Assembly: GCA_030267565.1 (NCBI GenBank)
Contig: BRXU01000006.1
Span: forward strand, 546,001 to 610,000
Origin: Pleodorina starrii
Lineage: Eukaryota; Chlorophyta; Chlorophyceae; Chlamydomonadales; Volvocaceae
Direction: 5' to 3'
DNA: 64,000 nucleotides
Within the stretch, counting starts at the first letter, position 1; every line of letters begins with the position of its first letter. The notes under the pieces are model-generated. The model worked only from the letters and a program-made list of their open reading frames with translations, made no database searches and had not been told where the DNA came from. This document shows positions 1-64,000 of the stretch, piece after piece. Made by a program: the position numbers and the translations under genes.

Positions 1-189
1 TGTCACTGTCGCCACACTGGTAGCCAAGCGCGCACCCCACGCCCAAAGCCTTCGCGCTCCGCCCCGAGCCCACACATTACCCTGCCCCTCACTGCCCTTC
101 CCGTTTCCATCCCTCCTGCCTCCTTTCGATTCCCCTTTTCCCCTCCGGCCCCGTCGCATGTCCCCACCCCATCGCCCCCCTCACCCCAC

Positions 190-2363
190 CTTGAAGTCGC
201 TCTTGAGCAGGTTGTTGGCCGCCTGGTGTCCCGCCCCGATGGCCACCGCCTTCCAGCCGCCGTAGTTGCCCGAGGGGTCGGACTGGTACAGCTGGAAGCC
301 GTAGTGCTCGTCCCTGAGCGTAGCGGGGAAGTTTGGAGTGCAGCGGCGAGGGGGCCGGGAAGGGGCGGGGCGGGAGTATGACCATCGCGTGTCGTGGGGG
401 CGGTGGAGTTTGGAGTGCGGCGGCGAGGGGGTCAGGGAGTGATATGCTCCGAGGGCGGCGAGGGGGGCGGCGGCGGCGAGGGGAAGGGGGGGCGGGAGTA
501 TGACAGTCGCGTGTCGTGGGGCCGGGGGAGCAAGCGAAGCAGTGAGGAGGTTGGGGACGGAATGGGGCCCGTCGGAGAACTGCAGGCGCAGCTCCTAGGG
601 GACATGGTTTCCTTACCGCTAAGGCCAGCAGCGAGACTCCCCTAACAAGCAATAACCGCGACCTTTCAAGAGTTCTCGGGCCGGGTTCCGTGGCGGCGGC
701 ACTGGGCCGCGCCGCTCGTCTTACCCTAGCGTTACCACAGGGCGACAGCGGTATCCAACAGCGGAAGTATTACTCAATACCAAATGCGATGCGCGCGCCC
801 AAGCGCGTTCTTGCGGTGCATGGTTCGATTCCCATGGATATAAAATGGAGAGCCGTGCCGCCCTTGCTGTCTAGTCCCCCGGAATACAGGACACCGGGCT
901 CAGCCTCGCCTGCCGCGAGCACGGCACAGTCCGCGGACGCCCAGCCGTCCCCAGCCGTCCAAGCTGTTCGTGCCAGTTGCCGGCCCTGGACCCTGGCCCG
1001 CCCTATTCCATCAGCTTCCCAGCCCCGACCGCTGGCCACCAGACATCCCGTTTGCATCTACCGGGTACCCACACGCACCATTCCATTCCAAACCAATGCA
1101 CGCGCTGACATCCTGGCCTGTCTCCCGCCCCGGGCCCTTCCCGCGAAGCCTCCGCGGACCCCCTCCCGCCCCATGCATGGCTCGGAGCTGGCCCTACCGC
1201 CGCCGCGCGACCCCTCAGTGCGAGTAAGAAGCTCGCCCCATGCGCTGCATTCCCTCGTCCCGGGCCGTCTTAATTGCCCCATGCAAGCACATGCAACCCA
1301 GAAGCCCACAATCGCCAGCTGACGTCCACACAACCCTCCACGCGCGGCTACCGGTGGTTGGCACGACGGAGCGGCATCGCACTGCCACCTCAAAAGGCCA
1401 GCACCCTTCCCCTCCTCCACGTCACGTACCAGCCGGCGTACAGCAGGGACACCCCGAACGGCCGCTGTCCTCCGAACTGCGTGTAACCCTGAAGGGGATG
1501 GGGGGGGGACAACAGCAGGTGTCAGAGAGGGGGCCAGGGTGGAGCGGATGGGGACTCACGTCGGGCGTGAGGCTCCCAACCGGCCCTCTCCATGAACCCC
1601 GTCATGGGTTAAGAAGGACCGCAGATAACCGCAGCGGGCTGCAGTGCGCACTCGGGCCACCACGAGGTGCACATGTCATCCGCGCCTCTGTTACCACGTC
1701 CCGCCCGAACCGCCGCCTCCACACCCACCTGTGCCGCCTCCACACCCACCTGCACCCGTTTTGCCTTCCCCTCACCGTCTTCCCCAGCCACATCCCCTGC
1801 TGCGGTGCCGCTACCTTACCTGCTTGGTGTCGCACACGTAGCGCACCAGCTGCTCCACAGGCATCGGCTCCTGGTACGCGAACAGGTACCTCTGGGCGGC
1901 CAGGCGGCAGATGTTGACCAGGATGTTCGCGTCGGCTGGGGAAAGAGGAGAGGGACGTTATTACGATAACCGTTTGTCCAGAGGATGCGGTCACAGCGGC
2001 GCGGGAGCGGCTTGAACCCGGGCTTACCCGTAATGCCGGCCACCGAGCAGGCAATGTGGTTGTCTATCCGGTACATTTTCTCCCGGCGGACGCCCACCGC
2101 ATGAGTGTCTAGGAGCTGCACAAGCAGTCCAGACGGAATCGCATTTTGCTTTACGACAACAAGCTTGCGGAGAAGCGCGCGATCGGACGCGCCCTGCCCA
2201 CCTTGGATGTGATCTTCTTCTCCGCAACCAGGACGACTCCATCCTTAGCAAGCAGGCCAATGGATGCGCCCGCGTTGGAAATGGCCTCCATGGCGTACTC
2301 TACTTGGTAGAGGCGCCCCTCGGGGCTAAAAATCGTTGTACGCGAGTCATATCGCCTAGCCAT
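190..2363 (-). CDS. PAC1: 20S proteasome subunit alpha (PSMA4/PAC1 type), 5 exons, C-terminus off window
   Basis: This is a structural subunit of the outer alpha ring of the 20S proteasome, which gates entry of substrates for ubiquitin-dependent proteolysis in cytosol and nucleus. Exons on the minus strand are 2363-2202, 2115-2028, 1935-1820, 1488-1430 and 313-190. All junctions are GT-AG and join in frame, giving 183 residues of a family protein of about 250. The N-terminus carries the alpha-subunit signature [20 protein letters not shown], followed by the AACSVAGI-like region, the [17 protein letters not shown] segment and [12 protein letters not shown], all typical of the PSMA4/PAC1 (yeast Pre9) branch. 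The ATG at 2363 is the natural start. The last C-terminal exons lie beyond position 1. The intron 314-1429 is unusually long (about 1.1 kb). The gene is divergent from the SPATA4-like gene. Confidence 0.95.
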
Positions 2364-3649
2364 AGTATAAGGAGCTTAACAGACCAAAACTTTAGAGCTG
2401 CTGAAGATAGTCGAAGACGGCCTAGTTCTTAAGGCACCCAAGCTCAGATCCCGCTACGAAATTCTGAATTTAACCTGTTCACCGTGTCTACAAAGGTATC
2501 AAGCTAACCATGAGTGTGTTTTAAGTGTGAGTCAGTGTGAGTGCGCAAAGGGCAAAGGGCAGACGCGGAGCCTCTCGTGAAGAGCGTGGTCGCGGAGCGG
2601 GGCAAGAATCGTGTACCAACTGAATGCAAAACGTCAGCTCCAAGCGCAATATTTACAGCTTGGTCATAGACCAAGTTAGGTGACCGAACCGAGTCCGGTG
2701 TGAAATGCCAACCAACTGCCGTGCCGTACAGTACCTCAACGCGAGAAGGTAGAGCACGGCGCTTCGATGAGATAACGGGGGCAAGTTTGAGACTTTCTCA
2801 GCCCTAAGTCAAAGGTACGCCCCTCGATACGATTGAAGCGCCCCAGCCTATGGCGCGAACTTCGCAGGTTAGCTCACCGAGAACCACTTGGGCCCCTGCT
2901 TGGGCCGACAGCCAGGGACAGCCCTGTCAGCCCCAGCAAAAGTGCTCCAGCCCCGCCACTGCTGCTACCACACAAAGACCATTCACAAGCCCAAAAGGTT
3001 CATGCATGCATAATTGCATATGCCAGCACCAAAAGCACGCATGCGCCGGGACCTTAGGATTCGGTGATCACAAGGGGAACCCCTAGATAGGGTTGGGCAG
3101 GGTCTTGCGGGTATTAGGGCCGGCGGAGGGGTGCGTCAAGACCCAAGCAGCGATGCAAGGAGCTGGTACGAGTGCTGATTGATATTGATACCCACACAAA
3201 GCTGATGTTTAAAATTTAGGATGCCGGTCGCCCGTTTTGGCAGCGCTACCCGAAAGGCAACCGAACCCATGGGTTGCCGAGGGAGCGACCCGCAAGGCTT
3301 GACAAAAGGGTTTGCGCTGCACTCAAGTGTGTTTGATCGTGATGATGACAGTCATCCCTGAAGAGGTCAACGGCTTGCGTGGTGTCGACCTTTATGTCGA
3401 CGTCGAGGTTTCTCAATACTTCTGCCAGGCGTCCAGCATCGGATGAAAATACAACAAACATCATTTCGATGCACAACTTCACACGTCATCAAAGCCCTTT
3501 CACTCAAGTCTTGTAGTACATACTGCCGGACGCAAAGGCTTGTATACTGGAGATAGCGCAACCGCTTCCACCAGAGCCTAAATTTTGCAGTAAGCTGTGT
3601 ACATCCTAGCCAAACTGCTAGGCGACTTTGGACATTGAGACGCAAGAAA
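2364..3649. promoter_or_regulatory. Divergent intergenic region between proteasome and SPATA4-like genes
   Basis: This stretch of about 1.3 kb separates two start codons that point away from each other, so it should contain both promoters and 5' UTRs. No further coding exon, convincing TATA box or repeat was seen. Calling it a promoter region is inference from position only. Confidence 0.4.
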
Positions 3650-5900
3650 ATGACGAACCGCACGCTGACAAACCAAACTGCCACCACCCTTACGAGCACA
3701 TCAGGACGAAAGCAGCGTCCTGAAGACAATACCGTTTTTGGTTATGAGTCCCCACCAGACACGCCAGCCTTGCATCGGGATGTGCTGAAATGGGTTCAAG
3801 GCCTTGACCTGTCGCAATCATTGAAGAACTGCCGAAGGTGACATCTGTGCCACAATTGTTAGAACGCAAACAATTGGGACGCTGTGGTGGGCTGGCGCCA
3901 CGAACGCTTAGCCGAATCGCCGTTCTTCTTATGGTTGTAGGGACGTAGCGAACGGCTTTCTCGTCGCTGAAATCTTCTCACGCTACTTTCCGGTAAGCAA
4001 GCACCTCTGGGACCTTCAGGGCGTGGCCGGGCCGCAGCATTTGGGGCTGGAAGGTGGCATACACCCAAGTCAGAACGCGAGCGTCGGTTGCTTTCGCCCA
4101 AGGACACACATCTCAATTAAGGTGGCGCCCCGATGTCCAACCTCCCCGCGACCAACGGTTCTCCCAGCCCCTGCCCGGAGGCCTGCTTTGGTCCCTCATC
4201 CGTCCCGTCCCTCTCCTCATGGGAAGCCCCTTCCACCACCTCCTCGCCCTGGGTCGCTGATGTCACGTCGGCCTGCGGCTCCCTCGGTCGTGTACCACTT
4301 CCCTCGCTGTCCCACACCACCACCGCGCCCAAACTTGCACCTCATCTTGCGCCTGTCCGAGCTTCTCTGTTCCCTCTTCCCTGTCCTCTGCCATAATTTG
4401 ACCGCTCCCATGGCCCCGCATACCGCTTTCCCACCCCTAGGCGGACATTCAAATGCACTCCTTCGCCAACGCCACCTCCTCACACTTCAAGCGCGACAAC
4501 TGGACCCAGCTCAAGGCGTTCTGCGCCAAACAGGGCATCAGCCTGCCGGCCGACCTTGTGGAGGGGGCCATCCAGGGAGTACACGGGGCGTCAGTGGCGC
4601 TGCTGGAGCACCTATATGAAAACTTCACCGGGAAAAAGTGAGCGGGAGCTGAGGGGGGAAGGAGGGTCGGGAGAGGCGAACGGGTGGGAACTGGGAAGTT
4701 TTCGAGGTCCTGTGCGAGGGTCTGGAGAGGGCGAGGAGGGGGGGAGTGTGTCAGGGAGAAAGCAAACGGCAGTGCTTTCGTGGGTGGGTTGAGGGAGGCG
4801 CGGCGCGGCACCTGACACTGCTGCGGCAGCAGCCGTAACCGCGGGAAGCGGGCCCAAGCGACCAGACACGCTGACCCGGAACACTTCGGGACAACCCCCG
4901 GAGAGCAAGTACCCACAGCAGAGGGATTGGGACCACACAAGAGGGAATGAGTTGATCAAGTCTCCCTAACTAACAGTCTTCCACCCATCAAACTGCGAGG
5001 CAACCGATCAGGGGAAGCTCAGATGCACAATCGCTCAGGGACGGTTCATGAAATCGGCGGCCGCGCCCACCACGCGCATTGATTAATCGTGCTCTCCAAC
5101 ACCGCGACAAGGATATTGGCTGCGGGGGCAGACCAGAAACGTCCACCCGCGCACCCTACCACCCAGACACGCAGTTCCCTAGTCCTTACAGGCCTCTGCA
5201 ATCGAGTGACCCTCACAGACCAAGCATCCGGAGAAGGGGATGACAGGGCTACATGGTATTTCAGCCACGGCCGGGCACTTTCAGCGCCATGAAACCATGA
5301 AGCGGGCCCCAGAAAGCGGAAACCGCCCTTCGGACGGCTTGCTGCTCCAGACTCGTGGGGGGCTCCCTGGGTCCGACACCCCGCGCGCCGGTGGGCTGCA
5401 GCCACAAAACGACTGCCAACCTCCATCTCACTGAACGCCGCCATTCTGATGTGGCCGGCCGGCGGGGTGCTTTGCGACCATAACAGGCGGCTCGGTCGTG
5501 TCGAGCAAGGCCACACAGGGCCCTCACCCCGCCCGCCCGCCCGCCCTGTGCCTGCATCTTCGCATCGATTGCCACCCCTCACCCACTTCCTTCCACTATT
5601 ACCCCGCACCGTCTTTCTTACCCCTCACCCACTTCTCCCTCGGCGTGGCGTGGCGCGTGGCGTGGCAACCTGCCTGGCAGGGTTCCACGGCTGAAGGTTC
5701 CGGACGCGGCTGCAGCAGCGGCGGCGGCCGCAGCGGCGCGCGCGGCGGCGGGCGGCGGCGGCGTGCAGGATGGCGCGCGGCTGATTTCCTCCACCGTCAA
5801 GGCCACCCAGAACCTGGAGTTTGGGCAAGTCACCACGCAGCAGCTGTCGGTGGACGCAATGGCACTCCGGAGGAGGCTGGCGGGCGGGCCGGCGTCGTAA
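3650..5900 (+). CDS. SPATA4-like calponin-homology (CH) domain protein, 4 exons
   Basis: Exons are 3650-3837, 3941-3992, 4441-4637 and 5681-5900; all introns are GT-AG and the joined frame gives 218 residues. Residues around 41-64 (LHRDVLKWVQGLDLSQSLKN) begin a CH-like domain. It continues across exon 2 (DVANGFLVAEIFSRYFP) and exon 3 (MHSFANATSS, then DNWTQL and the ISLPADLVEG segment). This order of motifs matches SPATA4 and related CLAMP/SPEF1-type CH proteins, which are associated with microtubules and cilia. A role in the algal flagellum is therefore likely but inferred. Exon 3 reads into an apparent TGA directly at a GTGAGC donor, so splicing to exon 4 is preferred. Exon 4 adds an alanine-rich run and a short C-terminal tail. 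The protein is shorter than human SPATA4 (about 305 aa). A TGTAA candidate poly(A) signal lies at 6332-6336. Confidence 0.82.
5286..5345 (+). repeat. Dispersed repeat fragment also found inside duplicated unit 2
   Basis: The stretch around the sequence AGAAAGCGGAAACCGCCCTT in the last intron of the SPATA4-like gene is closely similar to 41424-41480, which lies in an insertion specific to the second copy of the tandem duplication. The match suggests a short interspersed element, but its ends could not be fixed. Confidence 0.4.
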
Positions 5901-7598
5901 GGGGTCAGGAGGGGGCGGAAGGGAGCCGGCCGGCGAGCGAGCGGGAGGGGTGGGTGTGTGGGCGTCAGGCCGGGTGTATGGGTGCCAGGGGCACGGGGAG
6001 TTCAGAAACCGAGGCTGGGAGCTGCTTTGCGGAAATGTGGAGATGGTGTGGGGGAGATAATTGGCGGGTGGGGGAGATTGTCTTGCACTGCACAGTCGAG
6101 CCGCAGGCGGGGGGCTGGGGACCCGACTGGTGGGTTTCGGGGCGGAGCTGTCGGGGGATGTACCGACGAGGATGCGGCCGTCGGCTATGTGAAACAGCTG
6201 TTTCCTGACCAAGACTTGTGGACTGTGCGATGGGGACGGTCTGGGGCTCAGTGCGTGGGGGCGGGTGGAGGCTGGGCGGGCCGGATGCTGGAAGAGAACG
6301 GGGATGTGATCAGCAGTGATACCCGTTGGAATGTAAAGTACCGTATATCAAGGAATAGCACATACATTATCGCCCAACCGAGATGCTCGCTGGTGGAGCC
6401 TTGCAAAGGGCCCTGCTTTATTGCGCCTGATGCTGCGAGATACGCTTGGCGACATCCCATTGCGCGGTGGCACGGTGTCCAGGCTAGGACTTGTAGCGGT
6501 TTCTAGTGACGTAGGGTTTTAGAGTCGTCCGCCTGACTGCCGCGCCTGCCGGGACGCTAGCGGGTCGCCTTCGGCCTACCTTACTGCCCTACCTACACGG
6601 TGCCAGTGAGGTGCCTCGAAATCTCACTGGCACCAGTCACGGAGCGCGGCCTGCATGGACTGGGTAATGATGGCGGGTCAACGGAGATGGGACAGGAGGT
6701 GTAAGACAAGGCGGGCGAGGCGCTGTGGGATCGCCGTGAGCAACTGACAGTTGGGCAGGCTAGCAAGGTTGGCAGAGGGAGCTGGTGTCTGCAGGGCGAG
6801 GCAAAGCAGTAGCGCAAGCCATCAGGACAGGTTTAGCAAATAGGACGTGGCTAGCGCTGTTTTTTTATTTGGTTGGGGCATGTGTGGTACATGCCCTCAT
6901 GTATGCGTCTAGAGCATGCGCGGTGCGTGCCTTCATTCAACTATTGCACCAGGACTTGTGCGCGAACGTTTGGTGCTCCGCAGTGCGTGCAAGGTCATCG
7001 GACTGACTGAACGGATGCTGCTGTTACCGCGTTGTTGCTGCCGTCTCAGCAGCGGCTCGAGCCTCCGGGCATGGAGCATCGGAGCGCTCGACGAACAGCC
7101 TTGTCCTGCCGCTGCTATTATTGTCGCCGCTAGTCCTGAGCCGCTGCGTGTAACGCGGGCAGGACGGAAGGTGGCCGCGACAGCTGCAGGGGTTGCAGTT
7201 GGCGCTCTCATTTGCTGCGCGGAGCTGCTTTATCCGGGCACCGACGCTGGGGCTGGCTGAATCATGGCGCCGGGAACTCGGAGGCTCACACTCGGGGGCC
7301 GGTTATCGGGAGTGTATAGCAGGCTGCGTGCGTGCGTGGCACGGCGATGGCGCGGAAGATGACGGCGCCTCGGCGCCTTGTTTACTTCATCGTTCCGCTA
7401 GGAGCCATAGGGCACACCTCACGAGGTAACTACAACTACTGTGAAATGTGGACTTATACACATGCACAGCAACCGAACTGGCAACCTTACGGAACGCAGG
7501 TACTGGACAGTTGCACAACGGCCGTCGTAGCTTCACACATACAGCTACGGAGCTGTACCATGCTGATAAACTGTTGCCAGAAGTGGTAAAAATAACTC
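5901..7598. other. Intergenic region, no gene seen
   Basis: No coding exon could be supported here. A short perfect stem-loop lies at 6599-6634 and a TGTAA motif at 6332. The reading frames present lack family motifs or consistent splice sites. Confidence 0.5.
6599..6634. repeat. Perfect 12-bp inverted repeat (stem-loop)
   Basis: GGTGCCAGTGAG at 6599-6610 is exactly complementary to CTCACTGGCACC at 6623-6634 with a 12-nt loop. It lies downstream of the SPATA4-like gene and could fold in its 3' transcript. Its function is unknown. Confidence 0.6.
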
Positions 7599-9339
7599 AT
7601 GTCCAACATTATGGCTTCACCAAGGCTCTCCTCCGATGCGGAAGGTCTTACGTGCAAGGGGAAGGAACCGCACGCCAAGATTTCCATGGTCTTCCTTACT
7701 CTTTTGCTCCTATTTCAAGTTCCGTACTGCAAAGCATTTAGGCTCGGACAGCAAGACGTAATTAGCCTTCGCCGAGCAACAAGGGGCCTCCATGGCGCGG
7801 CATCCACACACTTGTACTGTAAACAATCTGGTGAGTTTTCAGTAGCTAATATGTTTGTAATTCTTCATGGCAGTCTTGCCACTGTGTTTGACGAGCTGTC
7901 CGTCCGACAGGTGGCTGCTCACAGTGCCAGGAAAAGGAGGAGATTGAGCGTTATTGCGCAGAAACTGGGTTCAAGGAGCTGCTGGAGTGCACCACTGATA
8001 AGAGCCAAACGGCCAGCTACCCGGTGAGCCGTGCAGCGGCGCATTCGCCTGGTTGCCGGACCTTGGCTGCAGGGGGTCCGGCAACGTGTGTATCAGAAGA
8101 GGGGACGATGTAGAAAGCTCTTCAGAGTTGGGGGACTAGACGGGCGGTTGCCAAACAGCTAACGGTACTTTTGTCTGGTAGCCCTTTGCTTGGGACGCAC
8201 GGAGGCGCCTCTCCACTGTGCCTCTTGAAGTGTATCCCCCCCCCTGGTACCACCGGTCCGTGATTGAGGGAGCCCCACATTTCCCTCCCCGGGCCCCAAT
8301 CACGTCCCAAAGCCCAGTAGGACAGGGAAATCATGCGGTGCGTGATGGGGCATGCACCGAGGGAGTGAGGGCGGCGTGTAATGGTACATGCAATGGGACA
8401 GGGCAGACGCGTGCGCTGGGACGCGCCAAGTGAAAGGGTGGAGCCGCGGAATGGCTGGGACACGCGATAGGACAGGCCTAAGGCGCGGGATGCTAGCTAC
8501 ACGCAATTAGATAGGGCTGAAAGCGCGTGATGAGACACGCAGCGTGGCATGCCCGGGGTGTAAAATGGACGTGTAGTGGGTCAGGCTAAACATGTGCCAT
8601 GGGACGTGTGATGAGAAAGGCTGGGGCCGCGCGAAGGGCTACAGGCCCGACGCGCATCTCCTAAGCAGCAGATGGAGCACGAGTATACACCGACGCAGGT
8701 GGAGAAAGGTGTCTGGTGACGAATGCCAGCAGAGCTCTCCTCGGCCGCATCACCCGAAACACACTGATCGAAACCCATTCAGCTATTACCATACCGTCCG
8801 CACAGGTCTCCCACCCAGAACGCGTCGCCAACCAACTGACCAACCAACCAACCAACAGGGTGGCGTTGCACAGCTAGCTGCAATGCATCTGTGCAGCCTG
8901 CACCATGCCCTGCACAATCATGCACCGGGCGGGATGCTCACACTCGACATCCTCCCTCCCTCCATGTATGTGGCCCCCCGCTTCGTTCGGGGCTTCACGC
9001 AACCCATCCCATCCCTCTCCCCTCACGCCACCTCTCGCCGTACGTCTGCAGGTGGTGTTGTCCTTCCCCTACCCTCCTGACGTGCACATCGACGACGATC
9101 GTGATGAGAAAGGCCACGAACAGGGCGGCGGCGGCGGCATCCGGGTGGTTCGCGGTTGCACAGAGAAGACGGTGGTGGCACACCAGGCTGCGTTGGCGGC
9201 TGAGGTGGCGGCGGCTGAGTTGGCGGGCGGCGCACTGTCGCGCATGCCGCTGTTCAGGTTTGAGCTCGCCATGTGCGGCCTTTTGGGGCTGTCACTGCCG
9301 GTGGTGTACTGGCGTAAGATCCGGATCCGCCATCTGTGA
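7599..9339 (+). CDS. JTB-family type I membrane protein, 3 exons
   Basis: Exons 7599-7830, 7911-8023 and 9052-9339 join in frame (GTGAGT and GTGAGC donors, ACAG and GCAG acceptors) to give 210 residues. A hydrophobic signal sequence (MVFLTLLLLFQVPYCKA) occupies about residues 30-46. The middle has the cysteine pattern C-x2-C ... ERYCAETGFKELLEC, which resembles the JTB ectodomain (C-x2-C, then a second C preceding TGY-x-E-x2-C). The C-terminus has a single membrane segment after an F-R-F-E motif (like WKFE in animal JTB) and a basic tail YWRKIRIR. Animal JTB is implicated in cytokinesis and mitochondrial behaviour; that role is not shown for algae. Between the cysteine domain and the membrane segment there is an insertion rich in Gly and Ala that animal JTB lacks. 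The start is ATG 7599; ATG 7611 is also possible. The assignment rests on pattern recognition, without an alignment. Confidence 0.7.
8325..8640. repeat. Degenerate minisatellite in intron 2 of the JTB-like gene
   Basis: Loose tandem copies of a unit of roughly 30-40 bp, built around GCGTGATGGGACACGC-like strings alternating with AGGCTGAAGGCGCG-like strings, fill this part of the intron. Divergence between copies is high, so copy number cannot be given reliably. Confidence 0.4.
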
Positions 9340-10249
9340 GCAGCAGCGGCAGCGGCGGCACGGCGCGGCAAGCAGCGGCAGCTGTAGGTGCATGTGGCAT
9401 CGGGCGCGCGTGGGCAGATGGATGGGAGGGAGACGAAGAATGAAAGGGCGGGGAAAGGGACGCCAGCGGGGGGGGAGTACTACTATACTAGAGAGTGCGA
9501 GCTAGCAGTGCAATTAGAGGAGCAAGGGCCAGACGAGCATGAGGGGCAGGAGAGCGCGCCGGGAGGGGTTTACATCAGCAGGGTCTGCGCTAACCTTGGT
9601 GCGTGCGTGGTGTGCAAGTAAGCCCGTCTGTCCATCCCGCCGTGGGCCATCCATTCATCCATCCATCAATCCATCCACCTACATCCGCCTGCCCGCCATC
9701 AGGCCGTTGCTAACGCTGCGGCACAGGCGTGCATGCATGCTGGGTGCCGCTCGAACCAACGTGGCTGCTGCTTGCTTGGTTCGGGGGCGGGTGCTTCGGG
9801 TTTTGGAATCCTCAAGAGGCATGGAGCACGGGCCGGGGGGGTGGCATCGAAACGTGCAAACACGTGTATGTGCAGGCGGAGATAGAACGAAGATCATTGG
9901 CTGCGTGGTTATGCATGTACGTGCGACAGAGAGGGGGCGGGGGAACGCGGGGGCAGCAGAGGCAAGGCATGACATGAACGGCGACGGAGCTGCATGCAGT
10001 CGAGGCAGCCCAGCTTGATTGGGCGGATGGCGGGTCAAGCAAGCACATCCAAGCACTTCCTGACACACTGATGACCGACGTACTGAGATAGATGTAGCCA
10101 TGTATGTAGTGGAAACACATTCCTGGCGAGGAGGCAACAGAGGATGCGCATGCAGACAAGACAAGCGGTTTCTGCTTGCTTGCTACTGCCGGTCGTCTGG
10201 ATGAGAGCGAGATTCAGACGATGGCTTTTGGCTGGCGGTGGTGTATGTG

Positions 10250-10275
10250 TGGAGGAGGAGGAGGAGGAGGAGGAC
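10250..10275. repeat. GGA microsatellite
   Basis: About eight uninterrupted GGA triplets are visible in sequence. Confidence 0.8.
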
Positions 10276-11649
10276 TAGGTCTGCGCCCGCCTGTGTGGGG
10301 GATCTTTTGGCGACGGCCGGATCCCATTCACCCTTGCAGCCGAATCGGACGCCTTCGTCGGTTTGCTTTAGTTGTGCGTGGTTCTTTCGCCATGCGTGGC
10401 TTGGTGGTGTGTCCGCTTCATGGATGGAGGATCTCTTCGGGCTCGATGATCTGATACTCATCATGCAGTGTACCGACTTGGGACCAATTGCAAGTAGTCC
10501 ATCTTGGGACCAATTGTAAGCACCATGAGCTTGATGGCCTGCTGATGCTCGGGAATCCTCAAGCTTACACTCGGGCTCAAGTATTCGGTAGTTCGGTTGT
10601 AGATGGCTAATAGGGGTGCCAATAGCGACTATATCTCCCTAAGCGATCTTTGTCCTTTTCCGTCGGCGGTCCACTGCCCTCGGGGGTTCCCCTTGGTAAT
10701 GCCGCCGGGGGTCCATCCGGGGAGAGTCTCTGCTTGCTCGAGGGTTCTGCGCTATGTATGCGAGCGAGTGCATCCAACCGCCTGTTCGCCCCAGCCGAAC
10801 AAACGAGTCGTGCGCAACCGACCACGTACGCGCAGAGCACTAACCGCCGTCTCTCGGCGCAGGAACAATTGTGGCGTGCACAGTTTCCGCAGAGCGCGAA
10901 AGAAAAACACATATTCCATCCAGGCTTGCGCAGGCGTTACAGAGCTCAGTCCTCAATCTCACTGCCGCATTAGACGCCACCTGTAAACCCGCCATCCACG
11001 CATGTTTTTTGGCCCAGCAGGCCGTTCCGTGCCCACATTCAGCAGAGCTTCGATAACTCAGTGCGCGTTCGCGACAGCCAATAGAACAGCACGCAAGCTG
11101 CCACCGCTGCAATCCGGGCACCTATACCCCGAAGTGGCCCTCTTGCGCCCTAGTACCATGTTCATGATCCGTCATTGTCCATTCCAGGTAACACCCATAT
11201 GCATTACCATACCCTTTCCTTTCGATCTCCTTTCCCCCCTGCCGCCGCCCAAAACCCCGTGTCGCGCCGCTCCACTTCACTCCATGCCACGCCGTGCAGG
11301 CGTCACCGCGCTCCTTCATGACTTATTTGACTGTACGACAGCGGCGGCGCGGCGGCACTCCTCCTCCGGCTGGCGGGACCTGCTAGCGGCGGCAAGGCCG
11401 TTGTTACCGCTGGCCCGCACCGCCCGGGTGGCAATCTAATGACCCGTGGGTCACTCGGCAAGCATTTGGAAGTCCTGGCGGCGCATATGTACCCAGCCAG
11501 CATCCCTGGAGCTTATTATTAGCCAGGTGGTTTCTGGTGGGGCTGTGGGCCGTAGCAAGCGCGAGTGTCGTAAAATGGAACCGGAGACACGAAATGGCGT
11601 GGGGAAGCCTAACTGATGCGAAATTCAAATGGCTCAACGTTACATTTTT

Positions 11650-11670
11650 GGGCAGGGCCCCAGCGTGAAG
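11650..11670 (+). mobile_element. Fragment of the GGGCGGGGCCCC transposon left end
   Basis: TTTTT followed by GGGCAGGGCCCCAGCGTGAAG matches, with two or three differences, the left ends of the copies at 16084 and 25889. Similarity stops after about 21 bp. It is either a very old fragment or an independent end. Confidence 0.4.
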
Positions 11671-13812
11671 GTCAGGTCAGAGGGATGCGTGTGCCATGCG
11701 TGCGGGCAATGCAGCGTGCACTACCCTTGAGCGGACAGCAGCAGCACTAAGCAGCAGCAGCAGCAGGTGGCAGTGGGCGCGGCAGTAGCGGCGTGGAGCT
11801 GCATGCGGAGGGTGGATGGTGGACAGAGCTCACAATGAAGCGCGCGGCTGCAGTGACGTGCGGCGGCAAATGGAAACTGGTCGATCGGCGTGTTCTGCAC
11901 TGGCACTTGGATTCGAAGCGTGGCGGGTTGCGCCTTTCCTGTTAGATAACACAATTGGCTGCCGGTACTGGATAGCGTGCCGCGCCGTGGAGGAAGGCCT
12001 TCCCCTAGGGGAGGCTGTGGGTGATGGCGGCTAGGGTGAAGGTACCCGCACCTCGTGTCCAATCGAGTTGGCATCGAGGAAGGAAGTCTGTCGGCCGCCA
12101 GGGCCGTGTGTGTGTGGGCCGTACGTGCGCCTTCCCTCCCGGGGAGATGGCTGGCATCGGTCGGGGTCGTGGGTCGTGTGGTGCGATGCGGTGCATGTAT
12201 CGGCATCTAAACCGCGTGAACCTTGCTCAAAACTATCCCCGCACGCCTTTCAAGTACACTCGCGGCGGGCGGCTCCGTACTTTTAAGTCTTCATGTACAC
12301 GCACATGTATTTGTACTCTGTGCGTGCTTTCCGCTGGACTGCAATTGTGGAAGCGGTGGGTTGGGATGCTGACTGGCTGCAGGAGCCCATACATACCTCT
12401 TACAAATGTGGTTCCTTCAACCTACATGCCACTATCTATGACCAGCAGGCCGACAGAAGCCGACTTGCATCGGCAGTTGAGAGTCGAGACCGTTGTTTCT
12501 GTGAGGGTATTCGTCCCTTACATATGTGTACGGCAGCTGTCCTTCATGGCAATGTATGTAAGGATCCCCAGGGAATGAAAGCCTCCTTTGATGCCGTACA
12601 TGAAATACGCCTGCGCCCACCTACCTCTCAGCTCATGCCAGAGTGCATCACTGCGACCAACCTCGGATAGAAACGAACGCCCCCGCCGACTCAGCCACCC
12701 ACAACACGACCCACGGGTCACTGCATGTATGTATGCAAGATGCAATCAACGCATGGCGCCGCTAGCCTCATCCTCAGCAGCAGGCCAACTCCTCATCACA
12801 CACAATAGCACAAGCAAGTACGCCACCCAGCCAATCCCTGATTTTTGGGGCAGCAGGATCTACGCCTCGGAGCGGTGTTAGGGGTGCGGCCGACACCGCT
12901 TAAGAGTTGGGTAAGACTCAGCCTGTCGTACATTTGTTTGTCTGCTTGCGTAAGCAGGAGTAGGGGGAAGGGCGGACATCTGCCGTGTACGTACCGTCTA
13001 CACTCCTCAGATCAGAGGCCACAGTGGTCCTCAAACGTCTGCCTCTGTCAGTCTGTCCAATGAATCCGGCATGAACCGCAAGCCAGCGAGGTGATTCCTG
13101 ACATCCCAGCCCATGACTTTCTCCACCCTACTCATTCTTACGTTAAAGATCTGCAATTATCAACACCGATTAATCCCTGCTGCAGCCAGTTCGACGATCA
13201 ACCGATTCATTCCGCCACCGAATATTGTGATACGTCTGGCGAAACGCCCTCAGGCAAGAAAGTGTGAGATAATAAAGAAACCGACGGAGGACAGCGGAGC
13301 ACTCCCCCCTTAAGAACAACAACAATGGATGGGAGCAAGCCCCTTGCGCTTGTTGCCTCCGCTTATAGTGCACGATCGGCCCGCTGGCCCGCTGGCTCTA
13401 CCCTTCCCAGGGCCTGCAGCCTATTCCTGAAAAAACATTCATCGCATCAGCCTGCAAGTATTTGGTGCTGCGTATGCCCCCCACAAAGTTTGGTAATCCT
13501 TCTTCTTGTTCTTCTCCTATCTACGGAATGTCTCACAGATGATAGCGGCAAAATCCACCTGAGCTTGATTAACAACGGTGCTGTGTGTTTACTTTCTTGA
13601 TGAGGGGCACCCCCCTGCAACCAACTGTTGCTCTTCTGTAGCGATGACAGGCCTAGTTCCTTCAGCGCTGGCGACCAACACAGCAGTGCCAGATCCGACA
13701 TCTCCAAGCTACCATCAAGCCGAACGGCGTGCTGTATGTCTTTGCGCCATCCCACCCCCTCGCTCCCCCCTTGCAAATGACAATCTGCAGCACCGGAGCC
13801 GGATACGACATC

Positions 13813-15351
13813 TCACGGCGCCGCCGCCATCTCACGCACCAGGCTAGCCGCCAGGTCGGGGAAGCACGCCGCCAACTCGCCCAACTGGTCAAACACCACC
13901 TCCCGCCGGTGCCGTACCAAATAGGCCTTGAGTCGCGCCACCAGATCCGTCATGTCGTGCTGCGCCGCCCAAATCAGCTCCGAAACCACCGACCCCGGGG
14001 TCACTGCCGCCAGCAGCCGCACCTGCAGCTTCTTGCTGCACTCCGCCGGCATCAGCAGCCGCCCAGCCAGCTCCGCCGCGGGCCGCAGCAGCTCGTCCGG
14101 CATGTGCAGCTCGCCCGTGTACATGTAGGCAAGCAGCCAGCCAAAGGCCTCCGAGTCCGCGTCCTCCAGAGCCACCTCCGCCTCTCCGCTGTCCGCAAAG
14201 CCGCCCGCCGGGTCCAACAGCCGCCGGAAGTACTCGCTCCGCACCGCCAGCACAGACCGGTGCGCCAGGAAGACCCTGCCGCCGCCGCCGCCTACCCGGA
14301 CGGTGACCGCGCTGTCGAGGTCGCCTGCTGGGGAGGCGGACTGGGCTGTCAGGGCTTTGTGCAGCCCGACGAGTGCCTGATTGTGCTGCTGCGTCTGACG
14401 CTGCTGCGACGAAGTAGCTGCAGTGATGCGGCGTCTGGATTGAGGGAAGCAGGGCCCCAGTCGCAGAGAGGTGACAACATTGACATACCGGTAGGCGCAT
14501 CCGCCATACCCCATGGCCAGGTCCCCCTGCGGCAGGATGCCGAGGCACTGCGGGGCACGTTGGTCCTGCTGCAGGTCCAGCACCGTGTTCACAATGTTGT
14601 TGGCGTCCACGATGCGGAGCTTGGTGTCGTCCAGGACGAGCAACCGGCGATCGGCACAGGTCAAGATGGCGGCAATCCTGGTAAAGCGCGACGTGCTGCC
14701 ATCGCCGTCCGCAAAGCCCGTCGCCTGCCAGTCTCCCCCTACCAGGCGCAACGACCTCCCGCCGCCGTCCCCACCAGCAGCAGCCACGTCCACGACACAC
14801 ACCGCCCGGTCGGTGGCGGCCCACAGTACGCCGGCAGCGACGTTGTACGACAGGCCGACCCAGGTGCCGCTGGGGGTGGTGGTGCCGGGCAGGGTGGTGA
14901 CCTGTCGGCTGGCGACATCCAATGTGCGAATGCAGTCGGAATCTGCAATGTACACGCTGCCCTGGCCGTCGGGCGCGAGTGCCGCAATTTTAAGGAAGCG
15001 CGCGTCAACGCCGCAGTTGTCAGAGTTGTCGCCGCGGCTGCGAACCGTGAACGGGCTGCCAGCGACCAGGCTGACGGCGTTGCTGTGGTCGAGCTGCAGG
15101 ATGGCGGCGTTGTGTGAGGCGAATAGGACGCAATCTGAAGTTGGTTCGTAGGCTGGGCACCGGGCGTTAATTAGGGGAGCCGACAGCGGCAGCAGTGACT
15201 TGTCGGCGCCGGACACGTCGAGGCGCCCCACGACAACCTGGATCCCGTGGCCATGAAAGAACAGCGCTTCGGGCTCGCCCCCCGCAGATGCAGGCCTTGC
15301 CGCGATACCCGTGACTGGGTATGTAGTTCTCACTTGCGTCTGCGCGAACAT
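13813..15351 (-). CDS. Beta-propeller (NHL-like) and BTB/POZ domain protein, intronless
   Basis: A single open frame encodes 512 residues from ATG 15351 to TGA 13815-13813. An upstream in-frame extension lacks ATG and was not used. Residues about 20-300 contain repeated short strands with motifs such as DGQGSVYIADSDCIRTLD and CADRRLLVLDDTKLRIVD, as in NHL/SGL-type beta-propellers. About residues 330-430 form a BTB domain: DSAVTVRVG, VFLAHRSVLAVRSEYFRRLL, EAFGWLLAYMYTGELHM, then a helical region (ELIWAAQHDMTDLVARLKAYL) like the end of BTB and start of BACK. BTB proteins commonly act as substrate adaptors for Cullin-3 ubiquitin ligases; that role here is inferred. Propeller-BTB fusions of this layout are familiar from Chlamydomonas-type genomes. 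No intron is needed, which contrasts with all other host genes in the window. Confidence 0.85.
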   Translation of the reverse strand: MFAQTQVRTTYPVTGIAARPASAGGEPEALFFHGHGIQVVVGRLDVSGADKSLLPLSAPLINARCPAYEPTSDCVLFASHNAAILQLDHSNAVSLVAGSPFTVRSRGDNSDNCGVDARFLKIAALAPDGQGSVYIADSDCIRTLDVASRQVTTLPGTTTPSGTWVGLSYNVAAGVLWAATDRAVCVVDVAAAGGDGGGRSLRLVGGDWQATGFADGDGSTSRFTRIAAILTCADRRLLVLDDTKLRIVDANNIVNTVLDLQQDQRAPQCLGILPQGDLAMGYGGCAYRYVNVVTSLRLGPCFPQSRRRITAATSSQQRQTQQHNQALVGLHKALTAQSASPAGDLDSAVTVRVGGGGGRVFLAHRSVLAVRSEYFRRLLDPAGGFADSGEAEVALEDADSEAFGWLLAYMYTGELHMPDELLRPAAELAGRLLMPAECSKKLQVRLLAAVTPGSVVSELIWAAQHDMTDLVARLKAYLVRHRREVVFDQLGELAACFPDLAASLVREMAAAP

Positions 15352-15794
15352 GACCGAGATTATGTTGCAGAACGGTATGATGTTACACAATGCACCTTGC
15401 GTCACTACTAGCTAATTGGGTGACGCTCCAATTTTGTAGGAATTTACTTGCGCTAAAGAGTACGACGACCCGCCGAGGCGCTCGATTCCAGTGACGGACA
15501 CTCCGAGGCATCAGCAGTCTATCTGGACGGCGCGGACGCACACGTTGCGCGACGACTTTCAGCACGTCGTCCACTTCTTACATACGGACGGACCGCGCAC
15601 CACCTGTAGATCCAGGAGCAGCCAGGCGCCTTCAAGAGCAGCCTGGCGTCCGTTGAAGCACCCGTGAGACCGTTCAGCTGCCGCCAGGGTTCGAAGGCCC
15701 TGCCTTGAACAGACCTTGTAAACTGTAAATGGCCCACAACGAACAACATGACCCACGGGTCGCCGCATGCATATAACATAAGCCGCTCGCCCGT

Positions 15795-15870
15795 CAGGAA
15801 GAAGCCTAACGGTAAAGCACGCACATAACTTTGTGGAGAGCCTGGGTTCAAATCCGGGCCTGTCCGCTCG
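15795..15870 (+). repeat. tRNA-like Pol III promoter relic, possible SINE head
   Basis: A perfect internal B box GGTTCAAATCC at 15845-15855 is preceded about 40 nt upstream by a D-arm/A-box-like string AGCCTAACGGTAAAGC. The D stem has one mismatch, the anticodon stem pairs only partly (with a TAAC loop) and the acceptor stem does not pair. It is therefore not a functional tRNA as read. A decayed tRNA or tRNA-derived SINE is the better explanation. Confidence 0.35.
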
Positions 15871-16083
15871 ACCACATAGGTCGGGAGTTAGAGATTGTGG
15901 CTTTCTGTCGAGATGCGGAGTTGAGGTCGTAGTTGGTACGCTACATTCGCGCGCTTAATATGTTGGACATGACAAGAAGGCTAGGGTTTGATCTGGTTGT
16001 TTGTTATTTGTACAATATCGTGTGATACTGCGCTGTTATTCTTTGTGTGATACTCCGCTTTATTTTTTTGTGTGATACTTTTT

Positions 16084-17244
16084 GGGCGGGGCCCCAGCGC
16101 GAAGCGCCGTCCCCACTTAACCCGCAATGTCGCCTCCCTGCCTAACAGTGCATAAACTCCATCATGTCTACATGACCAATACGCAAAGCCCGCCCAACAT
16201 CGCACATCGCAAGACCTGCGCGACACCACACAGACTGCAAAATGCATGGCCTCGCCGTTGCGGGCTCGCGAAGCTTCACACTTACAAACGGACGCGCGAC
16301 AAACCAAACACATCTTTCAGTTTGCCCAAACAAAAAACGAGCCCTTCCGCACAGCAATCCTTTCCGAACACATATCCTTTCGTACATGCCCGACGGCCTA
16401 TCCTTATGCCGCCCTCACTTATTAAGAGGCCCCGCCCTGTTGCCCATGTCCGTGCCTGCCTGCCTGCCTGCCTGGGATGTCCTGACCCAAGTGCAGAATC
16501 TCGGCCAGCAGAAACGCAATATGAGTAAAAATTTACATTCTTTACTGCATGGTATCTTTATTATAGGCTACAAAAATCGTATGAGTACAAACCACTTCTG
16601 CAGTCTCCATGGAGTGAGGCCGAAGTCAAACCAACGCCTCTCGGCCTGTAATTCATTTCAAAAGGAATGGAATCTAGAAATGACGGCGTGAAATGAATCT
16701 TCGTTTCGGCAACCAACTATGTTTGCAGATGTTTGCATAGCGAACATTCTTCCCGCTTCCACACCACAGCTCTGCTAGCCGGTCCGACCGCCTTCACGCA
16801 TATTCCTACTACAAAGAATAACAAAGGTTGCAAGGGACAAACCATGAGGGGCAAACTGCTGGTTGTTGGACGCCAAGCCGCAAATGCATGCACGATGCGG
16901 GCAAGTAAGTCAAGTCGGCAACCTAGGGGACTGCTACGTTCCATGTCAAGCCTCCTCTACGGCGAATACCTCGGTAGCGAAGCCTGTGCACCCTCGTCGG
17001 CAACTGCACGTCATCGCGACCCTCTCAAACGGTTCCGCTGTCCTTCTATTGGCAAGTCAGCCTGCGTGACATGTGAATGATACACTACATGTCTACTGTC
17101 AAGTAACTTAAGCCAATGCGCTGGCCGGAAGAGTTGCTCAGTGCCGAGACGGCGCGCGTTGCTTAACACGGGGCGGATTGCTGAAGCCGCAGGCATTTCA
17201 GATATAAAGCTCTGGCTGTCTATCAGCAGGAATGTTGACACTCC
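16084..17244 (+). mobile_element. TIR transposon, copy A (right end missing, internal insertion)
   Basis: This copy starts with TTTTT then GGGCGGGGCCCCAGCGCGAAGCG and is alignable by eye to copy B. Shared blocks include TCTCGGCCA...GAAA, ACATTCTTTA.TGCA.GGTA, GCAGTCTCCATGGA, GACGGCGTGAAATGAATC and GCCGCAGGCATTTCAG.TAT. It carries about 310 bp (roughly 16117-16428) absent from copy B, and homology ends after CAGGAATGTTGACACT without a right terminal repeat. No transposase is encoded, so it is non-autonomous. Confidence 0.7.
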
Positions 17245-17274
17245 AGTAAGCGCGTGCACCGTAACTACGGTCAT

Positions 17275-17294
17275 GACCGTGCTCGAGCACGGTC
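17275..17294. repeat. 20-bp perfect palindrome
   Basis: GACCGTGCTC followed by its exact reverse complement GAGCACGGTC. Related half-sites (ACCGTGCTC) recur at about 17320-17335 and 17670-17690, so it is part of a small family of CCGTGCTC motifs in this intergenic region. Confidence 0.7.
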
Positions 17295-18549
17295 CCCAAT
17301 AAATACCGCAACTACGGTCAAGACCGTGCTCAGCAGCATGCTCGAGCGTGCTCAGCCACACCAGTGCAGATTTAGCCTGCTGAAAAGGAAGTGATAACGT
17401 TTCTATAGCTAGTGCAACCATATATTCCGACCAAAATGGGGATTTGCCCATCCCTTGCTGGTGTAGTTTTGCTCAAGTGCACTTCATCCCAGCCATGCTC
17501 TGTGTGATGGCCGCCCTAGCTAGGCCTTTAGGCCGGCAATCCTGCATTTAAGGGTCATGTGCAAGGCATATATATACCGCGCGAGCATGGCGGTTCCCTG
17601 TGTCTAGCAACGCAGAGCACGTTGTCAAAGTGTGCGCTTCCCTGTGGCGCCTGAGCACGGTACATGCCGTAATCACGGTCAACACCGTGCTCAGGGTGTT
17701 GCAGCCGTGCTCACGTCCTATACCGCGTCCGATGACCCGCCGAAAGCATGGAAACGTATGTTCTTATGTCAAACTAAAAGGTTCCAGTGACAAAGTGAGG
17801 ATTCGGGGCCATCTGGCTGGGATAGCCTGTGGACCTGCTGCACGGGTGGCACACATCCCTAGCCTGTGGTGTCGGCACTGGCAGGGGGAGCGAGATGGAG
17901 AGAGCCGGCGGGGCGAGGGTTGAGCCTCAAGGTGGATGCTTTGTCGTCAGTGGGAGGATGAGACGGTTCCTCTCTTGGTTCAGAACTCGGAATGGGGAAG
18001 GTGATGGGTTGTTTTGGAAGGCACGAGGCGGTGGCTTGCAGGCGAGGTGGTGAGGTTGCAGAGCCGCACTCACATGCATGCACGCGGTTGAGGGGCGCGG
18101 CGGGGTAATAAGAAGAAGGGGCGCCGCGGCGCGGCTTTCCGGAAAGTGGCGCGGCTTTTCAGGAAGCAGTACACGACGCTTGCTTCGTGTTGGAGCAAGG
18201 TTATTATTCTGGTTTGTTCGAGTCAAGGCATGTGGAGATGCTGTACGTACGTACTGGATAGATGTCTCTTTTCCCACAAAGGCAACGACGCCGCAGGGTA
18301 CAGAGCTTGGATCGGTTTGCGGAGGTGAGTGGGGGGCCATTGTGTCGCTCCAGTGACGGCGTGGGATCTCTGGTTCATAACTACTGTCGCGGCAACTTGC
18401 TTCTTGTGGTTGAGAGTTGGCAGTTAGCCTCACGTCTGACCAAGAATCAGCCCAATCCTCGTGTCGTACTGCTCGTCCGACCAGAGCGCTACCTAGGTGC
18501 GAGTGCTTCATGCTGCGTGGAAGCGCTTCTCCTGGTCAGGATAGCCCTG

Positions 18550-18685
18550 GAGGGCAGGGGAAGGGCAGGGAAGGGCAGGAGAGGGCAGAGGAGGGCAGGG
18601 GAGGGCAGGGGAGGGGAGGTGCGGCGAGGGCAGGGGAGGTCAGGGGAGAGCAGGGGAGGTCAGGGGAGGTCAGGGGAGGGCGGGT
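18550..18685 (+). repeat. G-rich minisatellite (AGGGCAGGGG / AGGTCAGGGG)
   Basis: Tandem 9-11 bp units AGGGCAGGGG, shifting into GAGGTCAGGG units, repeat about 13 times. The strand is almost free of long pyrimidine runs and could form G-quadruplexes. Confidence 0.8.
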
Positions 18686-20964
18686 GCCGTGCACACACAC
18701 CGATGACGCGCGTCCTCTTCTTCTCTACCCGGCCACCCACGCAAACCCTACTTAAGATGACAGTGTTGGTGCAGCAGCTGCAGCTTTGCAAAAGCCGAAA
18801 GAGCAACTGCACCAATCGGGGGATGCCAGCCATCGAGTAATCTGGTATGCATTCACGTGTGGGGACGACTGTTGGGTGTGGAACTGTGGATGCTGTTCAT
18901 GGGCTTAAGCCCCTCGCACGCAGGGATAATGAAAGGGTGAAATGAATCAAATAACAGGACACATATAGATGCCAAGTGTGCAGCACCCAGATTTACGATA
19001 AAAGTTCTGCATAAATAAAAGTTCTTTCGCCAAACATCAATTACAGCAGGCAGGGTGGCTGGACGCCGAGCACGCGGAAGCTTCATTCGATACAATGGCG
19101 CAAGAAGTAAAGACTGAAGCTACCCAGGGTCTGCTGCCACCCAGGGTTTTGGTATGGATGGCGGGTGTGGCGTGGTGCTCAACGAGAAGGTCCACCTTCA
19201 GTTCAGACCTGGCGCCAGGCGGGTCAGGAGGATCAACGCAACACCTGCTGCTGGTTCATCCGTCACTCGCGAATGCAACGCAAGCCGTGCGTGAGATGTG
19301 GGCGGGGTACGTCCTTGATTGGTTTCTTCGGGATGCATGGTGTCGCTGCGCTTGTGTGTGTGGATGGACGAGGAGCCCCGCGTGCGTGGATGCCGTCGTG
19401 AAAGTCCAATTGTACGTATGTACCCGCCTTGCTTGGTCCCAGCAGCATGGATGTGCCGCTGGTGCACCGGGTGGCAGCTGAGGTGCCGAAGTCGCATTTA
19501 TTTGCAGAGAATATGACCGCCTTACTTCCGGAGTTCCGGTTGAATGCTTTGCGCTTTTGCCGCAACCGGCCTTTAAAAACGTATGATTGTAGCCATTACC
19601 ACTAGTCCACTACGTCCTTACATTATTCTTAAAAGTTTAACAATAACTGTCAGAATGCATGACTTACCAATAATATTGTATTCAAATTGCTGTCATAGCA
19701 TAGGTTGGTAAGAATGATAGCGTATTAGCCGAGTATTAGCACGTGAAATAAATAGTGCCTCTCCAGCTTCTCATGAAGCTTTCATTCGAAACACACTTCG
19801 TTCACACTTAACGATTATCCTCTCTTTGCATTCCTACGCATCCAGCTCGTACGTCATACGTAGGAAATAGCATCGGCCCATACTGCCATCCACCCGCCTG
19901 CTGAGGGTACCCACGCACGGGGTTCGGATTCGGGTGTTACTTGATAATAAATGTATTAATTGTGTAATGGTGTATTTTCGCTGATCCAAAGGCCTCGGCA
20001 GCAGCAAATCCGATAATCGGTAATCCGAATAATGATAATCCGAATGACAGATAGATATAACTACTATCAACGAATCCAGAGAGCTACTCTCATCTATCCG
20101 AAATGGGCAATCGTCAATTTTTTATAAGGAAAGCGAATTAAGTGTGCTGTACAGTATCCTGCTGGTCGGCTGCTGGCCGCTAAATACTATGTAGCGACTT
20201 CAAATAATTGCATACATACAGTTAGCAGCACTTTACGGCTTATTTCTATACGTATACGGTATAATGGGGAATAGTATATATATGCAACCCTTTCTTTGCA
20301 TTTGGCAACTCTGTCAATCCGAAGGCCGACGCCGTGAATCTATCTATACGTACGTACGTCGGCGCCGTCCATACGTTTGGCAACGTTACTAAATAATCTA
20401 GCATGGATTTTGTATTCATTGAGACGATCACTATTCCACCAATTATTCGACCCTTGTGGATAACCTCAGCAGCACGCAGCCGCCAAGCGAGGCCTTGTAT
20501 CGCCTTGCGGATCCGTGCTGTCTTTTGTGCTGGCATCAAGTAGTTGTTTTCATGTCTCAAATGGCCTTTTAAAATTACCATTACAAATATAATAATTAAA
20601 CGTCGTATCCGGGCAACGAATTCTTACATAGAATTACTAATCTATCTGTCTTACTCATCCGTTACCAATTTGTACGGACCGCCTGGTAAGTACGATACTC
20701 ATGATGAACAGCTTGTATTTTATATATATGCAGTTATTTGCAGCATCACAAAACAACATACCTGAAATCTGAAGTGATTATTGAAGACTCATTCCTTACG
20801 CGCACCCTCTCTTACACCTCTTTTCGTCATACATTACTAATTATCGATTAAAACAATTGACGTACGATTTACGTGCTCCCGTAAAGCAGTCTAACGGAAC
20901 GCGCAACCTGTTTATGATTTATTCGATCATCCATAACAAAGAACACGCACATACAGCAGACAGC

Positions 20965-23338
20965 ATGGAGGACATGAACGACACGCGCAGCCCGGTCCAA
21001 CCATCATCCGAGGATACCATGGACTGCTTCATGGATTACATCACCATCGTGGATGACCATGACTACCAAGACCATCCAGTGGCTCAACAGGCACTGGTGG
21101 AGCAGCAGCTGCCGCACGCCAATGCTGCGGTCCTGCAGCAGTTCACAACTGAACAGGATGCCATGAGCGTTGAGTTTGTCACCTCTGGCGGTAATGCCGG
21201 CAGCAGCAGCAGCGACTTTGACCTGATGGACTCCATTGACTTCAGCAGCCAGTGCTGGCATGGCGACGCCATTATGTCGGACACCGACGGCAACGGAAAT
21301 AATAACGTCGGTTCCGATGGGTGCACCACTAGCAACGGCACTCCGACGAGTGGAGTGCACCCGGGCTTGATTGCATCTGAAGGCGCCGCTGCCGCCAACA
21401 CCACCTCAAACGCCATCACTGCTGGCGCCGCCAACGTCTCCACGCCCCAGTTGGTGCAGCAGCCCCCCTTGCAGAGTCCTCATGCGCACGTGATGCCGTA
21501 CATCGACGACTGGTCGGCAGGCCCGTCGCCCCTCAACGGCGCGTTCATCATGCCCGATGGTACTATCTTTCAGGGTGGTGCGGGTCCTCAGCAGGGGCCG
21601 TACAACAGCCCGCATGTGTCGTCGTCACAGGCGGCACAGCCGACGAACCCATGCTACCCGAACAACGGTGGCGATGCGTTCATCCAGCAGGGGCCGATGA
21701 TGGTTGGCCACGACATGGCCGCCGGTGGCAGTGCTGCTGGCGCCGCAGCCGCAAACGGCGGCGGCAGCGCTTGCGTGCCTCGTGCGGGCACCCGAATGAA
21801 GCGTACGCCCGTGCAGCGCAACTGCGGCGGCGACATCGGCGGTGGCAGCCGTTTCAAGAAGAGCCGCAAAAGTGGTCGAACCGATAAGAGCACCCAGGCC
21901 GCCGCCAACGACCTCCCAGGCGGCAGCAACGATGCGATGCCGCCCAAGAAGAAGGCTGCGAAGCGGACCAAGGCAAAAGGGAAGGCGGCCAAGGCCGCGA
22001 AGGAGGCCAAGGCTGCCGAAGCTGCTGCAGGACCCTCCACAAGCGGCGGCCACAATGCACGGAAGAAGACCAAGGGCAGCAGCTCCGTTTACAAGGGCGT
22101 CTGCAAGTGAGTGCTTATGCGTGTCTTCCTCTTCCTTTTGCATGGGCGGGAATCGATCGACCTATCGGTCGGCCACAGTGCCGTCCAAGATGCCGTACGT
22201 CCATTATGCATTCGCTGTGAAAAATACACCACTTAATACACGCACGTGCACTCATCATACAGACGGACGCACACATTCAAGCAACATCCCGTGCGTGCAG
22301 CAGGTCTATCTTCTTCGTTCATCCACGCATGCACGCACTAGCTAGGCTGCTGCCCCCGCCATGAGTCAACAATCGAATCAAGCGTCGATAGATCCGCCAA
22401 TCTCCCCTGCTGACATCTACCCCTCTCTAACTACCGCCGCTCAGGAGCAAACAGTATTTTGAGGCACACTTCTGGAACTCCCGCGCGCCGCGCAAGACGG
22501 GCGGCCGCAGGTTCGGGAAACAGGTGTACCTTGGGGGCTTCACCTCGGAGTTGTGGGCTGCGGTGGCCTACGACCTGGCTGCGATCGTGTTCTGGAGCGA
22601 GAAGGCCCAAACCAACGTGAGACAGGGTCGAAAGACGACGAGGGATGGATGGACTATGGAAGGGTAGATCGGCGTGTGGGGGGAGATCATACATCCCTAC
22701 ATATATACATACATACAAGGAGGGGCCACGCCTGACCACGGCCATCGTGCGTGATGGAACACAAAGCAGTGCAGGTCTTTACCCTTTATCATTCAACCAA
22801 CTTAATTAGGGGGGCGCTTCGTTCTTGATGGGGGGGCCCATGCATGCACGCCGTGCGCGTGCGGCACACGCCGTGATTGCTATGTTTGCTTGTTGCATGG
22901 TCTGCCTGTCCATACTACATAAACACAAACCGCTTATATATCATGACAAATAAACTTACGTTATGCCCCTCTTGCCGTCATTCTAAACAACCTCAGTTCC
23001 CTATGGAGGAGTACCGTGCGCATATGGCGTTCTTGAGCACGCTGTCAGAGGAAGACATCAGCGCGTTGCTGCAGATGGCGGCAAAGATGAACCCCGACGG
23101 CGAGGACGACGATGACATTAAAGTCGTCGACCCTCCGGCGGCGGTCGTCATGCTCGCGGACATTTTGGAAGAAGTTGCAGCGAAGTATCGCGACGTCGCT
23201 CCAGCTGGTGCGGCCGAGGAGGAACCGGCCGAGGAACCGACCGAGGAGGACTCGGTCGAGGAGGACTCGGCCGAGGAGGACTCGGCCGAGGAGGACTCGG
23301 ACGACGAGGGATCGGGCGAGGAGGGATCGGACGAGTAG
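20965..23338 (+). CDS. AP2-domain transcription factor, 3 exons
   Basis: Exons 20965-22106, 22445-22616 and 22997-23338 join in frame (GTGAGT and GTGAGA donors, CTCAG acceptors) to give 551 residues. The AP2 DNA-binding domain spans about residues 372-440 across the first two introns. It shows SSSVYKGVCK, then YFEAHFWNSRAPRK, RFGKQVYLGGFTSELWAAVAYDLAA and FWSEKAQTNFP, which keep the YxG, AHFW, YLGGF and AAxAYDxAA signature positions. Before it lies a Lys/Ala-rich stretch (PPKKKAAKRTKAKGKAAKAA), a likely nuclear localisation region. The N-terminal part is low complexity (Ala, Gly, Ser, Asn) with early acidic patches. The C-terminus ends in repeated AEEDS/VEEDS acidic units that could act as an activation domain (inference). 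ATG 20965 is used; an in-frame ATG at 20914 is an alternative. A TGTAA motif at 23904 could serve 3' processing. Confidence 0.9.
23221..23335 (+). repeat. 15-bp coding repeat for acidic tail of the AP2 protein
   Basis: Tandem GAGGACTCGGCCGAG units (with GTC, GAC and GGC variants) encode EEDSA/EEDSV repeats at the C-terminus of the AP2 protein. The repeat keeps the reading frame. Confidence 0.85.
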
Positions 23339-25883
23339 GGCGTCCGTCATCCCACACATACCATGCGTGCATGGGAGCCGCATCGCATGGATGTGACACA
23401 GCACGCAGCAGCTTCACGCGCCCGTCACAACTTACCTTACGCTTGCAGGTTGCAAGTTGCAGCTTGAAAATAATGGCCGCCTATAGCTATTACATGTGGA
23501 TACTACTGAAAAGTCATGCAGCAGGTGCAAGGGATGCCGTAATGCTGCGTGCCCAGCTGATGATGATGCTGTGTGTATATATGTAGGCGACTTTGTATGT
23601 ATGTATTATTGCCGCAATGAGGGTGGCGCCGCCGTACCAACGAACGTCATCAACGAGCTAGGGTGCGTGCGTGCGTGTCGCGCAACCTCACGGCGGCCAT
23701 GCGTGGCCTACGCACGTACGTACCACGATCTGCTCGGCAAGGGCGGCTGGAGCTTGGTGATGCGTGCATGGTTTCCGACGATAGATAGATACAGCAGAGA
23801 GGAAAGGACAGATGTATGTATATGTATATATGCGTGTGCGGCGGCGCAGACCAAAATTGTACGCGGCCCAGCCACTGCTTTGTTCGTTAGTTGATGGATG
23901 AACTGTAAGTTAGGAGACCGACGACTGGCTGCTGGCGAGGAAGGACGTCCTGTCTGTCGCTCGTGTGCGCTTGATAAAACTGCAGGTCGGACGTTTTTCC
24001 AAGCACACACGACTGCATTGACTGGAAGCTAGCAGCAGCCCTGCTGCTGATTTTCATGGAATAGCTCGGTTGGCTTGGAGCAGAGCAGACCAAGCTGGCG
24101 ATAGCGAGATAGATACGATATGTCCGCCATGTTGTTTGCAGCCGGCGGAGATCGATGCTCGAGCTGGAATGGACGTTCGAATGGATGCTCGATCTGGAAT
24201 GGTTCAGGTCGATATGTATGTCGCAAGCTTGCATAAGGGTGGTTATATATTATACCACAGCAGTGGCTTGGTTAGCATGCATCCGTTAGGATGGCTTGGA
24301 GCAATCAAATAGACGGAAGTGCTGCTGACGCGTGGTTGCCGGCGATGCCGTCGGTGCGGCATTCGTCGTGTCCTCATTCGTTGTAACATAGCATGTAAAC
24401 GAGGCTCGTAAGTCTGACCTCCAATGAAAGCTCGTGATCAGCACGCCACCTTTTCCTTTTCGATAACGAAGTTCGTACAGCTCAGGGATTGGCGCAATTC
24501 GTAACTACACTCGTTTTGACTCTTCAGCGAATATGAGCGAGCTGCGTATAATTGCCCCATATGATTAACGAAGCTCGTCATCAGGATAGCTTACGCGCTT
24601 CGTAAACAGGAGCATTCATCGTGCCTTATGCAGACGACCTTCGTCTACCCCTGCCTAGCCTTCCAGTACGATCGAAGTGCGTTTTCGTCAGCTCAGCTGA
24701 GCATGTCAATAACGAAGTGCGTAACCTGCAATCAAGTTTGAAGATTTCAACGAAATTTATTAAACGATGTACTCGGTACAAGCCTTGTACTACAAGGACA
24801 CAAAATTTGTTACGAATGGTTACGAACGGACAAATTAGTCGGTTACGAAGTTCGCCAACTCGAGTACCGCATTCACAAGCAATCTCACACGTAGAAATAT
24901 TATTATTTAAATGTGTCTATAAGCAATTAAACTGTAGCATTGTGGAAAAACAGCCGTGCCGATCCTTTGTTACCAGGCTCGTATGTGGGTTTGACGGGGT
25001 TTGCTACGTAAGTCCTTCGTTAAGGCCTTCGTTAACGTCCAGACCTGAACGAGTGTGTCGGTAACGAAGCCATTTTACGAATAAGTTAACGAAGAATTGC
25101 GTGCCCCCCCATTTCCCAGAGTGAGGACGTCTTTTCCTCGACAGTCGACTTATCAGTGGCTGGTCGGTGGCTATCTACACAAATACTGTATAATGTTAAA
25201 GCGTACGGGTAGGTTGCCCTTATTCGGAACACTGAACACTTCGCGAGCAAATATAAATTCGAGCTTGCAACCTTAATAGCCAAATACTCTACCAGAGGTC
25301 CGTACATATGTCCTCGACAAGCTGTAATTTTCGTAAGTAAAGATAAGTACGTCCTTGCACAATAACCCTCAAAATGTTGTACTGGGTACGCTCGCCCCTG
25401 AGTGGAACAAACGCCCCCAATCTGGAACACCGCCCCAAACGGCCAAAAGTGCCAGCTTTATGACGCGCGACACCTGCAAATGCACTGTTGCCATTATATA
25501 TCATGTCCGGTCACTTTAGTGTACATATGTCACTCAGCAGAGGTCACCCCGCGTGCCTAGTGGCCCAATGCGAGACACTCGCTTCCCGCCGACGCGCGCG
25601 GCCGGGCCCCTGGGTCGGCCCTTGGACGGAGCGGGAAACTTATCTGCTCTCGTTATTTGACTGTATGGGTAAACCTATGTATACCTCCGAACAAATAGCA
25701 CTTGTACATCACTTCTAACGTCCTTCTTGCAAGTCTGGCGCTATATGGCTCATCCAGCACGTCAGGAAGTGACGATGCCGCATCGTGGTTCTAACAAAAG
25801 CCATGGTTTCTCGCAGCCCCAAGCACCTAGCGCATACCCAAAATTTACCGTAGATTGCCCGTACGTTAATGTCCATGTTGTAA
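23339..25883. other. Intergenic region with short ACGAAG motif cluster
   Basis: No gene is supported. The first part has TATG/TATA-rich simple sequence. The part at 24450-25100 carries a scattered AACGAAG motif on both strands (separate entry). The last part before 25884 shows nothing recognisable. Confidence 0.5.
24450..25100. repeat. Cluster of dispersed TAACGAAG / CTTCGTTA motifs
   Basis: About ten exact ACGAAG or CTTCGT occurrences, most extended to TAACGAAG(T/C)TCGT, lie on both strands at irregular spacing (for example near 24464, 24566, 24711, 24843, 25064 and 25088 forward; 24598, 24638, 25013 and 25027 reverse). Several weaker variants such as TTACGAATG lie between. The density is far above chance in this AT-richer stretch. 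Confidence 0.6.
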
Positions 25884-25888
25884 TTTTT

Positions 25889-27045
25889 GGGCGGGGCCCC
25901 AGCGCGAAGCGCCCAGGGGGGCCCCGCCCTGTAGGATTGCCCATGTCCGTGCGTGCATGCGTGCATGCGTGCATGCGTGTATGTGAAGTAATAGGGGAAG
26001 TCAAGAATCTCGGCCATCGGAAAGGCTGCATAAGTAAAAGATTACATTCTTTATTGCACGGTAAATTTATTATTGGAACCCAACCTCGTTTAGGAACCCA
26101 ACCAGTTTGGCAGTCTCCATGGACCGAGGCCGAGGTCAAACCAACACCTCTCGGCCTATAATTAATTCCCTAAGGTTCATCGTTTCTTAAAGAGGAATTC
26201 TGACATGACGGCGTGAAATGAATCTTCGTTTCGGAAACAAACTATGTTTGCATTGCGAACATTCTTCCCGCGACCACACCACAGCAGCTCTGCTTGCCGG
26301 TCCGATCGTCTTGACGCATATTACTATTACAAAGGTTGCAAGGAGCAAACCATGAGGGGCCAACTGCTGGTTGTTGGACGCCAAGCCGCCAATGCACGCA
26401 CGATGCAGCGGTCTTCTGCGGGCCGCCCAACAAGTCCAGTCGGCAACCTAGGGGATGGACTTCTACGTTCCCTGTCCTAATGTTAAAGCAGTCAAGCCTC
26501 CTCTACGGTGAATACCTCAGTAGCGAAGCCTGTGCACTCTCGTCGGCAACTGCACGTCGTCGCAACCCTCGCAAACAGTTCCGCTGTCCTTCTATTGGCA
26601 AGTCAGCCTGCGTGATGTGTAAATGATACACTCCATACACTCCATGTCTACTGTCATGTAACTTCAGCCAATGCGCTGGCCGGAAGAGTTGCACAGTGCC
26701 GAGACGGCGCGATGCTAAACATGGGTCGGATTGCTGAAGCCGCAGGCATTTCAGCTATAAAGCTCTGGCTGCCTATCAGCAGGAATGTCGACACTCTCAC
26801 AGTTGGCGCCCTCGCCGCTCGCTTTGGAAATGCCGTATTTCGGTCGATGCGCACATGCGCTCATGCACCCGACGGGATGACGCGCTTCGCGCGGCGCCAG
26901 CAGGCCTTGCTAACGACTCGGCTAGCAGGCATTTCGGGAAACAGCTCTGGCTGTCTATCAGCAGGAATGTCGACACTCTCACACTTCACGCCCTCACTGC
27001 CCTAGCACTCAACTTAACCCGTACGGATTTAGTGGGGCCCCGCCC
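25889..27045 (+). mobile_element. TIR transposon, copy B (complete, 1157 bp, non-autonomous)
   Basis: Left end GGGCGGGGCCCCA (25889-25901) is the exact reverse complement of the right end TGGGGCCCCGCCC (27033-27045), a 13-bp terminal inverted repeat. Both ends abut TTTTT (25884-25888 and 27046-27050), which reads as a 5-bp target-site duplication or a T-run target preference. The interior has no transposase-like frame. Near the right end a block around GGCATTTC...CTATCAGCAGGAATGTCGACACTCTCACA is present twice, so the right part is internally duplicated. The superfamily is not assigned. Confidence 0.75.
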
Positions 27046-28710
27046 TTTTTCCGGCTTCAAGGAAGCCGACACCAACCCCTTGTCTGATGATTTTTGGTGG
27101 CACCATTTCGCTGAAAAAAATCATTGTTCCATATTGGGGACTGTTCCGAATAAGGGCAACCTACCCGTATTATTAGCGTGGAGACACAAGCAAGTTCCGT
27201 CATACATACCATACTGTGATGAGTGATGATGATGGTCGAGGTGCCCCAGTCAGCTCTATAATTATCCGTCCTACGGACCTCGGCGCGGCTAATAATGCTC
27301 ACAGTTGTCCGTCCCGCAGGACGGATGGACAAGTCATGAGCATACGAAGTTCCTCAGTTATTTTTGATGTGTGTGTGCCACAAGCAAGCAAGCATGGTTG
27401 TGGGATGTGTAATAATACGCAAGTCCTGCCGCCGCCATACATCCGTCGATCGACACGTCTGTCCCCAGCCCATACAAACGAAGACCCGCGCCCAAACTGA
27501 AGCCCCGCGGGGCATGCATGTACCCCGCACGCATGTGTGCGTGCGTGTGATGAGGGATGTTAATCACATCAACCGATGATGGCGGACGGTGTCGCCCGTG
27601 GACCGCAATGGGCTCATGAAATTGTGCACGGCAAAGTCTTCCTGCTGATGCCAGCAGAGCAGGCAACGTCTGCAACGCCCTGAACAGAAACAACCGCCAT
27701 ATGTATGTCCGTGTGTAAAGTTGAGAAGAGAGCATTACAATCTTATTATAATTCGTATTCTATAGTCACGCAACAGGGTCATGGTCTTGGGACGGCGGAT
27801 GCTGCCCAGAGGCCCTGAAGTGTCCGCAACGTCACAACGTCATCACGGCATCTTCCGTATCGCCAACCGTTCCAGTTAGTTGCTCTGCTTATCATGATAA
27901 TTGACATCGCGGTTGCAGCATACGTATATACCACATCAGCACCGATATAATTGGTGCTGGTGACCGTATTCCGCAGCATACGATCTTCTAACCATTATTT
28001 GTTTGGCAAGCCTAGCTAGCCGAATCTAGCGAGACCATCCAGTTCGCAACCCGACAAAAGCGCGCCCGGTCGCAGTTTTCTATCTATCTCCGCCGCCCAC
28101 AGGAAACGCCTGATCATTGGAAGAGGCGTGGACATTCGCACTCGCCCGGTTTCCAGGAGGTTCCAGGCCTCTACATATCGATATACGTACATACCTTCAA
28201 GTACAAGGTGCGGCCCCCGGTTGAGCTATGATACGCCCGTGCGTGTGCTATGCGTGCGGTGGATGGAGTTGCGTGGTTAGTTGAATATAATTTATATACA
28301 GAAGGATATCTGGTTGCCCGATCTATCTCTCTTATCCAGCTTCGACAGACCCACTCTTATTCTTTACGCAGCAACACCGCACATACATGGGGTGACCTGC
28401 GCTAGCTTGAGGTACTTGCTTGAGCACAGCAATGCCGTACGTAGAGATGGGTTTGCGGCTTCACCGCGAAGCAACGAGGGGTAATAGGTCCGGCAATAAT
28501 GGGTCTGGCAACTTGCGAGCAAGCAAGAGAGCAAGCACGCAACAAACGAACTGAATGTACATAGCCATATATACCTACCGGGCACGCACGCGGGCTTAAC
28601 TGCGCGCCGCCTGCTTGCAATTGCATCACATGGACGGTGATTGTTAAACTATAATTGTTTCCCTCCTTTCGTACTCCTCATAATCTGCCAGCTGCTGCTG
28701 GTATTATTAA
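27046..28710. other. Intergenic region upstream of the PUF gene
   Basis: No gene supported. A short inverted repeat (TCCGTCC-CGCA-GGACGGA) lies at about 27308-27325. The 28.2-28.7 kb part is AT-rich with TATA-like strings and should contain the PUF promoter (inference from position). Confidence 0.45.
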
Positions 28711-34838
<6,128 letters not shown>

Positions 34839-36079
34839 CAGATTCGGCAGCAACAGCTACAGCGGCTCCCAGCAACGACGGATATGGCTCCATGCCACTT
34901 GCGGTGAGGATACCGGCGGCTGCCGAAACGAATAATTATGCCTAGGCGGAGCCCGCGGACGCGCGCCGCTGATGCCAACGCGGACGCCGTCGTGGCGGCC
35001 GCGACCATGGCTGCCAGACACAGTGCAGCAGCGGCTGCGAGAGCCCTCAGCCTCGAGCGAGAGAGGAATGGGCGTACGTGGAGGGCGGAGGCGAGCACGC
35101 ACGGATGCAGGCGCTGGTGCCGAGGTGGAGCAGGAGGGTGTGGTCGGTGGCGGGGGATACTGTACTGACTGACAACAACGTCTTGTCAATCGTCCTGGGG
35201 CCCGTCGCCGGCGGCGGAAGGCAATAGTAGCTCGGGTCCAGCTGGGGAGAACGGGGTACTATTGAAGGATTGGGAAAATTGGTTGGAAGAGCGCAGGACG
35301 CGTGGCACGGCAGGCGTCTTCCAGAACGAAGTCTATGGATGGAGGACCCGATGGTCGAAAACCAAAGGATCGTTTTGCGGTGGTGGGCACTATTATGTCG
35401 TCAAATCGGCAACTGGTCGCGGTACCCGTCTAATATGCAGCAGCAGCGGCTGGCCCCTACATACTACTTCCGGTGCGGTCACGGCAAGCACGGTACTTGA
35501 GGTGTTGCGGTTGACGGGCATCTGTAGCTAGGTGCCGGCGTTTCATCGGCAGCTTTCTGCTGGCCGGCAAGTCCCTCGGCTGCTATGCTTTATCTCTCGG
35601 CCCAATATGTTCCGAGTTTTCAAAGGCGCGTTCACGGGCCGCGCGCAAAGTGGCGAGGCAGGTTGCGTGCTCAAGTTTGTCGGCGGCCCATGCATGAAGG
35701 TGGCCCGCCCGCCGTCAGGCACAACCACCTACCGCGGCATCAGAGACCTGTAAAATGGGCTCGTAGCAGCAGGCTTGATATTCTAGAATATTAATTGCTG
35801 TTTTCCCTTCGTGCAGCTGGGAATGTGTGAAGGGAGAGAACTGATGTCTTTTCCATGCATCCAAAAATTCGTATCGCCGCGTTCCTCGATTTCAAGGCAA
35901 ACGTATCTTCAAAGTACAGCCAGGATTTAGGCCGATTATGATCCATATCTTAGGAGCCACCCTGCCCACAGCACCGCTGTCCCCAGTGCAGCCCGTCCCT
36001 AGGCCTGACCTTACCTTCACAATACATGCAATCTCGCCATTCCATAGGTTTTTACCCATGCAATCGTTATTCGAAGTGT
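34839..36079. other. Probable PUF 3' UTR and intergenic sequence
   Basis: Downstream of the PUF stop codon there is no recognisable family. A patch at 34840-35168 has alanine-rich coding-like composition in two frames (around ATG 34938) and could be an alternative C-terminal exon. TGTAA at 35749-35753 is a candidate polyadenylation signal. Confidence 0.4.
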
Positions 36080-36412
36080 TCATCACAGTCATTCTGTATG
36101 TAACTTCGCAGTAAGGCACGGCAGCCGAAGTACGCGGCGGCAGATGTTGAAGGTATGGTATCAATTACAGTGGGCGAGCCCGAGCAGCAGCAGGATCACC
36201 GACCGGCGCACATCACACCTGCCACGCACAGCTGTGACTGAAGACCAACTGAAATAAATCGCGGCGGGAATTAGGCCTCTCCAAACGAACGACCAGAGAC
36301 TCGACCATGAACAGCCCAACGTAGGGGGCAAGCAACCCCCGGAAATAAACAAGTAATGACACCGATCAGAGTGATGAAGACCCGCCACTCTGCAGGGCGG
36401 GGCAGAGAGCCA

Positions 36413-36512
36413 GGTAGGGTACTTTGGGGACTTTACCCGCAGCCTTGATCATGGACGTATAAATGCCGCGTCCATGATCAAGGCTGCGGGTAAAGTCCCA
36501 AAGTACCCTACC
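36413..36512. repeat. Large fold-back: 44-45 bp arms, 11-nt loop
   Basis: The left arm 36413-36457 and right arm 36469-36512 are complementary over 44 bp with one extra G in the left arm; the loop is TATAAATGCCG. The second duplicated unit keeps only the right-arm sequence (about 41170-41230), so the inverted copy arose in unit 1 or was lost from unit 2. Confidence 0.9.
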
Positions 36513-37146
36513 ACCCAGCCCTGTACACACACAAGATGCCAACGCAGACCTACCTCCGTCCTTAGTCCGTCTACGAAGGACCCTCACAGAACAGCTCACC
36601 CCAAGCACCCGTAAGAAGGGATGACGAAATTCGCTCCGAGAGCCTCATCACTGACAAAACGCCATTGCCTACCCGCCGGGCGATGGACAATTCCCACAAC
36701 TGCTGTTGCTGGCTGTACCATGCATACCGCGCCATGCAAAACCGTAAATACCAGACGACACGCGGCCGGCAATCACGCACTGCGTGCAACCGTCTGCCAT
36801 ACGCATAAACTCAGCAGCGTACGTAAACCTCTACCCATCATCACAACTGCCGGAAGAATCGACCAGACAACAAAGTAAGGAGATCCTATCAACATTAGAA
36901 CGGTTACGCAACAGTCATACGTATGTACGTGCGGACCAGCGAGTGGCCGGGTCCTGAGTTTGGCGATGGATGTAAGTGTCAATGCGCCTACGTACGTGCG
37001 TGAGGTCTTGACGTCTGATACTTTACTCGCTCCCCTTCCGTCCCCTACTCTCCATCCCTCTCCCCATCTCGTTCCCCCCTCGTAACGCCTTAGCCTTGCA
37101 AGTGCATGCATGCATCAAGGCACACCGCTAGCTTTAGCACCCCACT

Positions 37147-37947
37147 TCAGTCCATCAGCCCCAGCACGAGCACGGCGGACAACATAAGATCGTCCGGCAG
37201 CAGCATGTAGTCCTCCGTCACCGAATGAGGCCCCGCTGCGATGGTAGCGGCGCCATCCGCAGCATGCCCACCGCCGGTGCCATGTCCCACCGCCGCCGTG
37301 CGCGGACCGCCCCACTCGCCAATGCCATTGACCGCCCAGCAACCGAACTGGCTAATAATGCAGCCGTACCCATCAAGAGACGGGTACAATGGCAAGGGCC
37401 CCTTGAAGACTCTGGGCGGCGGCGGCGGCGACTGCGTCTTTAGTACGCTGCCGTCACCGCCGTCAACAGCCGTCTTTGCGCCGGCAACGTCGGCGTGGGT
37501 ACTGTCGCCGCCGCTGCCGCCAGCAGCGATGGCACTGACGACGGTGGACGAAGGGCTTCGGGGCGACTCTCGAGGCGTAGACGGCGACTCCGGAGAGTCG
37601 TGCGACGACGACGTAGGCGGCGGTGGCCGCGGCGACGAAGGGCTGGGCGTAGACGGCGACTCCGGAGAGTCGCGCGACGACGACGTAGGCGGCGGCGTCG
37701 CTGCAGCGGCCACTGGCACCAGGCCTTGAAGGGCTACGGTTGCCGCAGCTCTGGCCTTGCTGTAGATGTCTTCATCTGACGCTTCCGGTTTGAGCTCGGC
37801 GGGGGACCCGACCCGAGCGGTCCTCGGCGCGGGTGGGTTGCGACGACGCGGTAGCCTTCTTGAACCTACATCAACCAAATCAAGCAGCTGCGGCACAGAG
37901 GAGGACCAACGGAGGGGAGAGATTATTTGTCGTCTAAAAGCGTCCAT
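37147..37947 (-). CDS. Low-complexity protein of unknown function (copy 1)
   Basis: One open frame from ATG 37947 to TGA 37149-37147 encodes 266 residues. No family was recognised. The N-terminus (MDAFRRQIISPLRWSSSVPQ) and C-terminus (FKGPLPLYPSLDGYGC..., SVTEDYMLLPDDLMLSAVL) look ordered. The middle is Pro/Ser/Ala-rich with repeated TSSSRDSPESPSTP modules and one SDEDIYSKARAAATVALQGL unit. The same frame is kept over 260 residues in the second copy, with many substitutions concentrated in the repeat region, which supports real coding. Neighbours give no functional clue. Confidence 0.6.
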   Translation of the reverse strand: MDAFRRQIISPLRWSSSVPQLLDLVDVGSRRLPRRRNPPAPRTARVGSPAELKPEASDEDIYSKARAAATVALQGLVPVAAAATPPPTSSSRDSPESPSTPSPSSPRPPPPTSSSHDSPESPSTPRESPRSPSSTVVSAIAAGGSGGDSTHADVAGAKTAVDGGDGSVLKTQSPPPPPRVFKGPLPLYPSLDGYGCIISQFGCWAVNGIGEWGGPRTAAVGHGTGGGHAADGAATIAAGPHSVTEDYMLLPDDLMLSAVLVLGLMD

Positions 37948-40605
37948 GCTCAGGATGTTTCGCAAGGGCGCAGACCGCCACGCAAGGTAGGGCGTGCAGC
38001 GCTATCTATCGACGGCTGTCAGCGGGCTATCGATGCTGCACAAATAAAAGAGCGCGGCCATTTGGACCAAGCTGCTGAAAAACATCTCAGCGTGCGAGCG
38101 ATCCTATAATCAATTATTGCACAGTACAGCTATCTAGGCTCTTACCACATATGGAGCCCGCTTGAGAGAAGACATACTCTTGGAAACGGCTTTAGATGAG
38201 ACTCCAGATAGACAGCGGACTCTTTACGAGCTCTGCGGCAATGTTTGCATGCGGCAATCGCGATGTCATGTCGTCACAGGGAACACAGGAACGAACATAC
38301 AGCTGCTGCGTGGTGATGCCGCTGCGTTGCTTCGTCCGCAAATAAAGAGAAGTAGCCTCGCCTGTAGCTCAACATAGCCCCGTGAACGTTCAACAATTGG
38401 TGCAACTAGTTGCAATCGGTTGCAAGCGATAAGCTCCAAAGCGCATGCCTTAAATAAGTACGCTGGGCCTGAAAGCCCTTGCACATACAGGTGAACGGGG
38501 GCAGTGAGGGCGCCTGGCCCGGCCTCAGCAACCGTCCAACACGCAAGTAATAACGCGTTCTCGAGAACGGAAGCCTATATATGTTGCTCTCACCTTGACG
38601 CCTCGAAATGTTAGCGGTCGGTGCTAAAAAAACAGGTTATATCTAGCCTGTAGCCCATGCAAGCGGACCTTCATGCATAACCTTGTAAAGTTTGTGCCCG
38701 TCAATGAAAAAGACAGCCAGCACAAGAATAATAAGGCATGCTCGCAATTGTGAGTGAGATGTGGCCTGCTGTGCTTTTATGGGGTGGAGCAGCGAGCGAC
38801 AGGTGTCCGTAGGTGCCCGCCGCCCTTGTGAGCTTGCCTCGGCTCGCGTCGTCGTCGTACGTGCAGGACACAAAACCGGATCCCGATGCATAGATGGATT
38901 CCTCCGATGGTGGTTTGCGCACGAATGCCCCGCCCCTGCCTCCCACCGCCGCACGGCCCACACGTGACCGTGTCTGCATGCATGATGGAGCGACGGAGAA
39001 CACACACTTCCATAGCCTCCAACTTAACGCAAGGGGCAATGCGCTGCCCGTTCACACACCGATAGGTGTCCGTCGCAAGTTCGAGGCATGGACTGTCTAC
39101 GTATGTAAGCGTACATCTTGGATGGGTACGCCTGACTTGGCAGCCCCACGCCGCAAAATCCATCATCTTGACATGACGCCGAAAGGAGTGTGCACCTGAA
39201 CGATGTGAACACTACGTAGTAGTACTGCTCCAATCAATCAATCGTTCGGGAGGGTTATTTGCCCGCAAGACTTTGTGTTACTGTTGGTGTACTCATTTTA
39301 CTTAATACACCTAACACTGTTGCGGGGGAATGGCCGTGTGGTTTACATGCATGCATAGGGCTCATCGAACAATTTTTCAGGAACATGCAGGCATGCAAAA
39401 CACGCATCACAGTGTACGTAGAGCTTCGCTTTTGCAAGCAGCTAGCTGGGGCTCAAGGCAAAGTGTTCAACTATTGTCGTCCTTCGTACACATTTCATAA
39501 ACGTGCATGAATGATGGATAGGGATGGATACTGTTGTCTGAGAACCAGCACGCAGCGCAGCAATTAATAAGCGTACGTAGATAGCAGCTCTGCATGAGCT
39601 CGCTGATGAACACTGTCGAGCTGAAATGGGAGCAAACCTACCTACCTCATGCATGCATAGGGAGACTTTAGGTGCTTAATAAAAGTGGTTGCGACTGTGC
39701 ATTTCTCAGGTATACGTACAAGCAAGTCTCTCCTTTTGCCCTCTTCAGAGCTTCAATGATGATTTTACATTGAGCTTCGCTGAAAGCTGACTCTGACAAC
39801 TGCTGAGAGTTGCTGCGGGGCGCGCGCACAGGGGCGGCGCACAGTAATTTTCTTAATAGTCGGTCCTGCCGTGTCCTGCTGCTGCTTGGAAAGTTTGCCA
39901 CAGCCGGCCCGCCTCCCTACCTCAAAGCGGCGGCTCGATATAAAGTGAATGAAAGCAATCGGTTATTTTAACACTGCGCAATGTCGTCGCAATACTTCGT
40001 GGCATGAGTGCGTATTTCGCAATGGATGGCGAGGCAGGGATCCTTTGTGTGCCACTTATTAAAGGTATTTAGCAAGGTGCTGTTATCGTGGCCAGCTGCT
40101 GTGATGACGCATTGCATTTTATCATTTGCTTATAAAATAAAATGGAGCAGTGCGGTCTCCCCTAGACGCGGGGCTTGGGCGTAATTCTTCTTCTAAAAGC
40201 ACCACGCCTCTCGTTACTTGCTTAGGCAGACTATCCGTCCGGTCATGAAGAACTCTTTTTCAGACGCTAGATTCTTTACGATAGTGCCGAAGAAAGGCTC
40301 GGCCCCGTTGCCCGACGTTTTGTGGTGACCGAGAAGAATGTAAAAAACAAAGCAGCATTATTGCGGAAAGGTGAGCCTGCTGCTAACACTGGATAACTTA
40401 GTGCGTGCACGTCCTCTCAGACAATTAATCTTGTGAAACGTTTGGCGCAGGACAGTAGTCCTGATGCCTGTTGAGCGAGCCCAAGGGAGCTACGTAGCTT
40501 CAAGTTCTCGCAGCAGGCATGTGAGGCCGGAGGCTGATGACAGCTAGTAGCCTTTGCGCGTTGCGAACAACTACATACAGAGCTCCAGTACGCAGACCTG
40601 CATGC

Positions 40606-40832
40606 CAGGGGGCCGCGCCGGCTGTAGCAGTGGGAATGGTGTTGACCGATGCCGGGCGCGCTGTGGGGCTGGGTGGGATGTATGCATGGATGGCTACGTC
40701 ACCGCCGGGGGCAACGTCCCCATGCATCCGTCCCCATGGGCACCTGCTACTGTCTTGTTCCCATCACCGTGCACCGCTCGAGGGGTCTGGCCGTTCGGCG
40801 CCGATGTGGCCTGCTGGGCGGCGCGGCGCTGC
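40606..40832. other. Spacer between the two duplicated units
   Basis: These roughly 230 bp separate the end of homology of unit 1 from the start of unit 2 and have no counterpart at the end of unit 2. No gene or repeat was recognised in it. Confidence 0.5.
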
Positions 40833-41378
40833 TGTTCACAGTCATTCAGTATGTACCTTCTTAGAAGTGAGGCACGGCAGCCGAATTACGTACGCGGCAG
40901 ATGTTGAAGGGATCATTTACAGTGGGCAGGCCCGAGCAGCAGCAGGATCACCGGCGAACACCGCACCTGCTGCCACGCACTGCTGAGACCGAAGACCAAC
41001 TGAAATAAACCGCGGCGGGAAGTAGGCCTGTCCTAACGAACGACCAGAGACTCGACCATGAACAGCCCAACGTAGGGGGCAAGCAACCCCCGGAAATAAA
41101 CAAGTAATGACATCGATCAGAGTGATGAAGACCCGCCACTCTGCAGGGCGGGGCAGTGAGCCATCCGTAAAAATGCCGCGTCCATGATCAAGGCTGCGGG
41201 TAGGTAAAGCCCCCCAAAGTACCCTACCACCCACCCAGCCAGACACGCGATGCCTCAGCCCCAACGGCGGGCATCTGTACACACACAAGATGCCAACGCA
41301 GACCTCCGTCCTTAGTCCATACATGAAGGACCCTCACAGAACAGCTCACCCCAAGTACCCGTCAGAAGGGATGACGGG

Positions 41379-41588
41379 GTCCCCACGCGCGGTATCTCGA
41401 ACGCGGCGGCGTGGCATCCCAGCGCCATGAAGTTATGAAGCAGGGCCACAGAAAGCGGAAACCGCCCTTCGGACAGTTTCCTTGCTTTTGTTTTCCCATC
41501 GAAGTCAGAGTCTTCCAAATGCGACACAAGTTTCCTGTAAGTTGCAACCACCCTCCCCTCCCCCGCTCATCCGCCTGCGGCAATGCCA
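41379..41588. mobile_element. Insertion specific to duplicated unit 2
   Basis: In unit 1 the sequence GAAGGGATGACG joins directly to AAATTCGCTCC at about 36622. In unit 2 some 210 bp lie between. Part of it (41424-41480) matches 5286-5345, so this is a dispersed element. No terminal repeats were identified. Confidence 0.5.
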
Positions 41589-42092
41589 ACGAAATTCGCT
41601 CCGAGGGCCTCACTGACAAAACGCCATTGCCTACCCGCCGGGCGATGGACAATTCCCACAACTGCTGCTGCTGGCTGTACCATGCATACATACCGCGCCA
41701 TGCAGAACCGTAAATTCCAGACGACACGCGGCCGGCAATCATACACTGCGTGCACTCGTCTGCATGCCATACGCAGAAACTCAGCAGCGTATGCCTCTAC
41801 CTATCACAACTGCCGAATGAATCGACCAGACAGCAAAGAAAGGAGATCCTATCAACACTAAAACGGGTTACGCAACAGTCATATGTGTGGACCAGCGTGT
41901 GGCCGGGTCCTGAGTTTGGCGATGGATGTGTCAATGCGCCTATGTACGTGCGGTAATGACGTCTGATACTTTACTCGCTCCCCTTCCGTCCCCTACTCTC
42001 CATCCCTCTCCCCATCTCTTTCCCCCCCCTCGTAATGCCTTAGCCTTGCAAGTGCATGCATTAAGGCGTACCACTAGCTATAGCACCTCACT

Positions 42093-42991
42093 TCAGTCCA
42101 TCAGCCCCAGCGCGAGCACGGCGGACAACATAAGATCGTCCGGCAGCAGCATGTAGTCCTCCGTCACCGAATCACCTACATGCCCGCCGGTGCCATGCTG
42201 CGCCGCCGTGCGCAGACCGCCCCACTCGCCACTGCCATTGAGCGCCCAGCCACCGAACTGGCTAATAAGGCAGCCGTACCCATCAAGAGACGGGTACAGT
42301 GGCAAGGGCCCCTTGAAGATTCTGGGCGGCGGCGACTGCGTCTTTTGCATGCCGCCGTCACCGCCGTCAGATGAAGCCGCCGTTGCGCCGGCAACGTCGG
42401 CGTGGGGACTGTCGCCGTCGCTGCCGCCGCTAGCGACGGCACTGACGACGACGGTCGACGAAGCTCTTGGCGACTCTGGAGGCGTTGCCGGCATCTCCGG
42501 AGAGTCGCGGGACGACGATGTAGGCGGCTGCGGCGGCTGCGGTGACGGAGGGCTGGGCGTAGCCGGCGACTTCGGAGGGTCGCGCGACGACGACGTAGGC
42601 AGCGGCGTCGCTGCAGCGGCCACTGGCGCCAGGCCTGCAAGCGCCATGGTAGCCGCAGCTCTGGCTTTGGAGAAAATGTCTTCATCTAACTTCGGAGAGT
42701 CGCGCGACGACGACGTAGGCGGCGGCGGCGGCGTCCCAGCAGTCGCCACTGGCACCAGGCCTTGAAGGGCTACGGTTGCCGCAGCTCTGGCCTTGCTGTA
42801 GATGTCTTCATCTGACGCTTCCGTAGCGCGCTCCGGGGACCCGACCCGCCGAGCGGTCCTCGGCGCGGGTGGGTTGCGACGACGACGCGGTAGCCTTCTT
42901 GAACCTGCATCAACCAAATCGAGCAGCTGCCATGCGGCACAGAGGAGGACCAACGGAGGGGAGAGATTATTTGTCGTCTAAAAGCGTCCAT
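42093..42991 (-). pseudogene. Second copy of the low-complexity gene, frameshifted near its start
   Basis: The start region (MDAFRRQIISPLRWSSSVP from ATG 42991) is conserved with copy 1, but a 5-bp insertion (CCATG on the plus strand near 42929) shifts the frame. The ATG-initiated product would end soon after. Downstream the original frame is open to the stop at 42093 and closely matches copy 1, with one extra module (DEDIFSKARAAATMALAGL) and changed Pro/Ser repeats. Maintenance of 260 codons open suggests the frameshift is recent, or that another start or splice form is used. Function unknown. Confidence 0.6.
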
Positions 42992-44207
42992 GCTCAGGAT
43001 GTTTCGCAAGGGCGCAGACCGCCACGCAAGCAAGGTAGGGCGTGCAGCGCTATCTATCGACGGCTGTCAGCGGGCTATCGATGCTGCACAAATAAAAGAG
43101 CGCGGCCATTTGGACCAAGCTGCTGAAAAACATCTCAGCGTGCGAGCGATCCTATAATCAATTATTGCACAGTACAGCTATCTAGGCTCTTACCACATAT
43201 GGAGCCCGCTTGAGAGAAGACATACTCTTGGAAACGGCTTTAGATGAGACTCCAGATAGACAGCGGACTCTTTACGAGCTCTGCGGCAATGTTTGCATGC
43301 GGCAATCGCGATGTCATGTCGTCACAGGGAACACAGGAACGAACATACAGCTGCTGCGTGGTGATGCCGCTGCGTTGCTTCGTCCGCAAATAAAGAGAAG
43401 TAGCCTCGCCTGTAGCTCAACATAGCCCCGTGAACGTTCAACAATTGGTGCAACTAGTTGCAATCGGTTGCAAGCGATAAGCTCCAAAGCGCATGCCTTA
43501 AATAAGTACGCTGGGCCTGAAAGCCCTTGCACATACAGGTGAACGGGGGCAGTGAGGGCGCCTGGCCCGGCCTCAGCAACCGTCCAACACGCAAGTAATA
43601 ACGCGTTCTCGAGAACGGAAGCCTATATATGTTGCTCTCACCTTGACGCCTCGAAATGTTAGCGGTCGGTGCTAAAAAAACAGGTTATATCTAGCCTGTA
43701 GCCCATGCAAGCGGACCTTCATGCATAACCTTGTAAAGTTTGTGCCCGTCAATGAAAAAGACAGCCAGCATAAGAATAATAAGGCAGGCTCGTAATTGTG
43801 AGTGAGATGTGGCCTGCTGTGCTTTTATGGGGTGGAGCAGCGAGCGACAGGTGTCCGTAGGTGCCCGCCGCCCTTGCGAGCTTGCCTCGGCTCGCGTCGT
43901 CGTCGTACGTGCAGGACACAAAACCGGATCCCGATGCATAGATGGATTCCTCCGATGGTGGTTTGCACACGAATGCCCCGCCCCTGCCTCCCACCGCCGC
44001 ACGGCCCACACTTGACCGTGTCTGCATGCATGATGGAGCGACGGAGAACGCACACTTCCATAGCCTCCAACTTAACGCAAGGGGCAATGCGCTGCCCGTT
44101 CACACACCGATAGGTGTCCGTCGCAAGTTCGAGGCATGGACTGTCTACGTATGTAAGCGTACATCTTGGATGGGTACGCCTGACTTGGCAGCCCCACGCC
44201 GCAAAAT

Positions 44208-44332
44208 CCCGAGGCACGCACGTACGGCCTCACACTCACGAAGCGCCGCTGACCCATCCACCAGGACAGGCCGACAGCGGTGTACCGGGCCCACGATAAT
44301 AAAAAATATTGAAAAATATTAAAATTATTACA
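44208..44332. other. Second insertion specific to duplicated unit 2
   Basis: Relative to unit 1 (about 39160-39172) an extra ~120 bp begins after GCCGCAAAATC and ends in an AATATT/AAATTATTA-rich stretch before CATGACGCCGAA. The origin is unknown. Confidence 0.5.
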
Positions 44333-45739
44333 TGACGCCGAATGAAAGGAGTGTACACCTGAAGTGAACACTACGTACATAGTAATGTATGCTCGCTCCA
44401 ATCAATTAAACGTTCGGGAGGGATGTTTGCCCGCAAGACTTTGTATTAATGTTGATGTATTAATTTGACTTAATACACCAAACACTGTTGCGGGGGACGG
44501 ATTGGCCATGTGATTACATACATAGGCGGGGCTCAGCGAACCATTTTTCAGGAACGCATGCATCACAGTAGTGTACGTAGAGCTTCACGTTTGCAAGCAG
44601 TTGGGGCTCAAGGCAGGCAAAGTGTTCAACTATTGTCGTCCTTCGTATATATTTCATAGCATAAACATGCATGAATGATGGATACTGTTGCCTGAGAACC
44701 AGCAGCGCATGCAGCAATTAAGCGTACGTAGCAGCTCTACATGCGCTGCGCTGATGAACACTGTCGAACTGAAATGGGAGCCAACCTACCTCATCATGCA
44801 TGCGTAGGGAGACTTTAGGTGTTTAATAAATGTGCTTGCGACTGTTCAACTCTCAGGTATACAAGTCTCTCCTTTTGCCCTCTTCAGAGCTTCAATTAAT
44901 AATGAATTTTCGTTACATTCATATGTGTTGAGCTTAGCTGAAAGCTGCCTCTGACAACAGCTGAGACCGGCTGAGAGTTGCTGCTGGGTTTCCTCGCTCA
45001 GTAGTCGGTCCTACTCGGAAAGTTTGCCACAGCCGGCCCCGCCTCCCCACCTCAACGCGGAGGCTCGATATAAAGTGAATAAAAGCAATCGGTTATTTTA
45101 ACACTGCGCAATGTCGTCGCAATACTTCGTGGCATGAGTGCGTATTTCGCAATGGATGGCGAGGCAGGGATCCTTTGTGTGCCACTTATTTAGGGTATTT
45201 AGCAAGGTGCTGCTATCGTGACGAGCTGCTGTGATGACGCATTGAATTTTATCATTTGCTTATAAAATAAAATGGAGCAATGCGGTCTCCCCTAGACGCG
45301 GGGCTTGGGCGTAATTCTTCTTCTCAAAGCATCACGCCTCCCGTTACTTGCTTAGGCAGACTATCCGTCCGGTCATGAAGAACTCTTTTTCAGACGCTAG
45401 ATTCTTTACGATAGTGCCGAAGAAAGGCTCGGCCCCGTTGCCCGACGTTTTGTGGCTGGTGACCGAAACGATAGAATGTAAAGAACGAAGCAGCATTATT
45501 GCGGAAAGGTGAGCCTGCTGCTAACACTGGATAACTTAGTGCGTGTCCTCTCAGACAAGGAATCTTGTAAAACTTGGTTTCCTAAGTCCTCTAGTCCTGA
45601 CGCCTGTTGAGCGAGCCCAAGGGAGCTACGTAGCTGCAAGTTCTCGCAGCAGGCATGTGAGGCCGGAGGCTGATGACAGCTGGTAGCCTTTGCGCGTTGC
45701 GAACAACTACATACAGAGCTCCAGTACGCAGACCTGCAT

Positions 45740-46446
45740 GCATGCAGACCCGCACGCTTGCCCGCGGTTCGTTCAGGCACCGAGCGAGCGACGCACGTTC
45801 GGCTTGTGCTTTGTGTTTGCGTTCGGCTGCACTGCGTTCGTTCAGCAGCAGTTGTTTAACAGTTTGAAATGCTTCTATTGTTATTACAATGTACTCTTAT
45901 TCGTTGTCTTGGGCACAGTACACTCACTAGCCGTTATCGGCTTGCACTGCATGGATGGTCAGCCTGTCAGTGGCGCTTCATGGTAGGTGCCGGCCCGTGT
46001 GTGGCATCGGGCTCCTCCATCCTCGAGCCGTCCAATCAGGATATTCTCCCATCTAGATAGTAGGTTTTCCTCAACTTTGTAGCGGACACAGGCATGCGAG
46101 CAGGCATCGAGGTGCCACTTGCTTCGGAGGCAGTACGTGCGTGGAAGCAAATATCTGGCAGACACGCACTGCTAAGCGTGGGCTGTGAGGTCAGAGGATG
46201 GACGCATGGGGCACGAGTCGGCTGCTTCGAGGCTGGCAAACCACCGACGGGGGAATCCTTCTTTGCCTCGATGTATGTCCTGTTGTCCTGTCCATTGCGG
46301 GCGCTGGTGTTCCTCGATTGGGCCAAGCAAGCAAGGCTACGTCGTATTTCTACGGCTCGCTAACGCGTATATAATCAGCTAGCCCACCCTGCCTTGCGTA
46401 ATCAGCGAAACGTGTTCGTTAAACTTGCGCATGTATTGTATCCCAT
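45740..46446. other. Region between duplication and satellite array
   Basis: About 700 bp with no recognisable gene, repeat or RNA. Both strands have moderately long open frames at 46036-46363 without family motifs or splice context. Confidence 0.4.
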
Positions 46447-49400
46447 GCGCCCACCCACTACTTGGAGTGTGCGGTGTTGGCCACGGATACGTGCATACCG
46501 TACGTGCTGCTGCACCAGGTGCCGTTGGAAAGGCTGTGTAGGCAGGTGGCGACGGTGGTGATGGCGGTTGGACGCTTCAAGCTGGATAGCAGCAACAGCA
46601 GCGACCAGCTCACCTAACTACTGCCGGCCGTGAGAAGTAACGAAGGTAAGTACCGGCTGGGCATACACGGCTTGGATTGATTGCAGGGATTCCAATTCTT
46701 GATAAGCAATGTACGTACGTAGTAGCGTATGAACAGGGTTATGTATGTATTCACTCTAGCTAAGTAGACATGCGAGCCCATGCATGCACGCCCCTACGTA
46801 ATGTATCGCTCCGCCGTTAGTATTCATTGATGTACGAGATGTACGGCATTGCTCATTGCTATTTTCTGGCAGCCGCAGGTGCGCTGGTCGCTGCTGTTGC
46901 TGCTATCTAGCTTGAAGTGTCCAAACGCCATCACCGCCCTCGCCACCTGCCTACACAGCCTTTCCAACGGCACCTGGTGCAGCACAGCAGTATCCATGAC
47001 CAATACCACCCACATTATGTCGGCTCGTGTACTTTTGATGAGCGGCAAACGAAGCGCAATGCATGGGCATGCTTTAACTACCCGTGCTGCTGATAGATTC
47101 TTGACCCCTCATCAGGCGTACATGCGCCCACCCACTACTTGGAGTGTGCGGTGTTGGCCACGGATACGTGCATACCGTGCTGTCTCAGGTGGTATTGGAA
47201 AGGCTGTGTAGGCAGGTGGCGACGGTGGTGATGGCGGTTGGACACTTCAAGCTGGATAGCAGCAACAGCAGCGACCAGCTCATTTAACTGCCGGCCGTGA
47301 GAAGTAAGGTAAGTACCGGCTGGGCATACACGGCTTGGATTGATTGCAGGGATTCCAATTCTTGATAAGCAATGTACGTACGTAGTAGCGTATGAACAGG
47401 GTTATGTATGTATTCACTCTAGCTAAGTAGACATGCGAGCCCATGCATGCACGCCCCTACGTAATGTATCGCTCCGCCGTTAGTATTCATTGATGTACGA
47501 GATGTACGGCATTGCTCATTGCTACCGGTATTGTCTGGCAGCCGCAGGTGCGCTGGTCGCTGCTGTTGCTGCTATCTAGCTTGAAGTGTCCAAACGCCAT
47601 CACCGCCCTCGCCACCTGCCTACACAGCCTTTCCAACGGCACCTGGTGCAGCACAGCAGTATCCATGACCAATACCACCCACATTATGTCGGCTCGTGTA
47701 CTTTTGATGAGCGGCAAACGAAGCGCAATGCATGGGCATGCTTTAATGTGCTGCTGATAGATTCTTGACCCCTCATCAGGCGTACATGCGCCCACCCACT
47801 ACTTGGAGTGTGCGGTGTTGGCCACGGATACGTGCATACCGTGCTGTCTCAGGTGGTATTGGAAAGGCTGTGTAGGCAGGTGGCGACGGTGGTGATGGCG
47901 GTTGGACACTTCAAGCTGGATAGCAGCAACAGCAGCGACCAGCTCACCTAACTGCCGGCCGTGAGAAGTAAGGTAAGTACCGGCTGGGCATATGGCTTGG
48001 ATTGATTGCAGGGATTCCAATTCTTGATAAGCAATGTACGTACGTAGTAGCGTATGAACAGGGTTATGTATGTATTCACTCTAGCTAAGTAGACATGCGA
48101 GCCCATGCATGCACGCCCCTACGTGATGTCTCGCTCCGCCGTTAGTATTCATTGATGTACGAGATGTACGGCATTGCTCATTGCTACCGGTATTGTCTGG
48201 CAGCCGCAGGTGCGCTGGTCGCTGCTGTTGCTGCTATCTAGCTTGAAGTGTCCAAACGCCATCACCGCCCTCGCCACCTGCCTACACAGCCTTTCCAACG
48301 GCACCTGGTGCAGCACAGCAGTATCCATGACCAATACCACCCACATCATGTCGGCTCGTGTACTTTTGATGAGCGGCAAACGAAGCGCAATGCATGGGCA
48401 GGCTTTAATGTGCTGCTGATAGATTCTTGACCCCTCATCAGGCGTACATACATGCGCCCACCCACTACTTGGAGTGTGCGGTGTTGGCCACGGATACGTG
48501 CATACCGTGCTGTCTCAGGTGGTATTGGAAAGGCTGTGTAGGCAGGTGGCGACGGTGGTGATGGCGGTTGGACACTTCAAGCTGGATAGCAGCAACAGCA
48601 GCGACCAGCTCACCTAACTGCCGGCCGTGAGAAGTAACGAAGGGAAGTACCGGCTGGGCATACACGGCTTGGATTGATTGCAGGGATTCCAATTCTTGAT
48701 AAGCAATGTACGTACGTAGTAGCGTATGAACAGGGTTATGTATGTATTCACTCTAGCTAAGTAGACATGCGAGCCCATGCATGCACGCCCCTACGTAATG
48801 TATCGCTCCGCCGTTAGTATTCATTGATGTACGAGATGTACGGCATTGCTCATTACTACCGGTATTGTCTGGCAGCCGCAGGTGCGCTGGTCGCTGCTGT
48901 TGCTGCTATCTAGCTTGAAGTGTCCAAACGCCATCACCGCCCTCGCCACCTGCCTACACAGCCTTTCCAACGGCACCTGGTGCAGCACAGCAGTATCCAT
49001 GACCAATACCACCCACATCATGTCGGCTCGTGTACTTTTGATGAGCGGCAAACGAAGCGCAATGCATGGGCATGCTTTAACTGCCCGTGCTGCTGATAGA
49101 TTCTTGACCCCTCATCAGGCGTACATGCGCCCACCCACTACTTGGAGTGTGCGGTGTTGGCCACGGATACGTGCATACCGTGCTGTCTCAGGTGGTATTG
49201 GAAAGGCTGTGTAGGCAGGTGGGCGACGGTGGTGATGGCGGTTGGACACTTCAAGCTGGATAGCAGCAACAGCAGCGACCAGCTCACCTAACTGCCGGCC
49301 GTGAGAAGTAACGAAGGGAAGTACCGGCTGGGCATACACGGCTTGGATTGATTGCAGGGATTCCAATTCTTGATAAGCAATGTACGTACGTAGTAGCGTA

Positions 49401-50870
49401 TGAACAGGGTTATGTATGTATTCACTCTAGCTAAGTAGACATGCGAGCCCATGCATGCACGCCCCTACGTAATGTATCGCTCCGCCGTTAGTATTCATTG
49501 ATGTACGAGATGTACGGCATTGCTCATTGCTACCGGTATTGTCTGGCAGCCGCAGGTGCGCTGGTCGCTGCTGTTGCTGCTATCTAGCTTGAAGTGTCCA
49601 AACGCCATCACCGCCCTCGCCACCTGCCTACACAGCCTTTCCAACGGCACCTGGTGCAGCACAGCAGTATCCATGACCAATACCACCCACATCATGTCGG
49701 CTCGTGTACTTTTGATGAGCGGCAAACGAAGCGCAATGCATGGGCATGCTTTAACTACCCGTGCTGCTGATAGATTCTTGACCCCTCATCAGGCGTACAT
49801 GCGCCCACCCACTACTTGGAGTGTGCGGTGTTGGCCACGGATACGTGCATACCGTTCTGCACCAGGTGCCGTTGGAAAGGCTGTGTAGGCAGGTGGCGAC
49901 GGTGGTGATGGCGGTTGGACACTTCAAGCTGGATAGCAGCAACAGCAGCGACCAGCTCACCTAACTGCCGGCCGTGAGAAGTAACGAAGGGAAGTACCGC
50001 CTGGGCATACACGGCTTGGATTGATTGCAGGGATTCCAATTCTTGATAAGCAATGTACGTACGTAGTAGTGTATGAACAGGGTTATGTATGTATGCACTC
50101 TAGCTAAGTAGACATGCGAGCCCATGCATGCACGCCCCTACGTAATGTATCGCTCCGCCGTTAGTATTCATTGATGTACGAGATGTACGGCATTGCTCAT
50201 TGCTACCGGTATTGTCTGGCAGCCGCAGGTGCGCTGGTCGCTGCTGTTGCTGCTATCTAGCTAGCTTGAAGTGTCCAAACGCCATCACCGCCCTCGCCAC
50301 CTGCCTACACAGCCTTTCCAACGGCACCTGGTGCAGCACAGCAGTATCCATGACCAATACCACCCACATCATGTCGGCTCGTGTACTTTTGATGAGCGGC
50401 AAACGAAGCGCAATGCATGGGCATGCTTTAACTACCCGTGCTGCTGATAGATTCTTGACCCCTCATCAGGCGTACATGCGCCCACCCACTACTTGGAGTG
50501 TGCGGTGTTGGCCACGGATACGTGCATACCGTTCTGCACCAGGTGCCGTTGGAAAGGCTGTGTAGACAGGTGGCGACGGTGGTGATGGCGGTTGGACGCT
50601 TCAAGCTGGATAGCAGCAACAGCAGCGACCAGCTCACCTAACTGCCGGCCGTGAGAAGTAACGAAGGGAAGTACCGGCTGGGCATACACGGCTTGGATTG
50701 ATTGCAGTGATTCCAATTCTTGATAAGCAATGTACGTACGTAGTAGCGTATGAACAGGGTTATGTATGTATTCACTCTAGCTAAGTAGACATGCGAGCCC
50801 ATGCATGCACGCCCCTACGTAATGTATCGCTCCGCCGTTAGTATTCATTGATGTACGAGATGTACGGTAG
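46447..50870 (+). repeat. Tandem array of ~670-bp units, each with an internal inverted repeat
   Basis: The landmark GCGCCCACCCACTACTTGGA recurs at 46447, 47124, 47788, 48454, 49127, 49801 and 50478, giving periods of 664-677 bp and about 6.6 units. Units are more than about 95% alike by eye. Each complete unit holds two inverted copies of a ~130-bp segment, for example 46884-47015 against 47147-47279, separated by about 130 nt. Both copies read as the same peptide-like frame (LHQVPLERLCRQVA...FKLDSSNSSDQ), one on each strand, so the arms look exon-derived. Spacers carry ACGTACGTAGTAGCGTATGAAC and TGCATGCACGCCCC. The array ends at GATGTACGG near 50868. There is no transposon protein and no gene call. 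Confidence 0.9.
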
Positions 50871-51227
50871 GCTATATACATCTTATGTAGCGAGACATAT
50901 CTCCAGTTGGCGCTGCTGAACGTCCTGACACAGATTAGGCGTCCCCCTCCCCGTAGTCGTTGTGGATAGTAGTGTTCCGTTCACTGTTGACCTGACTTGG
51001 TACGACATTCTGGCCTCGTAACTTACACCATTTTAGTCCATTTCCTGTCAGGACGCCCTGGATGCCTCTGAAGATTTTGAGGAGTGGGCACTGCAGGGGG
51101 GTACCGGGCCAATTTCTTCAGTGCCCACTGGCCACTGGCCAAATCGGCAAATATTTTAGTGCCCACCCGCAAAACGGGAATTATTTTTGCAGTACAAATG
51201 GGCACCAGTGCCCACTTCGAGAAACAC

Positions 51228-51440
51228 TGGGGGGTGGGGGGGGGGTGGGGTGGGGGGGTGGGGGGGTGGGGGGGTGGGGTGGGGGGGTGGGGGGGTGGGT
51301 ATGGCGGTTGGGGGTGGGGGGGGGGGGGTTTAGGTTTTGGGGGCGGTGGGGAGGTTTGGGGGGTTTAGGGTTTTGGGGGGGGGTTGGGGGTTGGGGGTTG
51401 GGGGGGTTGGGGGGTGTTATGGTTTGGGGGGGGGTATATA
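51228..51440 (+). repeat. G-rich tract (GGGGTGGGG / TTTAGGGTTTTGGGG)
   Basis: Almost pure G/T sequence on the plus strand, with runs of 5-10 G separated by single T or short T runs. It includes GGTTTAGGGTTTTGGGG, a telomere-like string. It is strongly predicted to form G-quadruplexes, and a similar tract recurs at 60039-60205. Confidence 0.85.
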
Positions 51441-51499
51441 TGTTATATAAAGGAGCATATCACTCCCTGCCCACCCCCGCCCGCCCGCCCCTCCTGCAG

Positions 51500-54400
51500 G
51501 CCGCCGCCGGCACACACTTTTGAGCTGTTGCTGCAGGTAATGTGACGTAGCGTGTGACGCTCCGGAACCCAACTTTGGCTCCAGAGGTGTAACACTGCGG
51601 AACCTAAGGTTACCCCAGCTTGGTTGGTGCTGCTGCCCCTTTATGGCCACTTTGATGCATCGCCAACAAACGCAGATCCCATACATGACGCTTTGTTGCG
51701 ACCTCATCCTCACAACCCCCCAAACACACACACACCCTCACCCTCACAACCCCCCAAACACACACGTGCAAACCTCCTTCCCCCCCGCGCCATCGAGGCC
51801 CTCCCCGGGCCCGCCGGCGTGCCCGCGGGGTGGCTCACGGAGTGCAGATTTAAGTGGGGCGGACATCATGTGCGGGTCTGCAGCGTTTACTTCCCGCAGG
51901 CCGGGAGGGATGGCGCCGCGGGCCTGCGGCAACAGCTGTGTCAGGCAGGCCTGGCGCCCGCCGCCGCAGATGCGGCGGCAGATGGCTAGGTACTGCTGTG
52001 GTGCGGCGATTTCAACTTTGTGGAGAACCCGGCCCTGGACTGCCCCAGCCCGGACCTGCGTGCAGCAGACGCGGCCCCATCCATGCAGCTGCAGGAGGCG
52101 GCGGCGGCCGCAGGGATGGTGGACAGCTTTCGCACGTTGCACCCCCAGCACCGTGAGTTCACGTACCTATACCGGGGACCGCGGCCTGGGGGATCCCGCC
52201 TGGACCGCATCTACCTGCCTGAGGCGGCCTGCCCATACCTCGTGAAAGCGTACATCAACGTCACCTCGCCGTCTGACCATCGGCTCGCCATCGCCCACAT
52301 CGCAGCCCGCCAACCGCCCCCCAACACCAATCTCCCGCGCCGCCTCCGCCTCCACTGCCTAGCGCATTCGGACCTGAAACGCAGCCTGGGCGAATGGCTA
52401 GACGAGGAAGTGGGAGCGGCCCCCACCGGCGGTGAGCACCCGCAGCAGGCCGTTCTGGACTGGTGGCCGGCGTTCAAACGCCGGCTCACAGCCCAGGTGG
52501 CCCGGCTCAACCGAGAAGCACAAACACGCCGTGTCCGGCCAGCCGCCAGCGTGCAGCAGCTACCGGCGGCAGCACAGGAACCCGCCAGCGCCCTGGATGC
52601 CGTCCAACGAGGAACGGCTGGCGGCGGCAGTGGAGGCGCAGGTGGCAGTGCAGAAGGGCATGCGGGCCGCAGCCAACGAGGCGGCCCGGGACGCCCGGCG
52701 GAACCGGATCAGTGAAGGCGAGCGCCCCTCCCGGGCCCTCACCGCCCTCATCCGGGAACAGAGCGATGGCGGCAACGGGGGCGGCCCCGGCCCCTCCATG
52801 CTGCACGTCCCCCGCACGGGCCAGCTGGTCAGCGACGCCAGGCGACTGCCGCAGATCATCGCCAATTTCTGGCAGGACGTCAGCACCCTGCCATCGGAGG
52901 CTGAGCTGCCGGCATCGGTGAAGCAGCAGGTGCAGGCCCAGGTCCTGGAGGCCCTCCGAGACCACCCGCTGCGACTGCCGGCAGACCCGGAAGACCCAGT
53001 CGGCCGGGCCCAAGTGGGCAGCACCGAGGTGGCCGCGGCTCTCAAGGCCACGCCGTGCGGAAAAACGCCGGGGTGGGATGGCCTGCCCGTGGAGCTCTAC
53101 CGGACCTTCCAGCGACAGTTCGCCCCCCTCCTGGCTGACCTATTCACCGCCATCGGCACCACAGGCAACATGCCCGCGCGGTTCACCGAGGGCATCATCA
53201 AGGTGCTCTATAAAAAGAGCGACCCCACACAGCCAGGCAACTACCGCCCCATCACCCTGCTCAACACGGACTACCGCATCCTCGCAAACGTCATGGCAAA
53301 TAGGCTTGGCCCCGCCCTGAATGCCGCGATCTCTGCGGAGCAAACGGCCTTCCTCCCGGGGCGACACATTGGCGCCAGCATCTTCACCCTCTGCTACCTT
53401 CCCCACCTCCTCCGACGCCAGGGATGCAACACACTGGTCGCCTTCCTCGACTTTGCCAAAACCTACGATACGGTCCACCGGGACTTTCTAGTGGCAGCGA
53501 TGGCGGAGCTGGGCGCGTCCGAACAGCTCCGAAAATGGGTACAGACGCTGTTGGTGGACACGCAGGCCCGGGCGCTGGTGGGGGGGGAGGCAGTCAGATC
53601 CGGTCAGCATGGCGGTGGGCGTCCGACAAGGCTGCCCGCTCGCCCCGCTGCTCTACCTCTTCGTCACGCAAGCGCTGCTGTCATGGCTACAACGCAAGGG
53701 GCTGGGCATTCGCCTGGACCCAGCAGATGCCGAGCTAACCACGGTGGTGCAGTTTGCGGACGACGGAGAGGTGTTCCTGGAGGGTGACCACACCGTCCAA
53801 GCCTTCCTCGACGCCACGGAGACGACGTTTGCACAGGCCACCGGACAGCGGCTAAACCGTGACAAAGTGGAGCTCCTGAGAGTTGGCCACCTGCCGGCAC
53901 AGCCGCAGCAGCCACCCCAGCAGCCACCCCAGCAGCCCCCACCTCAGCAGCCGCCAGGCCCGCCGGAAGCCGGCGCCCAGCCCCCACCGCCCGCGCCGCC
54001 GCCTCCAGCACCAGCCCCGCCGCAAGCACCAGCACCAGCCCATGCGCCCGCAGTGCCAAACATCCAGGGCCTGCACCTGGTGCCTGCCGCGACCGTGCTC
54101 GGAGCTGGCTTCTCAAATAACCCAACAGGCCAGCAATCCAACTGGCACCGTGCCGGGGAGGAGATCTGCAAGCGGTTGCACCGCGTCACCAGACTTCGGC
54201 TGTCGGTGTTCGGCAGCTGCAACCTCATATCGGCATACACCTTACAGATCAGGACGTACCACTGGGAGCACGGCGGCCGAGGAGGGGGGGAAGAGGCCCG
54301 CCAGGTGGAGAGATGGGCAGCACAGGCAGGCGACCGCAGGGTCCGCCCCATCACGCCATGTCAGCGCCTCACCGGCCTCCCAGGGCAGCTCATGTGGGGC

Positions 54401-57400
54401 GCGGCGTGAGACGGTGGATGCGGGCTGCTGCCGCTCACCCTGCACACCCGCGCACGGGAGGCGGTGAAGGTGGCCAAGCTCGCCCGGACCGCCAGCCAGC
54501 CAGCAGACAACGCCCACTCGTCGGTACGAACGTTCGCCCAGCTGCTCCGTAGCTACCACCCGCTGCTGAGCCCCGGATCCGTGCTCACCACGGGTGTGGT
54601 GCAGGGAGGGATGCCCCACCCAGGAACAGACCCCCTGCCCGCAGACGTCACGACACTCCTCGTTGCCCTCAGCTACCTCCCCCCCGTGCAAGATGTTGAC
54701 ACGACGCCGCTGCCGGCCGCCGGGGACTGGCGCCTTAATATCCCGCTTTGGGGCAACCCCCTTCTGCCGAACGGTGCGCAACCGACCAGCGGGGCAGCGG
54801 CAGCGGGGGATGAAGTGGACGTGCAGGCGGCCGATCCAGACTTCGCGCCCGAGGAGGAGGACAGGGACATGGCTCCCAACCCGCTTCCTAGGCCAGGACT
54901 AGAGAGCCGCCACAGGCGTCTGGCGGCATGCAGGGCGTTGCGCACGGTGGGTGACCTAATGAGGGTGACGCAGGCCGCCACATCCACCCCGCGAGCAGCT
55001 GGTGAGTGGGAGGCCTGGGTAACAGCCAACCTTGACCCCAGCGACCTGACAGGCTTCAGGCAGACGACGACCATCGACGCCACCAACCGCCTCACGGCGG
55101 ATATTAGCCCGGAATGGCGTGCAGCAGCAGCGACGGTGCTGGTGCACCCGGAACACGCGGCAGGGCTGGATACAGAGGAGACGATACGAGCTCGGTTCGT
55201 GGGGCGGGTGGGCTGGCAGTTTGGGGGGTCACTCAGCATCAAGCTGCGCGACCTCTCCGTCCGCCAAGCCACCCAACTGCAGATGCAGCCGGTAACGGAG
55301 CGCCGAGCCCGCCTGCACGCAGCCTACGAGCGGGAAGCCCGGGAGCAGCCCGCAGCAGCGGCAGCAGCAGCAGGAGCCTACCCGCCGGGACATCAGCCAG
55401 CCGCCGCCGAAGTGGCGCCAGCAGCAGGCATACTGGCAATGCTCCGGCGAATGTGGCCCATCAAATGGGAGCATGAACACTTTGAGACGCTCTGGTGGTT
55501 GGCACAGGACGGCGTGCCGCTTCCCGGCAACAGCCACATCAGGGGAGCGGCACCAGAACAATGCAAGTGCGGCGTGTATGGGGGAGCCGGCCCACACGCA
55601 TGCTCGCCGCGTGCACACCACTTCTGGGAGTGCCCGGTGGCGCAAGTGGTGGTGCAGCAGATCGCCGCCTACGTGCCCGGGCCCATCACCCGGGCAAACG
55701 TGTGGCTGGCGGAGCCACCGCCAGGCGTGCAGCAGTGCATGTGGGACGTGATCTGCCTGGCGGCACTCACGGCCATGGAACGGGCGCGTGTGGGGCTGTG
55801 GGCAGTCAGGAACTCACCCACCACCCCGGACACCCCAGACCCAGTCGAGGTGGCCAAGGCGCGTGCAGCACTAGCATTTTGGCAGCGTGTGCGGGGGTTT
55901 GTGGAGCTAGACGTGCCAAGGCGGGGATGGGAGGGGGTAGGGCCTGACCACCCCATCCTGGCGGTGGTCAAAGGCCACTTTCAGTGTGTGCAGCACGCAG
56001 GGATGGGTATTGAGGGAGAGGGAGGGGACGTGGAGTGAGGGGATGAATGGGCTGTAGGGTTGAGGGAGGGAACTTAGGGCGTCGAGGCAGGGAGGCATGA
56101 GAGGAGGGGAGGAGGGGGGGTCCTTTGGGTCCGAGAGGACTGAGGGTGCAGAGACCGCCGCGGGCTGCCTTTTGTAGGCGAGGGAGGCTTTAGGGAGCGG
56201 GTATAGTTGAGTGAGGCGAGTTGGCGAGGTGCCGCCTAGTGCGAACTATAGCTCCATCACCTAGCCCGCTGCCGCAAGGCCCGCTCCCGACCTCCTGCCG
56301 TGTCGAGGCCAAGCGGCGCTCTGGAGCTCGGCCTCTAGGGGCCACCCCGCCCCCGGCCTCTCCGGGGCCGTCATAGTAGGAGTAGTAGCAGGGGTAGGGC
56401 ACACGCTGTCTTAGGTTTTCCTTTGGTGCTGACCGCCCACGAGCCGGACCAAGCTCGGGGCAGGTTCTCAGCACTTTGTTTTCGTGCCTAGAGGAGCACC
56501 GCCAGCCGGTAGCAGGCCGGCCAGGCGCCCCGGTGCTGCAAGGACTTCAGGGCGGGGAGGACAGCACGGGTGCCGTGTTGTGTGCCGGCGCGACACTGTT
56601 TGTGCGGACGAAGGGCCCAGCTGCCGTATAAGGCAGGCTGTGCGCTCAAGCCTTTGGGGAGCCGCTGCACCGTACACCCGTATATGGGGTGTACGACGCA
56701 GCCAGCTCTGCGTCGAGCAGGAGGGGTAGCGGCCCCTCACACCCTTCTCCCACCGCAAGGGGGAGAGTGCATAGGCGGTCTTTCCGTCGGGGCTGGGTTA
56801 GCAGCCCCTGGCCAGCGTCAGAGCCCGGTCAGATACTGTAACGACACACACTCATACACACGCACACGCACACACATACACACACACCCTCCCCCTCTCC
56901 CTTCCCCCTTCCCAGTCCGAGGTGGACCGGCTGGAGAAGGAGCTGGCGGAGCGCAACACAGAGTACACCCGCCGACCTGCCGCCCCCGCCGTCGCCGTCC
57001 CTTAGCCCTGTCCCTTAGCTCTTATCTTTTATCTCCCCGCCCCCACCCCCACCCCCGCCTCCACCCCCCCCCACACACACACTCCGGGTTCGTTCGCTAA
57101 CACCATATCCTGATCCCTTGCTGTGGTATCTTCTTTTTACCCCCACCCCACCCACCCCCTGCCCACACCCCCACACCCCCAGCCCCCAGCTTGCCGTGAA
57201 GCCCAAGATGGCCCAGATGCAGTGCTGCATCAATGAGCTGTCGGTGCAGGTGGCGGACCTGATGCAGGAGCGGGATGCGGTGGTGGGCCAGACCAACAGC
57301 ATCAGGCAACAGGTACGAATGGGTCACATCATGCCGAATATGACATTCATTGTGATATACCGGTACAATCGTTGGCAAGGGCAGCTGCGAGGGTAGCGGC

Positions 57401-60038
57401 AAGGGCAGCGGCAGAAGGGGGAGGGGGTAATGAAATCGATACCACAGTGGAGGGACGGGGGCGGCAGGGGGAGTGGGTTCCCGTGGGCGGGCGGGCGGGC
57501 AGGCAGGCAGGGCCACAGAGGGGGCCGGGGTGGTAAGGGCCGGCTGGTGGGGCTCCTACATGTTGTTGAGGAGGAGAGCGGCAGGGGAGATAGATAGGGA
57601 GCCGCCGCCTCACCTGGTCTCACCTCTCCTTCATCTACCCATGCTCCCTAAGCCCCTCACACACCCAATCCCACACCCACGCCCAGGTGCACCACCATCG
57701 CCTACCGCCAGCCCACAGCACCCCGCCCCGCACCACCCTGCTAACGCCGTCCTGTCTCAGTCCCGTCGCTGCGGTATCTTTCTTTTCCTTATCCCACCAC
57801 CCCCACCCCTCCATTCCCACAGCTCCAGGAGGAGACGGCGGCGCACTCCCAGATGGACGGCCGCCGAGTGAGGCTGGTTGAGGAGGTGGATGCTCCGCGG
57901 CATCCTGCAGATGTACTACATTCCCTTCTGAGCTCCGAGACTGGCGGGCGAGCGGGCTGGCCGGCATTTCGCCGGTTCCGTTCCGGGGGCCGCACCCAGA
58001 TGCAGCCTGAGACATCTGAACAAGCAGGAGTGCGGTGGTCTAGATGTCACGCCCGATTACCGTACTCGCTGGGTTTCACACACTCTGGATACCAGAACTC
58101 CCCCCCCAGCCGACAGAAACGGCGGAAGGCGCCGTAAGGGCGGCTGACACACCAGAGCAAGGAAACTGCCCGACTAACGCTAACCTGCTGCCAGTCACTA
58201 AGCAACAGCAACGCAACACCGACAGTGGCAAAACGCCAGGCTCACGACAAAGCACGCCAGAAACAACTGCTCCAGCCAAATCATGTCCCGCACAGCTCAA
58301 CCAGACCGAGAAAAGGTACCTATCTAGAAAGGAAAACCCTGAAGCGCAGACCGGCAAAGCAGAAACAGAGCACCGCCAAGGCAACGAAGGAGACAAACTA
58401 CACCCAGTGCACAGGCTCAACAGGCCTGCACCGGGCAAAAGAAAGGCTGCGGGCTGGACCTACTCAGGTGGCATGCAACAGGTGAACACGGCCGACTGCT
58501 GGGATAGGCTAGCACTCCCTTGGGCCGCCCTCGCCAGCCAGGACACTCTTCCTGAGGCTCATGCACCAACCAACGGACGTAGCGGAACTCAGCGGCACAC
58601 CATGAACGGAACACAGTCAATAGGCTCAGGACTAAGGACTTTTGAGCCATTGCATTCCGTAAACATTATCCAATCCAGGAACTCCTCGGCCCTGCACGTG
58701 TGACTCTCGAAGTCGCTTGCACGGCAATCTGCATATCCCCTGGAAAACCCTGGCCCTGGTAAAACACTATTCAACAGAATATCCCTCGGAAATCCCCTGG
58801 AGAACCCTTGTCCAGCACGGCTGGCAGAAACGGTGCACTAGAATGACACGTCTGGGCAGTGAAACACGGTGCACCCGCGCGGCCGGAATAAAGCCATTCC
58901 CGGAAAGCGCCACATACAAAAGAAGACCGCCCTATCAGAGGACCAGATGTCTGCGCCTGGAACGCCGCACTCGGGGGAAAACCCTGGCTAGCACGCCCCC
59001 CCTGGGTATCAAGGCCGTACACAAGGGGCCGCCGGTTGTCAAAGCTCTTCACGCTGCCGGCTTGCTAAAAGTCGAACCCGTCGGCTATCACGCATTATGC
59101 CGTAAGGAGCCGGCACAAATCGCAAGCTACTGACCGCCGCTTATCTGCGGGCACGGGCAGGCTCTCCGTTCAGCCCCCGTCCCTTGGCTCACCCTCGCGC
59201 TGGTGGCTCGGCGCGCGCTGCTAAATCATGCCAAACAGGACCCCACCTGTGTAACCTCCTAATTCAGGCTACAATAACGCTGCCCGGTGACCTGCAACCT
59301 TCCCGCAAAGTAACTCGCAAACGACGGACAACCCTATCGATGGCCGGCGGGTACACGACAAGGAGCCGGACGCGTTTCGCGCTCGTTAACCCACTCAAAG
59401 GCATCCAGATCATGCATCGGTCTTCACAAAGGGTACTCGATCTCCCTTCCAAACGCTCAGGTCTCGGCGGGCATCACGATGAACATCACAGGCCGGCACT
59501 CGATCATATTCGCCGGCATCTTCAAGACATAATCATCAATTAATAGCTCCATCGCGTAATCACCAAGCGGTCTCGTAGCTCGATCCTGGCTGAAGCCAGG
59601 CATGGTCTCGTGTCAGAAGGTATAGACCCACAGGCACTTACATCCACACAAAAAACTATTGAAAGCTGCCCTCTCCTCCCTCTCCTCCCTCTCCCGCCCT
59701 CCCCTACCCCCACATCCGCCGCCCGCCATATCTCCTGCAGTATCTCCGCATCCGCCGCCCACCGTATCTCCTGCGGTATCTCCTTTTTTACTCCCCTCCC
59801 CGCCCCTCCCCGCCCCCCCCCCCCGCAGATAGACGCCCTGTGGCTGGATCTGGACGATGCCAAGGAGAGTGCCTCCCAGGCCTCCAAGTTGCAGTTTCAG
59901 GTGGAGATGCAGGCGGCACAGGTGGAGAGGGTGCGGCGGGCGGCGGTGGTGGAGGCGGACAAGGTGTGGGCGGCGGTGGAGGTGGAGCGTGCCCGCACGG
60001 AGGCGGAGGCGGAGCGCACACGAGCGGAGGCAGAAAAG
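51500..60038 (+). CDS. Coiled-coil protein, partial exon model interrupted by a LINE
   Basis: Exons proposed are 51500-51536, 56916-56962, 57183-57312, 57823-57867 and 59829-60038, all preceded by CAG-type acceptors and phase-compatible. The joined peptide is heptad-rich and highly charged: THTFELLLQ-like start, then SEVDRLEKELAERN, INELSVQVADLMQERDAVV, LQEETAAHSQMDGRR, IDALWLDLDDAKESASQASK and ERVRRAAVVEADKVWAAVE...ERTRAEAEK. This is typical of a long coiled-coil structural protein, but no family was recognised. The first and last exons of the gene were not found. The donor after 56962 (GTACAC) is weak, and no donor directly follows 60038, where a poly-G tract starts. The 5.4-kb intron 51537-56915 holds the LINE. 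It could be a living gene, or one broken by the insertion. Confidence 0.5.
51780..56038 (+). pseudogene. LINE endonuclease/reverse transcriptase ORF with stops and frameshifts
   Basis: Endonuclease motifs are WCGDFNFVENPALD (about 52008-52050), GGSRLDRIY and SPSDHRL. An in-frame TAG at 51987-51989 precedes the GDFN motif. Around 52560-52600 the frame shifts by one. The RT follows with GKTPGWDGLPVELY, YKKSDPTQPGNYRPITLLN, EQTAFLPGRH and motif A AFLDFAKTYDTVHR. A second shift occurs at a poly-G run near 53577-53588. The next frame has motif B GVRQGCPLAPLLY and motif C VQFADDGEVFLE, then a Pro/Gln repeat. A TGA at 54407-54409 interrupts it. The open tail to 56038 ends with C-x-C ... HHFWECP, the usual LINE C-terminal zinc-knuckle-like motif. 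The RT catalytic FADD is intact, but the copy as read cannot make a full protein. The L1 clade is judged from the motif wording. Confidence 0.88.
51780..56840 (+). mobile_element. L1-clade non-LTR retrotransposon (LINE), 5'-truncated and decayed
   Basis: The element contains, in order, an APE-type endonuclease (without its N-terminus), a reverse transcriptase and a C-terminal Cys/His motif. It lies between AC-rich simple sequences (about 51722-51772 and 56846-56890), so it may have inserted into, or generated, an AC microsatellite. Left and right limits are therefore approximate. It sits in an intron of the coiled-coil gene in the same orientation. Confidence 0.85.
56846..56890 (+). repeat. 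AC/CACATA microsatellite at the LINE 3' end
   Basis: ACACACTCATACACACGCAC-type imperfect dinucleotide repeat just upstream of the next coiled-coil exon. It probably marks the 3' junction of the LINE. Confidence 0.6.
58020..59590 (+). other. Unclassified 1.6-kb block in a coiled-coil gene intron
   Basis: The composition of this intron segment differs from the C/T-rich intron around it. It holds three successive plus-strand open frames (58044-58703, 219 codons; 58717-59133, 138 codons; 59184-59543, 119 codons). The first begins MSRPITVLAGFHTLW and is rich in Gln, Thr and Lys. None resembles a known family, and no terminal repeats were found. It is most likely an inserted element, but this is inference. 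Confidence 0.3.
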
Positions 60039-60205
60039 GGGGGGGGAATGGAGGGTGGGGGGGTTGGGGGGGTTAGGGTTTTGGGGGTGGGGGTTGGGGT
60101 TGGGGGGGTTGGGGGGGTTGGGGGGGTTAGGATTTGGGGGTGGGGTGGGGGGTAGGGGTAGGTGGGGATGGGTGGGGGTGGGGTGGGGTGGGGTGGTGGG
60201 GGGTG
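60039..60205 (+). repeat. Second G-rich tract (GGGGGTT / GGGTTTTGGGGG)
   Basis: Poly-G runs alternate with TT, TTA and TTTT, directly following the last recognised coiled-coil exon. It closely resembles the tract at 51228-51440, 9 kb away in the same gene territory. Confidence 0.85.
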
Positions 60206-60337
60206 TTAAGCTCGTAAAAATGTCTATTGATGGTACTCAACATATTCGGGCAGAATTAGAGTTCGGGCGGAGGGGGGCGCCCAAACTCTTACTGCACCAT
60301 ACACCACACTGCTGCACTCGCCGTGAACGGCCCTATT

Positions 60338-61213
60338 CTACAAGGCTAAATTAATCCTATTGGAAATGCCGCGAAGTAGCACAATATGCACAGGGGTGAA
60401 GCTGGTGGACGCACCGGCAGCTGCAGCGGCCGCGCGGGCCTGCTTCCTGGCGACGGCCTTCTGGAGCGAGACGACTGCCTTAGCCTTGGTGATGCGATCC
60501 TGCAGCACGGCTTGATCGCGGAGCATCTGCTCAAGCACCCTCTCCTGCTCGACTGCTGTCCTCGCCCTCATGTGCTTGGCGATTGTAGTCTTTCGGACGC
60601 GCTTAGGTGGAGGGTTGGTGGCCTAACAAGGGGCCGGTTGGAGAGGGAACAAAGCACGCAATCAGAAGTCAGGCCCCTAACATGTAATGTCGCGCGTCGT
60701 GACGGCATTCCATCGTCGGATGGCTAGCAAATGCAACCTGTAGGACATCTGACATCCCCTCCCGCTGCTACACGCCAAGTCCACTGCTACGCGCCAAGTC
60801 CGCCGCTACACGCCAAGTACGGGACTGGAATATGGGATGGCACAGGCCAAAGGGACTGGAATGTGTGAAATATGGCACTAGTGCAGTTTGCTTCCATCCC
60901 CACCACCACCCCCCCCATCCCGTTATCTTACCCGTTTTTGGGTCATGTACTCCTCCGCCGCCAGGTACCCGTGAGCCATTGCACGGATGCGAACCGCCTG
61001 GAAACTCATAAGCTCCTTATCGTGCGGCAGTGAGACCGACGGCCACCCATTCCACTTGGGAAGCCGGACTTTCTCGGCGGCGGGGACAACCTCGTCGCGA
61101 AGGAAAGTCTCGACCGCCTTCATGTCATCCCTGAGCACTTCGGATGTGAGGTACTCAACGTAGTCGATCATACCCTTGAAGAGCTTGTAGCACATCGTCG
61201 TCCAGCGATCCTC
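60338..61213 (-). CDS. Last two exons of an unknown minus-strand gene
   Basis: Exons 61213-60932 (94 codons) and 60622-60338 (94 codons plus stop) join at a GTAAGA donor and TTAG acceptor in frame. The upstream exon begins after an ATAG acceptor with EDRWTTMCYKLFKGMIDY and includes LPKWNGWPSVSLPHDKEL and MAHGYLAAEEYMTQKR. The last exon has a basic stretch PPPKRVRKTTIAKHM, then a coiled coil (VEQERVLEQMLRDQAVLQDRI) and an Ala-rich tail. No family was recognised. The 5' part was not found; the LTR element begins only about 375 bp upstream, so the gene may be truncated by it, or the fragment may itself belong to a mobile element. Confidence 0.5.
60765..60822 (+). repeat. Three 19-bp tandem repeats (GCTACACGCCAAGTCC..)
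   Basis: The unit GCTAC(A/G)CGCCAAGTCC(A/G)CC occurs three times in a row, the last one diverging into GTACGGG, inside the intron of the minus-strand unknown gene. Confidence 0.8.
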
Positions 61214-61588
61214 CTATTTGAAATGTACGAAATGGGCAATGTTAGACATCCGACATGGCTATGGGTAAAAGTGAGAGATCCGACATGTTGCACAACAGGT
61301 GCTATGTTGGACATCCGACATTGCTATGCGGGTGTAGTTTTTCTATTCTTTAAAGACAAAGAAACCCGTGTGTGTGTGTGTGGGGGGGGGATGTATTCTC
61401 GGGCTTGGGAGACACGGAGCACCTGGAGACGGCGTCCGGCACTTGACGGCGAAACCCTGAAACACAAATCCCCCCTCCCCCCACGTGTGCATGTGAGTGC
61501 AAGGGGGGGGGCGGGGGTGGAAAGGGACGTACTCGCCCACCTACCCACGCAGCCGTCCGCCCATCCATACCCAGCCACCCACCCATAC

Positions 61589-61969
61589 TGTTGTATCACG
61601 CATCTGGCGTGTTCTGGACTTAGGAATATTCTGCTGAATTCCTATACATCTGGCTGTTACCTTTCTGTCATTAACTGTCAACTGAATACGTCCCGTCTGA
61701 CTGGGTTCGTAATCGGTTATCTGCTGGGTCTGTAATGCTGTGTTACAGACGGGAACTGTATCTGCTGTGCACAGTTGAGGACAACTGGTCCTTGGCAGCT
61801 GTTCTGTCTGTTCCGATTGGAGTTACTCTGGTACTACTGGCTGCGGTTCGGGTCGCTGTGACCACCGTACGCTACAACCGCTCACCTCGTGCTCTTAAGC
61901 ACTCTGCATCTCTCTAATCGGCAGTTCTGACTGCCCCCATGCAGTCGGACATTTCTAAAGCTTACAACA
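61589..61969 (+). mobile_element. 5' LTR of a retrotransposon
   Basis: The block begins TGTTGT and ends ACAACA, a perfect inverted terminal repeat of the TG...CA type, and is 381 bp long. It is followed at once by a primer-binding-like site and a gag gene. No second LTR lies within the window, so the assignment rests on ends and context. Confidence 0.65.
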
Positions 61970-61971
61970 AG

Positions 61972-61990
61972 TTGGTATCGAGACGGGCAC
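61972..61990 (+). other. Candidate primer-binding site
   Basis: TTGGTATCGAGACGGGCA starts two bases after the LTR. TGGTATC followed by GAG is the usual start of sites complementary to initiator tRNA-Met in plant-lineage retrotransposons; the match beyond the first seven bases is imperfect. Confidence 0.5.
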
Positions 61991-62030
61991 TGGCCCTTAC
62001 CGCTGCTTACATTTTGACAACATCACGACA

Positions 62031-62100
62031 ATGAGTGAACTAGTCTTCGGTTCCGTAGACGACGCTATGGTCATTGACCTTCTGAGGGCGGCTGCTGAAG
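62031..62100 (+). CDS. Short leader exon upstream of gag
   Basis: An ATG (62031) just after the primer-binding site opens a 23-codon frame, MSELVFGSVDDAMVIDLLRA and on, ending at a GTTTGT donor-like site. After an apparent 72-nt intron (acceptor TTGCAG at 62167-62172) the frame continues for about 55 codons (QPTVAGGAAGPSKTTVDQEVQ...), then meets a stop that overlaps the gag start region in another frame. Whether it is spliced to gag is unresolved. Confidence 0.3.
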
Positions 62101-62346
62101 GTTTGTAACTTCCCAGCCTTCTGACTGGCCCTGCTGGGCTTTCTTTAGCCTAACTTTCCTTAGCTGTTGCAGAGCAACCCACTGTTGCTGGTGGCGCTGC
62201 TGGGCCGTCGAAGACCACTGTCGACCAGGAGGTCCAGACCGCCCCACTTGACCAGGAGACCCTGCTGGACTTCGTCTCTGACGAGGTCGTGGTCGCTCGA
62301 GCGGCTACTTGCTTGGGTACGCGGTTACTGACTGTCGTTGCCCGTC

Positions 62347-63423
62347 ATGTCCGGTGTCCTGCTTGACGCCGACGGCAACCCATATGTGCCTGCTTCACCT
62401 CAGCATGAGAATGAAGAAGGAGCTGATGCTGATGCTGCTGCCGCTGCTGCTGCGGCTGCACTGAATGCGCTTGCTAGGGACCCTGCTGTTCCTACCGATG
62501 CAGCGCGTTCTGACCCAACTGCTGTTACTGACCCGCCTGCTGTTGGCCGCGCTGCTGAGGGCGTTGATTCTGACCCTGAGGATCCTTTTAACCTGAGGCA
62601 ATACTTACCTGACCATGTGCTGAATCTTCGTCCTCGGCGCCGTCTTTCAGGTCGCATCGTGGCCGCCACCACTGCTGCTGCTGGGGCCCACGTCGCTGCT
62701 GAGACCCACGTGAACAACGCTGCTGTCCGCGAGAACGCTGCTGCTGCGACTCGCGTGCACTCTGCTGCTGCTGCTGCAACCCGGGCTGACGCCGCTGCTG
62801 GCGTCGCACCCATGGCCACCGACACTGACGAGGTACTTAAACTTAATGTGCCTCCACCTAAGCTGAATATCCCGGTTGAAGGCAAGCTTAATGTCCGGGC
62901 CGCTGCTGATGCTACTCGCGTCTTTGTCCGGGACGTCAAGAAGTTCTTCCCTTTGGTAAAAGGTGGTCATATTGATGAGGTTCGCTGTCTGTTTCTTGGT
63001 TCAGCCCTTGACGGTTTGGCTAAGCGCTATCACGATGAGTGGACCTTAGCGCAGACTAGCGGCTATACCTCTGATGCTTTGCTTGCTGCATTGCTTGCTC
63101 GTTTTGCTCCGCAAGTTCAGTCTCGCGAGCAAGAGGCTCGGCAGAAACTGTCCACTGGTCGTTACCGCATGCGTACGGTCGAGGCCGTTGCTTCATACCA
63201 AGCGCGCTTTGAGGCCCTTATCACTGCCATTCCTGAGTTTGCTGACGGCGAGCGCAGATTCTGGTTTCACCATGGCCTGTCTGATGTCCTGTATGAGTAC
63301 TGTGCGAAGAAGACCTTCGGCTCCTACTACGACATGCACTCGGGGAACGGCCCAGTCATGAACCGGGTCATACAGTGTGTTTTTGGTCATGAACCCAGTC
63401 ATGCAGCCATTCGCACGACATGA
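62347..63423 (+). CDS. Retrotransposon gag protein (Gypsy-like)
   Basis: The 358-residue product from ATG 62347 has an Ala-rich N-terminal half and a C-terminal gag/capsid-like helical domain (about residues 190-330). Motifs include FVRDVKKFFPLVKGGH, CLFLGSALDGLAKRYHDEW, LLARFAPQVQSREQEARQKL, the YRMRTVEAVASYQARFE segment and FHHGLSDVLYEY, matching the Retrotrans_gag pattern (fold of W/Y-hydrophobic, F...F, L..L.Q......Y...F). Gag forms the particle that packages element RNA. No CCHC zinc knuckle, protease, reverse transcriptase or integrase follows before the window end. It is a non-autonomous element, or its pol lies beyond 64000. The codon style (many GCT and GTC) differs from the host genes. 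Confidence 0.75.
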   Translation: MSGVLLDADGNPYVPASPQHENEEGADADAAAAAAAAALNALARDPAVPTDAARSDPTAVTDPPAVGRAAEGVDSDPEDPFNLRQYLPDHVLNLRPRRRLSGRIVAATTAAAGAHVAAETHVNNAAVRENAAAATRVHSAAAAATRADAAAGVAPMATDTDEVLKLNVPPPKLNIPVEGKLNVRAAADATRVFVRDVKKFFPLVKGGHIDEVRCLFLGSALDGLAKRYHDEWTLAQTSGYTSDALLAALLARFAPQVQSREQEARQKLSTGRYRMRTVEAVASYQARFEALITAIPEFADGERRFWFHHGLSDVLYEYCAKKTFGSYYDMHSGNGPVMNRVIQCVFGHEPSHAAIRTT

Positions 63424-63610
63424 CCAGTCATAACCTTAGTCATGTGGGCCCCTCCAGTCATGCCGGGCAGGGCCCTAGTCATATCGGGACGCCATGCCCC
63501 CAGTCATGTTATGCCCAGTCATTTTGGGCCAGTCATGTGAAACGAAGCCGGTCATGGAAGCCTACGCCCAGTCATCTGGTGCTGGGCATAAGCTTTGTAG
63601 TCATTTCTTA
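63345..63610 (+). repeat. GTCAT-rich array spanning the gag stop codon
   Basis: GTCAT occurs 14 times on the plus strand in about 265 bp, mostly as CCAGTCATG at irregular 12-30 bp spacing. It starts within the last codons of gag and continues past the stop. The motif is nearly absent elsewhere in the window at this density. Confidence 0.8.
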
Positions 63611-64000
63611 CAATGAGTGCTGTGACTATTTACACTCTCCAGTCGGCTATTATAATGTTAGTGCAAAAGGCGCACGAAAGCTTTTTATGGGACTGCATTT
63701 ATTACTGTTATGCAGCTGGAGCTTACGGACACCTATGGAATACATACATAACATAGTATACAACGCTATGTGACGAAGTGACATAGCGATTGAACCAGTA
63801 TTAAGCGTATAGCACCCTTGACATGACTGTACTGTTTTTATGGCGAGTCAGGCATAAAAACAGGCCGTTTCGGAGCGGTCGCAGTTCCACACACTTCATC
63901 CTGAAGGTATCAGACAGGAGAGGAGTATTAAGTGTTACTACAAGTGACCTCTGCTAATTGCTTCTGGACAAGGCAGGACAGCATCTGCCCGGCGCTCAGG
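63611..64000. other. Retroelement-flanking sequence, no gene seen
   Basis: AT-richer sequence after the GTCAT array, with no pol domain and no second LTR. The element probably continues beyond the window or has been truncated here. Confidence 0.4.

Follow-up and report, generated by a model that had tools for sequence, protein, structure and literature searches.

The locus described here raises the question of whether a tandem series of inverted repeats in the green alga Pleodorina starrii is a source of small RNAs and, if so, what these RNAs would act on. An earlier note on this DNA had placed about 6.6 head-to-tail units of ~670 bp at 46447..50870, each with two inverted ~130-bp copies of an exon-like sequence, and had read them as a possible serial-hairpin small-RNA locus. 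All coordinates refer to the window, that is, the whole 64,000-nt stretch of DNA that was analyzed. The array was delimited at 46444–50868, within three bases of the earlier coordinates at both ends; its boundaries were set where homology to the adjoining units ends, and the right edge is uncertain by about 1 base. It comprises six full units (664–677 nt) and one partial unit (394 nt), head to tail, which bears out the earlier count and unit length. Its features are as follows (units 1 to 6 from unit alignment).

46444–50868, no strand assigned: whole tandem array, 6.6 units, by homology limits
46444–47120, plus strand: unit 1, 677 nt, with a 7-nt insertion upstream of the forward arm
47121–47784, plus strand: unit 2, 664 nt
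47785–48450, plus strand: unit 3, 666 nt
48451–49123, plus strand: unit 4, 673 nt
49124–49797, plus strand: unit 5, 674 nt, forward arm with a 1-nt insertion
49798–50474, plus strand: unit 6, 677 nt, inverted arm with a 4-nt insertion
50475–50868, plus strand: partial unit 7, 394 nt, which has the forward arm and the greater part of the spacer and lacks the inverted arm
46508–46615, plus strand: forward arm core of unit 1
47178, 47842, 48508, 49181, 49855, and 50532, plus strand: starts of the forward arm cores of units 2 to 7
46877–46984, minus strand: inverted arm core of unit 1
47546–47653, 48208–48315, 48880–48987, and 49554–49661, minus strand: inverted arm cores of units 2 to 5
50227–50338, minus strand: inverted arm core of unit 6, including the 4-nt insertion
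46616–46876, no strand assigned: forward-to-inverted arm spacer of unit 1, ~261 nt, the loop of the within-unit hairpin
46985–47177, no strand assigned: spacer joining units 1 and 2, from inverted arm to forward arm, the inner part being the loop of the between-unit register

Unit starts (46444, 47121, 47785, 48451, 49124, 49798, and 50475) are spaced 664–677 nt apart. Identity between units is 96.1–99.7% over all 21 pairs, the partial unit included, and 97.6–99.7% among the six full units. Because the partial unit stops short of the inverted arm, there are seven forward arms and six inverted arms. The two inverted copies per unit were recovered as arms with a 108-nt core and a weaker extension, with small indels and gaps, that brings the match to ~140 nt in total. 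Complementarity between the cores within units 1 to 6 is 94.4, 88.0, 89.8, 89.8, 89.8, and 94.4%, respectively, with one gap column in the arm–arm alignment of unit 5, four in that of unit 6, and none in the other full units. Hence, all six full units have arms that are 88–94% complementary over 108 nt, well beyond the ~50 bp on which the earlier note had made its reading depend. Among the inverted-repeat pairs found (48 in total), the 25 longest match at 90–94%. The repeat architecture is real, and its earlier description is confirmed.

The arms within a unit differ by ~6–12%, as compared with 0.3–2.4% between full units. Since the arms are more diverged than the units, the inverted duplication probably preceded the tandem amplification. 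Variants are common to neighboring units (an AACG deletion in units 2–3, a six-base forward-arm variant in units 2–5, and GGAAGT in units 4–7), as expected if units were exchanged unequally. Among the six units, 23 of 692 columns are variable, including 10 of 109 in the forward arm core, 9 of 267 in the spacer, and 0 of 112 in the inverted arm core. If the six-base variant is taken as two events and an adjacent pair as a single event, there are 18 variation events, and the chance of seeing no variation in the inverted arm would be 0.04 had this arm been named beforehand. In a post hoc test, the longest invariant run, of 155 columns, has P = 0.22 of occurring anywhere, and we make no claim of selection on the invariant inverted arm, its place having been chosen after the fact. 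Nor is the stem pairing obviously under selection, because, in units 2–5, the forward arm departs from the inverted arm at six clustered positions, which makes one end of the stem weaker; no compensatory changes between the arms were seen in the unit and arm alignments. CpG depletion was considered as a mark of methylation and set aside, the value for the array (0.835) being unremarkable next to that for the window (0.899).

Folding of a single unit, a check suggested by the earlier note, gave −372.7 kcal/mol for unit 1, far below the −239.7 ± 7.4 (SD) obtained for 60 dinucleotide shuffles, the lowest of which reached −259.3. At 18 SD below the shuffles, a chance origin of this folding is excluded. 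All six full units, folded singly, form one dominant stem of 112–148 bp on both strands, containing unbroken helices of 26–45 bp; the array is thus a long inverted repeat with stems well above miRNA length, as in hairpin-RNA (hpRNA) loci. In the fold of the whole array, each strand forms six stems of at least 110 bp, and the plus strand additionally shows three long-range helices of 54–58 bp between spacers. On both strands, neighboring units supply the two sides of five of these long stems: an inverted arm pairs with the forward arm that follows it in the next unit, across a 116–141-nt loop. The sixth is a long-range stem between forward arm 1 and inverted arm 4 on the plus strand and a within-unit hairpin on the minus strand. 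The array as modeled therefore has two possible hairpin registers, within-unit and between-unit, and the energy model prefers the latter. Of the serial hairpins with nearly identical stems that had been anticipated, the six long stems were reproduced by folding, but in the whole-array fold five of them pair between units instead of in the within-unit register. The plus strand folds slightly lower than the minus strand in all six units and in the whole array (−2426 versus −2361), a weak hint as to which strand may be transcribed, given units that are not independent and TATA-like motifs that flank both sides.

Transcription signals were sought around the array, and one candidate was noted immediately upstream.

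46368–46373, plus strand: TATATA, a box-like motif lying 76 nt before the array, a possible promoter

For the minus strand, TATATA occurs at 50873, 51435, and 51444, and motifs that flank both sides in this way do not discriminate the direction of transcription. The pentamer TGTAA, which serves volvocine algae as a poly(A) signal, occurs on neither strand of the array; within the region scanned (44001–54000), the next copies are at 51588 (plus strand) and 45884 (minus strand). As judged from the letters, flanking context and motifs fix no transcription direction.

The best explanation, in our judgment, is a single-locus, tandemly amplified hpRNA locus, a reading in which our confidence is evenly balanced. 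We likewise put the chances that the array is transcribed and diced at about even. The whole array would be transcribed as one noncoding RNA, which is predicted to fold into approximately six stems of 110–148 bp; Dicer would cut these stems into 21–22-nt small RNAs, and an Argonaute would carry them, so that the products plausibly feed the RNA-silencing pathway of the host. Such a role is possible since the assembly encodes Piwi (Argonaute-type) domains and one RNase III domain. Piwi (PF02171) gave 13 matches on contigs C1, C7, C22, and C3, 10 of which are above the cut-off, and the assignment of the single RNase III domain to a Dicer is putative. Two of the Piwi places (C1:4699187-4701045 and C7:2601742-2603600) have identical scores and spacing, which suggests that the duplication is either very recent or a product of the assembly.

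Because no complementary gene was found in the assembly, small RNAs from the array would have as targets the locus itself, short sites that match in part, or a sequence absent from the assembly, such as an element or gene carried by other strains or by the other sex. Alternatively, they may act on nothing yet, in which case this would be a young and possibly neutral small-RNA locus. Rohr et al. 2004 reportedly used an artificial tandem inverted-repeat RNAi transgene in Chlamydomonas; judged by its title, that system resembles the array in its tandem inverted-repeat RNAi design, and it differs in being, reportedly, a transgene aimed at a chosen gene.

The nearest natural architecture is the hp-CG4068 cluster of Drosophila. 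According to passages of the paper describing it (PMC10317233), this established endo-siRNA source has 20 copies in D. melanogaster and nine in D. simulans, is transcribed as one common transcript, needs Dicer-2, and targets mus308; D. simulans also has a hp-tHMG cluster of 13 hairpins. Like both clusters, the array repeats a hairpin unit head to tail and has the potential to form many near-identical hairpins. It matches the defining geometry of the hp-CG4068 cluster and, if transcribed, would work in the same manner. Unlike hp-CG4068, it is known from sequence and predicted folds, resides in a green alga, and has no target found in the assembly. A complementary target elsewhere in the genome, as expected of an hpRNA, was not found in this assembly by searches with the unit, the arm, two arm peptides, and arm patterns of up to three mismatches; shorter or poorer sites, sites for the remainder of the arm, and targets in other strains are possible.

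Long-hairpin sources of small RNAs are also known in the host group. In V. carteri, the AGO3-bound 21–22-nt RNAs are described as coming from hairpins, phased loci, the terminal inverted repeats of a transposon, and eight intergenic loci that are strong but unexplained, and the Jordan miRNAs as deriving from transposon inverted repeats (PMC5093975). Some Chlamydomonas miRNAs are stated to arise imprecisely from fairly long hairpins (PMC5511227), and 61.1% of the high-confidence miRNAs of C. reinhardtii are reported to lie in introns or UTRs (PMC4817775). The array shares host group and long-hairpin form with these miRNA and siRNA loci but differs from their intron or UTR (C. reinhardtii) and Jordan inverted-repeat (V. 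carteri) sources. No serial array of 108-nt arms is described in those parts of the Chlamydomonas and Volvox small-RNA literature that were examined, and no report of a comparable array in algae was found at the level of titles and abstract openings, supplements being outside this scope. The main text of PMC5093975, the Volvox AGO3 study, contains none of five arm substrings, a result of little weight, since that study gives its sequences in supplements. Six arm 12-mers, in T and U spelling, matched nine papers, all under titles unrelated to algal small RNAs. If the array is transcribed, a green alga would possess a tandem hpRNA cluster, which would suggest repeated amplification of one hairpin as a route to strong endogenous silencing outside animals. 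Its near-identical units with two forward-arm variants, giving closely and less closely matched stems, would then be a natural test of the effect of mismatches on dicing.

The main rival to the hpRNA reading is that of a transcriptionally silent local satellite, in which an inverted duplication arose by chance and then multiplied, through unequal crossing-over or through replication slippage at the palindrome, without any RNA function. We regard this as a serious possibility that falls short of an even chance. The homogeneous units, the partial unit at one end, and the fact that the closest pair is adjacent (U4–U5, 99.7%) all fit unequal exchange; indels are scattered, the forward-arm variants weaken the stem in units 2–5, and no convincing target was found. 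The surroundings are also prone to duplication. A tandem segmental duplication of ~5 kb (36083–40605 and 40836–45741, 77–97% identical in pieces) ends 700 bp upstream of the array; four minus-strand open frames in it gave no Pfam match over the cut-off, and the stretch 45742–46460, searched against the assembly, matched itself only. Against a silent satellite, stems of 112–148 bp are retained in all six full units, and the longest inverted repeats in the rest of the window belong to a microsatellite. Other pairs with arms of at least 60 nt, sought separately in 1–46000 and 51000–64000, number 36, and the 25 longest of these all lie within one ATA microsatellite. Neither point proves function. 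If silent, the array would be a clean example of such loci arising without function and a null for hairpin-based small-RNA annotation.

A more specific form of the hpRNA reading is a natural serial siRNA weapon with a target absent from the genome, that is, a memory against a selfish element, a virus, or a sex-limited gene of other strains. One hairpin would have been amplified, much like the testis hpRNAs of Drosophila, and, if true, amplified hpRNA loci would have originated independently outside animals. We consider it unlikely.

In the version of the earlier note, the arms derive from a captured exon whose parent gene the small RNAs would silence. The exon-like sequence is there in the sense that LHQVPLERLCRQVA can be read from either arm; in unit 1, the forward arm has 55 open codons, with a similar peptide from the inverted arm (78% identical over residues 11–55). 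Hairpins made of gene fragments are known elsewhere, as in the tHMG hpRNAs described in part of PMC10317233. However, the open frames are no longer than chance: the longest stop-free run is 98 codons in unit 4 and 96 in unit 1, as compared with shuffle means of 102 and 100 (1000 shuffles each). The arms of unit 1 differ at six codons, five nonsynonymous and one synonymous, and units 2–7 lack the 7-nt stretch to which unit 1 owes its open frame, although unit 5 is open through a 1-nt insertion.

The genome search for a parent gene that had been proposed was run on the whole assembly (136,057,477 bases, 95 contigs) and returned the array, apart from one chance-like place. All matches lie inside the array for the whole unit (20 matches listed), the arm DNA (13 of 13), a 35-residue arm peptide (13 of 13), a 55-residue arm peptide at E ≤ 10 (18 of 18 candidate places), and the inter-unit spacer (7 of 7); this similarity search scores the best candidates only, so weak relatives could be missed. 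Arm patterns of 24, 29, and 25 letters, allowing up to three mismatches, fell in the array at 12 of 13, 13 of 13, and 9 of 9 places, respectively; together, these patterns span ~77 letters of the 108-nt arm, short of its repetitive CAGCAGCAACAGC end. The same three patterns read backwards, as controls, had no match in the assembly. The one place outside the array, a 24-mer on contig C2 with three mismatches, was rejected as a target or parent and attributed to chance, since it lies at a likely splice junction and no similarity extends beyond it in the 9.5-kb stretch read. The gene that holds it is receiver-domain-like and, named by eye, resembles a response regulator.

Neither a parent gene nor a second copy of the array was thus found in the 136-Mb assembly by DNA, peptide, or pattern searches with up to three mismatches, nor was a parent with a matching exon, as expected of an exon-derived (inverted-duplication) miRNA gene. 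Two arm peptides matched no Pfam family, an arm peptide had no relative among PDB sequences, and a search of 5.8 billion proteins found no relative among candidates of 0.55–1.75 query length, a range in which a full-length parent could be missed. Of 21 stretches in viral contigs that fit a peptide pattern, none was confirmed. Rfam gave no match above the gathering score (4227 families, whole window). An exon origin is unsupported because there is no other match in the assembly, the frames are of chance length, and the arm codons differ 5:1 in favor of nonsynonymous changes; the claim that the arms direct RNAs at a parent gene is likewise unsupported. It is possible that the parent is absent from this assembly or very diverged, and we judge capture of an exon with silencing of its parent to be quite improbable.

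Still less probable is a nonautonomous transposon with terminal inverted repeats that was inserted and then tandemly amplified. Paired inverted arms do flank a spacer, a LINE-like element lies downstream, and Volvox Jordan elements with terminal inverted repeats are described, in the text consulted, as yielding miRNAs (PMC5093975). Dispersed copies, as expected of such a transposon or MITE, were nevertheless not found: every match for the unit (20 listed), the arm, or the spacer in 136 Mb sits in one array, which argues against a dispersed transposon. Between the 20-nt sequences on the two sides of the array, no shared word exceeds 4 nt, so that nothing points to a target-site duplication at the edges. 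A series of small protein genes on one strand or both, suggested by stop-free runs of 93–139 codons that recur through the array, is hardly credible given frames of chance length, frame-shifting indels between units, and two arm peptides that matched no protein family.

The window also contains several other repeats. The LINE-like element lies on the plus strand at 51990–54406 and contains an endonuclease domain, an Exo_endo_phos fragment (E = 9.8e-5, just under the cut-off), followed by a reverse-transcriptase domain, RVT_1, that is split between two frames (E = 2.6e-15 and 1.8e-8). It is preceded by a G-rich tract. Two such tracts, at 51229–51440 and 60038–60210, contain GGGTTTAGGGTTTT-like words that, by eye, resemble degenerate telomere-type repeats, and they are possibly the ends of related elements. 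An ATA microsatellite at 30828–31022 has 65 copies with 98% matches. Finally, a pair of direct repeats (16451–17243 and 25960–26796), 72–95% identical in pieces and 9.5 kb apart, is perhaps a transposon.
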